Source: Anatilimnocola aggregata
GTDB lineage: Bacteria > Planctomycetota > Planctomycetia > Pirellulales > Pirellulaceae
Assembly (NCBI RefSeq): GCF_007747655.1
Contig: NZ_CP036274.1
Location: 5,828,001 to 5,892,000 of the forward strand
Direction of reading: 5' to 3'
DNA length: 64,000 nt
Position numbers and translations under genes: made by a program. The notes beneath the pieces were generated by a model. That model searched no databases. It saw nothing but the letters and a program-made list of their open reading frames with translations, and was not told the DNA's origin. Shown here piece after piece: positions 1 to 64,000 of the stretch (positions are counted from its first letter, which is position 1; each line of letters opens with the position of its first letter).

Positions 1-231
1 AAGCCAGGAAAGTAGTGCGCCAACTTCCGTAGTTGGAAAAAGGTCGATCCGTATTGTCACGCCGTGGGTTAAGCGAGATGCTCGCAATACTTGAGCGTGA
101 TGGCTGGGTGGCGGTTTTTGTTCAAGCAATCTGACGATGCCATTCCGTGAACACACAGGCAGCGATCCTACTCGCATCAGGCAACGATATTTGCGATCAT
201 TGGCGGCAGTAAAACAACTCAGGGACGATCA
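1..231. other. left-edge stretch without a supported gene
   Basis: No convincing open reading frame starts or ends here. One short plus-strand reading around positions 86-138 (MLAILERDGWVAV) is reminiscent of the N-terminus of HicA-type toxins, but it stops after a few more codons. At most it is a decayed scrap. The last bases carry a GGGA-type ribosome binding site for the methyltransferase that starts at 232. Confidence 0.4.
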
Positions 232-1275
232 ATGAAGCCGCAATGCGAAGAGTGTCCGCTCACGTCGAAGGAACAGCAAGACGCCGTGATCGACGCCACG
301 ATCCGTGCTGCCTATCTCGACCCTCATTCGCCGACGTCGCATCGAGCAATTGCTTCGATGCTGCCTTCTTGGATCAAGGCCGATCACAAACGTGTTGGGC
401 GGCGAGTAGGGGAGCTTATTTCAACTGGGGCGTTGCCCCAATTAAATCGGCGAGTTGGGCTAGATGGAAAGCTGCGGCAAGGGAGGAAGATTCCAAGAGC
501 CGATGTCCCTGATGACTTCCAGCCGGAAGTGACCCTGCTCTGTGGTGATGCCGAGCAGCAACTGCGAACGTTGGACGATGATTCTGTGGATTGCTGCGTG
601 ACTTCGCCGCCATATTTTCTGCAGATGGATGTCTGCGCCGACCAGCAGATCGGACAGGAGCAAAGCGTCGATCAGTACATCGCCAGACTTGCGAAGGTCT
701 TCGACGAGGTTCGCCGCATCCTACGGCGAACCGGCACGCTCTGGATCAACATCGGCGATACGTTTCGTGATGGCCAGTCGTTGCTAGTTCCGCAACGACT
801 GGCCTTGGCGCTGACGGGCCGGGGCTGGAAACTGCGGGGCGAGATCATCGTCGAAAAGTCGAACCCAGCACCTCGTCGGTACGAAGGAAGGCTGTCTCCA
901 ACACACGAAACTCTGCTGGTTTTCGCTCTCAACGTGCCGCATTACTTTGACGTTGAATCATTACGACTCGATTTTGCAGATGAGCAGAACTGGGGTCTGG
1001 CTCGGCACCATGCTCCGATCCGAGGCACGGTCTGGCGATTTCCTCCTGTGCGCCATGAAGTCGGCGGTCATCCGGCCCCGATGCCGATTGAACTTGCACG
1101 GCATTGCGTCACTCTTGGTTGCCCTCCCGGCGGTACGGTTCTCGATCCCTTCCTGGGAATCGGCACGAGCCTGATCGCCGCCTTGGAGAACTATCGCCAC
1201 GGAGTCGGGATCGAACTCTCGCCGTATTACCTCTCCTTGGCCCGGCAGCGGCTTCCTCAGGCTTCAGTGGTCTAG
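232..1275 (+). CDS. beta-class site-specific DNA methyltransferase (orphan)
   Basis: Predicted SAM-dependent amino-methyltransferase (N4-cytosine or N6-adenine) of 347 residues. The catalytic motif IV is TSPPYF at residues 124-129. The SAM-binding motif I, LDPFLGIGTS, is at 304-313, so the order IV...I is that of the beta class. The first 100 residues are a separate, probably DNA-binding, helical region of unknown family. The ATG at 232 has GGGA eight bases upstream. The C-terminal block GGHPAPMPIELARHC recurs almost unchanged in the third domain of the protein at 1736-3889, so the two are related. No endonuclease lies beside it. SPPY is common in N4-cytosine enzymes, but the modified base cannot be fixed from sequence alone. 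Confidence 0.88.
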   Translation: MKPQCEECPLTSKEQQDAVIDATIRAAYLDPHSPTSHRAIASMLPSWIKADHKRVGRRVGELISTGALPQLNRRVGLDGKLRQGRKIPRADVPDDFQPEVTLLCGDAEQQLRTLDDDSVDCCVTSPPYFLQMDVCADQQIGQEQSVDQYIARLAKVFDEVRRILRRTGTLWINIGDTFRDGQSLLVPQRLALALTGRGWKLRGEIIVEKSNPAPRRYEGRLSPTHETLLVFALNVPHYFDVESLRLDFADEQNWGLARHHAPIRGTVWRFPPVRHEVGGHPAPMPIELARHCVTLGCPPGGTVLDPFLGIGTSLIAALENYRHGVGIELSPYYLSLARQRLPQASVV

Positions 1276-1315
1276 GACTCTCTGATAGGTCGTGCTCGGA
1301 AAGCGACCTAAACCT

Positions 1316-1340
1316 CGACACCACCTTCTTTTCGGTGTCG
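1316..1340 (+). terminator. possible weak hairpin terminator after the methyltransferase
   Basis: A 7-bp perfect stem (CGACACC / GGTGTCG) surrounds an 11-base pyrimidine-rich loop 40 bases after the stop codon. There is no T-run, so termination is only a guess. Confidence 0.3.
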
Positions 1341-1462
1341 GCAAGGCCAAACCTCGGCCCTCTTGACTCATTTCTGGATGAGTCTTCTGCAAGTTTGCGG
1401 CCTGTTGGCAGCGAGCCGAACTTGGGAGGCCGGGTTCGTCCTTCCCCATTTTTTCCAAAACT

Positions 1463-1701
1463 ACGACGGGCGTGTAGGAAATCAGAGAACCTGGGCAGTC
1501 GAGGCGAAAAAGTCCGGCCTCAGCGGGAGCAACGAATGGTCATCAAAGCAAAGTTCGGGGAAATCGGCCTCTTGCCCAGCTTATCGAGCAAGCACGACGG
1601 GTGTGTAGGAAATCAGAAAACTTGGGTGGTCCAAGTTGATTCCTTCCCCCCTTTTTCCAAGTTACGACGGGTGTCAAGAAATTCAGAAAACCTGGGCAGT
1701 C
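1463..1701 (+). repeat. three 38-bp direct repeats upstream of the ParB-methyltransferase gene
   Basis: Copies lie at 1463-1500, 1594-1631 and 1664-1701. Each starts ACGACGGGYGT, continues through an AAATCAGARAAC-like centre and ends CCTGGGCAGTC or a close variant. Copies 1 and 3 also share a pyrimidine-rich leader (CCTTCCCC...TTTTTCCAA) just upstream. The last copy ends 34 bases before the ATG at 1736. The 460-bp stretch between the two methyltransferase genes holds no credible gene, so the repeats are its main content. They may be operator sites or a centromere-like array for the ParB-like protein they precede; that role is inference. Confidence 0.75.
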
Positions 1702-1735
1702 CAGGCCAAGAAACCACACGAAAGGAACCAGTTTG

Positions 1736-3889
1736 ATGAACGTGAACAAGTACGACTCTCACCCCGCCGCCAACATTTTCCCCATCGCCAACGGCCCCGA
1801 ACTTGATAAACTTGCCGCCGACATCAAGGCGAACGGCCAGCATCACCCAATTGTTCTCCACGAGGGCAAGATTCTGGATGGACGCCGCCGCTACCTCGCC
1901 TGCTTGAAGGCGGAGATCGAGCCAAAATTTTTGGCTTGGGATGGCAAAGGCTCGCCGCTCGATTACGTGATTTCCACGAACGTGCATCGACGCCACCTTT
2001 CGTCGAGTCAGCGTGCAATCGTCGCTTTGCGTATGTTGCCGTTGTTGGCCGAAGAAGCCAAAGAACGCCAGCGGCAATCCAATGGCCGAGGCAAAAAGGG
2101 AGCGCAGAAATGCGCTGGCACGAAGGGCAAGGCCGCTTCGATTGCGGCGAAGTTAGTGGGGTGCTGTCCTCGTTTAGTCGAACAGGCAAAGTCCATTCAA
2201 GCGTCTCGTCCCAAGCTGATTGAGCAAGTGGAATCGGGAGCGGTGACGATTTCCCACGCTGTTGCCGCCCTCCAAAGTGTCGATCAGTCGGAGGCGCAGG
2301 AAGGCCCCCAAGATTTGCAGGCACCTGAGAATCAGATGATTCTTGCTCGGTCAATCAAAGGGGCTGGTGGCAAACGCAATCAACTCGATCTTTACCAGAC
2401 TCCTCGGCATGCAATCGCTTCGCTTTTGCACCGGGAAGAATTTACTGGTCTGACGTGGGAACCGGCAACGGGCGATGGGCGCATCGCTGAAATGCTGCGA
2501 ACTGCTCGCTACGAAGTTGTGGAATCTGATTTGAGTAGCGGCACCGACTTCTTAGAGGACGAACGGCAAGTTGACAACGTGGTAACGAACCCGCCATATA
2601 GCCACAAGAACGAGTTCATCCATCACGCAAAGAAGTGCGCTGCCAACAAGATTGCGCTGCTGCTTCCGATTGATGGACTCGACACGATTGGGCGGTACGA
2701 TCTTTACCAGGATACAGAGTTTCCGCTGAAGGCGATCTACGTCTTTTCCAAGCGACTGCAGTTCGACGAATCCCGAAGCCATCAGGGAATGATGACGCAT
2801 GCTTGGTTTGTCTGGGACCGGCAGCACGTTGGCGAACCGGTCATCCGTTGGATTCCCCCAAACGAAACAGCAACTACGATGATCGTGGCGAAAGCTGAGG
2901 AGGCTCCCGAGTCACGAGTTCGGCAAAGTATTCCCGCACTTCCGCCAACCACTCCGTCATTGCGTATTGCCTCCAATCCCGACGGCTTCCGGTCCAAGGT
3001 GGAGTATCACTGTGGCGACTCACAGCAGGTGCTTCGTACCTTGCCAGCCGATTCAGTTGATTGTTGCGTCACAAGTGTGCCGTACTACCTGCTTCGGGAT
3101 TACGAATGCGAGGGACAATACGGCCTTGAGCCAAGCGTAGGCGATTGGGTCGAGAACCAGCTAAATGTCTTTCGAGAAGTGCGCCGAGTGCTTCGTGACA
3201 GCGGCACTTGCTGGATTAACGTCGGTGATCCCTATGCCTATGGCACCGGGTCATTCAACTCTCACGGTCGAGATAAACATTGGACCTCAGGCATCGCTGA
3301 AGCTCGTCGCAAGATGGCACGGAGCCGCCCAGTCCACCCGAAGAGCCTCATGTTCGCCCCTCACCGGCTTGCAGTTGCACTTGCCGAGGACGGATGGATC
3401 GGTCGGGCAGAGATCATCTTGCAGAAGTACGGTGTCGATGGTTGCAAGGATCGTCCAGTCCGCTGTCACGAGTACCTTTACCTGTTCACGAAAACGGATG
3501 ACTACCACTTTGATTCCGATTGTCTGCGAGTTCCCTATGCCCCCAAGACATCGGCACGAGGTCACTCTGCCTCGCCACGTCGCCGGAAGTCTGAGTCACG
3601 TAAACCCGCATTTGAGCTTCACCCTCTCGGCAAACTTCGTGGCTCAGTTTGGAACGCTGGCCGGGCATCAGGCGCTGGAGGTCATCCAGCGCCGATGCCG
3701 CTGCAGATCGCCGTCGATTGTGTTCGAGCGGGGTGCCCGGAAGGCGGAACGGTGCTCGAACCATTTTTGGGTAGCGGGACGACTGCAGTTGCCTGCGTCG
3801 AGAATGGTCGGCACTGCATCGGAATCGACCTGAACCGCAGTTACCTGGACATCGCTATGAAACGAGTGCCTGGGTCGAGGATCATTTGA
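1736..3889 (+). CDS. ParB-like domain fused to two DNA methyltransferase domains
   Basis: A 717-residue three-part protein. Residues 1-100 are a ParB/Srx-like domain with ILDGRRRYLAC near 46-56. Residues about 215-385 are a methyltransferase-like domain with motif I EPATGDG (242-248) before motif IV TNPPYS (284-289). Residues about 420-717 are a beta-class methyltransferase with motif IV before motif I (LEPFLGSGTT, 674-683). In this last domain motif IV reads TSVPYY (446-451) instead of the usual S-P-P-Y. A TTG just upstream is in frame, but ATG 1736 sits seven bases after AAAGGAA and is preferred. ParB-methyltransferase fusions are known from phages and mobile elements, where they usually lack a restriction partner. 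None is seen here. A strong terminator follows. Confidence 0.85.
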   Translation: MNVNKYDSHPAANIFPIANGPELDKLAADIKANGQHHPIVLHEGKILDGRRRYLACLKAEIEPKFLAWDGKGSPLDYVISTNVHRRHLSSSQRAIVALRMLPLLAEEAKERQRQSNGRGKKGAQKCAGTKGKAASIAAKLVGCCPRLVEQAKSIQASRPKLIEQVESGAVTISHAVAALQSVDQSEAQEGPQDLQAPENQMILARSIKGAGGKRNQLDLYQTPRHAIASLLHREEFTGLTWEPATGDGRIAEMLRTARYEVVESDLSSGTDFLEDERQVDNVVTNPPYSHKNEFIHHAKKCAANKIALLLPIDGLDTIGRYDLYQDTEFPLKAIYVFSKRLQFDESRSHQGMMTHAWFVWDRQHVGEPVIRWIPPNETATTMIVAKAEEAPESRVRQSIPALPPTTPSLRIASNPDGFRSKVEYHCGDSQQVLRTLPADSVDCCVTSVPYYLLRDYECEGQYGLEPSVGDWVENQLNVFREVRRVLRDSGTCWINVGDPYAYGTGSFNSHGRDKHWTSGIAEARRKMARSRPVHPKSLMFAPHRLAVALAEDGWIGRAEIILQKYGVDGCKDRPVRCHEYLYLFTKTDDYHFDSDCLRVPYAPKTSARGHSASPRRRKSESRKPAFELHPLGKLRGSVWNAGRASGAGGHPAPMPLQIAVDCVRAGCPEGGTVLEPFLGSGTTAVACVENGRHCIGIDLNRSYLDIAMKRVPGSRII

Positions 3890-3928
3890 TCGACTTGACG
3901 CTAACGCACAAACACTTGCCAAACAACT

Positions 3929-3952
3929 CCTCGCTTGTCAGCGAGGTTTTTT
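3929..3952 (+). terminator. rho-independent terminator
   Basis: A perfect 7-bp stem CCTCGCT / AGCGAGG with a TGTC loop is followed by six T residues, 40 bases after the stop of the ParB-methyltransferase gene. Confidence 0.85.
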
Positions 3953-3996
3953 ATTGCCTTGTTTTCTATTTTTCACATCCGAAGGAGAACGACCGA

Positions 3997-4422
3997 ATGA
4001 GTAAGCGATTCAAATTAGAGAGATTAGTAGGCGAGGTTTTCGAGCACCTGGGCAAAGTTGCGGGAGCGATCCCGCCACTGAACCGTGAAGATGCGATCCC
4101 GTTTCGAGTGGGAACCGTATGTCCAGCAACTGCCGAGTTCCCCGCATGGGCAGATATGATCGTGCGAACCCGCATCAGGACTCGCATCAATCCCGACATT
4201 TGCCAACCGCCGTTCTTTCGGTTGTTTGATGTCGTGGCGACCATTGCTCGAAACGAGCAACGACTTCTTGCAATCGACGATGACTCGCCCGAAAAAGTCA
4301 CTGCCAAGTTCCAAGGGCAGGTCTTCTATTTCTGGCCTGCATGGATCGGCGATGTTCGGGCGATCATGGTGGATACCGAGGAGCGGATTCTCAAGTGGAA
4401 TCCCAACTTTGAACACAACTGA
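3997..4422 (+). CDS. hypothetical protein, 141 residues
   Basis: Not recognised. The ATG at 3997 follows AAGGAG by nine bases, and the frame upstream runs back into the terminator, so this start is preferred. It encodes a soluble, mixed-charge protein with no signal peptide, membrane segment or known motif. The C-terminal half is rich in aromatic residues (QVFYFWPAWIGD near 107-118). It is the first of three small plus-strand genes (3997, 4639, 5075), each with its own strong ribosome binding site. Hairpins in front of and behind it suggest it is transcribed alone. Confidence 0.65.
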   Translation: MSKRFKLERLVGEVFEHLGKVAGAIPPLNREDAIPFRVGTVCPATAEFPAWADMIVRTRIRTRINPDICQPPFFRLFDVVATIARNEQRLLAIDDDSPEKVTAKFQGQVFYFWPAWIGDVRAIMVDTEERILKWNPNFEHN

Positions 4423-4452
4423 TCGCTGAACGACAAACCGAAACACAAAAAC

Positions 4453-4477
4453 GCCACGCCGCAAGCGTGGCTTTTTT
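4453..4477 (+). terminator. rho-independent terminator 1 of a tandem pair
   Basis: A 7-bp perfect stem GCCACGC / GCGTGGC with a 5-base loop is followed by TTTTTT. It lies 30 bases after the stop of the 141-residue protein. Confidence 0.85.
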
Positions 4478-4544
4478 GTTGAAAGAGAGAAGTTGAAGGT
4501 CGAAGTCGAAGGTTGATTGAAGTCGGTTCAGTACGAAGAACAAA

Positions 4545-4577
4545 ACAAACCACGCCATCAAGCGTGGTTTGTTTGTT
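4545..4577 (+). terminator. hairpin 2 of a tandem pair
   Basis: An 11-bp perfect stem ACAAACCACGC / GCGTGGTTTGT has a 6-base loop and a TTGTTG tail. Its core CCACGC/GCGTGG is the same as in the hairpin 90 bases upstream, although the flanking bases differ. Confidence 0.7.
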
Positions 4578-4638
4578 GACTTAGAGAAGCCGTATGTCGT
4601 TAGTACATTACTTTTACTTGTTGAAAAGGAGCGAGACA

Positions 4639-5019
4639 ATGAGCAAGTCCAAGCGGAACCGGAAGTGGCAGGCAGCGGAGAAGGTAATGCGGCAGTCGAT
4701 CCGTCAGCGGAAGCCGATGCTGCACGGATTCGAGAACGAGGAGTTAGGTAGGTTATATCCCACGGAGCGGGCCATAACCGCCATGACGTTTGCGATTGCG
4801 GATTCGACCGGTAAATCGCTGGAAGACTCGGCAATTGCGGCCGTGCTGGAACTAATGAGCCACGGTCGCAGTGTATATCAGGAGCAACTACAGTTCTACG
4901 ATATCGCCCAAGCCGAAGTGACTTGCTTTGGGGATGACGACAATCCGAAGCTGAGCATTCACTACGCCATTTGTGATGGCGTGTTGTTCGCTGACCTTAA
5001 GCCGTGGTTCGCCTACTAA
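4639..5019 (+). CDS. hypothetical protein, 126 residues
   Basis: Not recognised. ATG 4639 follows AAGGAG by seven bases; an earlier in-frame ATG at 4594 has no such site and starts inside the hairpin region. The N-terminus is strongly basic (MSKSKRNRKWQAAEKVMRQS). The rest is a compact soluble domain with hydrophobic helices around residues 45-75. The stop is followed by a CTAACCCA...CTTTTT string that recurs after the next gene. Its position among methyltransferases and other small genes suggests an element-borne accessory gene. Confidence 0.6.
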   Translation: MSKSKRNRKWQAAEKVMRQSIRQRKPMLHGFENEELGRLYPTERAITAMTFAIADSTGKSLEDSAIAAVLELMSHGRSVYQEQLQFYDIAQAEVTCFGDDDNPKLSIHYAICDGVLFADLKPWFAY

Positions 5020-5074
5020 CCCAACTTTTTTCCGAGAGAATCACGATCCATTTTTCACAAACAAGAGGAAACGA

Positions 5075-5479
5075 ATGAACACGATTTTGAAGATCATCAA
5101 GAAGGTTGCGAAGAAGATCAGCACGAAGAAGACTAGCAAGAAGGCCAGGGCGAAAGCGCCGCCGAAGACAACCATCGCCGACTATTTGTACGGTTGCGAT
5201 GGCGGCAAGATCGCTTACGTGGCCGATGCAATGGTGAAGGCTGCGCCACATGGCAAAGTCACGCTCGCAGAGTTCAAGGCTGCGCTTGAAGGGGCGATGA
5301 AACACGATGGGAGCAACGCATTCTCAATCGTCCAAGAGGCTATCGAAAATGATGACGACGACGATACTGACACCTACGACGAAATCTCGTGGGGACTCGA
5401 CAATCTTGAGCAGGTCATCGACGAATACGGCTACGGCGAACAGGCCCTCGTCACAGACGAGTTCAAGTGGGACGACTAA
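5075..5479 (+). CDS. hypothetical protein with lysine-rich start and acidic middle
   Basis: A 134-residue protein of unknown family. Residues 1-33 are dominated by Lys, Arg and Ala, like a histone-type or DNA-contacting tail. Residues 35-88 form a helical domain (IADYLYGCDGGKIAYVADAM). Residues 94-105 are an acidic run (NDDDDDTDTYDE). ATG 5075 has AGAGGA seven bases upstream. The upstream in-frame extension has no ribosome binding site and overlaps the previous gene. The opposed charge of the two ends could allow DNA or protein binding, but no function can be named. Confidence 0.6.
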   Translation: MNTILKIIKKVAKKISTKKTSKKARAKAPPKTTIADYLYGCDGGKIAYVADAMVKAAPHGKVTLAEFKAALEGAMKHDGSNAFSIVQEAIENDDDDDTDTYDEISWGLDNLEQVIDEYGYGEQALVTDEFKWDD

Positions 5480-5582
5480 CCCAGACTTTTTGGCTACGGC
5501 CACAAGAGCACAAGGAGCAGCCCGAGGAAGAACCCGACGGCTGCGAGCAAAATCGGCAGACGTTCATTCCGCCCCTTTGGTT

Positions 5583-5789
5583 TCAACAGGCAAGAAGCGA
5601 ATACCGAGCGCCTCTTCGTTGCTCGTAAAGAATTTGATCGTAAGCGGCGACGACCAATCGCCAAACTCCCTCAACTATTTCCTGCCCAATCCGCAGAACA
5701 GCTTCCTGCCGCTCTGCCGGATCGCAGTAATTGTCGCCAAGCGCTTCCTCAACCAGAGCAAGCGTCGTCTCGGGAGTCAATTCGGGCAT
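5583..5789 (-). CDS. hypothetical protein, 68 residues (last gene of a four-gene operon)
   Basis: Not recognised; a small, acidic, helical protein. It is the last gene of a tightly packed minus-strand operon, three bases after the stop of the gene before it. Its GGAGGG ribosome binding site lies about 17 bases upstream, farther than usual. A small hairpin (GCATAC / GTATGC, 5786-5802) covers the start codon, which suggests expression coupled to translation of the preceding gene. The family and role are unknown. Confidence 0.5.
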   Translation of the reverse strand: MPELTPETTLALVEEALGDNYCDPAERQEAVLRIGQEIVEGVWRLVVAAYDQILYEQRRGARYSLLAC

Positions 5790-5792
5790 ACG

Positions 5793-6125
5793 TTATGTAT
5801 GCGTCGATCCCTCCACTTCCTCCGCTACCTCGGCTTCTTCGGCTTCCAACTCAGCAAGTATTTCTGCCGCTCGTTTCTCGCCGACTGTGTATTCCAGCCA
5901 CTCGTAGTGGCTGCATATCTTGTCAATCGACAAAGCTGGTAAATCAAGTACCGCCCGCCCGATTGAGCGTCCGCCACGCTCTCTCTCAAGTTCTTCAGGC
6001 GTGAACCCCCACGTCCACCAGTCCCACTCGTCCTCGGCAGCGGAGATAATGTCATATTCACCGATTTGCGCTCCATCGTTGTATCCGTCGATGAATGCCC
6101 TGTCTGCATCCGCTAACTCTGTCAT
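5793..6125 (-). CDS. acidic hypothetical protein, 110 residues
   Basis: Not recognised. A very acidic protein with tryptophan-rich DEWDWWTWGFTPEELERERG (about residues 32-51) and a Glu/Ala-rich C-terminal helix (EILAELEAEEAEVAEEVE) that could be a coiled coil. Its ATG overlaps the stop of the gene upstream by four bases (ATGA), so the two are translationally coupled. It is the third gene of the minus-strand operon 6786-5583. The high acidity resembles that of small phage or anti-restriction proteins, but that is only an analogy. Confidence 0.55.
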   Translation of the reverse strand: MTELADADRAFIDGYNDGAQIGEYDIISAAEDEWDWWTWGFTPEELERERGGRSIGRAVLDLPALSIDKICSHYEWLEYTVGEKRAAEILAELEAEEAEVAEEVEGSTHT

Positions 6126-6388
6126 CCCTTTGCCACCTTCCCCGACCTTACGCCGATTAAGACTCCATTCCTGTAGACTTGGGCGAGGTCATCATCAACC
6201 GTTATCGGCGGGAAGTTTTCATTCTGCTTCACAAGTGCGTGAGCCTTCTTCTCGCCGTGGCGCTGGACGAAGCTATCCTTGATCGCCCTCACCCATTGAG
6301 TAGCGCCGTCAATCTTCACCAGCAATTGCCAGTGATTTGGGAATGCCCGCATGGTCACGGGCCTGCCGTTGATTAGTTCATCCTTCAT
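6122..6388 (-). CDS. hypothetical protein, 88 residues
   Basis: Not recognised. The preferred start at 6388 has GAGG eight bases upstream and overlaps the stop of the preceding gene by four bases (ATGA). A longer version starting at 6430 would overlap that gene extensively. The sequence looks like a small beta-rich fold (HWQLLVKIDGATQWVRAIKD, then a basic helix). It is the second gene of the four-gene operon. Confidence 0.55.
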   Translation of the reverse strand: MKDELINGRPVTMRAFPNHWQLLVKIDGATQWVRAIKDSFVQRHGEKKAHALVKQNENFPPITVDDDLAQVYRNGVLIGVRSGKVAKG

Positions 6389-6786
6389 GCTGCCACCTCG
6401 GATGCCGCTTTCACCATCGACCGAAACCACCGATTTGCCTTATTTCCGACGAGCGACACACCGACGGAATAGCCAAACTTAGCGCACACATCTAGTGTTG
6501 CCCGCTGCCAGTTGTCTGGCCCGTTGCCGTCGAATACGATCTTCTCTCCTGTCGCCTCACACCGAACCCGCATTCGAGATTTCGGATTGCCGCCAGTCTC
6601 CCATCTAATCGACATGAGGTCGTAGTCACCGGTGCTCGCTGATATGACACCTGTTACTTTGTCCCCACGGTCAAGGTCAATTGTGAAGATGCACTCTGCG
6701 CCCTCGTCCTCTGGCGGCATCTCGTGTACTGTCACTTCGACACCGGAAACGAATGCTTCTCGTTTGTTTCGTTTATCTGTAGTCAT
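6385..6786 (-). CDS. hypothetical protein, first gene of four-gene operon
   Basis: A 133-residue soluble protein of unknown family. ATG 6786 follows an AAAGGT ribosome binding site by about ten bases. It is rich in short beta-strand-like stretches (ECIFTIDLDRGDKVTGVISA) and ends in a basic region with KANRWFRSMVKAASE. It overlaps the next gene by four bases, so the operon runs 6786 to 5583 with couplings ATGA, ATGA and a 3-base gap. About 100 bases upstream hold the presumed promoter, where no clear -35/-10 pair is visible. Confidence 0.55.
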   Translation of the reverse strand: MTTDKRNKREAFVSGVEVTVHEMPPEDEGAECIFTIDLDRGDKVTGVISASTGDYDLMSIRWETGGNPKSRMRVRCEATGEKIVFDGNGPDNWQRATLDVCAKFGYSVGVSLVGNKANRWFRSMVKAASEVAA

Positions 6787-6920
6787 TTGTGTGTTTACCT
6801 TTCTGTTGACTTATCATCTGACCTAGAATGGTAGATCAGGTTATATGTTTAGCATGCTCTCGGACCATACACTAATATCGGCTTGAGGACTGCTGCGACT
6901 TTAGTACGGCCACTCTATAT

Positions 6921-7211
6921 TTACGGCACTCCGCTGCCACCTGAATCGTTGTTCAATGAATTGCTCGTCATAACACATTGCGCCGACGCCGGGAGTCGAG
7001 TGCTGCCCCGGCCATCGCATAGAGCGTATGCACGAACCAGAGCGTTGACGATCCGGGCTGACTCACGAGATGAGCAGCCCGGAATGTGCTTCTCATTGCA
7101 CTGCGTTGCGCATTCGTACAGCGGCATTATGACCGCCTTCCATTCTTTGCAGTAACTCATTTTGGCGGCTTGCCGGATAGCTTTTACCAACATCTCACGG
7201 GATTCGGGCAT
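6921..7211 (-). CDS. doubtful small hypothetical protein, 96 residues
   Basis: A possible gene in the 700-bp stretch between the minus-strand operon and the Dam-like methyltransferase. ATG 7211 has GGAG about ten bases upstream. The first 70 residues read like a protein with several cysteines (YECATQCNEKHIPGCSS). The C-terminal part is of low quality, and a plus-strand frame of similar length overlaps it, so it may be non-coding. The remainder (7212-7490) shows nothing recognisable. Confidence 0.3.
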   Translation of the reverse strand: MPESREMLVKAIRQAAKMSYCKEWKAVIMPLYECATQCNEKHIPGCSSRESARIVNALVRAYALCDGRGSTRLPASAQCVMTSNSLNNDSGGSGVP

Positions 7212-7490
7212 GGCTTTTTTGCTCCAACAACGGTGTGTGGCTACAGACAGAACACTAGGTCCACATGGTATCTCGTGTCGACCACGTTCCTAATACCGCT
7301 GTAGGTGAGTCTCTTAGCCCACGGAATAGGCATGCCTGGGAGTTTATCTCGTGATTGCTCGGTTTTTCTGACTAAACACCTGCAACGGACAGCAGAACAC
7401 TGATATTAGGTAACACACGCTCCGTCGTTTAGAGTGTTTCCAGCCGACACGCTTTGTGCCTGCAAAAAATTACTAACACGAGTGAATCAG

Positions 7491-8477
7491 ATGACAAGTC
7501 GCACTAATAAACCGCTGCAACCATTCCGATGGGTCGGCAGCAAGATGACCATGATGCCACGAATTGCGAAGTTGTTTCCGCCGCATGAACGCTACGTCTC
7601 TTTGTTCGGCGGATCGGGAGCAGATATCGTGAACAAGCCACGGTCGAAGATGGAGATTTACAACGACCTGGACGACGACGTAGTTAATGTGTTTGCAACG
7701 CTACGAGACGATAAGACACGCAAACGGCTTTGCGAAATGATGATTCTTACGCCGTACAGTCGTAATCAGTATCGCAAATGCCTCACGATTCTGCAGTCGA
7801 ATCCGAGTGGCCCTGTTGAGCATGCCTGGGCATTCATTATCGTGACACTATTTGGCTTTGTTGCAAAACCTCCGAGGTATGCCAAACCGGGTGCATTCAC
7901 CATTAACAATCGCATCCCGTGGGCGAGACGCTGGACACACGTAACGGAAACCTTGGGGCATATTGCAAAGCGATTCCGAGAGGTTGTAATCGAATGCCTT
8001 CCCTGGCAGAAAATAATAGAAAAGTACGACGATCCAAGCACTCTCATTTACGCCGATCCGCCATATTTGCACGAGACACGGGTTGAAAAGCGGCTATATC
8101 GTCATGAAATGAGTCGAACTGACCATGCCGAGTTACTAAGACGACTCGTCCGGTCACAGAGCAAGGTTGTTCTGTCTGGGTATAGAAGTCCGCTTTACGA
8201 CGAGGCCCTAACGGGGTGGCGACGACTAGATATGGATGTTAGGTGTGCCGTGACGGTCAGCCGACGTAGGCCACGGCGCACAGAGGTAGTCTGGATGAAT
8301 TTCGATCACGAATGTGGGGAGATGTTGTCGGATTGGAGATCGCTGCAAGGGGCTAAGGCGAAACCGAGGGCGCATTCTGGAAAGGAATACGAATCTGACG
8401 ACTTCGTGCTGTTAAGGCAGCTACTTGCGTCGGCCTGTCCCCAAGACGATGACGGTCACTTGTCGGTTGCCGGTTAG
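7491..8477 (+). CDS. D12-class N6-adenine DNA methyltransferase (Dam-like)
   Basis: A 328-residue protein with the features of the Dam/D12 family. The N-terminal SAM-contacting stretch is PFRWVGSK (11-18), FGGSGAD (39-45) corresponds to motif I, and the catalytic DPPY is at 189-192. The known activity of this class is methylation of adenine N6 in a short target; the target cannot be read from sequence. The 19-codon in-frame extension upstream has no ribosome binding site, so ATG 7491 is chosen. The basic stretch SRRRPRRTEVVW near residues 260-271 may contact DNA. It stands alone, with no endonuclease next to it. Confidence 0.88.
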   Translation: MTSRTNKPLQPFRWVGSKMTMMPRIAKLFPPHERYVSLFGGSGADIVNKPRSKMEIYNDLDDDVVNVFATLRDDKTRKRLCEMMILTPYSRNQYRKCLTILQSNPSGPVEHAWAFIIVTLFGFVAKPPRYAKPGAFTINNRIPWARRWTHVTETLGHIAKRFREVVIECLPWQKIIEKYDDPSTLIYADPPYLHETRVEKRLYRHEMSRTDHAELLRRLVRSQSKVVLSGYRSPLYDEALTGWRRLDMDVRCAVTVSRRRPRRTEVVWMNFDHECGEMLSDWRSLQGAKAKPRAHSGKEYESDDFVLLRQLLASACPQDDDGHLSVAG

Positions 8478-8505
8478 CAAGGGTGACCGAAGTTAATTGG
8501 CTCGG

Positions 8506-8524
8506 TCCACCACACTGTGGTGGA
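8506..8524 (+). terminator. hairpin after the Dam-like gene
   Basis: An 8-bp perfect stem TCCACCAC / GTGGTGGA with a 3-base loop lies 29 bases after the stop. There is no T-run, so termination is uncertain. The rest of the 8478-8755 gap shows nothing firm. Confidence 0.4.
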
Positions 8525-8755
8525 TGGGGCCATCTCGCCTGCGTGACGGCAATAGGAGTGTGCTTGGCAGTTAATAAGCCTTTGCCGGTCGGTGCGATCA
8601 AGTTTTGTGGGCGTGTTCGGCTCTTGTGAATGCCAACAGCCTTGCCATGCTTGCGGTTGGGCTGCGGTAATACATGCTGACCACTGCCAAGTGCGTTCTT
8701 TCGTCAGTAAAAATGGAGTGGCTCTGAATAGATACCAGCGGAAGGTATCTGTCCA

Positions 8756-9196
8756 ATGCCGAAGTACATCGAAGTAACGCACCAGGGCGAACGTAAGTGC
8801 CTCGCCCATTGGGCAAAGCACGCCGGCGTCAAATATCAGACGCTCCTAGCAAGACTGCGAAAGGGTTGGTCGTTTCAGCAAGCAATCTCCACGCCGCCAC
8901 AGCCAATGGGAGTTGCAAGCCGCACACACGGGCGATCCGGTACCAAAGAACACGTTGCGTGGTTGGCCATGAAGCGACGTTGCTCCGACCACCGCCGTCA
9001 CAATGCACATCGCTATATCGGACGTGGAATCACCGTTTGCAGTGAATGGCAACATGACTTCGAGGCTTTTCTCAGTCACGTTGGCCCAGCACCAACCGCC
9101 CGGCACTCGCTCGGACGAATCGATAATAACCGTGGTTATGAACCCGGCAATGTGCGTTGGGAGACTGCCACTCAGCAAGCTCGCAATCGAGGATGA
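8756..9196 (+). CDS. phage-type HNH-like / homing-endonuclease-like protein
   Basis: A 146-residue protein of a family common in phages and prophages. Residues 1-50 are a helix-turn-helix-like region (LAHWAKHAGVKYQTLLARLR). The C-terminal domain carries the family hallmarks: WLAMKRRCSD, then YIGRGITVCSEW, then SLGRIDNNRGYEPGNVRW (about 116-133) and an ending QQARNR. Members are annotated as HNH-like endonucleases or hypothetical phage proteins; catalytic activity is not proven for most. ATG 8756 has GGAAGG 8-13 bases upstream. Its presence supports a phage or mobile origin for this part of the window. Confidence 0.75.
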   Translation: MPKYIEVTHQGERKCLAHWAKHAGVKYQTLLARLRKGWSFQQAISTPPQPMGVASRTHGRSGTKEHVAWLAMKRRCSDHRRHNAHRYIGRGITVCSEWQHDFEAFLSHVGPAPTARHSLGRIDNNRGYEPGNVRWETATQQARNRG

Positions 9197-9304
9197 TCGC
9201 CGCTGATAATTAACAGAAAACAAGCTTCAGGAAAATCGATCTCGATCCGAGTTATGGATAGCGAACTGTGAGTCACATTCGCAACGGAAGTATTTACATG
9301 GACG

Positions 9305-9336
9305 CAGCCTCGTCACCGAAGTCGGTGACGAGGCTG
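9305..9336. promoter_or_regulatory. perfect 13-bp stem-loop in leader of the gene at 9373
   Basis: CAGCCTCGTCACC and GGTGACGAGGCTG form a perfect 13-bp stem around GAAGTC. It lies 36 bases before the ATG at 9373. There is no T-run (GACTGCATTT follows). It could be a terminator for upstream transcription or a leader structure of the gene behind it. Confidence 0.6.
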
Positions 9337-9372
9337 ACTGCATTTAATAACCAAGTGATGAGTAACGTAAAC

Positions 9373-9711
9373 ATGAGTAATAACACAGCCGCAAAGGCGG
9401 CAGCAGAGTTCGTTGGGGAATGCCTTTTCCACCGGCATCGAGGTGTTCTCAATTACGGCGACAAAGTGATCTTGTTTGGGAACGACGGCTACGAGAAAGA
9501 TCAGCGGAGCCAAGAAGAGGTTGAACTAATCAAGCGGCATCTTGCAGATTGCAAACTCGAAGTGTCGGAGTTCGGCCAAAGTACCGAAGGGTTTTCGTGG
9601 GCAATCGTGGTTAACAACTATCAGAGAAAGCGCATCAGCACCAACAGGCTGGAGAAGCGGCTTTGGGAGTGTTGGCAGCAAGCGTGTGGCATCGAGGCGA
9701 TGAAGGCCTAA
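9373..9711 (+). CDS. hypothetical protein, 112 residues
   Basis: Not recognised. The frame is open from a GTG at 9268, but that extension runs through a perfect 13-bp stem-loop. ATG 9373 (or 9358) is therefore preferred; the ribosome binding site is weak at either. The product is a soluble alpha/beta-looking protein (DKVILFGNDGYEKD, then an EEVELIKRHLADCK helix, then FSWAIVVNNYQRKR). It lies 72 bases upstream of the ImmA/IrrE-like gene and may belong to the same unit. Confidence 0.55.
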   Translation: MSNNTAAKAAAEFVGECLFHRHRGVLNYGDKVILFGNDGYEKDQRSQEEVELIKRHLADCKLEVSEFGQSTEGFSWAIVVNNYQRKRISTNRLEKRLWECWQQACGIEAMKA

Positions 9712-9783
9712 AGACATCCGAAGCCGTCTGTTTCGCCGATGGCGGGACAGACGGCGGAAGGCATCAAAATAGAGAGAACTAAT

Positions 9784-10293
9784 ATGATCTATGAATTGAA
9801 GAACAGGCCGACCGTAGAGGCCCTGAAAGCCGGTCGAGAGCGAATGCGGCTGCGGTGTGAAGAAGTGGCTAAAGCGATCCTGAAGGAAGCGGGCGTTTTG
9901 TCCGTCGAATATCACGATAAGGGATTGCGAGGATTTGCCATTGTCAAAAGGCGGCACGTCTACGTCCCCTTTCCGACGACACGCCGACGGCTTGATATTG
10001 TTGCTCATGAAGCCGGGCACATAGCGCTTCAGCACCTTGGCGAGAAGCCAGTCCATCGTCAAGAGTATGAAGCAGAAATGTACTCGCATGATGCTCTGCG
10101 GCGACACGGCATCGCTGTTCCGAAGAAGGCGACAATTCGAGCAAAACGATACGTTGCACGGAAAATCCGGCAAGCAGTGGTTCGAGGAGCAAAGGAGATT
10201 GATCGAGAAGCGCTCCGGTGGACTCAAGGTTACTGGCACTGGAAGGTCGAAGAATGGGTTTCCAAAAACTATCCTCGGATGTTGCCCCGATGA
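9784..10293 (+). CDS. ImmA/IrrE-like zinc metallopeptidase
   Basis: A 169-residue protein with the zincin motif HEAGH at 75-79, preceded by a hydrophobic DIVA and followed by the candidate third-ligand region EYEAEMYSHDALRRHGI (94-110). This arrangement is typical of ImmA/IrrE-type peptidases, which often cleave repressors or toxins encoded beside them. ATG 9784 is preferred over an upstream in-frame ATG because of AGAGAG ten bases ahead. The C-terminal 60 residues are basic and helical and may be DNA- or partner-binding. The stop overlaps the next start by four bases (ATGA). No XRE repressor is adjacent, which is unusual for a classical ImmA pair. Confidence 0.75.
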   Translation: MIYELKNRPTVEALKAGRERMRLRCEEVAKAILKEAGVLSVEYHDKGLRGFAIVKRRHVYVPFPTTRRRLDIVAHEAGHIALQHLGEKPVHRQEYEAEMYSHDALRRHGIAVPKKATIRAKRYVARKIRQAVVRGAKEIDREALRWTQGYWHWKVEEWVSKNYPRMLPR

Positions 10294-10610
10294 TCCGAGG
10301 CAAACTGATCGTCGGCGAAATGCGTTACAACTTCGATGCCGAACCGTGGTTTGAGCAGGCCAACTTCGACGAGATCGATGCACTGGCCTTCGGTGGATGC
10401 GGAAGATTGTCGCCCGCTGGCCATGTCGCCGCATTCGCCGCTGCGGACGGTGACGGCGATTTGGCCAGGGTGTTTGCCGGATTGTCCCGAACCGGAAAGG
10501 CGTCTTGCTTTAAGTGCCAAATCTCCGAAGTGGATGCGAAGGAGTGGCTTGTTGCACGGGAGCGACAGGCGGCGCTATTGGAAAGCATTTCAGAAAACAC
10601 TTCTCGGTAA
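10290..10610 (+). CDS. hypothetical protein coupled to the ImmA/IrrE-like peptidase
   Basis: A 106-residue protein of unknown family. ATG 10290 overlaps the stop of the peptidase gene (ATGA), so the two are almost certainly co-expressed. Visible features are an aromatic/acidic N-terminal part (AEPWFEQANFDEIDALAFGG), an Ala-rich middle and a Cys pair CFKC. The coupling makes it a candidate substrate, inhibitor or partner of the peptidase; this is inference from position only. Confidence 0.6.
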   Translation: MIRGKLIVGEMRYNFDAEPWFEQANFDEIDALAFGGCGRLSPAGHVAAFAAADGDGDLARVFAGLSRTGKASCFKCQISEVDAKEWLVARERQAALLESISENTSR

Positions 10611-10624
10611 CGGGAAGTGTTTTC
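10593..10624 (+). terminator. hairpin overlapping the end of the peptidase operon
   Basis: An 11-bp perfect stem GAAAACACTTC / GAAGTGTTTTC encloses the stop codon of the preceding gene in its loop. No long T-run follows the stem. Confidence 0.55.
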
Positions 10625-10701
10625 GGCATGACCCCACTTAGAGAAACGCATGCGCCGCTCATTTACCCGCTTTCCAGCGCACGATTACTTCGGAAGAGCC
10701 G

Positions 10702-11286
10702 CTATTTGACAGCCTTGCCTTCCGCAGTTAGTACTCCCTGTGCTGTAAAATGTGTTGACACGATAAGTCCTTCCTTTGTGAACGTCACACGTTCAAATTG
10801 TCCTACGTGCCCCCAATCAATAAACCCAACCGTATTGTCGCCCGCCTTGATCCAGTAGACCTTAGCACGATGCCCCGGAAGTTCGGTGTCTAGCGGTTTC
10901 CCTCCAATTCCTTTGACGAAAATCAGGCTCCCATCTTTGGTGAATTCGTACTCCCGTGAGAGACCGTTTGAGTATTGAAACTGCAATCTGCCCGTGAATC
11001 CTTTAGTTGCCGGTATAGGCTTTGCTGGCCCATCGCCAATTGCTTCCACCTTGGTCCGTATTGCCAATGCTTTGTCTAAGTCTCCAGCCTTCGTGGCGTC
11101 GACCTTCAACTTTTCCAACTCAGCTTTCAACTCTTCAAGAGCCTTCTTTGCTGCCAAGGCGTAATCGGACTGAGCCTTTGCGAGTTTTGCTTGATACGCC
11201 CTTTCGGGAGGAAGAACATCCTCGGCGAATCCAGCCGAGGCAAGAAGGGTGATGACCAATGCCGCCACAACGAGAAACCTAAGCAT
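10702..11286 (-). CDS. secreted coiled-coil hypothetical protein
   Basis: A 194-residue exported protein. Residues 1-22 are a Sec signal peptide (LRFLVVAALVITLLASAGFA). Residues 30-75 are a Lys/Glu/Ala-rich coiled coil (AAKKALEELKAELEKLKVDA). The C-terminal 110 residues look like a beta-rich domain (GFTGRLQFQYSNGLSREYEF, then VYWIKAGDNTVGFIDWGH). This layout, a signal followed by coiled coil and small beta domain, is frequent among planctomycete secreted proteins of unknown role. ATG 11286 has GAGG about 11 bases upstream; the TTG at 11301 is an unlikely start. Confidence 0.7.
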   Translation of the reverse strand: MLRFLVVAALVITLLASAGFAEDVLPPERAYQAKLAKAQSDYALAAKKALEELKAELEKLKVDATKAGDLDKALAIRTKVEAIGDGPAKPIPATKGFTGRLQFQYSNGLSREYEFTKDGSLIFVKGIGGKPLDTELPGHRAKVYWIKAGDNTVGFIDWGHVGQFERVTFTKEGLIVSTHFTAQGVLTAEGKAVK

Positions 11287-11344
11287 AACCGTGATCCTCA
11301 AGAGGACAAAAATGGTTCACTTCACGTCCAGAAATTGGCTCTAA

Positions 11345-11560
11345 ATGTGTGTCCCAAAACCGTATGAGACGGGAGTTCGAACGGTTACTGTAGCCTGTCG
11401 GTTCGACAACTTCCAGCCAGAGAAGTGCGGCCAGCATCTCAGCGATATCACTGGCGATGCTGAAAACAAAGCCTGCTGTGCCGCCGTGCAGAAATGCTGC
11501 ACGGACGGTGCGAAGTGCTGCGATGAAGCCAAGGCTTGCTGCGGCCCCAAAAAGTCCTAA
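11345..11560 (+). CDS. cysteine-pair-rich small protein, possibly a truncated gene
   Basis: A 71-residue frame whose last 35 residues hold five Cys-Cys pairs in about 30 residues (KACCAAVQKCC, AKCCDEAKACC). The spacing is regular and is not expected by chance. The first 30 residues lack a signal peptide and the ATG lacks a ribosome binding site, so the 5' end of a longer secreted protein may have been lost here. A strong terminator follows 24 bases after the stop. Metal binding is plausible for such a tail but unproven. Confidence that the C-terminal part is, or was, coding is moderate. Confidence 0.45.
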   Translation: MCVPKPYETGVRTVTVACRFDNFQPEKCGQHLSDITGDAENKACCAAVQKCCTDGAKCCDEAKACCGPKKS

Positions 11561-11584
11561 CTCGAATTGATCGTTGTTTTGAAA

Positions 11585-11612
11585 CCCTCGCCGGAACTCG
11601 TTCCGGCGAGGG
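11585..11612 (+). terminator. strong stem-loop after the Cys-rich gene
   Basis: A 12-bp perfect GC-rich stem CCCTCGCCGGAA / TTCCGGCGAGGG has a CTCG tetraloop. No T-run follows on the plus strand. It sits between convergent genes and could act on both strands. Confidence 0.65.
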
Positions 11613-11657
11613 CCATTCCTCACTCTTCCCTAAAAGTACACATCCCGATTCGACCCG

Positions 11658-11786
11658 TCAAAAAAGGCCTGACATGAGGCAGCATCGCTTGAAGACCTTG
11701 CCGCTTCCGCACGGGCAGAGGTCGTTGCGACCGAGTTTCTCCTCTAGCAGCTTATCGCCGTTGACGATGCGGACGCCTCGCTTCAC
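11658..11786 (-). CDS. small SEC-C zinc-finger protein, 42 residues
   Basis: A very short gene that encodes a SEC-C motif ([19 protein letters not shown], residues 18-36). The four cysteines in CxC...CC arrangement bind zinc in SecA and related proteins. The likely start is GTG 11786, with GGAG six bases upstream, giving [20 protein letters not shown] as the N-terminus. Small stand-alone SEC-C proteins with this GDK...EKLGRND lead-in are known in bacteria. Upstream the same frame is open beyond a single TAA at 11816-11818, so an older longer gene is possible. Confidence 0.65.
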
Positions 11787-11932
11787 CTTCGTCTCCGATG
11801 GGAATCTCGGCGGCGCTTACGCATCGGCCTGAAAGGAGTGTTCGTTGTTGTGATCGTAGTTCTGCATGGCGCACCATCCTTTCTGGATTTGGGGTGCCCA
11901 CCAGACACGAAAGGTGTGGAGAAGGTTCGGCG

Positions 11933-12394
11933 TTAGCTTTGCTCGGAATCCGCCCGCAGCTTCTCCTTCTCTCGATCCGACAAGTCTCGCCAATCCTGAT
12001 CCTTCAATCCCGCCGCCAAAGCCCACAACAAGTTCAGGCTGGCCTTCGGCTGCTTTGCTCTCACCAGCCGATAGGCCAGAGACGGCCCAAGTCGTTCGAG
12101 TTCCGAAATCGTCGTGATGCCGACTTCACGCAGCCAAGAGGCACTTTTAGGGCCAAGGTTACGCAGGTTCTCGATTAGCTCGCCCAGGTCGTTCTCAGTG
12201 CTGGAGAATCCAACATCTGCGAACTTCGCCTCCAACTCCGAAAGATGTTGGCCGGTCGCCGTGTGGATGACGACTGCTCGATTCCGCCCCGCACTTTGGA
12301 CCTTTCTGACGCCGTGGCCAAAACCTTTCAGACGACGACGTGCTTCGGATGGACTGACATTCACGAAGAGATGAGAGCCTTTGGGAGTGGCCAT
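11933..12394 (-). CDS. TfoX C-terminal domain protein
   Basis: A 153-residue protein. Residues about 78-145 match the TfoX/Sxy C-terminal domain, a helix-hairpin-helix-like fold (NLRNLGPKSASWLREVGITT, then LWALAAGLKDQDWRDLSDRE). The N-terminal 75 residues do not look like the classical TfoX N-domain and are basic. In gammaproteobacteria TfoX regulates competence; here the domain alone does not prove that role. ATG 12394 follows AGGTGA by eight bases. It is the last of three genes transcribed together (13286 to 11933) with gaps of seven and six bases. Confidence 0.75.
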   Translation of the reverse strand: MATPKGSHLFVNVSPSEARRRLKGFGHGVRKVQSAGRNRAVVIHTATGQHLSELEAKFADVGFSSTENDLGELIENLRNLGPKSASWLREVGITTISELERLGPSLAYRLVRAKQPKASLNLLWALAAGLKDQDWRDLSDREKEKLRADSEQS

Positions 12395-12400
12395 CGTTCG

Positions 12401-12994
12401 TCACCTGCCGATCCTCGGAATGAATCTGCCTGTCGTCACCATGTAGTCCTGATACTGCTGCCCAAACCGTTCAATTAACATCTGCTCTTCTTTTGGGGTG
12501 CGAATGGCCAGCAGGGCCAAAACCGCCAAGCTGCTGATGCCAATAAACCAGTTGGCCGTCAGCACAGTTACCGAGGCCATGAGCAGCGCCGCCGTTACAT
12601 AGAACGGATGTCGGACCCAGCGATACGGCCCGTGCGTGACCAACGTGGCCTCAGACCTCGTGACCACGGTATCGGTCAAGTTCTTGCCGAGGCTGGAGAG
12701 CGTCCAGTACATCAAGAGCGAACAAAGTGCGCCCGTGACCACGCCGATCCATCGCAGCCGTGCCGGTAACGGCATGGCTGCCCACTGGAAGTATGCGGGG
12801 AATATCAGGTAGCCGAATGTGCTGATCCACAGGACCAGACCAGCCAATCGCAAAACGGTGGCGAACAGGTAGCCTTCATCCTTGTGGGAAATCTTTTCGC
12901 CTGGCTTCGCCGCCTGGAGCCGGTGATACACGGTGACGACCATCGTGAGGACGATCACGACGACCAGGGCGATGCGGAATGGGGTTTCATTCAC
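12401..12994 (-). CDS. isoprenylcysteine carboxyl methyltransferase-like membrane protein
   Basis: A 198-residue integral membrane protein with about five hydrophobic segments. Near the C-terminus it has the ICMT/phospholipid-methyltransferase family signature: GPYRWVRHPFYV, then EEQMLIERFGQQYQDYM. Such proteins methylate lipids or prenylated or other small substrates using SAM; the substrate here is unknown. GTG 12994 (giving MNETPFRIALVV) is preferred, since the longer frame reads into the gene upstream. It lies seven bases after the DUF1294 gene and six before the TfoX-C gene, so the three form an operon. Confidence 0.75.
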   Translation of the reverse strand: MNETPFRIALVVVIVLTMVVTVYHRLQAAKPGEKISHKDEGYLFATVLRLAGLVLWISTFGYLIFPAYFQWAAMPLPARLRWIGVVTGALCSLLMYWTLSSLGKNLTDTVVTRSEATLVTHGPYRWVRHPFYVTAALLMASVTVLTANWFIGISSLAVLALLAIRTPKEEQMLIERFGQQYQDYMVTTGRFIPRIGR

Positions 12995-13001
12995 TTGAGA
13001 A

Positions 13002-13286
13002 TCATCCGAAGAACAAATACGTCGCTGCGCCGACGATGGCGATGTGTAACACGACGACAAGCCAGAACATAATTAAGAAGGATACTTTCTTGGTCTTGTG
13101 GCGAAACTGCCGCTGTCCCAACAACGCACCGGGCCAGCCGCCCAATAACGCCAGGATTTGCAAAGTATTTTCCGGCACTCGGCGGCTGCCATTTACGGCA
13201 AGCCTTTTGTCCAGGCCGTAGGCTGTGAAACAAACGACACTCATCACGAAGACGAGGCCCAGGTAGATCACGATAGCGGTCATCAT
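13002..13286 (-). CDS. DUF1294 membrane protein
   Basis: A 94-residue protein of the DUF1294 family. It has a first membrane segment (IVIYLGLVFVMSVVCFTAYG), the family hallmark YGLDKRLA, then RRVPENTLQILALLGGWPGALLGQ and RHKTKK, and a second membrane helix near the end. The function of the family is unknown. Two ATGs stand together at 13286 and 13283. It is the first gene of the operon with the ICMT-like and TfoX-C genes. Confidence 0.8.
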   Translation of the reverse strand: MMTAIVIYLGLVFVMSVVCFTAYGLDKRLAVNGSRRVPENTLQILALLGGWPGALLGQRQFRHKTKKVSFLIMFWLVVVLHIAIVGAATYLFFG

Positions 13287-13316
13287 GTGTCAGTCGAATT
13301 CTCCCTGGTCTGGCGG

Positions 13317-13480
13317 TCACGCTGAATGAACCTTCGACAGGATCGCATCCATCTCAGCAGTGGCAAAGGCTCGAACCGTCGTGGTGTGGACATCGCCCAT
13401 TGCAACCAAGTGCAGCACGAGCGTGATCATCCGGGATGGTGAGGATTTTTCCATCAGCGGTACGGACGGTGTTCGGGGTC
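13317..13480 (-). pseudogene. 3' remnant of a GYD-domain gene
   Basis: Reading 13430 to 13317 gives a 37-residue C-terminus (LHLVAMGDVHTTTVRAF, then a TAEMD..LSKVH ending). It closely matches the end of the intact GYD protein at 21538-21837 (LHLGAMGNVHTTTCRAF, TAAEMDKIVAKVH). Just upstream, in another frame, DGKILTIPDD resembles DGLLILEAPDD of the intact protein. The spacing between the two blocks is 11 bases shorter than in the intact gene, so the remnant carries a frameshifting deletion. The N-terminal half is missing. It is a decayed paralogue and not a functional gene. Confidence 0.7.
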
Positions 13481-13538
13481 GGGCCAGGGGTGAAGTTTGT
13501 CCCCATCATTTGGCTTCCAAGAACTTCCCTAGCAGCTT

Positions 13539-14015
13539 TCAGCCGGTCGGTTGGCCCGTCGCCTCTTCCCCTTTGATCGGCTTACGGAATAGCCCAACCA
13601 CAATTACTCCCCAATAAACAATCAAGACGACAGACCCAATCAGATGGGCGACCGTAACAATTGTTTCTTGCCACGGTTCCGCACCGACTGCCCCAGCTTG
13701 TCCGGCTGCGATGGGCAGCGTTTTCCGAGCGCCCCACCAACCATTCGCCATTTCCGTCAGCATCACTGGCCATGTCAGCCACGGACCTGCGATGAGTATT
13801 TTTGCGGACACGTCGCCCTTCGCAAACGGGAGATGCAGAATGACAAGACCGGCAACCAAGAACATGACGCCGTGTGCCGTGAGTTGAATGTGTGCGCCGA
13901 GGGCAAGTCGAGGAAAAGGACTTGCAGGGATCACCATTCCCCACAGAAGCCCGACCAGCATGTAGATCGCACCTTGACGAAGATTGGACCGACTCACAGG
14001 GGAAAGCTCGCTCAT
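13539..14015 (-). CDS. four-helix integral membrane protein
   Basis: A 158-residue protein with four hydrophobic segments (around residues 14-34, 47-67, 73-95 and 125-150). The N-terminal SRSNLRQGAIYMLVGLLWGM and the following RLALGAHIQLTAHGVMFLVAG recall the hydroxylaminobenzene-mutase-like (HabB) membrane family, but similarity is judged by eye only. ATG 14015 has AAGGA about 12 bases upstream. The longer frame from 14210 overlaps the hydrolase gene downstream and is not preferred. The role is unknown. Confidence 0.6.
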   Translation of the reverse strand: MSELSPVSRSNLRQGAIYMLVGLLWGMVIPASPFPRLALGAHIQLTAHGVMFLVAGLVILHLPFAKGDVSAKILIAGPWLTWPVMLTEMANGWWGARKTLPIAAGQAGAVGAEPWQETIVTVAHLIGSVVLIVYWGVIVVGLFRKPIKGEEATGQPTG

Positions 14016-14086
14016 ATTTTGTGTCCTTGTCACCACCGTCACATTCTGAACCACTACGTCATTGGTGAAGGTGTTGCTCATTCTGT

Positions 14087-15904
14087 TCAGCTTCCTTGCC
14101 ACCACAGTTTCCGAAACTTCGGCTGACCGCCCGCCCAGCTTTTGCTGCCGAGCAATTTGCCGCTCTTGTCGTAATACGCCCGCAAACTGAGAAGATCGAC
14201 ATTCTTCCATGACGACAGAGCCTCACCGTCGATGGTCTTAAAATCCCCCGGTGCCAAGATGACGTTTTGGGAATCCGTGCCACCATTGAGCTTCACGACC
14301 GCCACAAACTCCTGTGACTTGCCACGGTAAAAGCGGAAGAAGTTCTCGGTCAGCACGATCACCAGTTCGTTCGGCTTCTCGGCCTGCACTTCAAGGGCGA
14401 GCCGCTGTCCCGTTTGCCCCTGCCACTTTGGATCGGTCAGCTTGCGAGTCGAGAATTCCCAATGATGGGGATTGCCAGCCTCCAACAAGTACCAGTCCTG
14501 CCAGCCGTGAGATAAGTCTTCAATCACCGGGCTGGGTTTGTCGGTCGCTTTCACGTTGGCTTGCTGGAGGTCTTTCGGGGCAAAGGTGTGCAACATCGAA
14601 CTGATCGTAAACTTCTCAGTCGGACGGGCGAAGGGTTCGGCTTCGGTCTTCTTCAGCGAGTAGGCGACGTTGGCGAAAGCAAAAAGTGGTTGATCGACGC
14701 TCAGGATCGGCAGCTTCGCCGTCCAGGTGTCGCCCGACTTCTTCGTTTCCGCTGATCGCCAAAACCTTGCTTGAGGATCGGGATCGACAGAATAGTAGAT
14801 GTGAACCTCTGCCACTGGCGGCGACGAATCGGGCGTGACCTGCAATTCGGGAACGTGACCGTCGGTGGCAAGGACCAGCTTCGAGTCGGGCGTCTTTGGG
14901 AAGATAAAGCTCCCCTTGAGATACTCATCAAACCAGAGCGGCCTCGTCACAGCGAACTCAGGCGTGAACCGATGATTCATGTGCGGAGTGAACGAATACC
15001 GGACGTTCTTGTGCGGGATCAACTCGCCGGTGCGGTAAGTGTCGTCCATGATCCCGTGAAAGTCGTTCGTCGCTCCCAGCCAAAGCAGTGGTGCGGTGAT
15101 GTGCGGTGCATACGATTCAAACCCGATGGTTACATCGAACAGTTTCACATCGCCGTTGGGCGTCTGCTTTCGCTGTTCCGGTAAGAGAGGCCACGGTTGG
15201 GTGCGGAAGCCCGAACCGCCCACTGACGGTGCGGCGACTTTCACTCGGCTATCCGTCCCAGCGACATAGATGGTCAGGTTGCCGCCCATCGAATGCCCGT
15301 ACACACCGAGTTTGTCAGGATCAACTTCCGCTTGCTGTTCAAGAAACGTCAATCCACGTCTGGCCCCCAGCGTCAGCAAATACCAGTTGTTGTTGCGAGG
15401 CGACTCGAAGGAATCGAGGTACTTCTCGCCCGGCTTGAGGTTGAAATATCCCGGTACGTTCTGCTGCGTCGGATCGACGGCTCCCCAATCAGTGTTCGGA
15501 TCGCCTGCCTTTACTTCTTCCATCTCTCGCCCGCCCCAATTGATCGAGAGGCAGGCGTAGCCCCGTCTGGCATAGAACTCGACTTCTTTGAGAGAAGCCC
15601 GTTGGCCTCCACCGTGAACTTGCAGCAGGCCGGGCAACTTCTTCGCTCCCTTGGGGAAGGCAAAAAATGCCGCCATGCGAGCCGGTTTACCCTTGAATGC
15701 GCCGATGTGATAAATGACGTAGCGATAGACGATGCCGTCCTTCTCCCACTCCCGCACCACTTTGGCATCGAGTTCGTCTTTCCGGGGATCGAAGTCGGCA
15801 AAGAGTTCTTTGACCGTGGATGGAGCCTTCGGCTCATCGGCGGCGAAAGCTATGAATGGGACGAGGGCGGCGAAGAGGACAGCGATCCAGTAACGATTCA
15901 TCAT
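14087..15904 (-). CDS. secreted alpha/beta hydrolase (esterase/dienelactone-hydrolase type)
   Basis: A 605-residue exported protein. The first 22 residues are a signal peptide ending FIAFAADEP. An alpha/beta hydrolase domain follows, with the oxyanion-type HGGGQ near residue 97, the nucleophile elbow GHSMGG around 203-208 (Ser 205), a candidate acid in GATNDFHG (Asp 281) and a candidate His in PHMNHRF near 308-311. The C-terminal 300 residues are beta-rich. ATG 15904 has GGAG six bases upstream. The substrate is unknown; acetyl-xylan esterase-like activity is one option. Its signal sequence is nearly a copy of that of the protease gene upstream. Confidence 0.75.
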   Translation of the reverse strand: MMNRYWIAVLFAALVPFIAFAADEPKAPSTVKELFADFDPRKDELDAKVVREWEKDGIVYRYVIYHIGAFKGKPARMAAFFAFPKGAKKLPGLLQVHGGGQRASLKEVEFYARRGYACLSINWGGREMEEVKAGDPNTDWGAVDPTQQNVPGYFNLKPGEKYLDSFESPRNNNWYLLTLGARRGLTFLEQQAEVDPDKLGVYGHSMGGNLTIYVAGTDSRVKVAAPSVGGSGFRTQPWPLLPEQRKQTPNGDVKLFDVTIGFESYAPHITAPLLWLGATNDFHGIMDDTYRTGELIPHKNVRYSFTPHMNHRFTPEFAVTRPLWFDEYLKGSFIFPKTPDSKLVLATDGHVPELQVTPDSSPPVAEVHIYYSVDPDPQARFWRSAETKKSGDTWTAKLPILSVDQPLFAFANVAYSLKKTEAEPFARPTEKFTISSMLHTFAPKDLQQANVKATDKPSPVIEDLSHGWQDWYLLEAGNPHHWEFSTRKLTDPKWQGQTGQRLALEVQAEKPNELVIVLTENFFRFYRGKSQEFVAVVKLNGGTDSQNVILAPGDFKTIDGEALSSWKNVDLLSLRAYYDKSGKLLGSKSWAGGQPKFRKLWWQGS

Positions 15905-15992
15905 GGAGTCTCCGTTTGCGGCTCCGACTGTTTTTGGTGACGGGCCAGAGCGTAGGTGCCTCTTTGCTTGGCAACCCAATCCCTAGAATCGC

Positions 15993-16796
15993 TTACTTGA
16001 GGAGATCGACTGTCTCTTTGATAAACGATGCGTGAACTACAATTGCGAGTCCAAGCCGATGTCGGAGTTTGGTCGTGCCATAAATCATCTTGGCCTCTTC
16101 ATCCAAGAACTGTTGGCCCGACACCAATCCCAAGATGAGCCGAGCATCGTCGCCGGGATTCCTTACGCCAGGACGAGCCAGATACACCGGCCCACCGCTG
16201 TCCCCCTCGAAGGTGTTCATGCTCAAAAAGAAGGTCTTGTTTTTCGCCGTTGGCAACAGGGGGAAACTGGCGATAGGGCCATCTCGAAGGAGAGGAAAGC
16301 CTGCCTTGCTCCCTTCCTCTCGATGCGGATAACCGAGACAGGCAAGCCTGTCGCCTGGATGAATCTTGTGCTTCCGCAACTGGTCGTCCGTCGCAACAAG
16401 CTCGGTCCCAAGTTGCGGAAGATCGGCGTTCTTTGGCGGTACTACCCAGATAACAGCGACATCTTCGGTTGGATGCTTCGTCCAGACTGGCTTGCCGTCT
16501 TTGCGGATGATGAGTTTCATGGGTTCTTTGGTGTATTCACCCTCGGCTTGCTTGCTGCGAAACACAACCGTTGTCTCGTCACCCGGAGTATTGTCGAGGA
16601 CGTGTGCCGCTGTGACGAGGAGATACTTATCGCCCTTCGTTAGAATGAATCCCGTGCCTGTGGATTTGTCGTGGCCTATCTTTACCGTTGCTCGCATCAA
16701 CTGTGAATTCAAGTCTTCGTCTTGCGGCTCGTCGGCGGCGAAAGCCATGATCGGGGTGAAGCCAGCGATGATGAAAGCTATCCAGAAACGACTCAT
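15993..16796 (-). CDS. secreted trypsin-like serine protease
   Basis: A 267-residue exported chymotrypsin-fold protease. The signal peptide is residues 1-21 (ending IMAFAA). The catalytic triad is visible: His 65 in VTAAHVL, Asp 112 in TEDVAVI and Ser 200 in FEGDSGGPVY. No PDZ domain follows, so it is unlike DegP. The start ATG at 16796 overlaps the stop of a 51-residue gene (ATGA), which suggests translational coupling. The downstream hydrolase at 14087-15904 shares the same type of leader and may be in one operon (88-base gap). Confidence 0.8.
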   Translation of the reverse strand: MSRFWIAFIIAGFTPIMAFAADEPQDEDLNSQLMRATVKIGHDKSTGTGFILTKGDKYLLVTAAHVLDNTPGDETTVVFRSKQAEGEYTKEPMKLIIRKDGKPVWTKHPTEDVAVIWVVPPKNADLPQLGTELVATDDQLRKHKIHPGDRLACLGYPHREEGSKAGFPLLRDGPIASFPLLPTAKNKTFFLSMNTFEGDSGGPVYLARPGVRNPGDDARLILGLVSGQQFLDEEAKMIYGTTKLRHRLGLAIVVHASFIKETVDLLK

Positions 16797-16948
16797 CGTA
16801 TTCCCCCGGCAATTCGACTTGTCAGAAATCCCATCAACCCCTCAGCATCATCGGTGCCGAGGCTCTTCGGTGAACTTGCCGAGCAATCGGCGGCGGTCAA
16901 CTTGATGGGGAGTTTTTCACCTGGGCGAATGTGCTTTTTCGTGTGCAT
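16793..16948 (-). CDS. 51-residue protein coupled to the serine protease
   Basis: A short gene with an excellent ribosome binding site: GGAGG five bases before ATG 16948. Its stop overlaps the protease start by four bases. The N-terminal part (KKHIRPGEKLPIKLTAADC) has the look of a conserved planctomycete hypothetical protein whose usual form is longer. The remainder (SSPKSLGTDDAEGLMGFLTS) seems unrelated, so this may be a truncated or frameshifted version that now serves as a leader gene. Function unknown. Confidence 0.5.
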   Translation of the reverse strand: MHTKKHIRPGEKLPIKLTAADCSASSPKSLGTDDAEGLMGFLTSRIAGGIR

Positions 16949-16980
16949 TTGTGCCTCCGTGCATTGCATAGGAAAAACGA

Positions 16981-17100
16981 TCAACGCTTGTTGCCAATAA
17001 GGTACAAGTGCGAATCCGTTCGGTAAATCAGTTCGTTGCCTGAGATCGCCGGTGTAGGCGTGCGGGGAAACGAGTCTTTCAACGAGCCTCTCGCCCCGAA
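16981..17100 (-). pseudogene. 3' remnant of a PQQ-like beta-propeller gene
   Basis: The last 39 codons before the stop at 16981 read as the end of a PQQ-repeat (WD-like beta-propeller) protein: RTPTPAISGNELIYRTDSHLYLIG. In that family this block (TPAI.G..LYIRT..HLYCIG) is the closing blade. Upstream the frame loses all similarity and is crossed by a plus-strand small gene. This is therefore a leftover 3' fragment and not an expressed gene. Confidence 0.65.
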
Positions 17101-17233
17101 TATGCTAGCAGGCCGGTAAAGAATTGTGGCGAAAGAAGGTCTTGGTGAAGGATGAGGGGAGTCCTGCCGAAAGGAGAAGTAGCTCATCCAGTTCACCCTT
17201 GATAGCATCGTACCCATCCCAAGAGAGATCGGC

Positions 17234-17383
17234 ATGGAATCGCCAGACAAGAATGAGTTAGTAGTTCCAGCCAACACGGCACAATTGCTCGAAGAACTCG
17301 AACAACTCACGAAGCGAATCCACATCAGCAAAGAGCATGACCTCGACCGAGGCAAGCAAGGTTCGGTCGTCAACGATAAATAA
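17234..17383 (+). CDS. possible small protein, 49 residues
   Basis: A short plus-strand frame with AGAGAG about seven bases before ATG 17234. It encodes a charged, probably helical peptide (NTAQLLEELEQLTKRIHISK). Codon use and composition look protein-like, but no family is recognised. It sits alone between two decayed gene fragments. Confidence 0.4.
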   Translation: MESPDKNELVVPANTAQLLEELEQLTKRIHISKEHDLDRGKQGSVVNDK

Positions 17384-17445
17384 TGGGCCGTTTGTATCGC
17401 TTGCGAATAACGACAAAGCGCTGCTCGCTATTCCGGCACTCGGCT

Positions 17446-17485
17446 ACAGGCCGTGTTCATTCTGTGGGCACACGAAGCTGAGCCG
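17446..17485 (+). pseudogene. 3' remnant of a DoxX-like gene
   Basis: About 40 bases here (starting ACAGGCCGTGTTCATTCTGT) repeat the 3' end of the intact DoxX-like gene at 22689-22735, with an 8-base deletion (GTACTGGC) and a few substitutions. It is a second example of a fragment matching a gene in the 21.5-22.8 kb block. Confidence 0.6.
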
Positions 17486-17514
17486 GTACGAACCGAGTCA
17501 GGGCAATCCCTGAT

Positions 17515-17982
17515 TTACGGCATCTCGAACTGATGCGATTGGGGACGCAAGGTCAACACTGGACAGGGAGCCGTGCGAACCACATTCTCAGCGACGCTGC
17601 CCATGATCACATGAGACAAACCGGTGCGTCCGTGAGTGGACAGCACAATTAGGTCAATGTCGTGCTGACGTGCGTAGCGAACTATCTCAACTTTTGGTGA
17701 TCCCTCTGACACGGTTCGGATTACCCTTCGGCCAGCCGACCACTTTGGATCAAGAAGACTGGCTATGGACGTTTCCGCAGCAGCCCTCGATTCGTGAATG
17801 TAGTTCGGAAGGGCGAGTCCCATTCCAAAGGCAGGCGTTGAATCGGTGTGGATTTCTAACGTGTGCAGAAGATGCAGTTCGGCATCGAACTTTGCCGCCA
17901 GTTCACACGCATATTCCGTTGCGGGGGCTGAAAGAGTGCTGAAGTCGGTGGGCAGAAGTATTTTCTGGATTCTGATTGGCAT
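17515..17982 (-). CDS. universal stress protein (UspA family)
   Basis: A 155-residue single-domain Usp. It starts with RIQKILLPTDFS, the first strand and Asp of the fold. It ends with the nucleotide-binding signature THGRTGLSHVIMGSVAENVV (G-x2-G-x9-G-S/A pattern, about residues 117-136) and PCPVLTLRP. Usp proteins of this type bind ATP and act in stress and energy-limitation responses. ATG 17982 follows GGAAAA; the longer frame upstream overlaps recD2 on another reading and is rejected. Confidence 0.9.
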   Translation of the reverse strand: MPIRIQKILLPTDFSTLSAPATEYACELAAKFDAELHLLHTLEIHTDSTPAFGMGLALPNYIHESRAAAETSIASLLDPKWSAGRRVIRTVSEGSPKVEIVRYARQHDIDLIVLSTHGRTGLSHVIMGSVAENVVRTAPCPVLTLRPQSHQFEMP

Positions 17983-18029
17983 GATGTTTTTCCGTTCATT
18001 TGCGAGGACATTGCACGACGCCTTGTATT

Positions 18030-20195
18030 CTACCCGATCTCTTGCAATCTCTTCCTCAACGCAGTGTATCTTTGTCCGGTATCCGCTCGACGCACGGCCA
18101 TGTTCAGGGCCTTCTTTGATCCCACCAGCACGACGAGCTTCTTGCCTCTGGTAACCGCCGTGTAGAGCAGGTTGCGTTGCAACATCAGGTAGTGCTGCGT
18201 GTGGAGTGGAATCACGATGCACGGGAACTCCGAACCCTGGCTCTTGTGAATCGACAGCACGTAAGCCAAAGCCAGTTCGTCGAGATCGCCGAAATCGTAC
18301 TCGACGAGCCGCCCCTCAAAGTTGATCGTCATTACCTGCTCGATGCGGTTGATCTGCTCGATGATTCCCAAATCGCCGTTGAATACATCCCGGTCATAGT
18401 TGTTGACGGTTTGAATTACACGGTCCCCGATACGAAACGTCCAGCCAAACCGCTGCACTTCGGGTCCGCCGTCGCCCGGATTGATCGCCTTTTGCAGCAC
18501 TTGGTTGAGGTTCCTGGCTCCCAAAACAGACCGATTCATGGGCGTCAGGACTTGGATGTCGGATTTCGGGTCGAAGCCAAAGCGAGCAGGGATTCGTTCT
18601 TTGACAAGCCGCACCAGCGTATCTTGAATGCCTTCAGGTTCATTCGATTCGATGAAATAGAAGTCGGTGAGTTCTTCGGACTTGGACGGATTCGGCATCT
18701 GCCCGTGGTTGATGGCGTAGGCGGCGGTGATGATTCGGCTTTCACTTGCTTGCCGGAAAATCTCGGTAAGTCGCACAATAGGAACCACGTTCGATGAAAT
18801 CAGATCAGCCAGCACAGAACCAGGGCCAACCGAGGGAAGCTGGTCCACGTCACCTACAAGGATCACGCAGGCTTCGCTAGGAATGGCCCGCAAGACTTGG
18901 TGACCGAGAACGACATCGACCATCGACGTTTCATCCAGCACGAACAGGTCACCGGTCAGTAGGTGTTGTGCGTTGCGTTTGAACTCGCCGGTGGCGGGGT
19001 CAAACTCAAGCAGCCGGTGAACCGTCTTGGCAGTGCGGCCAGTAGTCTCCGCCAACCGCTTGGCTGCCCGACCCGTAGGCGCTGCCAGCACGCATTTCAG
19101 TTCCTTGGCGGCAAAGATTTCGAGGATGCTGCGAACGAGCGTCGTCTTGCCAACACCGGGACCGCCCGTGATGACGAGCAGCTTTTGCTGACATGCTTGC
19201 CGAATCGCTTCTTTCTGCGCTGCTGCTAGTTGAATGCTCAACCGCTGTTCAACCCAGGCGATTGCCTTCTCGACATCAAAGCGTGGCAGCGGATGTGGTG
19301 TGGCCGAAGCAATTCGATGAACCGACTGAGCCAGTCCGACTTCGGCCCGGTAGAGACCGGCGAGGTATAGCCACGGCTCGCCCTCAACAGGTTCCCGAAT
19401 CACGCTTCCGTCTTGGACCACGCTCCGCACGGCATCTGAAATGATCTTCTGCTCGATTTCGACGAGCTTGTTTGCATGTTCCATCACCCCCGGCTCTGGA
19501 TAACCACAATGCCCCTGACTCGCCAAGTCTTGCAGCGTGTATCGCACCGCAGCCTTAGCTCGGTACGGGCTGTTGCGGTCGATGCCGAGAGTGGCTGCCA
19601 ATTCATCGGCGGTCTTGAAGCCAATCCCACGGATGTCGTTGGCCAGTTGGTATGGGTTCTCTTTGATTTTGGCAATGGACTCGTGGCCGTAGGTTCGGTA
19701 GATGCGGACTGCTCGGCCTGACGTGATCCCATGCTCGGTCAGAAACAAGGTGATTTTGCGAACTTCTTTCTGCTCATCCCAGCTTTTGCGGATTCGCTTG
19801 AGCCGTTCTGCACCAATGCCTTTCACATGGAGTAGAAAATCGGGGGCCTGCTCGAAGATTTCCAGCGTCCGCTCCTTGTAGATCGAAACGATCTTGGCGG
19901 CGATCTTCGGCCCAATGCTGCGAATGGCTCCCGATGCGAGGTATTTTTCGATGCCCTCGGCAGACGCCGGGTGAGTTGTTTTCAGTTCGTCGGCTTTGAA
20001 CTGCTGCCCATGCTCTCGGTCGATCACCCAATGACCGGTTGCCTCGAAATGCTCGCCCGCAGTTACGGACATCGTGCTGCCAACGACAGAAACAAGATCG
20101 TCACGTCCCTTGACCTTCACCCGCAGCACCGCAAACCCATTGTCTGGGTTGTGGAAGGTGACTCGTTCGATAATTCCTTTCAGCGTTTCGGGCAT
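18030..20195 (-). CDS. recD2: RecD2-type ATP-dependent DNA helicase
   Basis: A 721-residue SF1 helicase of the RecD2 family, the RecD-like form found without RecBC. It has an N-terminal OB-like domain (1-75) and helix-hairpin-helix segments (GIEKYLASGAIRSIGPKIAA, 81-100; HVKGIGAERLKRI). Walker A is GGPGVGKTT (344-352) and Walker B is LDETSMVD (419-426). The C-terminal 2B-type motif is VLSIHKSQGSEFP near 655. The known activity is 5'-3' DNA unwinding in repair and replication. The length is typical. A hypothetical gene lies 39 bases upstream in the same direction. Confidence 0.93.
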   Translation of the reverse strand: MPETLKGIIERVTFHNPDNGFAVLRVKVKGRDDLVSVVGSTMSVTAGEHFEATGHWVIDREHGQQFKADELKTTHPASAEGIEKYLASGAIRSIGPKIAAKIVSIYKERTLEIFEQAPDFLLHVKGIGAERLKRIRKSWDEQKEVRKITLFLTEHGITSGRAVRIYRTYGHESIAKIKENPYQLANDIRGIGFKTADELAATLGIDRNSPYRAKAAVRYTLQDLASQGHCGYPEPGVMEHANKLVEIEQKIISDAVRSVVQDGSVIREPVEGEPWLYLAGLYRAEVGLAQSVHRIASATPHPLPRFDVEKAIAWVEQRLSIQLAAAQKEAIRQACQQKLLVITGGPGVGKTTLVRSILEIFAAKELKCVLAAPTGRAAKRLAETTGRTAKTVHRLLEFDPATGEFKRNAQHLLTGDLFVLDETSMVDVVLGHQVLRAIPSEACVILVGDVDQLPSVGPGSVLADLISSNVVPIVRLTEIFRQASESRIITAAYAINHGQMPNPSKSEELTDFYFIESNEPEGIQDTLVRLVKERIPARFGFDPKSDIQVLTPMNRSVLGARNLNQVLQKAINPGDGGPEVQRFGWTFRIGDRVIQTVNNYDRDVFNGDLGIIEQINRIEQVMTINFEGRLVEYDFGDLDELALAYVLSIHKSQGSEFPCIVIPLHTQHYLMLQRNLLYTAVTRGKKLVVLVGSKKALNMAVRRADTGQRYTALRKRLQEIG

Positions 20196-20234
20196 GATGA
20201 GATAGTCGTCAATCCGGTCGCAGTCGATGCCGCA

Positions 20235-20786
20235 TCAATCTGGCTGGGAGCCAAGCCACTGCGCTAATTCTTTCAAATCAGCGGCATTCATCCCCGTGAT
20301 TAGCTCGTGCCGGTGGATGCCGTGAACAGCGAGAATGTGATCCTGATGAAACACGATCTCGCCACCTTGGTTCAGTTCGTGGAGTCGAGTCTCGTACAAC
20401 GGATTGTCTACGATACCCCTGAAGAAATCTCCCGCTCGCTCGATGATCCGCACCCAGAAGTCTTCACCCCAGCCCCGTGATGGAACATTCTGAATCGGCA
20501 GCGGAAGCAATGTCGCCGGATGTTCGTGACTCAGAATCGGCTTGGTGATCTCCCCGTTGCAGGTCGGGCAGGTGCATTTCTCTGGAGCATCTTCATGCAC
20601 GGAAAAACGGGGCGAGTCGATCCGCAGTTCGACGAACTGCCCGATGTCAATGTGCTTCTTCAAGACCGGGTGCGGTATCTGGAATCGCTTGCCGTTTTCG
20701 GCGTGCATGGCGACTCCATCGACTAACTCATAGCCATTGGCGAGTCGCTGTTCATCGAATACTTGTTGCAGGGCTTGCCGAGTCAT
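20235..20786 (-). CDS. hypothetical protein with CxC-PxC cysteine cluster
   Basis: A 183-residue soluble protein of unknown family. It has KCTCPTCNGE (about residues 71-80), which could bind a metal, an aromatic segment GWGEDFWVRII (106-116) and a His-rich stretch HQDHILAVHGIHRHE (147-161). It lies 39 bases upstream of recD2 in the same orientation and could be co-transcribed. ATG 20786 is the only good start. No function can be assigned. Confidence 0.6.
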   Translation of the reverse strand: MTRQALQQVFDEQRLANGYELVDGVAMHAENGKRFQIPHPVLKKHIDIGQFVELRIDSPRFSVHEDAPEKCTCPTCNGEITKPILSHEHPATLLPLPIQNVPSRGWGEDFWVRIIERAGDFFRGIVDNPLYETRLHELNQGGEIVFHQDHILAVHGIHRHELITGMNAADLKELAQWLGSQPD

Positions 20787-20888
20787 TAGCGTTCCTACTT
20801 CTCCCGCTCAAACGTCACCAGGATAGCCACCAGTCGGCATCGAGGTGTTCTTCATCATTCACTTACTATCCCCTGCTTCAGAGAACGT

Positions 20889-21470
20889 CTACTTTCGGTG
20901 TTTGCAATATCCCTTTGATTCTTCGACGGGAGATTTGTTCTCCAAATCAATGTCGTTGAAACTGCTTTTCTTGCCCCACCCGAAGATTTTCTCGAACAGC
21001 GGCAACAGCCGGTTGTTCTGAAGACCTTTCTGAAAATAGACCTCGTGTTCCTTCTCCTTCATTCCCATTTCGTACAACACGTCGTCGTGTTCGGTGATCC
21101 CAACTTCGTTGAAATAGCGCATCATTATGAAATACTCGCAGACGTTTCCGCTTTCCAATCGTCCTGCGAAGTAGTACGGCATGAACCAGCCAATGACGTA
21201 ACAACTCGCCGAGATGATCCTGCCGATGATGTGATATTTGATTTCGTAGTACCGTGATGGCAAAATTTCGTGTCGCCCCATGATGGACAGAACTGTCTCT
21301 CGGTGTTGCCACTCGTCCAATTCGATTTGCTTGATCGCCACTTTCTCGCCTGGGTTCTTCACCGAACCGGCGTGGCCGATGTACGCAAATGCCGCTGCTT
21401 TCTCGGCTGAATAAGCCAATTGAAGGAGCCTCACGAGTTTTGGATGCTCAATCTTGACTGACTCGTTCAC
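20889..21470 (-). CDS. ferritin-like diiron protein (COQ7/demethoxyubiquinone hydroxylase type)
   Basis: A 193-residue helical protein with carboxylate/histidine patterns typical of diiron ferritin-like enzymes: SAEKAAAFAYIGH (first Glu helix), IELDEWQHRE (Glu-x3-His, second helix), YFNEVGITEHDD and KEKEHEVYF. A hydrophobic stretch in the middle (IISASCYVIGWFMPYYFAG) suggests membrane association. GTG 21470 with GGAG eight bases ahead is preferred over GTG 21497. The Coq7-type role in quinone hydroxylation is one reading; a general diiron oxidase is another. Confidence 0.65.
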   Translation of the reverse strand: MNESVKIEHPKLVRLLQLAYSAEKAAAFAYIGHAGSVKNPGEKVAIKQIELDEWQHRETVLSIMGRHEILPSRYYEIKYHIIGRIISASCYVIGWFMPYYFAGRLESGNVCEYFIMMRYFNEVGITEHDDVLYEMGMKEKEHEVYFQKGLQNNRLLPLFEKIFGWGKKSSFNDIDLENKSPVEESKGYCKHRK

Positions 21471-21537
21471 CGTGCAAGCTCCATCACTTCCCGGCACAGG
21501 TACTCTGCGTAGTAACCGACAATGGGCATGGCGTCAT

Positions 21538-21837
21538 TCAGCCCCCATGCACCTTGGCGACGATCTTATCCATTTCGGCGGCGGTGAAAGCCCGGCAGGT
21601 GGTTGTATGGACGTTGCCCATCGCTCCGAGATGCAGAATGGCGGCGGTCGCCGTTTCATCATCCGGGGCTTCCAAGATCAGAAGGCCGTCGTGTTCGCCC
21701 AACGTCCAGTAGATGTCCTTGACCTTCGCACCGAGCTTCTTCGCCTCGGCCTTAAAGATCGCCGCCCGCTTGGTCGTGTGGTCAATGTCCTTGATGCCCT
21801 GCTGCGAGAACTTAATGTTCGTGATGAAAGTTGCCAT
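21538..21837 (-). CDS. GYD domain protein
   Basis: A 99-residue single-domain protein of the GYD family (MATFITNIKFSQQGIKDI, then DIYWTLGEHDGLLILEAPDD, then GNVHTTTCRAF). The family is small, ferredoxin-like in expected fold, and of unknown function. ATG 21837 follows AGGAC about 12 bases upstream; the frame above it has no gene character. A decayed copy of its 3' end lies at 13317-13480. Confidence 0.85.
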   Translation of the reverse strand: MATFITNIKFSQQGIKDIDHTTKRAAIFKAEAKKLGAKVKDIYWTLGEHDGLLILEAPDDETATAAILHLGAMGNVHTTTCRAFTAAEMDKIVAKVHGG

Positions 21838-22058
21838 CTGTTGGGTGCGTCCTGTGCTTCGGGAAAGAATCGCCGCAAACGCCGTGATTCTATCGGGTTC
21901 AGCACTGGGCCGGTAGAATCGTCCGCTAGTCGCCTTAACCTGCGAAGGAAAACCATCTCTTGAAGATGATCGCAGCCTCAGGCTTACGGGTTTCGCCTGT
22001 TTCAATGACAGGCTAGGCTACCCGTGCCTCAAACGAGCGAACATCAAAGGATGACAAC

Positions 22059-22349
22059 GTGGCGAAGAAGAACATGAACGGTCGGAAACCAAGCGGAATG
22101 GCGGGGATCGCAGTTACCGAAGACTCGACTGATCCAAGTCAGGCCCCCGAAGTGATGACGAGCGCAGCACCCACACCCGAAAAGAGTCCCGCACGTCCCA
22201 AGGTCAAAGCGAAAGAAGAACAGCCGTCCAACGGCAATGTCGGAATCGGCGACATTCGTAAGGCGGCGGCATTTGCCAACTCGGTCGGTGGACTGGAGAA
22301 GGCCATCGCCCTACTCCAAATCCTGAAAGTGGCGAAAGAAGTGCAGTAG
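22059..22349 (+). CDS. hypothetical protein, 96 residues
   Basis: Not recognised. It starts at GTG 22059, five bases after AAAGGATG. The first 65 residues are Pro/Ala/Lys-rich and probably disordered; residues 66-96 form a helix (IRKAAAFANSVGGLEKAIAL). The same kind of C-terminal helix (AANxVGGLxxA) occurs in many planctomycete small proteins. It lies four bases before the DoxX-like gene and is the first of a three-gene plus-strand operon. Confidence 0.6.
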   Translation: MAKKNMNGRKPSGMAGIAVTEDSTDPSQAPEVMTSAAPTPEKSPARPKVKAKEEQPSNGNVGIGDIRKAAAFANSVGGLEKAIALLQILKVAKEVQ

Positions 22350-22353
22350 TCGA

Positions 22354-22761
22354 ATGACCACTGAGAATTGGATGTACGGAATTAAGGCGGCGTCCAAGTA
22401 TCTGCTAGCGATCTTGATGATCGGTGTTGGCACGTTGCATTTCGTGCAGCCCGAATTCTTCGTCAAGATCATGCCGCCGTACCTGCCTTGGCATCTGGAA
22501 CTGGTCTACCTCAGCGGCGTTTTTGAAGCTGCATTAGGATTGGCACTTCTCGTTCCACGAACTTCACGGCTGGCGGCATGGGGGATTATCGCTCTGTTGA
22601 TCGCCGTCTTTCCCGCAAACATCTATCTCTACCAGCATCAGGAATTGCTTCCCGCCTCGCCGATGGTTCACTTTCTTCGATTGCCGCTCCAGGCCGTGTT
22701 CATTTTGTGGGCGTACTGGCACACGAAGCCGAGTCTTGAAGAGAAGAGCGAGAGTCGATGA
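22354..22761 (+). CDS. DoxX-like membrane protein
   Basis: A 135-residue protein with four membrane segments and DoxX-like features: YLLAILMIGVGTLHFVQPEFF at the start, then LSGVFEAALGLALLVP, ALLIAVFPANIYLY and LQAVFILWAYWH. The family function is poorly known; some members act with oxidases. The gap to the gene before is four bases, and it overlaps the following gene by four bases (ATGA). A 3' fragment of a second copy lies at 17446-17485. Confidence 0.8.
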   Translation: MTTENWMYGIKAASKYLLAILMIGVGTLHFVQPEFFVKIMPPYLPWHLELVYLSGVFEAALGLALLVPRTSRLAAWGIIALLIAVFPANIYLYQHQELLPASPMVHFLRLPLQAVFILWAYWHTKPSLEEKSESR

Positions 22762-23459
22762 AGCCCTTCATCCCAGCCGAGGAGTTGAAGAAGAACTACG
22801 GCGTGTTCGGCCACTTCTATTCGGTCGAACTTGCCTCAAAGGAAATCGTCGAGTGCCGAAGCGTCTTGGAACTCGTTTCTAAGCCTCGAATCCCGAAGGA
22901 CCATTCGGAGTTGTCGCTACTCAGCCCCGACGCCGTGTTCGTAATGATGAACCCTGGCTCGTCGAGGCCATTGGAAGTGGTCAACAACCGCATTTGTGCC
23001 AAGGACATTCACAAGCTGACGATCTCACTGGTTCCAACCAAACCTGACACAACGCAGTACCAAGTGATGCGGTTGATGCACTTTCGTGAGTGGCGGCACG
23101 TTCGGGTTCTGAATCTTTCCGACGTGCGCAGTTCCAAAAGTCCCGAATTCATTAAGCTCTTCCAGCGGTTGGAGAAGGATGAAGCACTCGACTCGCATTC
23201 CATTTTCTCCGACGCCCGGACGGTTGAACTGGCGATCAAACTTCCCAAGAAGAGAACGACGCCGTTAGTCCTCGCCTGGGGAATGAGCGAGAAGCTGAAC
23301 CCGTTGATCGAACGATGTTTGGGGAGGCTGCCTCCCAAGAGCCGGATCAAGGGCCTATTGGAGCAGGGAACTGCTAATAAGTACCGTCATCCACTGCCTT
23401 CTCTCCAGAAGGATCAGCGTGTTTGGCTTGAAAATATGGTGCGGCATTTTGAGGAGTAG
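22758..23459 (+). CDS. DUF1643-like protein
   Basis: A 233-residue soluble protein. Residues about 60-200 resemble the DUF1643 family: FVMMNPGSSRPLEVVNN (compare LLNPS..D), then VRVLNLSDVRSS and PLVLAWGMSEKL. The function of the family is unknown. The start overlaps the stop of the DoxX-like gene (ATGA), so the three genes 22059-23459 form one transcription unit. The assignment rests on pattern recognition and is tentative. Confidence 0.55.
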   Translation: MKPFIPAEELKKNYGVFGHFYSVELASKEIVECRSVLELVSKPRIPKDHSELSLLSPDAVFVMMNPGSSRPLEVVNNRICAKDIHKLTISLVPTKPDTTQYQVMRLMHFREWRHVRVLNLSDVRSSKSPEFIKLFQRLEKDEALDSHSIFSDARTVELAIKLPKKRTTPLVLAWGMSEKLNPLIERCLGRLPPKSRIKGLLEQGTANKYRHPLPSLQKDQRVWLENMVRHFEE

Positions 23460-23572
23460 AGTGTTACGAGAAGATTTTGCTTCGCACTTGATAGCAAGTA
23501 GAATCACTCGCACGAGTTGAGACGGAATGTCTTCCAGCCAAGGTGGGCTTCTCCAGTTCACGGAGTCCGCTC

Positions 23573-23868
23573 ATGCCCACCGATGCGATCACGGTTCGAG
23601 ACTTGCGCCGATTGTGGAAACCGCACAAAGAGCGGCTGAACGGCAGCGCCGCCGAGCATCCGACGAACATCCGTTTTCATCGGGCGTGCAGTTGGATGCA
23701 GAGAGCCGAGCAGGCAGTCAAGGACGATCTTGACTTGGCGCTGCTGAGCCAGTGGATCGCTTTCAACGCACTCTACGGGCAGTGGGATCACGAGGTTCGA
23801 GAGCCGCTCGCTGATAGCGTATGTTGGAGGCACTTTCTCGAAAGGATGCTCGACCTCGACAAGGGAAG
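23573..23868 (+). pseudogene. HEPN-like gene truncated by the IS21 element
   Basis: The first 98 codons of a gene that is cut at 23868 by the left end of the IS21 element. ATG 23573 has GGAG seven bases upstream. The sequence (RFHRACSWMQRAEQA, then LALLSQWIAFNALYGQWD, then WRHFLERMLDLD) resembles a family of HEPN-like proteins of about 200-250 residues. The C-terminal half, which normally follows the LD motif, is not found on the far side of the IS. The frame runs on to 23971 inside the element. It is probably inactive. Confidence 0.65.
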
Positions 23869-23903
23869 TGTAAACGACGGTCGAATAGTGCAGCGCGCGG
23901 CGG
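23869..23903 (+). repeat. IS21 left terminal inverted repeat
   Basis: 35 bp, identical to the reverse complement of 26463-26497. It ends CAGCGCGCGGCGG. Confidence 0.93.
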
Positions 23904-23972
23904 TTGAAAAGTGTGGCGCTGAGGTGGGGAAGGGTCTCAGTCTAAATCAGGGTGTTGGGGCATTCCAGTAAG

Positions 23973-24002
23973 AATCCTTCCTCCTCCGGAGGAGGAAGGA
24001 TT
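23973..24002. terminator. 30-bp perfect palindrome downstream of istB
   Basis: AATCCTTCCTCCTCC joined directly to its reverse complement GGAGGAGGAAGGATT, with no spacer. It lies 20 bases beyond the stop of istB, inside the element, and probably ends the istAB transcript or blocks read-through. Confidence 0.6.
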
Positions 24003-24021
24003 GCGACGGTTGTAACGACGG

Positions 24022-24843
24022 CTAGGATTCTGCCGTTTCATCGGCGGGTGACAAGGATGAGGTCGCCGGTTTCGGGCGCGATCCTTTGCGGCGGCGCCGC
24101 GCGTCTTGCAAGCGATAACTTTCGCCGGTCGATTCGAGGATGTGGCAGCGGTGTGTCAGCCGATCGAGCACGGCGCCGGTCAGGCGCTCGCTGCCCAGGA
24201 CTTCGGTCCATTGCTCGAACGGCAGATTGGTGGTCACGATCAACGATTGGCGTTCGTAAGCGCTACTGATGACCTCGAAGAGCAACTCCGCGCCCAGCTT
24301 ACTGGCGGGGACGTAACCCAGCTCATCGAGGATCAGCAGATCGAACTTGGCTAGTGACGACTTCATCCGCAGCAGCGTCCGTTCTTCTCGGGCTTCCATA
24401 AGTTGCGTGATCAGTTCCGTCACGCGGCAGAAGCGGACCCGTTTGCCCCGCTGACAGGCGGCAATGCCAAGCGCGATGGCCAGGTGCGTCTTCCCCGTGC
24501 CCGGATGCCCGAGAAAGATCACCGACTCGCGGCGTTCCACGAACTCGCACCGCAGTAGTTCTGCCACCAGCACGCGATTGAGCGAGGGCTGGGCGGCGAA
24601 GTCGAAATCACCAGGCGATTTCAGGTTGGGAAAGCGCGCTGACTTGAGCCGCCGCTCGCTGGCACGCTTCTCACGGTTGAGTAACTCCAGCTCACACAGT
24701 TGCAGCAGAAAGCCCAGATGATCGACGTTCTCCGTCGCACACCGCTGGGCCGTTTTCTCGCAGCCCTCCAGGAACGACGGCAACCGTAGGGCCTTCAAGT
24801 GATGCTTGAGCAGCACCGTGCTTTTGGTTTCGAGAGATTTCAT
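24022..24843 (-). CDS. istB: IS21 transposition helper ATPase
   Basis: A 273-residue DnaC-like AAA+ ATPase that assists IstA. Walker A is GHPGTGKTH (112-120) and Walker B is LLILDELGY (about 168-176). The N-terminal LKHHLKALRLPSFLE and the segment NLPFEQWTEVLGSERLTGAVLDRL are typical of IstB. The start overlaps the stop of istA by four bases. The gene looks intact. Confidence 0.95.
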   Translation of the reverse strand: MKSLETKSTVLLKHHLKALRLPSFLEGCEKTAQRCATENVDHLGFLLQLCELELLNREKRASERRLKSARFPNLKSPGDFDFAAQPSLNRVLVAELLRCEFVERRESVIFLGHPGTGKTHLAIALGIAACQRGKRVRFCRVTELITQLMEAREERTLLRMKSSLAKFDLLILDELGYVPASKLGAELLFEVISSAYERQSLIVTTNLPFEQWTEVLGSERLTGAVLDRLTHRCHILESTGESYRLQDARRRRKGSRPKPATSSLSPADETAES

Positions 24844-26354
24844 AACACACCTCCCGTCGTCAGCGCGCAGGTCAGTTCACGGTAAGACAGGAGATTGGGA
24901 GGAGGGATCGAGTGCGACTGCAGATGCGGATGATTGTCCAGCCGAAACCACCGCGTCGGCTCTTCCAGTCCCTGCTGCACGAGCAGCCGAATCGCATCGA
25001 CGGCCAGAACGTCGATCTCCAGTGCCCGCTCAATCGCCGCAGTTAATGCAGCCAGCGAGATAGTCTCCAGCAGCCGCAAGGTTTTGATGAACTCCCGGCG
25101 GCCGTGTGCGCCGCCATCTGCTTCCAGACGCCGCCGGAGGAGATCGAAACAGTCCGGCAAGCCCCAGTTTTCCAGGGGTTTCGCGAAGTCCAAGCCCCCT
25201 GGCTTCCGCTCCAAGAGTGCCAGGTAATGCAGCGGGTTGTAATGGACCTGCTCCTTCGACCAGTCGCGTGGATGCTGGGCAACCAACTTGTCGTTAACGA
25301 CCAGCCGAACTTCCTCCAGGCCGCCAATTGCGGTCACTTTCTGATGAGCATACTGCGTCGGCACCGAGTAATCGTTGCCGTCGAAGCGAACCAAGGAAAG
25401 AGAGTTGGCCTGGGCCGGTTCGACTCGCCGCGCTTCAAAGCCCGACTTCGGCAGCGGCAACAACGCAGCCTGCTCCTCTGCCAACAACGTGGCTTTGTTC
25501 GCCGGTTGTCCGCGTAACTGGCGTTCCAGATCTTCACAGCACTGCCGCTCGAGTTCGGCATTCAGCACTTCCAGGCTGCCGGTCCGTGGTACCGGCACCA
25601 GGAAGTTCCGCCGCGCGAAACCGATGAGGTTCTCCGTATGCCCCTTCTCCATCGGCCGTCGCACCAGGCAGAAGTGATGCTCAAACAGATAATGACTCTG
25701 CAGCCGTAGGAACTCACGCGTCGGCGTGTCACCCCGTTTCCCCACGAACCGGGCCACAGCAATCCGGCTGTTGTCGTAGCTGATCCGGCGGGGCACGCCG
25801 CCGAAGAACTCAAAGGCCCGCTGATGGCCCGCTTGAAACGTCTCGGTGCATTCGCGAGGAAAGACCTGCACGAAGAACGCGTCGCTGTACGGCAACGACA
25901 TGACGCAGTACGCGACTTTCGTCGGCATGCCTTGCAGCACCACCTCCGCTTCGCCGAAGTCGAACTGGGCTTCGCCCGGTTGATGCGACAAGGGTAAGAA
26001 CACCTCCGCCGTGGTCGTTCGCCACTCCCGCACGACCTCGCCGACCACCGTGATCCCGCCGGTGTAGCCATGCTCGGCACGCAGGCGGTCGAAGATCCGT
26101 TTAGTGGTGTGGCGCTGCTTGCGGGGCGCCGTTTTGTCCTGCTCCAGGATCTCGTGGATGATCGGCAGGAACGGATCGAGTTTGGGCCGCTCCCGGGGCA
26201 GACGTTGTCGATAACCGGGCGGCTCAGGGTGCTGCAGGATCTTTTCGAGGGTCTGCCAGTGAAGGGAAAATTCCCTGCAAACCGCTCGTTTGGATTTCTT
26301 CTCGGTCAGGACAAGACGACGGATTTCGGTCCAGTTATGCATATCTCGCAGCAT
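24840..26354 (-). CDS. istA: IS21 transposase
   Basis: A 504-residue DDE transposase. A helix-turn-helix region lies at 1-45 (KSKRAVCREFSLHWQTLEKI). Catalytic residues are visible as Asp 132 (AQFDFGEA), Asp 194 (SYDNSR) and Glu 241 (KGHTENLIGFARR). A Mu-type beta-barrel region follows (SLVRFDGNDYSVPTQYAHQK). The length is usual for the family and there is no internal stop, so the element could be active. Confidence 0.95.
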   Translation of the reverse strand: MLRDMHNWTEIRRLVLTEKKSKRAVCREFSLHWQTLEKILQHPEPPGYRQRLPRERPKLDPFLPIIHEILEQDKTAPRKQRHTTKRIFDRLRAEHGYTGGITVVGEVVREWRTTTAEVFLPLSHQPGEAQFDFGEAEVVLQGMPTKVAYCVMSLPYSDAFFVQVFPRECTETFQAGHQRAFEFFGGVPRRISYDNSRIAVARFVGKRGDTPTREFLRLQSHYLFEHHFCLVRRPMEKGHTENLIGFARRNFLVPVPRTGSLEVLNAELERQCCEDLERQLRGQPANKATLLAEEQAALLPLPKSGFEARRVEPAQANSLSLVRFDGNDYSVPTQYAHQKVTAIGGLEEVRLVVNDKLVAQHPRDWSKEQVHYNPLHYLALLERKPGGLDFAKPLENWGLPDCFDLLRRRLEADGGAHGRREFIKTLRLLETISLAALTAAIERALEIDVLAVDAIRLLVQQGLEEPTRWFRLDNHPHLQSHSIPPPNLLSYRELTCALTTGGVL

Positions 26355-26462
26355 GGGCTACGCTCGCGGATCGTAAGGCTTGAGACGCTGGGAAGCCTCA
26401 AATCTGCCTTACGGATTCTCACGAGCAGGGCTAGCGCTGCACTTTTCGACCGACCATCGGCT

Positions 26463-26497
26463 CCGCCGCGCGCTGCACTATTCGACCGTCGTTTACA
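26463..26497 (-). repeat. IS21 right terminal inverted repeat
   Basis: 35 bp, the exact reverse complement of 23869-23903. Confidence 0.93.
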
Positions 26498-26555
26498 ATC
26501 GAACTATCACGAGTACTTCGCGTTAGTCACGCATGCCCACTTCACTTGGCCTCGG

Positions 26556-27428
26556 ATGCAAATCATCTACGACTTGCTGCAGTTCTGGGAGCTATTCCTC
26601 CGAAACCAGACGACACTCGCATGCGAGGAGTTCTGCACAGCGACACGCGACCTCCTCTGGGGCCGGATTATGCATGGCCGTTTCGGGGCCGTCTCGATCC
26701 CCAAGGTTGAGCCAGCGCCTCTTCCAAGATTTCCCGATAGCCCAACCGTTCGCATCCAACGGAAGAATGTCGAGGACCGACTTGACTTGATCTGTCGACG
26801 GCTTCGTGAGTACGACGAAAAGCGGACCGCATTGACAGAGTTCACGCCCAGCGACCTTGATCTCAAATCGCCGAAACATGCGGGCTTCATGCTGGCCAGC
26901 GCGAACTACAGTGACCACCTCACTTCGGTGCTTTCAGAGTTGGTCCACCTGAATGACAATGTGAGCAAATGGCTTCAGTCGGTCAGACAGTCGAAGCACC
27001 AAACCAACGTAATCGAAAAGATGAAGCCCAAAGCCATCGCCGGGTGCTTCGTTAACACAGCAAAACATGGATTGCGATCCGATTCGAAGAACGCAGTGAT
27101 CGATTTTAAAGCGCTAATCTTCGGGGAGGAAACAGTCGCCGGCCAGACTTCAGACAAGATTCTCGACGAAACAGCGATTATCAACTTCGACGGTAAAGGC
27201 TTTGATGCGGCCACTATAATTGACGACCTACTCCAACTTTGGGATTTGTTTCTTCGATACCACACCGATGTCGACAGCACAAAACTTCAGGAAGTGTTGG
27301 CAGTCCGGTTTCATCAGCGAATTGGAACCAAACGTTACTCGCTCGTACTTGGCCCTGGCTTTGCCAAGCGCCTCGAAGAACTCAACGACGAGCGAGCTTC
27401 GATGGAGAAGCTTTCATGGGGTAGCTAG
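26556..27428 (+). CDS. hypothetical protein with internal repeat, possibly 5'-truncated by the IS
   Basis: A 290-residue frame to the right of the IS21 end. ATG 26556 lacks a ribosome binding site and the frame is open back into the IS, so the original start may have been lost. It contains an internal repeat: IIYDLLQFWELFLRNQT at residues 3-19 recurs as IIDDLLQLWDLFLRYHT near 226-242, each followed by a basic/aromatic stretch. No family is recognised. It does not look like the missing half of the HEPN-like gene on the other side of the IS, which suggests rearrangement. Confidence 0.5.
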   Translation: MQIIYDLLQFWELFLRNQTTLACEEFCTATRDLLWGRIMHGRFGAVSIPKVEPAPLPRFPDSPTVRIQRKNVEDRLDLICRRLREYDEKRTALTEFTPSDLDLKSPKHAGFMLASANYSDHLTSVLSELVHLNDNVSKWLQSVRQSKHQTNVIEKMKPKAIAGCFVNTAKHGLRSDSKNAVIDFKALIFGEETVAGQTSDKILDETAIINFDGKGFDAATIIDDLLQLWDLFLRYHTDVDSTKLQEVLAVRFHQRIGTKRYSLVLGPGFAKRLEELNDERASMEKLSWGS

Positions 27429-27659
27429 CTCCAGCGATTCCAGATAATCACCTACTGCGGAATGCTGCATCACGCGCCGGGACGCTGCCGGCACCTCGGC
27501 TCGCTTCGACCGCCACGCCGCCATCCCAAGCCATTCCTCGATCAACTCGACCGGAACGCGCACCTCGATCACTCCCCGCTGCCCGCCACTTCGAAGTGAG
27601 CCCTCGCGCTCTCGGTTAGTATCTGCGTCCCGACCAGTACCCCGGACCGAACCAAGCAA
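27414..27659 (-). CDS. doubtful ORF overlapping a dispersed repeat
   Basis: An 81-residue frame that starts inside a dispersed repeat (27606-27653) and overlaps the previous gene's end. The central part (VIEVRVPVELIEEWLGMAAW) looks coding, and codon choice is good over about 55 codons. The N-terminal part is repeat sequence, so this is probably the 3' fragment of an older gene. No function assigned. Confidence 0.25.
   Translation of the reverse strand: MLGSVRGTGRDADTNREREGSLRSGGQRGVIEVRVPVELIEEWLGMAAWRSKRAEVPAASRRVMQHSAVGDYLESLELATP
27606..27653 (+). repeat. dispersed 48-bp repeat, copy 1
   Basis: Begins GCGCTCTCGGTTAGTATCTG and continues CGTCCCGACCAGTACCCCGG. It is almost identical to 31525-31572 and recognisably related to 28242-28289. 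All three lie outside genes or at gene ends. Confidence 0.8.
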
Positions 27660-27666
27660 CCTGTTC

Positions 27667-28062
27667 TCAACTCAAGCCGCGGCCGCTTAGATAGCTGAGC
27701 AAATGCCGAATGTCGACCGGTTTGGCCAGGTGAAGGTCGATTCCGGCGGCGGCCGATGCATCAACTGCTTCCGGCTGGCTGTGCCCAGTGATGGCGATGA
27801 TCACAATCTCTTCAGCATCTGGCATAGCTCGCACGGCCTCAGCGACCTGATAGCCATTCATGATGGGGAGGCCCAGATCGAGCAAGATTACATCCGGGCG
27901 ACGAACGTTGGCAATCTGCAAGGCCTGGAGCCCCGTGTAAGCCACGTCTACGGAGTGTGCGCACTGGATTCGAAGGAGCATTGCCAAACTGTCAGCAGCG
28001 TCCTTGTTGTCCTCGACGACTAATATCCGCAGAGGCGTGTGAGATTCAAAAGTGTCAGACAC
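27667..28062 (-). CDS. stand-alone response-regulator receiver domain
   Basis: A 131-residue CheY-like receiver without an output domain. It has the acidic pocket VVEDNKD (residues 15-21), the phosphoacceptor Asp in ILLDLGLP (about 59), Thr/Ser in IIAITGHS and the conserved Lys in LAKPVD (about 113). Single-domain receivers of this kind often pair with hybrid histidine kinases encoded elsewhere; none is next to it. Dispersed repeats flank it on both sides. Confidence 0.9.
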   Translation of the reverse strand: MSDTFESHTPLRILVVEDNKDAADSLAMLLRIQCAHSVDVAYTGLQALQIANVRRPDVILLDLGLPIMNGYQVAEAVRAMPDAEEIVIIAITGHSQPEAVDASAAAGIDLHLAKPVDIRHLLSYLSGRGLS

Positions 28063-28424
28063 GGATTGTCCTTGGCGAAGGAGAGGAGAGCACCAGAGTT
28101 TTAGCCTGAATCTAGCGCGCCTTGGCTAGTATTCGCAGCCCGGCAAGCGGGACGACAGCATCCACTGCTTCGGGCTAGCTCGGCCAAACTGGATGTCGTC
28201 GGTGGGGTGCCTACCGCGTTGGGAACCTGCAGTAATGGTGACCACGCTCTCCAGTTAGTATCTGCGTCCCGTCCAGCATCCTGAACGCAATTGAGCCCAA
28301 AACTGAGTTAACCGGCTGACATATATTTGCGCTCTCGTTACTCGGAACGCGTAGTCTGACTGCACCACGCAGACTGAAGCCCTGAACGCAATTCACATCG
28401 GGTGCTGCTATCAAAAATCGGTCA
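28063..28424. other. intergenic stretch with diverged dispersed repeat
   Basis: A 362-bp gap between two minus-strand genes. It holds a diverged copy of the dispersed repeat (28242-28289). A weaker related string near 28119-28150 includes GGCTAGTATTCGCAGCCCGG. No gene or tRNA was found in it. Confidence 0.5.
28242..28289 (+). repeat. dispersed repeat, diverged copy 2
   Basis: The core GTTAGTATCTGCGTCCCG is exact; flanking bases differ at several places from copies 1 and 3. Confidence 0.7.
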
Positions 28425-29624
28425 TCACAAGCACTTGAGCCGATGCTTCGCAAATGCAGCGGCATATTTGTGCCTCATTTCCTGCATGCAAACGATGTCC
28501 ATGTGCTGGACTTTGGAAGACGACAAAGTATCGACGTCCTGCTCAAAAGTGCTGGCCTCTTTTGTTCCCAGGTCACGGATTAGCATTCGAGTCGCAGCGA
28601 TCAAATAATGAGGTTCCTTGTCGAATGCGATCTCATAGTGAAGCACGGCTTGTCTCAACTGATCGATTTGACCACTTTTGCTTTGCCTCAGTGACTTCGC
28701 CAACCATGCTTTCATTCGGTACAAGTGGGCTAGGGTCGCTGGGCTTGCGTCATTACACCTGTCTTCAACGTCCTTGATCAACCTTGCGGCGAGTTTTAGT
28801 TCACCAGCCTGAATACACATTTGGGCGCGATGCATCATCTGTTCAAGAGTAGCGTCACCAGTCGGTCCGAAGGCTATGGGATCGGTCTCGCGAATCTGCT
28901 CGTAGCAAAATGCTGCACCTGCGAAATTCCTGTCGGCAAGGGCAAACGCGTTCGGACTAATGCGATCACCAGGTCGTGACCAAAATTCCATGCCCGGAGA
29001 GTTAAAAAAAAGCGCCGACTGAATCTCCGAAATACTTGCGGTGTCATAGCAATCCAACTTGCTGATGCACTGATATGCAAGTTCTCGGCAGAAACGCGGC
29101 ATCGCTCGCGGCCCGCTGAAGCTCCAGTAGCAACCTGGCAAGTTGGCCGCAAGGATGCCAACATCTCGGACTTGTGGCTTCGTGAGTTGTGGCAGAAGCA
29201 GTTTAACGGCCTGAAGATCATTGTGCATCTGCTGCAAGTTGTCAAAGGTACGTCGAATCACGAATTCGGTTGCGAGCCAATAGCTCTGTACGAGCTTGAC
29301 ATGGCTGGATATTCGTTCGACTAATTCATCGCAACGCCGCTCATACGCATGCTTCGCAGCATTCGAGGTAATCTCATTTAGCGGCTTCCAGACGCTCATG
29401 CACGAGCAGTCAATCTCGGAGACGTCGATACCAAGTGCATGAGCCAATGCAATCCTCGTCACGGCGGATTGCGCGCTATTCCCCTTAAAGAATCGCAATA
29501 TCGTTCGCTCATTCACGCCGGACAGCGCCTCTAAGTCACGAAGCCGCAAAGCTGTTGCAGCAAGGATCTCCTTGGCGCGATTGCCTGCTTCAACTTTGGG
29601 GTCTCGGAACGTTTCATCGCTCAT
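28425..29624 (-). CDS. helix-turn-helix (XRE-type) protein with helical repeat region
   Basis: A 399-residue protein. Residues about 12-65 form a helix-turn-helix like that of XRE repressors (LRDLEALSGVNERTILRFFK). The remaining 330 residues are all-helical with TPR-like spacing (GAAFCYEQIRE, ELKLAARLIKDVEDR, QAVLHYEIAFDKEPHYL). This fits a regulator with a TPR-like sensing domain. ATG 29624 has a strong GGAGGA site; the upstream frame extension lacks one. It is divergently transcribed from the VOC-like and ComB-like genes and is a likely regulator of them. Confidence 0.6.
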   Translation of the reverse strand: MSDETFRDPKVEAGNRAKEILAATALRLRDLEALSGVNERTILRFFKGNSAQSAVTRIALAHALGIDVSEIDCSCMSVWKPLNEITSNAAKHAYERRCDELVERISSHVKLVQSYWLATEFVIRRTFDNLQQMHNDLQAVKLLLPQLTKPQVRDVGILAANLPGCYWSFSGPRAMPRFCRELAYQCISKLDCYDTASISEIQSALFFNSPGMEFWSRPGDRISPNAFALADRNFAGAAFCYEQIRETDPIAFGPTGDATLEQMMHRAQMCIQAGELKLAARLIKDVEDRCNDASPATLAHLYRMKAWLAKSLRQSKSGQIDQLRQAVLHYEIAFDKEPHYLIAATRMLIRDLGTKEASTFEQDVDTLSSSKVQHMDIVCMQEMRHKYAAAFAKHRLKCL

Positions 29625-29774
29625 TTTCCGTCCTCCGCCAATCAGGATGTCGCCGAATGTCGGCAATTGTCGGTGAAGCGCGCTGAATTATCGACGACTT
29701 GCATGAAAAGGCAAGAATGCGTGTCGGTGCGTCCAATTGCACGCCATTTGAAGCCGAACAATTCGAGGTTTGCA
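29625..29774. promoter_or_regulatory. shared divergent regulatory region
   Basis: A 150-bp region between the XRE-type gene and the VOC-like gene. It contains TGTCGCCGAATGTCGGCAAT followed by TGTCGG, three TGTCG repeats spaced about 10 bases apart, next to the regulator's ribosome binding site. These are candidate operator half-sites. No clear -35/-10 pair can be named. Confidence 0.35.
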
Positions 29775-30455
29775 ATGCGGAGTTCTCAAAACCAACGTTA
29801 TCCCGACGCAAATGAGCCGACTGACCGGGGCCTCAATTGGGATAGCTTGGCTGATTTAGCTCTTCCGCACTCAATCCGGAAGATTGTTAGCCGCAATTTG
29901 TCGGATCCGCCGGCGTTCATTCGGCCAGCAATGTCGTTTCGCAGCGCAAGAATTGATCATATCGCTATTGCATTCGCGTCATATGGCGAGCTGCTCGACG
30001 CTGATTTTTCACTTCTTAGAAGCGGCGCGAAGGTAATCGACCCGGTTCATGCATGGCCGACGACTGCAGCAGAATGTAAAGAAGTGCAAACTTCATGGCT
30101 AGATGCTAAATGGATGTCAACGCTGGCTGTGGGCACTCTGCCGATCACGTTACTTGCACCGATGATCCATGGTGACTTGATAAGCCAATATGTTTCGAGC
30201 TGCGGGCGAGCGGACATTCACCATGTCGCGTTTGCCGTGGAAGACATTGACTCAATCTTAGGCGAGGTCGGCCGTGTACTTCCTGAACTCCGACAGATAT
30301 CTGTGGTTGCCATAGATGAAGCGCTGTCACAGGTATTTCTGCGATCGGCTGGCGATCCACGCATCTGTGAGTTGATCGAGCGGCGATCAGGATTCGGTGG
30401 ATTCTTCACCTGTAAGAATATCGCAGCCCTTACGCAAGGGCTACGTCAGGAATAG
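29775..30455 (+). CDS. VOC (glyoxalase-like) superfamily protein
   Basis: A 226-residue protein with two betaalphabetabetabeta-type modules. The first starts ARIDHIAIAFASYGELLDAD and the second DIHHVAFAVEDIDSILGEVG; late residues include CELIERR. His in DHIAIA, His in HHVAFAV and Glu in CELIE are in the positions of VOC metal ligands. It resembles methylmalonyl-CoA epimerase or dioxygenase-type VOC proteins, but the reaction is unknown. ATG 29775 with GAGG seven bases ahead is preferred. The ComB-like gene follows 30 bases downstream. Confidence 0.6.
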   Translation: MRSSQNQRYPDANEPTDRGLNWDSLADLALPHSIRKIVSRNLSDPPAFIRPAMSFRSARIDHIAIAFASYGELLDADFSLLRSGAKVIDPVHAWPTTAAECKEVQTSWLDAKWMSTLAVGTLPITLLAPMIHGDLISQYVSSCGRADIHHVAFAVEDIDSILGEVGRVLPELRQISVVAIDEALSQVFLRSAGDPRICELIERRSGFGGFFTCKNIAALTQGLRQE

Positions 30456-30485
30456 TTCCACTGCACTATAGGTCAGGACTTAAAT

Positions 30486-31400
30486 ATGCATGTATCCTTG
30501 ATGTCGGATGTGGCGAAACTCGTGCACGATCACGAACTTCGATACGATGTGTCGACCATGTGTTCGCTTCCGGAACTAATGGCTAAGCAGTTTCTTTCTT
30601 CCGGTCGCAATCTTATTGTGATTGATACTTTTCGCAATGTTTCGTCGATTACCGTGGCACTGGCCGCGGGCGCTTTGGACGTGATGCTCTTTGGAAAGGG
30701 ACGCGAAAATCTAGAGATGCTGAAAGCTGAAGCAGCTTCTTACAGCGGATTAAAGTTACTAGCGGGTGAGTTTGAAGGTCAACCAATTCCCGGATTCGAC
30801 TGCGGCAATAGCCCGCTCGACTTCTCAGTGGAACGCGTTTCAGGACGGCGAATCTATTACAGCTCTACGAATGGCGGAGCTGCCGTTCAATCCGCACTTT
30901 CACTCACTAAAAAAGAGCTTGTGCTCGGCTGCATCCTAAATGGTGCTGCAATTGGTCGCGCCATTGCCAGCGGTCATTTGCCCCTTCCACTCATGATTGT
31001 TTGCGCCGGATTCCGAGGTGGCTTCGCGATCGAGGATTGCCTGACCGCCGGGCAGATTCTCTTGGTTGCACGTAGTCATGGTGCGGACTTAGGCATACTA
31101 GATGATTGTTCGTGTGCAGCAATGGAACTTGCAAAGGCGCGGTTTGGCGAAACCGGCAACGTGCTCGAACCGCGCAAACTAGCATACGAACTTGCCCAGT
31201 CTCGATGTGGTTCGGTTCTCACGACCCTCGGCTTAGGAGCAGATATCGCGGCCGCAATCGATGGCACAGGGCTGGACCCTGCGATCGTTATTGGTGCAAA
31301 CGACTGCATTCCTATCATCGATCGACGTTCCTCGCCGCCTCGGATAATTGCCGCGCCGTCCTTCGGTTCGTTTTCAAGTAACCCGAGAAAGCCAAGATGA
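30486..31400 (+). CDS. 2-phosphosulfolactate phosphatase (ComB)-like protein
   Basis: A 304-residue protein with several ComB-family blocks in order: VIDTFRNVSSITVALAAGA (45-63), LLAGEFEGQPIPGFDCGNSP (91-110), YYSSTNGG (124-131), CAGFRGGFAIEDCLTAGQIL (173-192) and LGLGADIAAAID near the C-terminus. ComB removes phosphate from 2-phosphosulfolactate in coenzyme M-type sulfonate synthesis. Here the normally conserved TTNGT is STNGG, and no comA or comC is near, so the substrate may differ. It follows the VOC-like gene by 30 bases and both face the XRE-type regulator. Confidence 0.7.
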   Translation: MHVSLMSDVAKLVHDHELRYDVSTMCSLPELMAKQFLSSGRNLIVIDTFRNVSSITVALAAGALDVMLFGKGRENLEMLKAEAASYSGLKLLAGEFEGQPIPGFDCGNSPLDFSVERVSGRRIYYSSTNGGAAVQSALSLTKKELVLGCILNGAAIGRAIASGHLPLPLMIVCAGFRGGFAIEDCLTAGQILLVARSHGADLGILDDCSCAAMELAKARFGETGNVLEPRKLAYELAQSRCGSVLTTLGLGADIAAAIDGTGLDPAIVIGANDCIPIIDRRSSPPRIIAAPSFGSFSSNPRKPR

Positions 31401-31806
31401 GCTTCTAGCTGGCTCGCCCGCTAGACGATTGCAGGCCAACCAAGCATTGCACTTGCCCCATCTCTGTCAGACGTGTCGCTGCTCCTGTCCCGACTGCAGT
31501 TGGTATTCTCCCAACGCCAACCCCGCGCTCTCGGTTAGTATCTGCGTCCCGACCAGTACCCCGGATCGAACGAGGCTGTTAACCAGATTTCAGGCGAAAA
31601 CAGAGAGCGGAGAGAGTTCTCGGGAGAGCGGCGACGAAAACGGCCGTGGGGCAAAATTAGAGAGCGCGGCAGGGACGTCCGAGAGAGACCGGCTCTCGCC
31701 GTAACTCCTTGCAGAACAATGTGTAAACGTCAAAAGCCGGCAGAACTCTCTGGCCGGCGTTTAGCGTTAACCGTTGGGTCGGTCCAAGTTAGGGCCGAAA
31801 TAGGAG
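31401..31806. other. gene-free stretch before tRNA-Asn
   Basis: 406 bp containing copy 3 of the dispersed repeat (31525-31572) and purine-rich sequence around 31600-31690. There is no credible gene and no visible copy of the tRNA-Asn 3' end. Confidence 0.5.
31525..31572 (+). repeat. dispersed repeat, copy 3
   Basis: Nearly identical over 48 bp to copy 1 at 27606-27653 (differences only near the end: GGATCGAACG against GGACCGAACC). Confidence 0.8.
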
Positions 31807-31879
31807 CTCCCCCCGCAGGACTCGAACCTGCGACCCGGCGGTTAACAGCCGCCTGCTCTACCAACTGAGCTAGAGGGGA
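31807..31879 (-). tRNA. tRNA-Asn (anticodon GTT)
   Basis: A 73-nt cloverleaf on the minus strand. The acceptor is TCCCCTC paired to GGGGGGA with discriminator G. The D-loop is AGCTCAGTTGGTAGAGC, the anticodon loop CTGTTAACC and the T-arm GCAGG-TTCGAGT-CCTGC. No CCA is encoded. Its 3' end points to the accessory region on the left, the side on which tRNA-targeting integrases insert. Confidence 0.95.
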
Positions 31880-32162
31880 TTAGAGACTCATTAAATTAGC
31901 TTGAAGTCCGGGTTTCGACAAGTGAACTACGGGGCATTTTTGGGAACCAATGGGTTTTCAATTCCCCTTGGGCGGGTCGTAGCGAAGAAGGGGTGCAGAG
32001 GGATGGGATGAGAATCCGAACTCGCTGGTTTAATTCGCTGTTTTTACCGACGGCTAGAGGGGAAGAATACGAGTTACGCCGTGGCAGCGTGAAAGGTTCC
32101 CAGCTAACATTGTCATTCCCAGTTTTCCCCTTTCCGCAGCTTTGTTGGCAGGTCTTTTTGCA

Positions 32163-33587
<1,425 letters not shown>

Positions 33588-33764
33588 GAACGTTGCTAGC
33601 GGGCAGATATTTCCCGAAAAATCTGGGCAAATGCTATTTTCAGCCCAAATTGGGTTTGCTGCTTTCGACGCTGCCACCGACAATCCCGCGCAGGCACCCA
33701 ATGGACGGGTACTTGCCAGCAGCGACCGCACGTAGCGCGCTTTTCGTCCACGGAGGGATCTGTG

Positions 33765-34994
33765 ATGTTTTGCGTGAGCATTGTTTTCCGACTCGCTCAA
33801 CTTCGTAATCGTTCTTTGCGCACTCGGCACTTCATTTATGCCGCAGGTTGGGCCTGCTTGTTGGCGGCGCTGACGGTGAAGCCTATTCAAGCCCAACAGA
33901 ACGCGCTCCGGCCGACGACGGTAAAGACGGCACCCACCGAAGCATCGACCGAGGCGGCTCCGGTCGTTCGGTCGATTGCGCGGCAATTGGGCGACGCCTA
34001 CACCCTGTCGAAATCGGCCAAGACCGTCGACGAGTACAGCAGCATTATTGAAACCTGCGAGCGCGTGTTGGCCGAAACGAACAAGGTTGACACAATTAAG
34101 TACACGCACGAGTTGGCCGCATGGAGCTACAACCGCCGCGGTGAAGCCTATGTGCAACTGGCCGCCGAACTGTTTGAGAAAGGAGAAGAGCGACAAGCCA
34201 ACGAACTCGATACGCTTGCCCTCGACGACTTTACACAGGCAATCGGCCACGACAAGACCAAGTGGAAGGCGTTGCACAATCGGGGTGTGAGCTTGGGCTT
34301 ACACGGCAAAATGGATGAAGCCATTGCTGATTTCGATGAACTGCTGCGACTAAAACCCGATCACGTCAACGGCTGGTACAACCGGGGCGAGATTCATGCG
34401 CAACTTGGTCAATTCGATAAAGCGATCGCTGACTTTTCTGCTGCTTTAAAGTTGAAGGCCAACGATCACGGCTCGCTAATTGGCCGAGCAACGGCGCAGC
34501 GGCAACTCGGCAACTACAGCGAAGCGCTCAAGGACATATCGGTTGCATTGAAGCATCAACCCAGCAATGCATTGGCGTATTGCGAACGGGCTGAAATCGA
34601 AATGTCGCTGGGACAATGGCAACTGGCTGCAGAAGACTTTCGGACTGCTGCCAAAGCAGATCCTGAACTGGGCCGCGCCTTTCGAGGTGTTGCCTGGCTG
34701 ATGTCGACTTGCCCTGAGTTGAAATTTCGCAATGCAAAGCTGGCACTAGAAGCTGCTGAAAAGGCAATCGCCCTGGATGGTGCCACCGACTATCGAACAC
34801 TCGATGTCCTGGCGGCCACTCAGGCCAATCTGGGTCAGTTCGAAGACGCACAGGCCAATTTGCTGAAGGCGATTCAGTTCGCCCCGCAAGAGCTGCGCGC
34901 TCCGCTACAATCGCGAATGCGTTTGTATGCAAACGGCGAGCCCTATCGTGAACCGATTCGGCAAGCAGCCGTCCCTGGTAACCTGCCGCGATAG
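33765..34994 (+). CDS. secreted TPR-repeat protein
   Basis: A 409-residue protein with an N-terminal signal or anchor (about residues 20-42, YAAGWACLLAALTVKPIQAQ). At least five TPR units follow, among them LHNRGVSLGLHGKMDEAIAD, WYNRGEIHAQLGQFDKAIAD and GRATAQRQLGNYSEALKD. TPRs mediate protein contacts; the partner is unknown. ATG 33765 has GGAGGG 8-10 bases upstream (a GTG at 33762 is less likely). The aminotransferase gene begins 21 bases downstream, so both are probably one unit. Confidence 0.8.
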   Translation: MFCVSIVFRLAQLRNRSLRTRHFIYAAGWACLLAALTVKPIQAQQNALRPTTVKTAPTEASTEAAPVVRSIARQLGDAYTLSKSAKTVDEYSSIIETCERVLAETNKVDTIKYTHELAAWSYNRRGEAYVQLAAELFEKGEERQANELDTLALDDFTQAIGHDKTKWKALHNRGVSLGLHGKMDEAIADFDELLRLKPDHVNGWYNRGEIHAQLGQFDKAIADFSAALKLKANDHGSLIGRATAQRQLGNYSEALKDISVALKHQPSNALAYCERAEIEMSLGQWQLAAEDFRTAAKADPELGRAFRGVAWLMSTCPELKFRNAKLALEAAEKAIALDGATDYRTLDVLAATQANLGQFEDAQANLLKAIQFAPQELRAPLQSRMRLYANGEPYREPIRQAAVPGNLPR

Positions 34995-35015
34995 TCGCGT
35001 AGCAAGAGCAGCACG

Positions 35016-36155
35016 ATGACCTGGCAACAGCATTGGCGTTTGCGACCTGATACTATCTATCTAAATCACGGCTCGTTCGGCCCTCCTCCGCTTGTCGTGC
35101 AACAATCGCGACGCGAGTGGCAACAACGGCTCGACGAGCAGCCAATGGACTTTTTCGTTCGTCAACTCGAACCTGCGTGGTTCGATGTGCGCGAACAACT
35201 CGCCCGATTTGTTGGTACGACAGGCGCGAATCTGGTCTTTGTCGACAATGCAACAGTCGGCATGAATATCGTCGCCGATTCGTTTCCTCTGCATGCGGGC
35301 GACGAAGTACTGCTGACAAATCATGAGTATGGCGCGGTAGAACGGATCTGGCAGCGCGCTTGCAGCAAAGCCTCAGCTGTGATGACGACCGTCGCATTGC
35401 CCTTGCCATTCACCACGGTTGAGGAGACGGTCGCGAAAATCGTAGAAGCGACATCACCTAATACCAGGCTGATTGTGGTCAGTCACGTTACGTCGCCGAC
35501 AGCGGTCACCTTACCGGTAAGGCAACTTTGCGCTGCGGCGCGTGAGCGCGGAATCGCGGTTTGCATTGATGGTCCCCATGCGTTGGTTCAAGAAGATGTG
35601 GAGTTGGATGCCTTGGGTTGCGACTTTTATGCAGCCAGCTGTCATAAGTGGCTCTGCGCGCCGTTTGGCAGTGGCTTTTTGTTTGCCGCTCCCCAATGGC
35701 AAAAGCATATTCGTCCGCCGGTAATGAGTTGGGGACGACTGCCACCCACCAATCCAGGCCAATGGTCGGATGAGTTTTTGTGGAGCGGCACCCGCGATTA
35801 TTCAGCTTCGCTCGCAATTCCTGCCGCCATCGACTTCATCAACAAGATTGGCGTTGCTGCGTTTCGTGAGCACACTCACGATCTGGCACGTTATGCCCGC
35901 AAGCAGTTGGTCGAACTCACCGGCCAGCAACCCCTTGTTCCCGATGATCCCGCCTGGTTTTGTGCGATGGCTCATGTGCCCCTCACGCCTGGTTCGAGAC
36001 AGCCGCTGCAGGACCAGCTTTGGCTGCAATATCGGATTGAAGTTCCGATCGTTGAATGGAGCGGCAGCCGCTATGTGCGTGTCTCGTGTCATCTGTACAA
36101 CGATCGAGATCAAGTCGATGAACTGGTGCGAGGATTGAAGGCACTGATCTATTGA
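35016..36155 (+). CDS. class V aminotransferase (isopenicillin-N-epimerase-like)
   Basis: A 379-residue PLP-dependent enzyme. YLNHGSFGPPP (15-25) is the typical start, NATVGMN (78-84) and IDGPHAL (184-190) contact the cofactor, and Lys 211 in SCHKWLCAPFGSGFL is the Schiff-base lysine. It belongs with the isopenicillin-N epimerase / cysteine desulfurase-like branch of class V enzymes, but substrates in this branch vary widely. It lies 21 bases after the TPR gene. Confidence 0.85.
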   Translation: MTWQQHWRLRPDTIYLNHGSFGPPPLVVQQSRREWQQRLDEQPMDFFVRQLEPAWFDVREQLARFVGTTGANLVFVDNATVGMNIVADSFPLHAGDEVLLTNHEYGAVERIWQRACSKASAVMTTVALPLPFTTVEETVAKIVEATSPNTRLIVVSHVTSPTAVTLPVRQLCAAARERGIAVCIDGPHALVQEDVELDALGCDFYAASCHKWLCAPFGSGFLFAAPQWQKHIRPPVMSWGRLPPTNPGQWSDEFLWSGTRDYSASLAIPAAIDFINKIGVAAFREHTHDLARYARKQLVELTGQQPLVPDDPAWFCAMAHVPLTPGSRQPLQDQLWLQYRIEVPIVEWSGSRYVRVSCHLYNDRDQVDELVRGLKALIY

Positions 36156-36351
36156 ATGGTGAGTTGCAGTTTCTGACTTGCACGAACCGAAACGTGTCAA
36201 GACTTCTTCCTGGCGCAATTTCTGGCCGATTGGTTGACGCAGCTTCCTAGAGCGATATCCTTACACCAGTATTTTCTGGTCGTCGGCGTCTGGTGCTGAC
36301 AACTAACTTGTCTACGCTCAAAATCTTAATGACCCTGTCAAAGGTTGCAGC

Positions 36352-36795
36352 ATGGGTTTATTCGATGGTCTGCTCAGCGGCATGGAAGGAAATGCTCGCT
36401 TTACGGCGCAAGAAGCATTTGCCGGCATCCTGGTGGGAGCTACGGCCTGCGATGGGCATTTTGCCGATGACGAAGTGCGCGGCCTGGTCTCGACATTGCT
36501 GCGCATGAAGCTGTTTCAGCGAAGTAGCGAAAAGCAGTTCGACGGCATGCTCGATAAACTCGTAGGCCTGGCAAAACGAAATGGTGTGCCCGCACTTGTC
36601 GACCGCTGCATTGAGGCAATGCCGCCCGAACTGCGCGATACGGCCTTTGCAAATGCCTGCAACATTGTGCTGGCCGATGGCGTGGCCGAACAGGCTGAGC
36701 GCGATTTCATCAACGGATTGCAAACCAAGTTGCGACTCGATGCGACGGTTTGTCACACCATCGTCCAGGTGATGGTCATTAAGAACATGGGTTAG
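36352..36795 (+). CDS. TerB-like protein, first of tandem pair
   Basis: A 147-residue all-helical protein of the TerB-like superfamily. It starts MGLFDGLLSG, has GATACDGHFADDEVRGL (a metal-binding-type acidic helix, about 29-45) and NIVLADGVAEQAERDFINGL, and ends IVQVMVIKNMG. AAAGG lies six bases before the ATG. The paralogue at 36834 shares length and all landmarks. TerB proteins occur in tellurite-resistance and stress or phage-response systems, but no other ter genes are nearby. Confidence 0.75.
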   Translation: MGLFDGLLSGMEGNARFTAQEAFAGILVGATACDGHFADDEVRGLVSTLLRMKLFQRSSEKQFDGMLDKLVGLAKRNGVPALVDRCIEAMPPELRDTAFANACNIVLADGVAEQAERDFINGLQTKLRLDATVCHTIVQVMVIKNMG

Positions 36796-36833
36796 GCGTT
36801 CGTACCACGGCAGGTCGCAGAGAAGGTTTTTCC

Positions 36834-37277
36834 ATGGGAATGTTCGACGATATTCTGGGTGGATTTGGAACGCCGCAAGCCTTTGGTCCGCAGGAGGGGT
36901 TTGCCGGCGTGCTGCTCGCCACCGCGGCCCACGACGGTCACCTGGCCGATGAAGAAATGGCCTCGATGTTTAATACGCTCGGCCGCATGAAGCTTTATCA
37001 GCACATGCCCGAACAGCGATTCAAATCGATGATCGATCGCCTGGTGGGTGTGCTCAAGCGAAACGGTCCCGAAGAACTGATGCGTCAATCGGTGGCTGTC
37101 GTTCCGCCCGAACTGCGTGAAACGTGTTTCGCCAGCGCGACGGACTTGATTCTTGCCGACGGAGTCGTCGAGCAAAACGAACGCGACTTAATGCAGCAAC
37201 TGATGATTTCGCTACAAATCGACAGCACCCGGGCAAAGACCATTGTGCAAGTGCTGGTGATTAAGAACAAAGGCTAA
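36834..37277 (+). CDS. TerB-like protein, second of tandem pair
   Basis: A 147-residue paralogue of the gene 38 bases upstream, of exactly the same length. Shared blocks are ATAAHDGHLADEEMASM, DLILADGVVEQNERDLMQQL and the ending IVQVLVIKNKG. Identity judged by eye is roughly one half, so the duplication is old or the pair has specialised. AAGG precedes the ATG by about eight bases. The two are probably co-transcribed. Confidence 0.75.
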   Translation: MGMFDDILGGFGTPQAFGPQEGFAGVLLATAAHDGHLADEEMASMFNTLGRMKLYQHMPEQRFKSMIDRLVGVLKRNGPEELMRQSVAVVPPELRETCFASATDLILADGVVEQNERDLMQQLMISLQIDSTRAKTIVQVLVIKNKG

Positions 37278-37306
37278 GCCGTACACCAGCAACCGAAATA
37301 TCTGAC

Positions 37307-38602
37307 TCAACGCGCAATGGTTTCGTCAAAATTCCAAGCCCAGTTCAGCACATCGCCGTAATCGCTGAAGTACCAATAGGCTTGGCCATAACGCTCGTGA
37401 CGCGTCAAATAAGCACAGGTCTCGGGGCCGCGCCTCTCTTTGACGAGGCGAAACAGGTCGGCAAGTACATCGACATTGCTGCCATAATAGCTGTGGCCAA
37501 GAAAATTAAAGTCAACGGCGGAAACGTCGATCGTGGTGATGCCCGGCACCACGAGAGGTGGATGGGAATCACCCGCGCGCTGCTCGCGATGAAGTGATTT
37601 TGAAATGACTAGAGCCGCGTCGCCAGTGCTTGCATAGAGTGTGACCTGCTCGGCTTGGGCGACCACACCAGGGGCCCACTTCACAAAATCGCTGCAGCCC
37701 ACATCGGGAGCGCAGAACACCAAGTTGGCCAGTGGTTTGCGTGCGAGTTGGGGCAAACGCCCCACTGCTTGCATGACGAGGCGACTTCCCATGCTGTGGA
37801 CGACAACGTTGACGCGAGTGCCCTCTGGAATCTTACTCAACAACTGGTAGAGAAACGTTGTAAAGGGCTGGACCGAAGCAAGGTTTATCTGCTCATCGGT
37901 TTCATAGTTGCCCAATCCCCCTTGCGATGGCCAACAGTAACTGACGACTGCACCATTAAATGGCAGATCGAGCGCGACTTGAGCCGTGCGAATGAGGGCG
38001 GATTCAAAATCGACGTTGAAGCCATGAACGAACAGGAGCAGGTCTTTCTGTCGTGACTGATTGATTTGCCGATTTACCCCCTCCGCCAATTGCTGCCAAT
38101 CGAGCGTGCGAACTTCATCAAACCTTACGTGTTGGAATGGATCGCTTGTAGCGCTGGTTGTCGGCGGCTGTTGGGTTCCTTGCGATTGTTCTCGCTGCGG
38201 ATCTTCACCGCGGCGGCGAAAGGGAATCATGATTTCAGCACGACCGAAATATGGCTCTGCCAACAGCTGATTGCCAAACCGCTGCTGAGTGCCAGTAGCG
38301 GTTTCGGCCAGTAAGCCGCGATTTGTAGCAAAGAACACTTCCCAGGTCGTCGCTTTGTCGCGCGCCCGAATGACAGCCACAGGCTCGTCCAGCACTTCCA
38401 CGAATGGACCCCAGGCGCCGTGCAACAGCGGTCGGTCGGTTGTCTTCAATGTCTCTTCGTAGCGGGTGTCGTAATAGACCGATGGCCGGCGTTTTTTTAC
38501 GATGATGGTCGGCGGCTTGCGGCAGCCAAGGACCGCTGAAAGGGAAATGAGCAGCAGGATAGAAAAACGTAAGCCGGCACTTGCTGAGTTCATTTTGTTC
38601 AT
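37307..38602 (-). CDS. DUF900 alpha/beta-hydrolase lipoprotein
   Basis: A 431-residue protein with a lipoprotein signal ending in the lipobox LSAVLGC, so it is likely membrane-anchored. The hydrolase domain (about 185-400) has FVHGFNVDFESALIRTAQ, SYCWPSQGG and the nucleophile in VVHSMGSRL, as in DUF900. The substrate is unknown. Three in-frame ATGs are near the start; 38602 (or 38593) gives a normal lipoprotein leader. It is convergent with the TerB-like pair, 29 bases away. Confidence 0.75.
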   Translation of the reverse strand: MNKMNSASAGLRFSILLLISLSAVLGCRKPPTIIVKKRRPSVYYDTRYEETLKTTDRPLLHGAWGPFVEVLDEPVAVIRARDKATTWEVFFATNRGLLAETATGTQQRFGNQLLAEPYFGRAEIMIPFRRRGEDPQREQSQGTQQPPTTSATSDPFQHVRFDEVRTLDWQQLAEGVNRQINQSRQKDLLLFVHGFNVDFESALIRTAQVALDLPFNGAVVSYCWPSQGGLGNYETDEQINLASVQPFTTFLYQLLSKIPEGTRVNVVVHSMGSRLVMQAVGRLPQLARKPLANLVFCAPDVGCSDFVKWAPGVVAQAEQVTLYASTGDAALVISKSLHREQRAGDSHPPLVVPGITTIDVSAVDFNFLGHSYYGSNVDVLADLFRLVKERRGPETCAYLTRHERYGQAYWYFSDYGDVLNWAWNFDETIAR

Positions 38603-38766
38603 CCAGCCACAGGTGGAAAGTGCGCTGCAACACTGCCCCAAAAATGCCGGCGAACTTTAGCCACTTTGGGTGAAATGGCCAAGACGAAAAGCTGGATCTT
38701 GAAGGTTGTCGTCCCGCAACTCATGATGGTCTTTCGATCCCCTTCCACCTGTCTGGAGTTGCTGCC

Positions 38767-39474
38767 ATGTCTTCGATTCGAATTCTAATACTGTCGATTT
38801 TTGGTCTGGCGATTGGTCTATCGACTGCGGCGGCTGCCGAAAAGAAGGTGCGGCTGTTCATTCTTTCGGGGCAATCGAACATGGTGGGACTCGATCCAAA
38901 AGTGTCCTTTACCCCCGCTGTGGAGAAGGAATTTGCCGGCGACGACGTGATCGTTGTGAAGAACGCCGCTAGCGGCCAGCCGATTCGTCGTTGGTACAAA
39001 AAGTGGGCGTTACCAGCCGGGGCAGCTGAAGGGAGTTCTAAGCCGAAGAACGGCGACCTTTACGAAAGAATGATGGAGACTGTGACCTCAGCGCTCGGTG
39101 GCAAGAAGCCCGACACGGTGACGTTTGTCTGGATGCAAGGCGAGCGAGATGCCAAGGCGGGTTGGCAGGCGGTCTACTATGAGGCACTAACCGGAACAGT
39201 CGACCAATTGCGGACTGATTTGAAACACAAGGATATCGCCGTGGTAGTGGGCAGACTCAGCGACAATCTAAAAAATGATCAGGGCTGGAATGCGGTGCGG
39301 GCCGCGCAAGAAAAGGTTGCTGCCGATGAGCCTTTCGGCGCGTGGGTCGATACCGACGACCTGAATGGCACGCACGATGGCCTGCACTACAACAAGCAAG
39401 GATATGCCGAACTCGGTCGCCGCTTTGCTGCCCGCGCGATTGAGCTCAATCGCAAGCAGGAAGCGAAGAAGTAA
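38767..39474 (+). CDS. secreted SGNH-type carbohydrate esterase (sialate O-acetylesterase-like)
   Basis: A 235-residue exported enzyme with signal peptide (ILILSIFGLAIGLSTAAAA). Catalytic blocks of the SGNH/GDSL acetylesterase family are present: FILSGQSNMVG with the nucleophilic serine, FVWMQGERDA as block III and DGLHYNKQGYAELG with Asp and His near the C-terminus. Members deacetylate polysaccharides such as xylan or sialic acids, consistent with planctomycete polysaccharide use. Confidence 0.85.
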   Translation: MSSIRILILSIFGLAIGLSTAAAAEKKVRLFILSGQSNMVGLDPKVSFTPAVEKEFAGDDVIVVKNAASGQPIRRWYKKWALPAGAAEGSSKPKNGDLYERMMETVTSALGGKKPDTVTFVWMQGERDAKAGWQAVYYEALTGTVDQLRTDLKHKDIAVVVGRLSDNLKNDQGWNAVRAAQEKVAADEPFGAWVDTDDLNGTHDGLHYNKQGYAELGRRFAARAIELNRKQEAKK

Positions 39475-39489
39475 CGTGGCGAGAAATCG

Positions 39490-40266
39490 CTAGGACCACT
39501 TGGCTTCCAGCTGACGCAAATCGGACCGCAGGCGAGATATCTCCGCCTGCATCTCGGCAACTTCCACGCGCAGCTCCGCAAACTCGTCGGCTGTCACGCC
39601 GCGCGGGGCTGGCACCGCAGGAGCGGATGTTCGCGGTGCAACTGGGGCGGGCGCGCTCGGCGGCGAATATGCTGCGGGACGATCTTCGTCGGGCCCACGA
39701 TCGCCAACATGCCCTGCGTACTGCGTGCGTAGTTCGCCAATCTCGCGCTCTTTGTAAAGATTGTGCGAGACAATCTGCCCGCGGCCGGGAGGCGTCAGTT
39801 CCACCATCAGCTTCTTTTTGAGCAGGCCATCGACGATCAGCTTTAACGACCCCTGATCGGCAATGGGTTCCATACGCGAGGCGCGAGCGCGCAAATCGCC
39901 GAGAGTCTGTTCGCCACGCAGCAGGAGCTCGGTCATCACGCTGATTTCAAACTTATCGACGCCGAGCCATTCGTAGGCATGATGCCGATACTTGGCCACC
40001 CGGCCACTTCCTTGCACCTCGGTCACGGCCGACATGCCCCGCAGTTCGTCGAGAATCTGCTCGACTTCCTCGGCAGAGAGGGTCATCAGCGGCTCGCGGT
40101 TGCTCTTCTGATTGCAACCGGTAACGATGCCGTTAAGCGTCATGGGGTAGGCGTCGGGAGTTGTCTTCGCCTTCTCGACGAGGACGCCGAACACGCGCCG
40201 CTGGCGCGAATTCAAAGGTTGCCACAGTCGCTTTGCTTCTTCGCCACCCGCCTGCTGCTCGCTCAT
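39490..40266 (-). CDS. YceH/DUF480 family protein
   Basis: A 258-residue protein. Residues 15-185 are the two winged-helix domains of the YceH (DUF480) family (LNSRQRRVFGVLVEKAKTTP, then CNQKSNREPL, then LLLRGEQTLGDLRARASRM). A Pro/Ala-rich linker and a short C-terminal coiled coil (VAEMQAEISRLRSDLRQL) follow. The molecular role of the family is not established. It is convergent with the esterase gene, with 15 bases between the stops. Confidence 0.88.
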   Translation of the reverse strand: MSEQQAGGEEAKRLWQPLNSRQRRVFGVLVEKAKTTPDAYPMTLNGIVTGCNQKSNREPLMTLSAEEVEQILDELRGMSAVTEVQGSGRVAKYRHHAYEWLGVDKFEISVMTELLLRGEQTLGDLRARASRMEPIADQGSLKLIVDGLLKKKLMVELTPPGRGQIVSHNLYKEREIGELRTQYAGHVGDRGPDEDRPAAYSPPSAPAPVAPRTSAPAVPAPRGVTADEFAELRVEVAEMQAEISRLRSDLRQLEAKWS

Positions 40267-40293
40267 TCCAGAATCCTAGTTGCCTGTTACTGA

Positions 40294-40353
40294 TGTAGCG
40301 TGGGCTTTAGCCCACGTGTAGGGTTGGTCGTTGTGGGCTAAAGCCCACATTAC
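40294..40353. repeat. REP-like inverted pair
   Basis: Two 16-bp palindromes, GTGGGCTTTAGCCCAC (40300-40315) and GTGGGCTAAAGCCCAC (40333-40348), face each other in an inverted arrangement flanked by TGTAGC and ATTACA. This motif pair is a known kind of intergenic repeat in planctomycete genomes. It may act as a terminator between the rhodanese and YceH genes. Confidence 0.75.
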
Positions 40354-40355
40354 AA

Positions 40356-40763
40356 CTACTTCGCCTTCTCGAGGCCGCTATCGATCAATTGTTGATAACC
40401 AGGTTTCAGCGGGCGTACATCGTAGCCTTCCTTCTTCAGCAATTCACCGCAGGTCAGCGCGCGGCCGCCACCCTTGCAGTGCGTGTAGATGATTTTGTTC
40501 TTGTCGAGCTTTTTAATGAGATCTGCCAGTTTGGCTTTGTCATCCAATTGACTCTTGGGCAAATGAATGGCTCCGGCGACGTGCCCCGCTTCCCATTCGG
40601 CCGGTTCCCGCACGTCGACAATCACCGCCTTGCCCGACTTCACGTTTTCCTTCACATCATTCAAGGTGTCTTTGGTATGCGTGGGTTTGTCCTGCGCCTG
40701 AGACTGTACAACGAACAGGGTGGCAGCGATGAACGAATAGCTAACGGTTTTCCAAGTCAACAT
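40356..40763 (-). CDS. secreted rhodanese-domain protein
   Basis: A 135-residue exported protein: signal peptide (SYSFIAATLFVVQSQAQ), then one rhodanese domain with VIVDVREPAEWEAGHVAGAI and the active-site cysteine in YTHCKGGGRA (Cys at about 95). Rhodaneses transfer sulfane sulfur; a periplasmic single-domain form may serve sulfur or redox handling. The ATG is preceded by a GAGAGG site. It is 39 bases downstream of asnS in the same direction. Confidence 0.85.
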   Translation of the reverse strand: MLTWKTVSYSFIAATLFVVQSQAQDKPTHTKDTLNDVKENVKSGKAVIVDVREPAEWEAGHVAGAIHLPKSQLDDKAKLADLIKKLDKNKIIYTHCKGGGRALTCGELLKKEGYDVRPLKPGYQQLIDSGLEKAK

Positions 40764-40802
40764 GAGAGGCTCTCCAATAGGTTGGGATAAATACCAAACG
40801 GA

Positions 40803-42191
40803 CTAAAAATCGGCACTTCCAGGCGTGCGCGGGAAGGGAATAACATCGCGGATGTTCTGCATGCCGGTGATAAATTGCACAGCTCGCTCCAAGCCAAGGC
40901 CGAAGCCGGCGTGAGGCACGGTGCCGTAACGCCGCAGGTCGCAGTACCACCAATAATCTTCTGCCCGCAGATGTTGCTCGGCCATCCGCTGAGTGAGGAC
41001 ATCGAGCCGCTCTTCTCGCTGGCTACCGCCAATGATTTCGCCGACTTTGGGGACGAGAACGTCCATCGCGCGAACCGTACGACCGTCGTCGTTCACGCGC
41101 ATATAAAACGGCTTCAGCGAGCGCGGATAGTCGAACAAAATAACCGGGCTCTTAAAGTGCTTCTCGGTCAGGTAGCGCTCGTGTTCGCTTTGCAGGTCGA
41201 TTCCCCAGCTAACAGGGTATTCGAACTTTTCGCCACATTGTTCCAAGATGCTGACTGCTTCGGTGTAGGGGCAGCGAATGAATTCTTTGGTGACGATCTG
41301 TTCGAGTGTCGAGATAATTTCTTTGTCGTAGTGTTCGTGAAAGAACTTCATGTCCTCGTCGCACTGCGAGAGGGCATCGCGAAACAACCGCTTGAGAAAG
41401 CGCTCGGCCAGCGACATGTTGTCGTTCAAGTCGTTGAAGGCCACTTCCGGCTCGACCATCCAAAACTCTGCCAGGTGCCGGGACGTATTGCTGTTCTCGG
41501 CGCGAAACGTTGGTCCAAAGGTATATACCTTCCCCAGCGCACAGGCGAAGATCTCAGCCTCCAATTGACCGCTGACGGTCAGGTACGAGGGCCGGCCAAA
41601 GAAGTCCTGCGTGGCATCGACCTTGCCGTCCTTGAGTGGCAGTTTTTCCAAGTCGAGGGTCGTGACGCGAAACATCGCGCCGGCTCCTTCGCAATCGCTC
41701 GCCGTAATGATCGGGGAATGAATGTAAAGGAAGCCTTCTTCCTGATAGAAGTTGTGAATACTGCGACAGACGCAATTGCGGACGCGAGTCACAGCTCCGA
41801 AAGTGTTGGTGCGCGGTCGCAGGTGCGCCCACTCGCGCAGTTTTTCGAGCGAGTGCTGCTTCTTCTGCAGCGGATACGTTTCGGGATCGGCCCAGCCATG
41901 CACGGTCACCTTGCTGGCCAGAACTTCGGTCGCCTGTTTGCCGCCAGAGGCCTTTACTTCCCCTTCAATACTCACACTACAGCCGGCACCCAGGTGTTTG
42001 ACTTCGGTTTCGTAGTTCGGAAGTGCAGCCTCGGCGATCACCTGTAAGTTGCCAAAGGACGAGCCGTCGTTGACTTCGAGGAACGAGAATCCCCCCTTGG
42101 AGTCGCGGCGCGTGCGTATCCAGCCTTGCACGAACGCCTGCTGGCCAATCGCTTCCTTCTGCCGTGCCTGTCGCACGCTGAGTCGTTCCAT
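40803..42191 (-). CDS. asnS: asparaginyl-tRNA synthetase
   Basis: A 462-residue class IIb aminoacyl-tRNA synthetase that charges tRNA-Asn. An N-terminal OB anticodon-binding domain ([20 protein letters not shown]) comes first. Motif 2 is [21 protein letters not shown], and motif 3 lies in [16 protein letters not shown]. The end [12 protein letters not shown] is typical of AsnRS, in contrast to AspRS. ATG 42191 is preferred over GTG 42200. Its cognate tRNA-Asn is in the same window, at 31807-31879. Confidence 0.95.
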
Positions 42192-42528
42192 GGCTGCCAC
42201 AATCCTTTGCTGCGATTAAACTTCTGAAGCCTGCCTGCAATGGGATTGCAGACCCAACATAAGCCAAACGGGCATTTTGACGCGATTAACTACGCCTGGG
42301 AAGCATGGGGAAATGGTTTCTCGCCTCGCGCTTGGTTTGCCCGCTGGTTTTTTGCCTCGCGGCGGCGGATATTGAAAACCACTGACGGAGGTCAGTCGTC
42401 TTAACTGTAACTGCCGGTTCCCGGGGCATTTTATTGCCTCTCAACGGCACTTGTCTTGAATCGCGATGTCACGCACACAGGAATGGTTTCCTAGGTCGTT
42501 CCAGACTGACTCTAAGAAGGCTGCGGCA
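42192..42528. other. divergent intergenic region between asnS and the macroglobulin gene
   Basis: 337 bp that must hold promoters for two divergent genes. A small perfect hairpin ACTGAC-GGAG-GTCAGT lies at 42381-42396. No clear -35/-10 pair or further gene is visible. Confidence 0.4.
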
Positions 42529-45500
42529 ATGAATAGTAAGCAGTGGTTCCGTTTTTCACTGGCCGGCCTGGCCATTCTGGGGCTCGTAGTTTCGGGAGCC
42601 TTATCCCAGGCTCCCGATTTGGGCCAACTACGAGCCAAGTCGCAAAAGTTGATGAACGACGGCAACTTTCGTGAAGCTTACAACGGCTTTCAGCAGTTGG
42701 CTCTCGATGCCAAGAACGACCCCAAGCTGGTCGCCGGCGACCTGGACCGGGCCGTGCAATGCTTGAACAACCTCGGCCGCACAAAGGAGTTCGACGAACT
42801 GGTCGAAGCTTCGATCAAAGTCCACAAAGCAAACTGGCGTTTGCTGCAAGGGGCAGCCACGCAATACACCAACGCCCAGCATCAAGGATTTTTGATTGCC
42901 GGCAACTATGAGCGTGGTCATCGCCGTGGTGGCGGCAAAGTGGTGAACTCGGTCGATCGAGACCGCACTCGTGCCTTGCAATTGATGCAAGATGCGTTGC
43001 CACTGGTGGTGAAGGACGACAACAAGGGGGAAGTCGCTCAGTTCTTTCTGAACCTGTCGGAGCAAATGCTCAGCAATCGCGGCATCCATGAAGCCTGGCG
43101 CTTGCAGTACCTTACCGACCTTAGCAAGCTGCCCGATCTTGACGACGGCTATTTTCGCTTTCGCGACAGCACCGGCGCTCCGGTCGACGCCGCAGGGAAT
43201 CCCATCTATCACACCACGTCTGCCACTTGGGAGGCTGCCGAGACTGATGGTCAGCGATGGCGTTGGGCCCAGGAACAAGCGATCGAAAACAGTCCTGCTC
43301 TCCGGATGCAGGTCTGGACGCAGTTTGCCTCGTTCCTTCAACAGCAATTCGGTGTGCAGACGATGCAGCGCGGTGGTTTCGGCCGCAATTTTGGTGGACC
43401 GACGCGAGACGACGACACGACGAAGGATGAGAGCGGCACGTTTGCACTTCATACACTCAAAGAAACGGAGACGATCGCCAAACTGGCCAGCGGCATCAAG
43501 CGTTTCACTCTTCCCGACGAATTCAATCACATCAAGCTCTATCAAAAGATCGCAGCCGAAGACAAAGTTACTTTCGGTGAGCAAGCGCTGAATCAACTCG
43601 CCCAGATCTTTGAGAATCGTCGGCAATATCCGACCGCGGCCAAGTATTGGCAGGAGAGTATCACAAGGCACCGCGACACGAACGACTGGAAAAAAAATCG
43701 CCTGGAGCAGATTGTCTCCAACTGGGGAACATTCGAAGCCGTCAGCACTCAGCCGGCGGGGAAGGGAGCTACGGTTGATTTCCGTTTTCGCAACGGTAAG
43801 AAGGTCAAGTTCGACGCGCGAGAAATCAAAATCGATCTTTTGCTCGCCGATCTCAAGGAGTATTTGAAATCCGATCCGGGCAACCGGGTCGATTGGAATC
43901 GCATCAACATCGGCAACATCGGCTGGCGGATCGTGCAGCAGAACGAACAAAAGTTCCTGGACGAAGCGGTCGCTGCCTGGGAGTTGGATGTCGACCCGCG
44001 CCCCGATCATTTCGATCGCCGCGTTACAGTCACCACGCCGCTGCAAAAGCCGGGCGCTTATCTGCTAACGGGCACGATGGTCGATGGCAATGTGAGCAAG
44101 ATTATTTTGTGGGTTGCCGATACGGCCATCGTTCACAAAACACTGGAAGGGAAGCAGCTCTACTTTGTGGGTGATGCCGTCAATGGTGCGCCGATTGCCG
44201 AAGCGAACGTCGAGTTTTTTGGCTGGCAGCAGCGGCACTTGGGCGGGAATCGCTTCCAAGTCACCACGACCAATTTCGCCGAAAAAACTGGCCCCGATGG
44301 ACTGTTAACTCCCGACCCCAAAGACCTGAAGCAAGAATTTCAGTGGTTGGTGATGGCGCGTGGCGATAAGGGACGGATGGCGTTCTTTGGCTTCCAAGGC
44401 GTGTGGAATGCGGCCATTCACGACCAGGAATATAATCAGGTCAAAGTCTTTTCGATCACCGATCGGCCCGTCTATCGCCCCAAGCAGAAGGTGAACTTCA
44501 AGCTCTGGTTCCGTACGGCCAAGTACGACCAGCCGGATAACTCGGAGTTTGCAAAACGCTCTTTCCCGATCGCCATCTTTAACCCCAAAAACGAAAAGAT
44601 CCTTAGCAAGACGATCGAGACCGATGACTTTGGCGGACTGTCGGGCGAGTACGAACTGCCCGAGGATGCACAATTGGGTCAATACCGCATTCAACTTGAT
44701 GCGGGTCACGGTCTGCGTTTTCAAGCGATGGGCGGCAATCACTTCCGGGTGGAGGAGTATAAGAAGCCCGAGTTCGAAGTCAAAGTCGCAGCGCCGACCG
44801 AACCTGTAATGCTGGGCGAGAAGATCACTGCGAAGATCAACGCCAACTATTACTTTGGCGCCCCAGTGGCGAAGGGGAAAATCAAATACAAAGTGATGCG
44901 CAGCAGCCACAGCGCGAACTGGTTTCCCGTCGCTTCGTGGGATTGGTGCTTTGGTTCAGGTTATTGGTGGTTCGGCTACGACTATCCGTGGTACCGGGGG
45001 TTCGATGAATGGGCTGGTTGCCGTCGCCCGTTGCCACCGTGGATTTGGCGCGGCCCGCAACATCCGCCGGAGATTGTCGCGGAAGTTGAACGCGAGATCA
45101 GCCCCGATGGTTCGCTCGATGTCGAAATCGATACGGCGATTGCCAAGGAACTGCACGGCGACACCGACCACGAATACACCATCTCGGTCGAAGTGCGCGA
45201 CGAATCACGTCGAACGATTACCGGTGAAGGAAAGGTGCTGGTCGCTCGCAAGCCGTTCAAGGTCTTCACTTGGGTGAATCGCGGTTTCTACCGTGTCGGT
45301 GACACTGTCGAAGCTAATTTCAAAGCTCAGACGCTCGATAATAAGCCCGTCGAGGGAACCGGCGTACTGACGCTATACAAGATCACCTACGACGACAAAC
45401 GCCAGCCAATCGAAACCGCTGTCAGGCGCTGGGAACTGAATACCAATGCCGAAGGTGTGGCGCAGCAGCAAATGAAGGCCTCGGCAAAGGGGCAATATCG

Positions 45501-48500
45501 CCTGTCATACGAACTTGTCGACAGCAAAAAACACAAGATTGAAGGTGGTTACATCTTCACGATTGTTGGCGACGGTAACGACGGCACCGATTTCCGCTTC
45601 AACAACCTGGAACTGATTCAAGATAAGAAAGAGTACGCTCCCGGCGATCAACTGAAGTTGCAAGTGAACACTGACCGAACTGATAGCACGGTGCTCCTCT
45701 TTATTCGGCCGACGAATGGAGTCTATCTGCCGCCAAAGGTCTTGCGGCTGAAGGGTAAGTCAGTCATTCAAGAGATCGAAATCGTTAAGCGCGACATGCC
45801 GAATTTCTTTGTCGAAGCGTTGACAATCGCCGATGGTAATGTCTACGTCGAATCGAAGGAGGTGATCGTCCCGCCTGAAAAGCGAATTCTCAATGTCGAA
45901 GTTCTCCCCTCGGCTCTGACGTACAAGCCCGGTCAAAAGGCCAAGGTGAAGATCAAGCTGACCGATCTGAATGGTGAGAATTACAGCGGGTCGACGGTGG
46001 TTAGCGTCTATGACAAGTCGGTCGAGTATGTTTCTGGCGGCAGCAATGTGCCGGATATCAAAGAGTTTTTCTGGAAGTGGCGTCGTCACCACAATCCGCA
46101 AACGCAGGAAAGTCTGGCAAGATCCTCTCACAATATGACTCTGCCCAATAAGCCCGGCATGTCATTCCTAGGTGTCTTTGGCGCTAGCGTTGCTGACGAA
46201 ATGGGCGAAGCCGATCATCTTGCGGCTAACCTGGGTGACGCTAAAGGCGACGGGGGAGGTTTTGGTGGTGGCGAATTGAAGTTTGCCAGGGGCATGGCAA
46301 TGGATGGAGCAAACCGCGAGGCGTCAGCAATGCCAATGGCTGCTGCCGCACCGGGGGGCGATATGTTGGCCGACCGCGCAGGAGGTGAACTGCGAAAGAG
46401 TATGAACGGAGTGGAAAAGCAACAGGCGGGCCAGGCCGATAAGCCCAGCGCCGGAGGGGGCGGTCCACTTGTAGAACCATCCGTACGTACCAAGTTTGCC
46501 GATACCGCTTATTGGAATGCCGCAATTTCCACTGCCAAAGATGGCACCGCGGAGATCGATATCGATATGCCTGAGAATCTCACGGGCTGGAAGATTCGCG
46601 TCTGGGGCATGGGGCACGGCACGCGTGTGGGCAGCGGCGATGCAGAAGTCACCACACGCAAAGATCTGCTCGTGCGTTTGCAAGCTCCGCGGTTCTTCGT
46701 GCAGAAGGACGAAGTGGTGCTGACAGCCAACGTGCACAACTATCTTCCCAAGGAAAAGGAAGTTACCGTCACGCTCGAAGTACCCGGCAACGTGCTGGAA
46801 CCCATTAGTGACAAGACCGTGAAAATTATGATTCCTGCCGGTGGTGAGCAACGCGTCGATTGGCGCTGTAAAGTCACCAGCGAAGGGGAAGCTGTGGTGC
46901 GCATGAAGGCGCTTACGGACGAAGAGTCCGACGCCATGGAGATGAAATTGCCAAGCTACGTGCACGGCATGCTCAAGACCGAAAGCTGGGCGAGCACCAT
47001 CCGGCCCGATCAGGCAGTCGGTAAGGTAAACATCACCGTGCCGACCGAGCGGCGTGTCGAGCAGAGTGTGCTTGAGATTCGCTATTCGCCGTCGCTGGCC
47101 CTCGCAATGGTCGATGCCCTGCCTTACCTGGCCGAATATCCTTACGACAGCACCGATCAAACGCTCAATCGCTTCCTTCCCAGCGTGATCACACAGAAGA
47201 CTCTGCTGGGTCTAAATCTGGACCTGAAAGCGATCGGCGAAAAGCGGACGAACCTGAACGCCCAAGAGATCGGCAACGATCGCGAGCGGGCTAAGCAATG
47301 GCAGCGGTTTGATCGCAATCCGGTGTTCGACGAAGCGGAACTCACTCGCATGGTGAAGGAAGGGGTCAAAGCCCTTACCGATCAACAGATCAGCGATGGT
47401 GGCTGGGGTTGGTTCAGCGGCAGTGGCGAACGGAGCTTCCCGCACACCACCGCCACGGTCGTGCGAGGATTGCAAATCGCCAAGGCCAACGATGTGGCAC
47501 TCGTACCGGGCACGCTCGAACGAGGCATCGATTGGCTCCGCCGCTATCAGGCTCAGCAACTCGAATTGCTTAAGAATTTCGAGCAGAAGAAAGAGAAGGT
47601 TCCGACCAAGCAATTTGCCGACGCGATGGACGCCTTTGCTTACATGGTGCTGAACGACGCCGGCAGCGACAACGTCGAGATGCGAGACCGAATTTATCGC
47701 GACCGCATTCAGATTCCTGTCTATGGTAAGGCCATGTTCGGCCTCGCTTTGGATAAGGTCGGCGACCGCGAAAAGCTCGATATGATTATGCAGAATATCG
47801 ATCAGTTCCTGGTGCAAGACACCGAGAACGAAACGGCTTTCCTGCGATTGCCAGCCAGCAACCATTGGTGGAGTTGGCACGGCAGCGAGATTGAAGCCAA
47901 TGCCTATTACCTGAAGCTGCTCGCGAAGACGGAACCCAAGGGCGAAAAGGCCCCGCGGCTCGTCAAGTACTTGCTCAACAATCGCAAGCACGCGACCTAT
48001 TGGCAAAACACTCGCGACACGGCCCTGTGCGTCGAAGCATTTGCCGATTTCATTCGCGCGTCGGGCGAAATGGAGCCAGAGCTGACCGTTGAGGTCTGGA
48101 TGGATGGCGAAATGAAGAAAGCCGTCGAGATCACGAAGGAAAACCTCTTTACTTACGACAACAAGTTCGTCCTGAGCGGAGCCGATGTAAAAGACGGCAA
48201 ACACGAAGTCGAATTGCGTCGCCGTGGCAAGGGCCCGATCTACTTCAATGCGTACTTGACCAACTTCACACTCGAAGATCACATCGAGAAGGCGGGTCTC
48301 GAAGTGAACGTCAATCGCAAGTACTACAAGCTGAATCCTGTCGACAAGAAGATCAACGTAGCCGGCTCGCGCGGACAACCCGTGTCTCAGAAGGTCGAAA
48401 AGTACGAGCGCGAAGAGTTGAAGGAACTAGCGACGCTGAAGAGTGGCGATCTGGTCGAGATCGAACTCGAAATCGATAGCAAGAACGATTACGAGTATCT

Positions 48501-48771
48501 GATGTTCGAAGACATGAAGGCTTCGGGCTTCGAACCGGTCGATCTCCGCAGCGGCTACAACAGCAACTCACTGGGCGCTTACATGGAACTGCGTGACAAT
48601 CGCGTGGCGTTCTTCGTCCGCGCTTTGGCCCGTGGCAAGCACTCGGTTAGTTATCGGATGCGAGCCGAGATCCCCGGCAAGTTCAGCGCATTGCCCACAC
48701 GCGCCAGCGCGGTCTATGCACCGGAATTGAAGGGGAACTCCGACGAGATCAAGCTGCAGATTGTCGACTAA
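42529..48771 (+). CDS. alpha-2-macroglobulin-like secreted giant protein lacking the thioester
   Basis: A 2,080-residue exported protein. The signal peptide is residues 1-26 (FSLAGLAILGLVVSGALSQ). It is followed by an N-terminal helical region and MG-type beta domains (SITDRPVYRPKQKVNFKLW is the classic macroglobulin block). A Trp/Tyr-rich insert lies at about 797-850. A Gly/Ala/Met-rich low-complexity stretch sits at the bait position (about 1227-1324), then the A2M domain (NLTGWKIRVWGMGHGTRVG). At the thioester position the sequence is PYDSTDQT (1538-1545) in place of PYGCxEQ, so Cys and Glu are both lost. The family traps proteases or protects the envelope. Conventional covalent capture should not be possible here. 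Confidence 0.88.
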   Translation: MNSKQWFRFSLAGLAILGLVVSGALSQAPDLGQLRAKSQKLMNDGNFREAYNGFQQLALDAKNDPKLVAGDLDRAVQCLNNLGRTKEFDELVEASIKVHKANWRLLQGAATQYTNAQHQGFLIAGNYERGHRRGGGKVVNSVDRDRTRALQLMQDALPLVVKDDNKGEVAQFFLNLSEQMLSNRGIHEAWRLQYLTDLSKLPDLDDGYFRFRDSTGAPVDAAGNPIYHTTSATWEAAETDGQRWRWAQEQAIENSPALRMQVWTQFASFLQQQFGVQTMQRGGFGRNFGGPTRDDDTTKDESGTFALHTLKETETIAKLASGIKRFTLPDEFNHIKLYQKIAAEDKVTFGEQALNQLAQIFENRRQYPTAAKYWQESITRHRDTNDWKKNRLEQIVSNWGTFEAVSTQPAGKGATVDFRFRNGKKVKFDAREIKIDLLLADLKEYLKSDPGNRVDWNRINIGNIGWRIVQQNEQKFLDEAVAAWELDVDPRPDHFDRRVTVTTPLQKPGAYLLTGTMVDGNVSKIILWVADTAIVHKTLEGKQLYFVGDAVNGAPIAEANVEFFGWQQRHLGGNRFQVTTTNFAEKTGPDGLLTPDPKDLKQEFQWLVMARGDKGRMAFFGFQGVWNAAIHDQEYNQVKVFSITDRPVYRPKQKVNFKLWFRTAKYDQPDNSEFAKRSFPIAIFNPKNEKILSKTIETDDFGGLSGEYELPEDAQLGQYRIQLDAGHGLRFQAMGGNHFRVEEYKKPEFEVKVAAPTEPVMLGEKITAKINANYYFGAPVAKGKIKYKVMRSSHSANWFPVASWDWCFGSGYWWFGYDYPWYRGFDEWAGCRRPLPPWIWRGPQHPPEIVAEVEREISPDGSLDVEIDTAIAKELHGDTDHEYTISVEVRDESRRTITGEGKVLVARKPFKVFTWVNRGFYRVGDTVEANFKAQTLDNKPVEGTGVLTLYKITYDDKRQPIETAVRRWELNTNAEGVAQQQMKASAKGQYRLSYELVDSKKHKIEGGYIFTIVGDGNDGTDFRFNNLELIQDKKEYAPGDQLKLQVNTDRTDSTVLLFIRPTNGVYLPPKVLRLKGKSVIQEIEIVKRDMPNFFVEALTIADGNVYVESKEVIVPPEKRILNVEVLPSALTYKPGQKAKVKIKLTDLNGENYSGSTVVSVYDKSVEYVSGGSNVPDIKEFFWKWRRHHNPQTQESLARSSHNMTLPNKPGMSFLGVFGASVADEMGEADHLAANLGDAKGDGGGFGGGELKFARGMAMDGANREASAMPMAAAAPGGDMLADRAGGELRKSMNGVEKQQAGQADKPSAGGGGPLVEPSVRTKFADTAYWNAAISTAKDGTAEIDIDMPENLTGWKIRVWGMGHGTRVGSGDAEVTTRKDLLVRLQAPRFFVQKDEVVLTANVHNYLPKEKEVTVTLEVPGNVLEPISDKTVKIMIPAGGEQRVDWRCKVTSEGEAVVRMKALTDEESDAMEMKLPSYVHGMLKTESWASTIRPDQAVGKVNITVPTERRVEQSVLEIRYSPSLALAMVDALPYLAEYPYDSTDQTLNRFLPSVITQKTLLGLNLDLKAIGEKRTNLNAQEIGNDRERAKQWQRFDRNPVFDEAELTRMVKEGVKALTDQQISDGGWGWFSGSGERSFPHTTATVVRGLQIAKANDVALVPGTLERGIDWLRRYQAQQLELLKNFEQKKEKVPTKQFADAMDAFAYMVLNDAGSDNVEMRDRIYRDRIQIPVYGKAMFGLALDKVGDREKLDMIMQNIDQFLVQDTENETAFLRLPASNHWWSWHGSEIEANAYYLKLLAKTEPKGEKAPRLVKYLLNNRKHATYWQNTRDTALCVEAFADFIRASGEMEPELTVEVWMDGEMKKAVEITKENLFTYDNKFVLSGADVKDGKHEVELRRRGKGPIYFNAYLTNFTLEDHIEKAGLEVNVNRKYYKLNPVDKKINVAGSRGQPVSQKVEKYEREELKELATLKSGDLVEIELEIDSKNDYEYLMFEDMKASGFEPVDLRSGYNSNSLGAYMELRDNRVAFFVRALARGKHSVSYRMRAEIPGKFSALPTRASAVYAPELKGNSDEIKLQIVD

Positions 48772-48804
48772 CGGCAATTGCGATTTTCCAGATTGCACTC
48801 AATC

Positions 48805-48834
48805 GCTGCCTCGTCCCTTTTGCGGCGAGGCAGC
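48805..48834. terminator. terminator between convergent genes
   Basis: A 9-bp perfect stem GCTGCCTCG / CGAGGCAGC has a 12-base loop. It lies between the macroglobulin gene and dinB and could serve both strands. Confidence 0.6.
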
Positions 48835-48854
48835 TTTGCAAGTGCTCGTGACAA

Positions 48855-50015
48855 CTATTCGGAAGGCCTGCGGCCGCGATTGATCGATTGCTTGCCAAAC
48901 CTGGCAACAATTTGGTCGGCGACCGAATCGATCTGTCGCTCGCGCCCACGTTTCTCTTCGCCAAACAAGTCCTGCTGCCGAGGCTGAGTCGCCTCGACAA
49001 TGCTGTGCACTCCAAAGCCAAGCAAGCGAACTGGCGGATGTTGGTTCGCCAGCCTCGTGTCGAACATTTCTAGCGCTGCCTGCCAGAGTTCGCTGGTGAT
49101 GTTGGTCGGCTCGCGCAGGGTGAAAGATCGCGTGACGGTCTGAAAGTCTGCATAGCGAATCTTAATCTCGATGGTTCGCCCCTTCAGGTCGTAACGTCGC
49201 AGTCGCCGCGCGACTTGTTCGACCAGTTCCGCCAGCCAGCCACGCAGGGTTTCATCTTCCCGAATATCTTCGGCAAACGTGGTCTCGTGCGAGATGGACT
49301 TTGCTTCGCGATCGGGAATAACCGCGCGGTCATCCTGTCCGCTTGCCAGTCTCCAAAAGTGTTCGGCGCTGGGCCCGAGCATGTTCTGCAACTGCGATAA
49401 CTGCAGGCTGCGAACCTGGCCAATCGTATGCAGCCCAAAGCGGGCGAAGTTCTGTCCGGTCACCTTGCCCACGCCCCACAGCCGGCTGATAGGGAGCGGA
49501 TCGAGAAAGGCCTGCATATCGCCCTGCTCTACCACCACAAAACCGGCTGGCTTGTTGAGATCGCTGGCGATCTTGGCGACGAACTTGTTCGGCGCGACAC
49601 CGAGCGAGGCAACCAGCCGCAGTTCGTCGCGCACGCGCTGTTGAATGAGCCGGGCAATCGCGACTGCGGAACCGAATAGGGCGGCACTGCCGCGAACATC
49701 GAGAAACGCTTCGTCGAGCGACAATGGTTCGATCAGTGGCGTATAGTCGGCAAAGATGCCGCGAATTTGCTGCGAGACCGCTGCATAAAACTCGATGCGG
49801 GGCTTGATCAGCACCGCTTGCGGACACAGCCGCTGCGCCCGCGCGGTGGCCATCGCACTATGCACGCCAAACTTACGGGCCTCGTAGTTGGCAGCTGCGA
49901 CCACTCCTCTTCCGGCCGCCGAACCGCCGACAATCACGGGCTTGCCAACCAGGCTGGGATTCTCGCGCTCCTCGACCGAGGCGTAGAACGCGTCCATATC
50001 GACGTGGATAATCAT
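48855..50015 (-). CDS. dinB: DNA polymerase IV (Y-family)
   Basis: A 386-residue translesion polymerase. It has VDMDAFYASVE (5-15) with the first metal-binding Asp, YEARKFGVHSAM, and EPLSLDEAFLDV (96-107) with the catalytic Asp-Glu pair. The helix-hairpin-helix region is GVGKVTGQNFARFGLHTIGQ, and a little-finger domain follows. The C-terminus ends EEKRGRERQIDSVADQI; a beta-clamp-binding tail such as QQDLFG is visible near 363-368. The length is typical. Confidence 0.95.
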   Translation of the reverse strand: MIIHVDMDAFYASVEERENPSLVGKPVIVGGSAAGRGVVAAANYEARKFGVHSAMATARAQRLCPQAVLIKPRIEFYAAVSQQIRGIFADYTPLIEPLSLDEAFLDVRGSAALFGSAVAIARLIQQRVRDELRLVASLGVAPNKFVAKIASDLNKPAGFVVVEQGDMQAFLDPLPISRLWGVGKVTGQNFARFGLHTIGQVRSLQLSQLQNMLGPSAEHFWRLASGQDDRAVIPDREAKSISHETTFAEDIREDETLRGWLAELVEQVARRLRRYDLKGRTIEIKIRYADFQTVTRSFTLREPTNITSELWQAALEMFDTRLANQHPPVRLLGFGVHSIVEATQPRQQDLFGEEKRGRERQIDSVADQIVARFGKQSINRGRRPSE

Positions 50016-50048
50016 GCGCCGTGTACTGCGAATGCTACGGCCAGAAAG

Positions 50049-50154
50049 TACCGCGGAGAGGACTCGAACCTCCGACCTAATCTTTAGGAAACTTCTGAAA
50101 GTGCCCCTGGGCAGACTCGAACCTCCGACCTAATCTTTAGGAAACTTCTGAAAG
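50049..50154 (-). repeat. two tandem 53-bp partial copies of the tRNA-Arg 3' half
   Basis: Directly beyond the 3' end of the intact tRNA-Arg lie two partial copies in tandem with a 53-bp period. Each contains the T-arm (GACTCGAACCTCCGACC), the variable region and the anticodon half around TTTAGGAAAC. The copies are near-identical to each other (GCCCCTGGGCAGACTCGAAC is shared by the second copy and the intact gene), but lack the D-arm and 5' acceptor strand, so they are not functional tRNAs. Confidence 0.85.
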
Positions 50155-50227
50155 TGCCCCTGGGCAGACTCGAACCGCCGACCTATCGTTTAGGAAACGA
50201 TTGCTCTATCCACTGAGCTACAAGGGC
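50155..50227 (-). tRNA. tRNA-Arg (anticodon CCT)
   Basis: A 73-nt cloverleaf on the minus strand. The acceptor is GCCCTTG with CAGGGGC and discriminator A. The D-arm is AGCTCAGTGGATAGAGC, the anticodon stem ATCGT/ACGAT with loop TTCCTAA, and the T-arm GGCGG-TTCGAGT-CTGCC. It reads AGG codons. No CCA is encoded. Two partial 3' copies lie immediately downstream. Confidence 0.93.
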
Positions 50228-50959
50228 TTTGCGTCAATTCGTTTTCGTTACTAGCACTCAAGCGGCCGAAACCCGGTTTGTCGTTTCGGGATACGAGCTT
50301 ATTGCCTTTGGGGACTCGATCATAGGGCACTTACCAAATGCACCTTAGGTCGAAGTCGAAAAGGTTTTGTATCCCCAAATCCGCCTGTGGTATCCCCAAG
50401 AGACTCATCTGGCTGCGGAGTGTTTACCGTGCCAAAGCAACTTGAACGAATTATTTTTATGGTATCCCGCTCAACCGTATAGCCGCAACCCGCTGCCGAA
50501 ATATTGCGGCGGTGTGGGGGCGTTTTGCTCCGCTCCAGTCGCTGGCGCTTCCTGCGCTACGCAAACCGCCCCCACACCGTTACCTTAAGAGCCTGACCCC
50601 AAGGGGACGTTTCTTATTGTGGAGAAACAGAGGACAATTCTATTGTGGTTACAAAAAATGCTCGGCTGTCTAGCAAAGTTTGTTGGCTGGCTGCGGCCGG
50701 GACGTGATTCGATCTACCCGGCTTGGCAAGGAACGCAGTGCATGCGGGATATGTTCGATGGCCGTCGGCTATCGGAACCGCTCGACAACCATCGCTATCC
50801 AGAACTTTGGTGGACCCGCGTAGGATCGCTTCTCGCCAGCAAGTGAATCTTTTGCCTTCGTGCAAACTTCAACTATCTGATTGGCAGAATCCTTTGTCGC
50901 TTGTCAGCGTCAATTTCAGCGATGAGTGGGTTCGACTCCTAAGTCCGATCCAGATGGCG
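50228..50959. other. 732-bp stretch without a supported gene
   Basis: It contains a large imperfect stem-loop (50510-50579). A weak plus-strand frame from GTG 50619 to 50846 (75 codons, with DMFDGRRLSEPLDNHRYPEL) shows some protein-like character but no family. No further tRNA or gene is visible. Confidence 0.45.
50510..50579. repeat. 70-bp hairpin-forming element
   Basis: A 13-bp perfect outer stem CGGTGTGGGGGCG / CGCCCCCACACCG is extended, after one mismatch, by TTTGC/GCAAA. The loop of about 32 bases contains CGCTCC and GGCGC strings. It resembles a MITE or REP-type intergenic element. Confidence 0.6.
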
Positions 50960-52369
50960 TCACCGTCCTGTCTTGGCTTGCCAGCCGTCCACGGTCCTTT
51001 CTCCCTTAACTCCGCAACTGAACTGCAACGGAGCTTCAAGGCCTGCCTCGCGATTCGCCTTAGGGTTCTTTAGTTTTTCGGCATCCGACACATTCTGCAA
51101 ACGATTGTTCTCGATTGTCGCTTGATAGCTTTCTGCGGAACGCAGCAAAGGACGCGGCGTGCCGATGCACTCGATCACGTTGTCCTTGATTGCGATCGTG
51201 CTGAAGTCGCACTGTGGGTTGAACCCAAACAGCCCTTCGATTCGCGGAGTCGCGGTGGTCCGGGTCACAATGTGATTGTTGCGTACTACAAGTTGATCGA
51301 AGACCTCGTTGATCCAAATTATGCCGCGACCTGGATTGTTGACCAGGTTGTTGTGAAACACTGCGGGACCTTTGGCTGCCGCCTTCCCGAATCCGCTAAT
51401 CAAATTGCCGTGATCCTTTAGCGGATCAAAATCGAACAAATTGTGATCTATCTCGACTCCATTGCGGACAAATTCGATGCTGTAGCTGTCACGGAACCAA
51501 TTGTGGTGGATATGAAAAGTCCGGCCGCTCTCAGGCACCGGTCCGCCCGCATGTTTGGGAATCGAAACGGTTCCATGCAGTACATTATGGTCAATCTCCA
51601 CGTCCTCGTCGTTCTCAAAGGGGAGTTCGAGGGAGAAGTTCACTTCAATCGTGTTGTGATGGAAGCGGCAGCGCTTGGCCTGCCGAACCTTGATTCCGTA
51701 GAACTCATGTTCCCGCTGCGGACGAGTTCGCAGGAAGCGGTTGTCGAACACCTCGCAGTCCGCCATCCAGATGGCGAAAATAGCGCCGCCGGTGATGCCG
51801 CCTTTCGTTCCCGGCTTTCCTTTCTCCCACCGGCCGCCGGCGTCGATAAACTCGCATCCGTGGATCTTGGAGTTCTTCATGCCGAACGTCCGCACTCCGC
51901 TCCACATTGTTTCCTGAACCCGCAAGCCGCTCAGTTCCAGATCGCGAGGATACCAGGCGAAAATCGCGCCGTGCAGTTGCGACCCTTGCAAAGTCAGGTC
52001 CGAGATTTTCACCCCGCGGGAATCTCGCTGCAGGCGGATCAAGTAAGCTCCAGTATCGAGCCCCTCCAGCTTCATCTCCGGATCAGGCAAGGAAATTGTT
52101 GGCGCTGTTCGATCTTTGGTGGGCGCTAGAATCGTCTTGTCGACTCCTGCCCCCTGCAAAGTCACTCCCGATGGTAGTTCAAGCGGTTCCGGCAATTCGA
52201 ATCGCCCTTCGTCGATTCTGATCGTGTCACCCTCCGTCGCGACGCTGACCGCGGCAATAAGCTCGGCAGGGGTCTTAACAGAGCCTGCCGCGTGCAGTCC
52301 CAAAGGGAACGAGATCGCGCACAACACCACTAGCGCCATTCGGCAGCGATACATAACTGCTATTCTCAT
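50960..52369 (-). CDS. secreted right-handed beta-helix protein
   Basis: A 469-residue exported protein: signal peptide (MALVVLCAISFPLGLHAA), then a PARALLEL beta-helix of the pectate-lyase-like/NosD type. It starts TPAELIAAVSVATEGDTIRI and is followed by repeated 20-25-residue coils with asparagine-ladder motifs (FHHNTIEVN, IDHNVLHG, IHHNWFRD, FHNNLVNNPGRG). Such folds bind or cleave polysaccharides; catalytic residues are not identifiable. It is the last gene of the eight-gene cluster, three bases after the DUF1501 gene. Confidence 0.8.
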   Translation of the reverse strand: MRIAVMYRCRMALVVLCAISFPLGLHAAGSVKTPAELIAAVSVATEGDTIRIDEGRFELPEPLELPSGVTLQGAGVDKTILAPTKDRTAPTISLPDPEMKLEGLDTGAYLIRLQRDSRGVKISDLTLQGSQLHGAIFAWYPRDLELSGLRVQETMWSGVRTFGMKNSKIHGCEFIDAGGRWEKGKPGTKGGITGGAIFAIWMADCEVFDNRFLRTRPQREHEFYGIKVRQAKRCRFHHNTIEVNFSLELPFENDEDVEIDHNVLHGTVSIPKHAGGPVPESGRTFHIHHNWFRDSYSIEFVRNGVEIDHNLFDFDPLKDHGNLISGFGKAAAKGPAVFHNNLVNNPGRGIIWINEVFDQLVVRNNHIVTRTTATPRIEGLFGFNPQCDFSTIAIKDNVIECIGTPRPLLRSAESYQATIENNRLQNVSDAEKLKNPKANREAGLEAPLQFSCGVKGERTVDGWQAKTGR

Positions 52370-52372
52370 TTT

Positions 52373-53869
52373 CTAAAACATCTCTCCGATCACGCGGCCA
52401 CGGCTGGCGCGTTCCATTACAATCTTCGGCAGCCCTGTATTGAGCCGCATTTGACCCACATCGAACATGGCGTTCATAATCGTGGCGTGCAAATCATCAA
52501 TCGAATACGGATTGTCCGCCGGTTCGCCGCCGCGTCGATCGGATTCACCTACGATTCGCCCATGCTTCAGGCCGCCGCCGGCAAAGACCAAAGGACATAA
52601 TCGGGGCCAGTGATGTCGGCCCAGGTTCTCATCGAGCGACGGCGTGCGGCCGAACTCGCCTGTGATTACCAAAAGGATCTTGTCTTGCAGGCCGCGCTGG
52701 TGAATATCCTTCAGGAATGCCGCAACCGCGTGATCGAGAGGCGGTGCGAGGACGCTCATTCCTTCCGGCATGTTCGGAATGCCCTTGCGAGCGTGAAAAT
52801 CCCAGTTGGAATGAATGACCGTGACAAAGCCGCAGCCTGCTTCGCACAGCCGGCGGGCCGTCAGGAGTTGCCGGCCTAGTGAGATGCCGATCGAAGGGCC
52901 GCTGCGCTCGAACTTCGATTGATCGTTGCAGCGATAGTTGCGAAAGTGCTCCGTGTCGTAAGCGGCCAGCGTGCGCGGATCTTCTTTGAGCAGATCGAGC
53001 GCGTCGCGGACTTCGCCGCCGCGGAGGACATCGAGCGCGCGGGCATTGTTCGCATCGACGCCGTCCATCACGCCGCGGGCATCGAGCTGACGATTGAGTT
53101 GATCCAATTGCTTCAGCAATCCCAGCCGCCCGTCGAGGCGGGCATCGGGAACTTGCGGCTCCATGTCCTGCAAGAGTGGATTCTCGACGGGTTCACTCTT
53201 GCCGCGGCCCTTCTTTTTGTCCTTGGCTGCACCTTCTTTCATCGGCACCTTGATCTCGAAGGGCGAAAATGAAGCGCCGAGATATGCCGGTTGGCAACCC
53301 TCTACCACCGACTCAAACGAGCCCGCAAAGCCGGCCCTTTCCGCGGTGTGATCGAGCGTGGGGGGAATGAGTATCTGCCGCGGCATGCCAGTCTGCGGAT
53401 GCACAGCTCCGGCTGCGCGGGCGTACACCGCGCCCATCCCCGGATGATTGATCGGCTTGCCGTCGGGAATGGAAGTATCGGCCGTTAAGATCTGCTTGTG
53501 AGCGCCGTTGTGCTCCGCATGGTGCGTGTGAAACGAGCGCACGATCGTCAGTCGATCGGCCAGCTCCGCCATGTGTGGAAAGTACGATGCGAACCGCACG
53601 CCAGGCAGCCTCGTTGGAATGTGCCCCGCGATGCTGGTCGAAGTGCCGATGCCATCTGGCTTGGGATCCCAAGTCTCAAGCTGACTCGGTCCTCCGCCCA
53701 GGAACAGCAGCACCACGGCCTTGTCCTTGACGTACGAACTTTCCGCCGGCGCCGCGAGCAGATTCGCGAGCGTCAATCCACTCAGGCCGAGCGAACCGGC
53801 CTGAATGAATGAACGGCGGCTGAGGCCGTCGCACATTGGTCTGCTGTTTCCGCAATCAATCCGCAGCAT
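52373..53869 (-). CDS. DUF1501 Tat-exported protein
   Basis: A 498-residue DUF1501 protein. A twin-arginine signal (LSRRSFIQAGSLGLSGL) is followed by the family blocks VLLFLGGGPSQLETWDPKP, FHTHHAEHNGAHKQIL and LLVITGEFGRTPSLDENLGR. The fold is related to alkaline phosphatase/sulfatase-like enzymes. The family is hugely expanded in planctomycetes and usually paired with DUF1549/DUF1553 proteins, as here within one operon. GGAG lies upstream of ATG 53869. Confidence 0.93.
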   Translation of the reverse strand: MLRIDCGNSRPMCDGLSRRSFIQAGSLGLSGLTLANLLAAPAESSYVKDKAVVLLFLGGGPSQLETWDPKPDGIGTSTSIAGHIPTRLPGVRFASYFPHMAELADRLTIVRSFHTHHAEHNGAHKQILTADTSIPDGKPINHPGMGAVYARAAGAVHPQTGMPRQILIPPTLDHTAERAGFAGSFESVVEGCQPAYLGASFSPFEIKVPMKEGAAKDKKKGRGKSEPVENPLLQDMEPQVPDARLDGRLGLLKQLDQLNRQLDARGVMDGVDANNARALDVLRGGEVRDALDLLKEDPRTLAAYDTEHFRNYRCNDQSKFERSGPSIGISLGRQLLTARRLCEAGCGFVTVIHSNWDFHARKGIPNMPEGMSVLAPPLDHAVAAFLKDIHQRGLQDKILLVITGEFGRTPSLDENLGRHHWPRLCPLVFAGGGLKHGRIVGESDRRGGEPADNPYSIDDLHATIMNAMFDVGQMRLNTGLPKIVMERASRGRVIGEMF

Positions 53870-53885
53870 CTCTCTGCTCCGCGCG

Positions 53886-55220
53886 TTAGGCCAAAATCTC
53901 GGAGAGCGGTCCCGTGCTTTCTTTGAACGATTTCACCGGGCAGCGCATCTGCTGTAGGATCGTGAGATAAAGATCGGAAGCGGGCTTGACGCCCCCCTTC
54001 CATTTAACATGCTGGCCGTGCTTGAAGCCGAGCTTGCGACCACCGGCAAGTAGCATGGGGAAGCTACCGCCGGAGTGGCTGCTGATCTGCGAGCCACCGA
54101 GGAGCAGGACCGTATGATCGAGCAGATTGCCATCGCTGGCTTCGATGCCTTTCAGTTTGTCCATGAGCCGAGCCAGGCAAGCGCAGAACATTTCGTCCCG
54201 CAGTCCAAGCACCTTCACGTCGGGATTTTCCACGCCGCGGTTGCCCGAGCCCTTGTGATGCACATCGTGGGCGCCACGGACGGGAGCGCCTACGGACTGA
54301 GCCCAATCCTTGTAGTCGTCGTAATTCGGTCCCCCTTCGCCACCCAGGCTCTGCGTGACGACGCGGGTCATATCCGTTTGAAACGCGAGCGAGATTAGGT
54401 CCATCATTAGCTCAATGTGTTCGCGCATCCGGTTCTTGCCTTGCGGCTGCAGTTTAACCGCTGCCTCGTCAAACTTCGGCCGGCCGCGATCGAGAATCTC
54501 GCCGTTGTCAGTCATCCGTTTCTCGACTTCGCGGATTGACTCCAGGTATTGATCGAGCCGCTGCTGATCGCCGTGGCCGAGCTTGCGGCGCAGATTGCTG
54601 GTTTCTTCGATCGCTATATCGAGCACGCTGCGGTTCAGTTCTAGACGAGCCTTCGCTTGCTTCAGTTGAGCGGCATCCGCCGGCGGAAAAAGTTTTTCGA
54701 ACACCGTGCGATAGTTGCCGATCGCGGGAATGTCCGCTCCCATGGCGTTGCGCGAAAGCGTTCGAGTCCCTACGCCGTCTTCAAACGAGAGCGCGAGCGA
54801 CGGCACGTACGTCGGGCCCACGTGCTGGGCTGCGACCTGGTCCAGCGAGATCGTGTTCGTAATCGTCCCCGGAGTAATCTTAATATTCGTGCCGGTCAGC
54901 CAGTTGTAAGGATGCTCGTGACCGCTGATGCGACCTTGAATGTGCAAGAGGCTCGAAAGCACTGAGAACTCGTCGCGCAAATGGGCGAGCGGCCGATGCG
55001 ATGGCGAGATCGTGTACTTCGGACCTTCATCGGCCGGATACCACTGATAATGGTTGATTGCCCCCGGAATATAAAAGCAGGCAAGGCGGGGCGGTTCCTT
55101 CTGCCCTATTGCAGCGGCGGCCGAGCTTCCCCCCATCACTTGCAACCAGGGAAGGGCGATCATCGCGCCGAGACCATGAAGGGCGGTGCGGCGGGTGACA
55201 ATGGGATTTTTGCTATTCAT
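53886..55220 (-). CDS. DUF1552 protein
   Basis: A 444-residue DUF1552 family protein. A Tat-like leader (VTRRTALHGLGAMIALPWLQ) precedes PRLACFYIPGAINHYQWYP and the family blocks SLDQVAAQHVG and LLGGSQISSHSGGSFPMLLAGG. It lies 16 bases before the DUF1501 gene and 18 after the DUF1592-type gene. DUF1552 proteins typically pair with DUF1592/1588 proteins. This is the second DUF1552 gene of the cluster. Confidence 0.9.
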   Translation of the reverse strand: MNSKNPIVTRRTALHGLGAMIALPWLQVMGGSSAAAAIGQKEPPRLACFYIPGAINHYQWYPADEGPKYTISPSHRPLAHLRDEFSVLSSLLHIQGRISGHEHPYNWLTGTNIKITPGTITNTISLDQVAAQHVGPTYVPSLALSFEDGVGTRTLSRNAMGADIPAIGNYRTVFEKLFPPADAAQLKQAKARLELNRSVLDIAIEETSNLRRKLGHGDQQRLDQYLESIREVEKRMTDNGEILDRGRPKFDEAAVKLQPQGKNRMREHIELMMDLISLAFQTDMTRVVTQSLGGEGGPNYDDYKDWAQSVGAPVRGAHDVHHKGSGNRGVENPDVKVLGLRDEMFCACLARLMDKLKGIEASDGNLLDHTVLLLGGSQISSHSGGSFPMLLAGGRKLGFKHGQHVKWKGGVKPASDLYLTILQQMRCPVKSFKESTGPLSEILA

Positions 55221-55238
55221 TATGTTACCTGTTACGGA

Positions 55239-57737
55239 TCATTCTTTGGTCAGTATTCGTTCGCCTAAAAACGCTCGCGAGCGGACTACGGACTGCAACA
55301 ATTCTCGCAGCGGATAACCTCGCGGGCGATGAGTCGCCATGATCTGCCGGATTTCAGCCAGATCAGCAATCTCAGGTTTTCGGCCGGTGCTGTAGAGAAA
55401 CACGTTCTTCAGCCAGCCGCGCACAATGTCGTCCGTATAGTACTGGAAGAGCAACTGTTTGCATTCGACAAATGACGTAAAGGTTTCGCCGCGGGGAAGT
55501 TTGCCCGTGGCATCTACGGGCCGCTCCTTCCCGCTGCCGCGCCATTCGATTTTGCCGTCCAGTTCGTTACGGACGTACTTCTCGAATTCGCTTTCTCGCC
55601 AGCGGCCGCTGAGATCGAAATTCTGGAAGGCAAATCCAAGCGGATCCATGCTTTTGTGGCAGACTGCGCACCTGGCATCTTCCTGATGTTGCACCAGCAG
55701 TTGCTTAAAACTCTTTCCGACGTTTTTGCCATCCGAAGGAATTAGCTCTGGCACTTCGAGCGGGGGAGGTGGGGGAGGATCGTCGAGAATTCGCCGCAGC
55801 GTCCAGGCGCCGCGATAAATGACCCAGTTCTCACCCATCCAGCAGAGCATCGACTGGATGCCGGCGTGACTGAGGATGCCGCCGCCGCGAGGATCGTCCT
55901 TTTTCAGCGTAACTCGCCGCAACCGCCCGCCGTGAATCTTCTCATAACCATAATGCCGGGCGAGGATGTCGTTGTGCATCGACCAGTTACTGGCGATTAG
56001 TTCGCGCGCGGGGCGATTCTGCTGCAGTAGTTCCGTCACATACGCGATAGTCTCTTGCTGCAGCGATGCCTTCAAATTCCGGCCAAAGCGGAAGTCCTGC
56101 TTCTGAATGTGATCCATCGCCAAGGTGATCGGCTGCCCCATTTCCAGCCACTGCATGACGAAGGGGTGGAAAAAGAGTTCGCTGCGGGAGTCTGTAAGGA
56201 GCCGCAACACTTGGGCGTCGAGCACTGCGGGATCGCGTAGTTTGTTCTTCGAGGCTAGGCCACGCAGTTCCGCATCTGGCGGCGCGCCCCAGAGGAAGAA
56301 GCTGAGCCGTGAGGCAATCGCGAACTGATCGTGGGGGTTGTCCGGTCCAGGCACGGACAAATAGCGGAACGACCCCGACATGAGCGCCGCATGGAAAGCT
56401 GCCCGCAGCGCTTCGTCAAAGTCCTGCCCGCGTTTCCGCTCCTGGTCATACAGCCCGAGGAACCGCTGCTGCTCTGCGACGGAAACGGGGCGTCGCCAGG
56501 CACGTTCGATCCAGATCACCAGAAGTCGCTCGGCCGATGCGCGATCATCAGACAGATCGCCCGCTCCAAACTTCCAATCGGCCGGTGGCCACTGCTGCTG
56601 AAAGTCAGCTTCGATTGCAAAGTTGTGCAGCACCACGAGCGGCACAGGCTGTTGAGTGATGGGCAGAGTCTTGGCATCAAACGCGGGGCGGAACAAGCCG
56701 CCTCCGTTGGGAATCTTCTCCTCCGGCTTGCTGCGGTCTTCGTTGGGATAGCCGTCGATCTCATATGGCATTTCCACGCGATTGGTCAGGGTAATTGCCA
56801 GGCCCTTTGCATCGGCGGTGACATCGGCCAGATGGATTTGATATTCCAGCGTTTGCGGCGCGTCCGCTGAACTGTCGATTTCGACATACGCAACATCCCG
56901 CCCGCCGACCTCAACCCACAACTGCGAGTCAGGAATTTTCGGCGACGGTTTTTGGAGCGAGACGACGAACTTGAGACGCAATATTCCGCGTTGCGTCGGC
57001 GGCGGAATGCGAATTGTCAAACCGCCCCGATCCGGCAGCCACTTCGGCTTGATGAACCATCCGGTACCCGGCTGACTGACGACATCGCCGCTATTCACGG
57101 TCACGCCGTCCGCTTTCCACGCATCGAAGACTTTCTTCACATCTTTGGCATCGCGCACGTCGGCAGCGTACAGCTTGGCTCGCGACTCCGACCGAAAGCG
57201 GATTCCATCCACCGCGCGGCGAGTGACTGCGAGCGCCTGGGCGACGGAATCGGCGGCGTCCTGCAGGCCATCGGCCCCGGTATCAAAGCCATCCACCTTG
57301 CCGTCGTCGGGGAGAGCATACGACAAATCCACCGTGAGGCCGCTCACGTCTTGCAGTGCGGCCGCCAGTTCCCGGCGGTTGAGCCGGCGAGTTGCGGCAC
57401 GACCCAGCGCAAGTTGAGCCTTTTCGATCGCCGCCAGAACTTGCTGCTTGTCTTTATCGCTTGGCCTCGGCTGACCCTCGGGCGGCATTGCGCCTGAGGC
57501 GATTTGCTCATGCAGGAGCGTCCACAGATGGCGGTCCGCTGCTTCCACGGAACGCAACGCATCGAACCGCAGCTGAAACTGTTGCTCTTCAGCTCCGTGG
57601 CAATCGAAGCAATGCTGTTTGAGGAAGGGCTGAATGATGCGCTCGAAGGATTGATCCTCGGCGGCTGAAACTGTAGGTAGCACGAAACCCGTGATGCCTA
57701 GGAAAAACAACGAGCAAATAAGGAAGCGACCATTCAT
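55239..57737 (-). CDS. DUF1592/DUF1588/DUF1585 cytochrome-like secreted protein
   Basis: An 832-residue exported protein. After the signal peptide (ICSLFFLGITGFVLPTVSAA) comes a c-type haem-like motif CFDCH. DUF1587-like RRLNRRELAAALQDVSGL follows, then DUF1592 (HAALMSGSFRYLSVPG) and RLSFFLWGAPPDAEL, then DUF1588 with GGGILSHAGIQSM and a proline run DDPPPPPPLEVPEL. A second CAVCH is followed by KSMDPLGFAFQNFD and the C-terminal DUF1585. ATG 57737 has GGAGGT upstream and overlaps the WD40 gene by four bases. The longer frame is not needed. Confidence 0.88.
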   Translation of the reverse strand: MNGRFLICSLFFLGITGFVLPTVSAAEDQSFERIIQPFLKQHCFDCHGAEEQQFQLRFDALRSVEAADRHLWTLLHEQIASGAMPPEGQPRPSDKDKQQVLAAIEKAQLALGRAATRRLNRRELAAALQDVSGLTVDLSYALPDDGKVDGFDTGADGLQDAADSVAQALAVTRRAVDGIRFRSESRAKLYAADVRDAKDVKKVFDAWKADGVTVNSGDVVSQPGTGWFIKPKWLPDRGGLTIRIPPPTQRGILRLKFVVSLQKPSPKIPDSQLWVEVGGRDVAYVEIDSSADAPQTLEYQIHLADVTADAKGLAITLTNRVEMPYEIDGYPNEDRSKPEEKIPNGGGLFRPAFDAKTLPITQQPVPLVVLHNFAIEADFQQQWPPADWKFGAGDLSDDRASAERLLVIWIERAWRRPVSVAEQQRFLGLYDQERKRGQDFDEALRAAFHAALMSGSFRYLSVPGPDNPHDQFAIASRLSFFLWGAPPDAELRGLASKNKLRDPAVLDAQVLRLLTDSRSELFFHPFVMQWLEMGQPITLAMDHIQKQDFRFGRNLKASLQQETIAYVTELLQQNRPARELIASNWSMHNDILARHYGYEKIHGGRLRRVTLKKDDPRGGGILSHAGIQSMLCWMGENWVIYRGAWTLRRILDDPPPPPPLEVPELIPSDGKNVGKSFKQLLVQHQEDARCAVCHKSMDPLGFAFQNFDLSGRWRESEFEKYVRNELDGKIEWRGSGKERPVDATGKLPRGETFTSFVECKQLLFQYYTDDIVRGWLKNVFLYSTGRKPEIADLAEIRQIMATHRPRGYPLRELLQSVVRSRAFLGERILTKE

Positions 57738-58672
57738 TTCGTCACCTCCTTGACTCGCAACTCGTGCCGCGTGCCGATTGCCACTCGCTGACCGTCCGCG
57801 TTGATAGCGACCGCAGTGATCGAATTCGCGAAGCCCGCAAACTGTGCCGTCTTCTTTCGCGTGGCGACATCCCAAACGATTACCGAGCGATCGGCGCTGC
57901 CCGAAACGAGGCGAGTTCCATCGCCGCTCAGCGAGAGCGAAGTTACGTCATCGGTATGACCGAGCAGCACTCGCACTTCACCGCCGGTTGCGGCATCCCA
58001 AATTCGCACCGAATCGTCCGCACTGCTGCTGATGACCTGCTTGCCGCTCGGGGTAAAAGTGACCGCGGAGATGGATTCCGCATGACCTGTAAACGTCAGC
58101 AGCAATTCACCGGAGCTGATGCGATACAACTTCAGCAGATTCTCGCCGTCGCCGACAACCACGAATTGCTGATCCGGGCTAAAGGCGACGCACGTTGCAT
58201 CGTATTCGTTCTGTTGGTCGATGGTTAGTAAACAGCGGCGCGTCGCCAGGTCCCAAATCTTGCAAGTATCGTCACCGCTGGCCGTCGCCAGCAGCAGGCC
58301 GTCGCTGCTCATCGCCAAGCTGGTGATGTTCTCCCGGTGCGATTTCCATTGGACCTGCAGTTTTCCGTCCGAGGAGTTATGCACCTGGACCAAGCCCCGC
58401 CAGTTCCCCGTGACGAGTTGCTTTCCATCAGCAGACCATGCAACCACCGTGACTGCAGTTGTCGCTGAATGCTCCCAATGCAGTTTGCCCGAAGATTTGT
58501 TCCAGACCTTGGTGCTTTGATCGTCACTAGCCGTCGCTAAATACTTGCCGTCTGGACTGAACGAAACGGAGTTTACCCAGCGCTCGTGGCCGCGACTGAC
58601 AGACCACTCCGGCTCCGCCGACCTGGCGATGGAGCATAACAGGCCAAGCAACAGCAGCCACGATTTCGACAT
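57734..58672 (-). CDS. secreted WD40-repeat protein
   Basis: A 312-residue exported protein with seven WD repeats forming a beta-propeller after a signal peptide (LLLLGLLCSIARSAE). Visible repeats include GHERWVNSVSFSPDGKYLAT, NITSLAMSSDGLLLATASGD and GHTDDVTSLSLSGDGTRLVS. WD40 proteins act as scaffolds. Its stop overlaps the DUF1592-type gene start (ATGA). Planctomycete PSD1-type operons often carry such a propeller. Confidence 0.92.
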   Translation of the reverse strand: MSKSWLLLLGLLCSIARSAEPEWSVSRGHERWVNSVSFSPDGKYLATASDDQSTKVWNKSSGKLHWEHSATTAVTVVAWSADGKQLVTGNWRGLVQVHNSSDGKLQVQWKSHRENITSLAMSSDGLLLATASGDDTCKIWDLATRRCLLTIDQQNEYDATCVAFSPDQQFVVVGDGENLLKLYRISSGELLLTFTGHAESISAVTFTPSGKQVISSSADDSVRIWDAATGGEVRVLLGHTDDVTSLSLSGDGTRLVSGSADRSVIVWDVATRKKTAQFAGFANSITAVAINADGQRVAIGTRHELRVKEVTK

Positions 58673-58698
58673 GATTCCGAACTCCCGACCTCAATGCG

Positions 58699-60093
58699 TT
58701 AGGCCAGTAATTCTGTGAGCGGTCCGTGTTGATCGAATTCCTTCAATCCCGGATCAGCCTGGCCGAAGCTGGTGCGCGATGAGCCGGCGAGCTGCAGCAG
58801 CGTGACGAATAGGTTCGCTGTCGTGCGATGACCCTTGTAGCCATACGCGGGGTAGTCGACATAGCGCCCGGTCTTCAACTTGCCGTCGATGTTGCCGAGC
58901 ACGACCATCGGCCATTCCCAGCAGCGGCTGTGATGCGATTCGGCGCCGTCGCTCAAGTAGATGATGACCGTGTTATCGAGCATTGTGCCGTCCCCTTCTT
59001 TGATCGCGTCGAGCTTCTTCGCGAGCTTGGCGATCTGTTCAAAGTGAAAGCGGCGGATCATGTTCGATAGTGCGAACCAATCCATGTCGTTCTCGCTGCC
59101 GCCGTGGCCGATGTGATGCTTCCCCTTCTTGAGGCCGAGTCCGGTGAAGCAAATATCGAAATCGCGGATGCCTGCCCCCGACGAAATCGTCAGCACGTTG
59201 GTGAGACCCGCGACGAGCGCCGCAGCGCCAAGGTCGAATTGCGCATCGAGTCGATCGGTCTCGACGGCGGACGTGTACTTGTCGCTCGTGACGGGCGCAT
59301 GTTCCCGCAGGGTGTGCTCGATCTCGTTCAGCCGGCTTTGACGGTCGCGGAGCGTATCGAGCGTTTCGAGATAAGCACCCAGCTGCTCTCGTTCGGGTCC
59401 GGCGAGTTTATTCTCGACCCGGCGGACGTCCTCGCGGATAAAATCGAGCAGGTTGTTCTTAGCAGTGAACTCCTGCTTCGCCATGCCGCCGGCGACACTG
59501 CCGAAGAGCGCGGCATAGGCTTGGTCGGGTTTGACCATGTGCGGAAGCGGCTTGTCGGCCGCCCAGGCTGAGACGTTGTATAACACGCTGTTTTCCAGCC
59601 GCTTGGAAACACCGAGACCGAGGAAGGGAAAGATGCCCGGCAACTGCTTCGCGAGTGCGCCGTCGATCGTTTCGCTTAGCACCGCGGTACTTTCGCCACT
59701 ACCGCGGCCTTGCCCGAAAGCGCCCAATGCTTGAAAGTTGGTGGAGTGTCCGCCGCTGCATACCTTGCCAGAAAGCCCCTGAACGATCGTGACCTTGTCT
59801 TTCCATGGCGTGAGCGGCGCGAGGGCCATCGGCAACGTCTGGTCGGCGAGCGACAGATCAACCAGTTCGCTTGGCCCACCCAGCGGACGCTGGTCGCGAG
59901 CTTTCCGCTTGTATCCCTCTGGCGCGCCTTGCTGCGGCGTGAAGCCGTTGCTTTCGACGACAAACACGAACCGCTTCGGCCGCGTTGCCAATCCGGCCGC
60001 TTGCGCGGTGAGCCGGGAGAGAATGGGCTGGAGCAGGAGCGTTCCCGCGCCGAGCGAGAAACCTTTGAGCAGATCACGACGTGCGAGGGACAT
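58699..60093 (-). CDS. DUF1552 protein
   Basis: A 464-residue DUF1552 protein with a twin-arginine-like leader (LARRDLLKGFSLGAGTLLLQ). Family blocks include RFVFVVESNGFTPQQGAP, VQGLSGKVCSGGHSTNFQAL and NTVIIYLSDGAESHHSRCWE. It is 60 bases downstream of the larger DUF1592-type gene (60154-62358) and 26 upstream of the WD40 gene. AGGAA lies nine bases before the ATG. Confidence 0.9.
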   Translation of the reverse strand: MSLARRDLLKGFSLGAGTLLLQPILSRLTAQAAGLATRPKRFVFVVESNGFTPQQGAPEGYKRKARDQRPLGGPSELVDLSLADQTLPMALAPLTPWKDKVTIVQGLSGKVCSGGHSTNFQALGAFGQGRGSGESTAVLSETIDGALAKQLPGIFPFLGLGVSKRLENSVLYNVSAWAADKPLPHMVKPDQAYAALFGSVAGGMAKQEFTAKNNLLDFIREDVRRVENKLAGPEREQLGAYLETLDTLRDRQSRLNEIEHTLREHAPVTSDKYTSAVETDRLDAQFDLGAAALVAGLTNVLTISSGAGIRDFDICFTGLGLKKGKHHIGHGGSENDMDWFALSNMIRRFHFEQIAKLAKKLDAIKEGDGTMLDNTVIIYLSDGAESHHSRCWEWPMVVLGNIDGKLKTGRYVDYPAYGYKGHRTTANLFVTLLQLAGSSRTSFGQADPGLKEFDQHGPLTELLA

Positions 60094-60153
60094 GGCGGAG
60101 TTCCTGTTTGGTTAACTAGGAATGGCCGGAGCGGCTCAGTCGTTACTGAAAAT

Positions 60154-62358
60154 TCAGGGATTATCGGCAGCGTTCTTTGCGGGAACACGATACAAGAATG
60201 AGTCGCTACTAAGTAAACTAACGATCAGCGCCTGCATGCTGCCATCCTTAAGGACGTAATCTTCGTGGGCTCGTCGCAGAGTAGCGGCATCGCCCAAAGT
60301 TTCGTTCCGGCCGAGCCAATAGCGGAACGCATGGCGGACAAATACCTGTTCCGTCACCGGTGAGTCCGCCAGTTTGTGCAACAATTCCACGCCGTTCTGC
60401 ACATCGCCGTTTAGTTCCGCATCAAGCGTGAAATCCAGGCCGCCGGTCGAGTTGACCGGAATCTCTTTCAACACCTTGCCCAGTGGCTTGCCTTTCTTAT
60501 CGAGATTGGCGGCGGTCGCTTCTGCGTCGAGCACTGTCTCCTTGGAGCGGTAGCGGCCGAAATGATCGAACACTTCAAACGGTAGGCCAACGCGGTTCAT
60601 ATACTGATGACATTGATAGCAGTACTTCTCGTGCGTGACGAGCATCCGCTCACGCAGCGTGTGGTGCGGTGCGTCGGGCAACTGCGCATCGACAGTAATC
60701 GGAAGATCCGGCACCACGCCGCCGAGCAACCGCTCGCGAACCCACTTGCCGCGGAGGATTGCGTGATTGTCGTCGGCAGTCGACCAAGCAACGAGCCACG
60801 AGGGTTGCGTGAGGATGCCAGCGCGCTCCTGCTTCGGAAGTTCGACAGGTTGCTGATCGGGGAAGTCCGTCAGATTGTATGATTCGTAAACTGCACGGCC
60901 CGGTAAGTTCGGCTTTTTATCTTTGAACTTCACCGGGTCTTTCTTTTTATCTTCTTCGAACTTTGCTAAGGCTTCGGCACGTTTCTTTTTGGAATCGGCG
61001 GCCCCCTTGTACATGACGAACGCTTTGTTCGTGGTGAGTAATTCTTTCAAAACCTGCTTGTCCTGTTCGAGGATATTGGAAATCAGCTGATCGGTGTCTT
61101 CGACGAGCGCCCGCGGGTCGTGAGCCGGCATGTCTTTTGTTTCTTTAAAGACCTCCACGGCGTTTTCATAACCAAAGTACTCCCGGAAGAACCGGAGGAT
61201 CCGCGGTTTAGCGAGCTTCGCGTCTGCGAGCAGCTTGCGAACGGCAACGGCGACTCCTTCCTGCGTATCGAGATCGCCACTCGCTGCCGCAGCGCTCAGC
61301 CAGGCTGGGGGACGGTCGTCGGTCAGGCCGAGGCTGATGGCTGACGCGATCTCATTTGGCGACAAGCGCACCCGGCCCTTGTCATCGAGCGGACCGGCTC
61401 CGAGTTCATAGCGAAAGATCCCCTCCGGCAGCAAAAACACAGCAGCGAGCGAATAACGAACGCCAGCGACTCGCCCGGCTTCGGCGAGGTTCTTCTTCAT
61501 GAACGCTGTAAATCGCTGCAATTCTTCGGCCGTCGGTTCTCGTTCGAGCGCTCGGGCGAACTGCAGCTTGATTGCCTTCTCGACTTCCGCATCGCCGAGC
61601 GGCAATCTCTCATCGACAAAAGCCAGGAAGTCTTTCTGCGCGCCGAGCCGCGGCTTAAGCTCATCCCCTTCGCGGGTGAAACCAGTCTGCCGTTCGACGA
61701 GGGCTAGCGCGTTGCTGATGATCTGCGCCGTCACCGGTTCATCGACCTTTGGCAGATGCATATCCTTGAACGTGCTTTTGCCGCTCGGCGAGAAGGGTTG
61801 GCCAATCAGGCTTTCCGCCCCTTTGCTCAAATCGCGGGTATAAGCCGAATAGATTTCCGGGCTGACGGTGCGAATCCGCGGAGGTGCATCGAGGGGTGCT
61901 GCTTGCTGGGGGGCGAACAGCATGTGATGCGGAATCTTGTTGCCGTTGTTGTATGCCTCGCGGCGGGCGAGGTGCTTGCCAGCACGTTTCATCTCGGCAG
62001 CAATCCAATCGTTCAGCGACTTGAACTCAGCATCGGTCAGCGGTGTACCTTCTTTCGGCGGCATCTCCCGCGCATTGACTTTCTCCAGCACCATCGCCCA
62101 GCGGGCAGCGCTTGTGCTCCCCTTCAAATCGGTATCGAGCGCCAGCAGATCCAGTTCCCCCTCAATCTTTTCCCCATGATGACAATTGCCACACTTCTTC
62201 GTGAGTACCGATTTCACCGAACGCTCGAATTCCGCGCGGCTTTCATCCAGTGAAGCAAACTTCAGCTCTTCGGCCGCATAAACCGACGCAATCTGAACCA
62301 GGCAAGAATAGCCCAGCGGGAGAAGTAAACAGCTGAGTGTGATGAGGTAGCGTCGCAT
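60154..62358 (-). CDS. DUF1592/DUF1588-type cytochrome-like secreted protein
   Basis: A 734-residue exported protein. The signal peptide is ISCLLLP-like (ITLSCLLLPLGYSCLVQIAS), followed by CGNCH (haem-like) and the domains of the planctomycete DUF1592/1588 family: VRYSLAAVFLLPEGIFRYEL, ILRGKWVRERLLGG and a second CYQCH before QYMNRVGLPFEVFDHFGRYR. The second CxxCH aligns in position with CAVCH of the other DUF1592-type protein. ATG 62358 is preferred over GTG 62370. It partners with the DUF1552 gene that follows. Confidence 0.85.
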   Translation of the reverse strand: MRRYLITLSCLLLPLGYSCLVQIASVYAAEELKFASLDESRAEFERSVKSVLTKKCGNCHHGEKIEGELDLLALDTDLKGSTSAARWAMVLEKVNAREMPPKEGTPLTDAEFKSLNDWIAAEMKRAGKHLARREAYNNGNKIPHHMLFAPQQAAPLDAPPRIRTVSPEIYSAYTRDLSKGAESLIGQPFSPSGKSTFKDMHLPKVDEPVTAQIISNALALVERQTGFTREGDELKPRLGAQKDFLAFVDERLPLGDAEVEKAIKLQFARALEREPTAEELQRFTAFMKKNLAEAGRVAGVRYSLAAVFLLPEGIFRYELGAGPLDDKGRVRLSPNEIASAISLGLTDDRPPAWLSAAAASGDLDTQEGVAVAVRKLLADAKLAKPRILRFFREYFGYENAVEVFKETKDMPAHDPRALVEDTDQLISNILEQDKQVLKELLTTNKAFVMYKGAADSKKKRAEALAKFEEDKKKDPVKFKDKKPNLPGRAVYESYNLTDFPDQQPVELPKQERAGILTQPSWLVAWSTADDNHAILRGKWVRERLLGGVVPDLPITVDAQLPDAPHHTLRERMLVTHEKYCYQCHQYMNRVGLPFEVFDHFGRYRSKETVLDAEATAANLDKKGKPLGKVLKEIPVNSTGGLDFTLDAELNGDVQNGVELLHKLADSPVTEQVFVRHAFRYWLGRNETLGDAATLRRAHEDYVLKDGSMQALIVSLLSSDSFLYRVPAKNAADNP

Positions 62359-62385
62359 GACAATAAACACAAACTCGCTGAAAAA

Positions 62386-64000
62386 TCAGTAGTTAAACCG
62401 AAACTCAGCGCTGCACAGCAGCGCCCACGCCAGGTCCCAGGCGAGCGTCTCGCGCTTGGTACTGGAGTCTTTGAGGAAATCAGTAGCAGAGAGTAGTTCC
62501 TGCTCCGTGGGAGCCCGGCAGAGGATGTTGCGGTAAGCCTCGCGGACGGCGGCTTCGTCGTCCTTTTGTTTGATCAGTCTCTCGACCAGGTTGCCTTGCC
62601 TGGGCTGCAGAGGTTTGCTCGCCAGTGAGTGGTAGGAAAGGAACAATGCCTGCGCGGCGGTTGCCTCAAAGCCCTCGCTCTGGTTACGGAACCGCTGGGC
62701 AAAGTCCTGCCAATCGCGATCCCGGCCGAGCTGCATTCGGACTGCAATCGCGAGGGGAGTCTGATCCTTTAGCTCGCGCGCGACCTTGGCTCGTAGCGGT
62801 TCGAGACTGCCGCTGGCTTGATGCATACTCAATACCAGTTGCTCCGGTGACAGCGGCTTGAGAACGCCGACGGCATACAACCCCGCGCGAGGTAGCTCCC
62901 CGCTGGTCTCCCAGCGAGTCGATCGCAAATAAGTTTCGCTATGCAAGATGGCGGCCATTAGCCGGCGGATGTCAAACCCACTGGCGGCAAAGTCGTCTGC
63001 CAACAGATCGAGGACGGCGGGATGCGTCGCCGGGTTCGCAGTGTGCATTTGATCTACGGGTTCGACCAGACCACGACCGAGTAACTGCTTCCACACGCGG
63101 TTCACGAGCGCCCGCTTGAAGTATGCCGAGTCCGCCCTGAGGGCATACTCCGCCAAGGCTTGCCGCCGGCTGAAATAGGGCGCATCCGGCAGGCCGTCGG
63201 ATCCTTTGACGTACCAAGCGTTCTTGTCCGTGGGGCGCTCTGGTTCGGCAATTTCGTGATTATCCAGGAACAACAGCCGTGCCGACTTTTCTTCCTTTGA
63301 CTTCGTCGTGAACGAGACCTCTCCCTCGGCCCGCTCTTTCACCAACGGAAATTCCCTATACTTTGCCTCCTGAGTGCGGCCGAAAAAGGCAGCCAAGCCG
63401 TAGTAATGATCCTGCTTCAACTCATCGACGAATGGATGATCGTGGCACTTAGCACACTGCAGCTGTAGACCGAACAATCCGGTAGCAACTGCCATCGTCA
63501 TGTTGTCGAGCCGCTCGCCACCATCCCCTCTCAAGCGCAGTGCGAGAAAATACGCGGAGCCTCGCTCCTCTTCGCGAGTGACATCCGGAGCGAGCAGCTG
63601 CCGCGCGATCTCGTTCCACGGGCGATTTTCAGTCAGCGCCGTTTGCAAGAACTGCAGAAAGCCTTCGCGGCCAAAATCGCGTTCCAAGGCACCGCCGTTC
63701 AGCCAATCGTCGAAGACTCCTCGCCAGTAGACAGGGAATTCTTCATGCGCGAGCAGTGCGTCGATGAGCCCATGGCTGCGGTCACTGCCTGGGAGCTCAT
63801 GGAATGCGTCGATCTCGGTCGGAGTAGGAATGCGACCGAGGAGATCGAGATAGATGCGTCGGACAAGTTCGCCATCGGTTGCCCGGGGCGCGGGCTCTAG
63901 AGCTCGTGACTTCAGTGCCGTTGCGATTTCACGGTCAATGCTCGCGCTGATTGACCCCACAACTGCGGGTTCAGCTGCGCAAACCGCCACGCCGCAACTC
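62386..64000 (-). CDS. DUF1549/DUF1553 protein, 5' end outside the window
   Basis: At least 537 codons; the frame continues past the right edge, and the first visible residues (VAVCAAEPAVV) look like the end of a signal peptide. DUF1549 is visible as VRRIYLDLLGRIPTPTEIDAF, then QLQCAKCHDHPF with a CxxCH, and DUF1553 as VNRVWKQLLGRGLVEPVDQM, then HPAVLDLLADDFAASGFDIR. These proteins are the standard partners of DUF1501 proteins. It is the first visible gene of the cluster on the minus strand. Confidence 0.9.
   Translation of the reverse strand, partial: SCGVAVCAAEPAVVGSISASIDREIATALKSRALEPAPRATDGELVRRIYLDLLGRIPTPTEIDAFHELPGSDRSHGLIDALLAHEEFPVYWRGVFDDWLNGGALERDFGREGFLQFLQTALTENRPWNEIARQLLAPDVTREEERGSAYFLALRLRGDGGERLDNMTMAVATGLFGLQLQCAKCHDHPFVDELKQDHYYGLAAFFGRTQEAKYREFPLVKERAEGEVSFTTKSKEEKSARLLFLDNHEIAEPERPTDKNAWYVKGSDGLPDAPYFSRRQALAEYALRADSAYFKRALVNRVWKQLLGRGLVEPVDQMHTANPATHPAVLDLLADDFAASGFDIRRLMAAILHSETYLRSTRWETSGELPRAGLYAVGVLKPLSPEQLVLSMHQASGSLEPLRAKVARELKDQTPLAIAVRMQLGRDRDWQDFAQRFRNQSEGFEATAAQALFLSYHSLASKPLQPRQGNLVERLIKQKDDEAAVREAYRNILCRAPTEQELLSATDFLKDSSTKRETLAWDLAWALLCSAEFRFNY

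Follow-up and report, generated by a model that had tools for sequence, protein, structure and literature searches.

Does the divergent gene trio at 28425–31400 of the window (the whole 64,000-nt stretch of Anatilimnocola aggregata DNA analysed here) encode a small pathway acting on a sulfo- or phospho-metabolite under its own regulator, as an earlier note on this DNA had suggested, or something else? ComB-family genes take their name from coenzyme M biosynthesis, and this genome has two of them without ComA. A divergent copy with an apparent regulator of its own, next to a VOC-like enzyme, would offer a handle on other roles of the fold. The three open frames, their divergent arrangement and the gap between them agree in strand and position with the ORFs, as had been claimed:

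28425–29624, minus strand: HTH regulator-like protein, 399 aa from an ATG at 29624 (basis: ORF, weak HTH matches)
29625–29774, no strand: divergent intergenic region, presumed operator/promoter (gap between the chosen start codons)
29775–30455, plus strand: VOC-like metalloprotein of 226 aa whose VOC core starts near 29931 (basis: TIGR03081)
30486–31400, plus strand: divergent ComB-family (PF04029) phosphatase-like protein, 304 aa (basis: PF04029, PDB 1vr0)

A 30-bp gap separates the VOC and ComB-like genes in the ORF list, and the trio has a GC content of 51–53%, with third-position GC of 0.57, 0.49 and 0.50, which are among the lower values for long frames in the window. SD-like sequences precede the regulator ATG at 29624 (GGAGGA, minus strand) and position 29775 (GAGGT, plus strand), the latter supporting the VOC start choice; an alternative TTG start at 29666 adds 14 aa to the regulator. 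As regards a defence role, none of the three proteins matched a PADLOC family.

The product of 28425–29624 is, judged from its sequence, likely a DNA-binding HTH regulator. HTH_3 matches residues 40–85 of the longer form below threshold (E 0.053; 14 bits, cut-off 23), a PHROG repressor family is matched weakly (E 0.042), and a prophage protein in the PDB is matched at E 0.56, so that the label XRE has weak HTH and repressor matches on its side and the HTH_3 cut-off against it. The long C-terminal part matched no known family. The TPR assignment is unsupported, with no TPR family at E ≤ 1 in sequence-profile searches, which a TPR-like fold could escape. Promoter-like sites in 27400–32200 do not exceed chance (three found, against a mean of 2.9 in shuffles).

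Proteins of the VOC superfamily combine two beta-alpha-beta-beta-beta modules with His/His/Glu ligands. The VOC-like protein matches TIGR03081 (methylmalonyl-CoA epimerase, MCE) at E 1.3e-4, below the cut-off (22.5 bits against 114.95), and its best match when searched alone against PDB sequences is an MCE-like protein at E 0.13. H27, H115 and E164 are invariant in all nine rows of our alignment, and this triad aligns, remotely, with those of epimerase-like and HPPD-like proteins; the matches to MCE-like and HPPD proteins, by profile and by fold, owed part of their strength to the other alignment rows. Because the single-sequence structure model was poor (mean pLDDT 49.6), we made a nine-row model (mean pLDDT 55.2), in which alone the order of elements fits a VOC-like protein, and with the VOC model Foldseek retrieved 3oa4 at E 1.9e-5 with TM-scores of 0.29/0.38. 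Calling this a VOC protein is thus plausible but remote, with the aligned triad and the TIGR03081 E-value in favour, and the sub-cut-off score and low-confidence models against. FosX and a bleomycin resistance protein occur lower down among the fold matches (at ranks 14, 21 and 36), which, together with the divergent regulator, would suit a fosfomycin- or bleomycin-type resistance or binding protein in an inducible detoxification unit. We consider this unlikely, as the sequence and the best fold matches point to MCE-like and HPPD proteins instead. We know of no ComB-type phosphatase in resistance or detoxification units.

Membership of the second enzyme in the ComB family is borne out by PF04029 (E 1.9e-37, 129 bits against a curated cut-off of 26.4), and a PDB search matched 1vr0 at E 1.3e-17. 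Aligned with 37 relatives, the protein agrees at 15 of the 16 invariant columns and, among the 69 columns conserved at ≥75%, at 50; the kept positions include D47, R50, E95, G-N-S-P 107–110, N129, G130, C173, D184 and D253. The invariant column lost is R96 (37/37 relatives), where the protein has F and the solved homologue 2z0j has T. A further 18 conserved columns differ, among them K142 (A in 36/37 relatives). The altered STNGG motif described before is confirmed: after N-G, 35 of 37 relatives have T and this protein has G. Loss of phosphatase residues on alignment had been named as what would speak against a pathway, and the outcome is divided, since nearly all invariant columns stand while the loss of R96 might, on sequence grounds, mean loss of activity.

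The genome contains a second ComB-family gene elsewhere that scores better. The ComB-like protein forms a long branch (3.13) grouping with five rows from other phyla (support 87/82, placement unsure), and a recent duplication of the genome's own canonical ComB is unsupported.

The sulfonate link suggested by the family name did not hold. The ComB-like protein matched eight 2-phosphosulfolactate phosphatase models (NCBIfam equivalogs), all below cut-off, the best at 112.6 bits against 330 and TIGR00298 at 64.4 against 175.05. A profile search found no ComA (PF02679) in the genome, whereas among 14 named control genomes it was positive in two, those of B. subtilis and M. jannaschii. With ComA absent, nothing in the genome supports a sulfolactate role. 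The statement that there are no other com genes, checked for ComA, holds for that gene; the second ComB-family gene lies elsewhere in the genome. That the protein removes phosphate from phosphosulfolactate, in a sulfolactate or coenzyme M-type activity, has the family name and solved relatives in its favour and, set against these results and the altered conserved positions, is highly improbable.

Next, we considered recurrence. In evenly drawn, overlapping samples of 196 order genomes and 343 phylum genomes, each including the genome itself, the trio did not recur, and a DNA-level search did not find it in the one other genome of the genus (G531). With the own genome set aside, the VOC query gave three weak matches in the order sample and six in the phylum sample, and the regulator query one and two, respectively. 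At 36 other ComB-family loci, counted mostly from short 1.5-kb flanks, no VOC or regulator neighbour scored better than E 0.057. Relatives of the VOC and ComB-like proteins were absent from the viral contigs searched, relatives of the regulator and ComB-like protein from the phages, and relatives of the VOC protein and regulator from the plasmids; the one virus- or plasmid-borne exception was a pair of distant Cetobacterium plasmid genes matching the ComB-like query (34–35% identity, 53% covered). In the literature, no VOC–ComB pair appears in the titles or abstract openings of the papers found; the text of PMC12997760 contains both 'phosphosulfolactate phosphatase' and 'glyoxalase', and some papers contain both 'phosphosulfolactate' and 'planctomycete'.

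A conserved three-gene system, whose absence the earlier note had named as refuting its reading, was not found in the sampled genomes. Because the trio recurs neither in them nor beside other ComB loci, it is an orphan locus in which a conserved system is undemonstrated, and because the pair recurs in nothing searched, the case for a functional link depends on the genes being neighbours in a single genome. This lack of co-occurrence speaks for a serious rival, namely that three unrelated foreign genes, possibly decaying, lie as chance neighbours on patchwork acquired DNA and share no pathway.

The surrounding DNA bears on both acquisition and chance. The trio is bounded by repeats in the same orientation:

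27602–28240, minus strand: neighbouring module, with a repeat at 27602–27657 (plus) and a receiver gene at 27667–28062 (minus)
28241–28296, plus strand: left-hand direct repeat flanking the trio, matching the full length of the 56-nt reference at 63%, with a nearly identical core
31521–31811, plus strand: right boundary, repeat core 31521–31576 and 290-bp terminal form, reaching tRNA-Asn
31806–31879, minus strand: tRNA-Asn(gtt) adjoining the terminal repeat (ARAGORN; Rfam RF00005 at 31807–31879)

The roughly 40-nt repeat core occurs at 15 sites in the genome, clustered and in the same orientation within clusters, with the 7-kb clustering limit set after the sites were known. The neighbouring receiver gene encodes a stand-alone response-regulator receiver (PF00072, E 9.8e-22), and 27648–28276 matches L070 and 27667–28276 matches L068, both at 94%. 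When the query is lengthened, the 290-bp form finds five further loci in the genome, the matches ending at 31811 (three), 31823 and 31779 (one each); among 100 family genomes this form is genus-restricted, and in the sister species a repeat copy also adjoins tRNA-Asn. In 20000–40000, Rfam at gathering thresholds found only the tRNA. If the ordered repeats are module boundaries, they would represent a gene-shuffling arrangement. One reading takes this further: the trio would be cargo of an undescribed, genus-restricted array, with modules, each of a single accessory gene or several, between directly oriented core repeats, closed by the 290-bp form (beside tRNA-Asn at one site per species in two species) and mobilised by a recombinase of a non-integron type, and its payload would be a self-regulated two-enzyme pathway with a ComB-family phosphatase retargeted to the substrate or product of an HPPD/MCE-like VOC enzyme. 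Taken jointly, these claims are quite unlikely to hold.

Chance assembly gains from an insertion element at 23869–26497 that recurs almost identically at other places in the genome, from an unrelated frame upstream of the fumarase gene in the sister species, in a stretch with no tRNA, and from the lost R96. Against it, all three frames are long and intact, 15 of 16 invariant ComB columns and the aligned VOC triad are kept, and a divergent regulator facing a tight same-strand gene pair is a common functional layout. Chance neighbours are a serious but less likely explanation.

We favour, at a probability of about 45%, an acquired accessory locus between direct repeats, in which the regulator governs two enzymes, a VOC metalloenzyme and a ComB-type phosphatase whose substrate is some phosphate other than phosphosulfolactate. 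One lineage would have acquired the locus, placed between directly repeated elements. The HTH protein would bind the 150-bp divergent gap and control its own gene and the probably co-transcribed enzyme pair; the VOC protein may be a metal-dependent isomerase/epimerase or dioxygenase acting through its His/His/Glu triad, and the changes R96F, T131G, T176F and A51N could suit the phosphatase to its different substrate. The two enzymes might catalyse successive steps on a single compound, a small organic acid or aromatic metabolite, which would also induce the locus. On the side of this acquired-locus reading are the PF04029 score, kept ComB columns, VOC triad, ComA absence, low GC, few outside matches, flanking repeats and 30-bp gap; on the other side are the missing recurrence of the pair, the R96 loss and 18 other changed columns, the VOC protein's best PDB E-value and low-confidence models, the HTH score under the Pfam cut-off, and promoters not above chance. 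Because our searches found the trio in no other place, it has the appearance of a private metabolic add-on rather than a sulfonate pathway. The earlier note is thus confirmed in part: layout, ComB membership and motif change stand, and a regulated VOC and ComB-type phosphatase locus stays the best reading, without its sulfonate link, conserved gene set or TPR domain, and with a remote VOC and a weak XRE assignment.

Among known systems, integron cassette arrays likewise have accessory modules parted by directly oriented repeats. Their attC consensus pairs RYYYAAC with GTTRRRY; this pair is missing from all 15 repeat sites, and we reject an integron cassette. Also unlike integrons, the 28 stretches read near repeats held no convincing tyrosine-recombinase motif (four matches, judged noise), and the folding of four repeat stretches did not surpass that of shuffled sequences (z 0.41, −0.78, −0.10 and 0.93). 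Methylmalonyl-CoA epimerase (TIGR03081; PDB 1jc4; MCE-like 3oa4) resembles the VOC-like protein in a weak profile match and the aligned His, His and Glu, whereas the VOC-like protein has Thr for the Glu of I-E-L in the two MCE-like rows, carries a C-terminal extension and scores far under the cut-off. The ComB/2-phosphosulfolactate phosphatase family (PF04029; PDB 1vr0, 2yyv, 2z0j) shares its profile and 15 of 16 invariant columns with our protein, which differs in GEF for GER, NGG for NGT and CAGF for CAGT, in scores under the matched equivalog cut-offs, in a genome without ComA and in adjoining a VOC-like gene. HPPD-like proteins share the His/His/Glu triad. Proteins of 415 to 427 aa (L041–L043, L048–L051), which we read as HPPD-like and one of which matched no PDB chain at E ≤ 1 with phmmer, are 29–31% identical to the VOC-like protein in six aligned rows; the VOC-like protein has a single VOC core, roughly 175 aa long, and it has in common with them the C-terminal stretch E-x-x-E-R ... 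GFFT-x-x-N-x-A-x-L.

The stretch 28425-31400, in a 9.0-Mb genome that forms a single contig, holds three intact frames by ORF reading. The divergent starts at 29624 and 29775 are separated by 150 bp, and the VOC-like and ComB-like genes, both rightward, are spaced by 30 bp.

Genes of the trio (window positions).
28425-29624, minus strand: regulator-like gene; best start 29624, with SD-like GGAGGA
29775-30455, plus strand: VOC-like gene; start 29775, with SD-like GAGGT
30486-31400, plus strand: ComB-like gene; start 30486, intact frame

The observation in the earlier note is for the most part right, with this divergent gap, three intact frames and a PF04029 match; its 'XRE-TPR regulator' stands in part. 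HTH_3 (E 0.053) and a PHROG repressor family (E 0.042) match the leftward gene product below cut-off, and PDB entry 3b7h matches it at E 0.56. Judged by such sequence matches, the product is likely an HTH regulator, plausibly of XRE type, and the TPR part is unsupported, as no TPR family matched at E ≤ 1. Outside its own genome, the regulator query gave one match in the 196 order genomes (HTH part, E 5e-4) and, in the 343 phylum genomes, two at E ≤ 0.01, of which one contains eight stops; searches of phages and plasmids gave no relatives.

The core of the VOC-like protein matches the methylmalonyl-CoA epimerase (MCE) model TIGR03081 weakly (E 1.3e-4, 22.5 bits against a cut-off of 114.95), and alone the protein reaches at best E 0.13 against PDB sequences. 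Its query finds matches outside its own genome in 3 of the 196 order and 6 of the 343 phylum genomes; of nine matching proteins, two resemble MCE in size and pattern, and the other seven, of 415 to 427 aa, have the C-terminal stretch of the VOC protein in common. These seven related proteins (L041-L043 and L048-L051) have a VOC-like C-terminal part, and those of L041 and L042 have nothing above cut-off in Pfam or NCBIfam. In an alignment of the VOC protein with eight relatives, H27, H115 and E164 are invariant, and where the MCE-like I-E-L has its glutamate, the VOC protein has threonine. By comparison with MCE and 4-hydroxyphenylpyruvate dioxygenase (HPPD) structures, lack of this fourth ligand would fit a dioxygenase-type set, which is no more than a lead. 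In the PDB, the profile of the nine-row alignment matched chains of MCE, glyoxalase and HPPD, matches that the other rows partly drive, and a nine-row model showed a VOC-like element order at a mean pLDDT of 55.2, for which Foldseek ranked an MCE-like protein and HPPD at the top with poor TM-scores. Background on the VOC superfamily is given in PMC1431709.

The ComB-like protein matches PF04029 at E 1.9e-37 in a profile search and the solved family member 1vr0 at E 1.3e-17. Aligned with 37 relatives (36 loci plus the other copy in this genome, with rows L033 and L037 from near-identical strains), it retains 50 of 69 columns conserved at ≥75% and 15 of 16 invariant ones, including D47, R50, E95, G107-N-S-P110, G130, D184 and D253, along with N129 and C173, which are nearly invariant among the relatives. 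The single invariant column lost is R96, which is F here and T in the solved homologue 2z0j (TTHA1438). The alignment also confirmed the altered STNGG motif described previously: T131, present in 35 of 37 relatives, is G, while T at column 176 (35/37) is F, A at column 51 (35/37) is N and A at column 142 (36/37) is K. In the tree, the protein sits on a long branch and groups with rows from other phyla (support 87/82), a placement that is unsure.

For the function of the trio, all that goes beyond the arrangement of the genes, their families and the residue patterns is inferred: most likely the HTH protein would repress or activate from the 150-bp divergent gap, and the VOC and ComB-like proteins would be produced together and work successively on a single small metabolite. 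We give such an HTH-controlled locus a probability of about 0.45. The predicted conservation of the three-gene set was not borne out, with no recurrence in 196 order or 343 phylum genomes (overlapping samples, both including this genome), nor at the DNA level in the sister species, the only other genome of the genus. At 36 ComB-family loci, the strongest match to either the VOC or the regulator query was at E 0.057, and no VOC-ComB pair appeared in titles or abstract openings of open-licence papers among the matches listed. That the three genes are chance neighbours is a doubtful but serious alternative to the HTH-controlled locus. What is left is an orphan locus, flanked by repeats, that contains a divergent member of the ComB family.

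Repeats and the gene beside the trio.
27602-27657: repeat, third copy, same orientation as the two flanking copies
27667-28062: stand-alone response-regulator receiver gene
28241-28296: repeat left of the trio
31521-31576: repeat right of the trio, same orientation; with its 290-bp form spans to 31811
L068-L073 (this genome), L074-L075 (sister species): repeat loci elsewhere

The genome has 15 counted repeat sites, two of them solitary, and all eight neighbouring pairs within 7 kb (a limit chosen after the sites were seen) have a common orientation; over 20,000 random placements, such pairs numbered 0.17 on average and never exceeded 4. The core of ~40 nt runs from CGCT through GTTAGTA to about CCAGTACC; its conservation across 15 aligned copies is strong, with 18 invariant columns. 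A 290-bp form terminates those arrays that have one; among 100 genomes of the family it occurred in two, each belonging to this genus. In the window it extends to tRNA-Asn; a sister-species copy (74% identity, 77% including the tRNA) also adjoins tRNA-Asn and is accompanied by two more same-oriented repeats, and a second has a 44-nt tRNA-like match nearby. Among the other 290-bp copies, the one in L069 is the sole one for which ARAGORN detected a tRNA, at a distance of about 12 kb. Frames between or beside other repeats include an alpha/beta hydrolase, an ABC ATPase, histidine kinases, a sigma factor and a cadherin/RTX-type protein. By translation reading, a histidine kinase follows KaiC-like and KaiB-like frames in one repeat-bounded stretch (L070:4639-7137), and a short frame at L074:36-335, 8 kb from a sister-genome repeat copy, resembles a serine recombinase tail.

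The response-regulator piece (27648-28276) shares 94% identity with L068 and L070, which are 96.6% identical to each other over 1763 bp. In the window, the shared piece starts and stops within the repeats there or no more than 10 bp from them, suggesting repeat-bounded exchange, evidence that is weaker than it appears because the left edge is also the end of the response-regulator gene (27667). Hybrid histidine kinase genes lie near the L068 and L070 copies and none near the window copy. An insertion element (23869-26497) is bounded by terminal inverted repeats of 35 bp and carries two genes (24022-26354), which we take to be IS21-type istA/istB; it has near-identical copies elsewhere in the genome and contributes the first ~143 residues of an orphan frame (26070-27428).

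An undescribed repeat-bounded module array, moved by a non-integron recombinase and carrying a self-regulated VOC and retargeted ComB-type phosphatase pathway, seems improbable; these observations would also be accounted for, with no new system involved, by homologous recombination between dispersed repeats. No convincing tyrosine recombinase was found in 28 stretches, and none of four repeat stretches folded better as RNA than shuffles. By the attC consensus the repeats are not integron cassette sites, as none of the 15 fits it. The structure of attC sites is covered in PMC8352920.

The proposed sulfonate link is unsupported: ComA, the com gene that we searched for, is indeed absent from the genome (the same search was positive in 2 of 14 control genomes), and all eight phosphosulfolactate phosphatase models matched by the ComB-like protein score below cut-off. 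As far as tested, by ComA, the locus would not be a coenzyme M one. The ComB-like query matches 164 of 196 order genomes, and ComB-family members are therefore common in the order; besides the present genome, two (G151 and G171) have a second match. We scanned 101 frames around 34 of the 36 best-matching ComB loci, mostly 1.5 kb each side (L006 gave no frames, and L037 was left out as a near-duplicate). No VOC family hit at least two of these 101 frames, though one with a single match may lie beyond the best 25 of the 131 families. UbiX-type flavoproteins account for 11 frames (12 in the BLAST cluster), and UbiE-type methyltransferases and glycyl-tRNA synthetase for nine each. ComB-family genes recur by a divergent ubiE, oriented away in all nine loci having it (9/34), with ubiX, and upstream of a glycyl-tRNA synthetase gene on the same strand in all nine loci having that (9/34); such loci include L005, L007, L011, L012, L016, L020, L028, L029, L032 and others. 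These neighbours hint at a role of the ComB family in this order other than sulfolactate metabolism.
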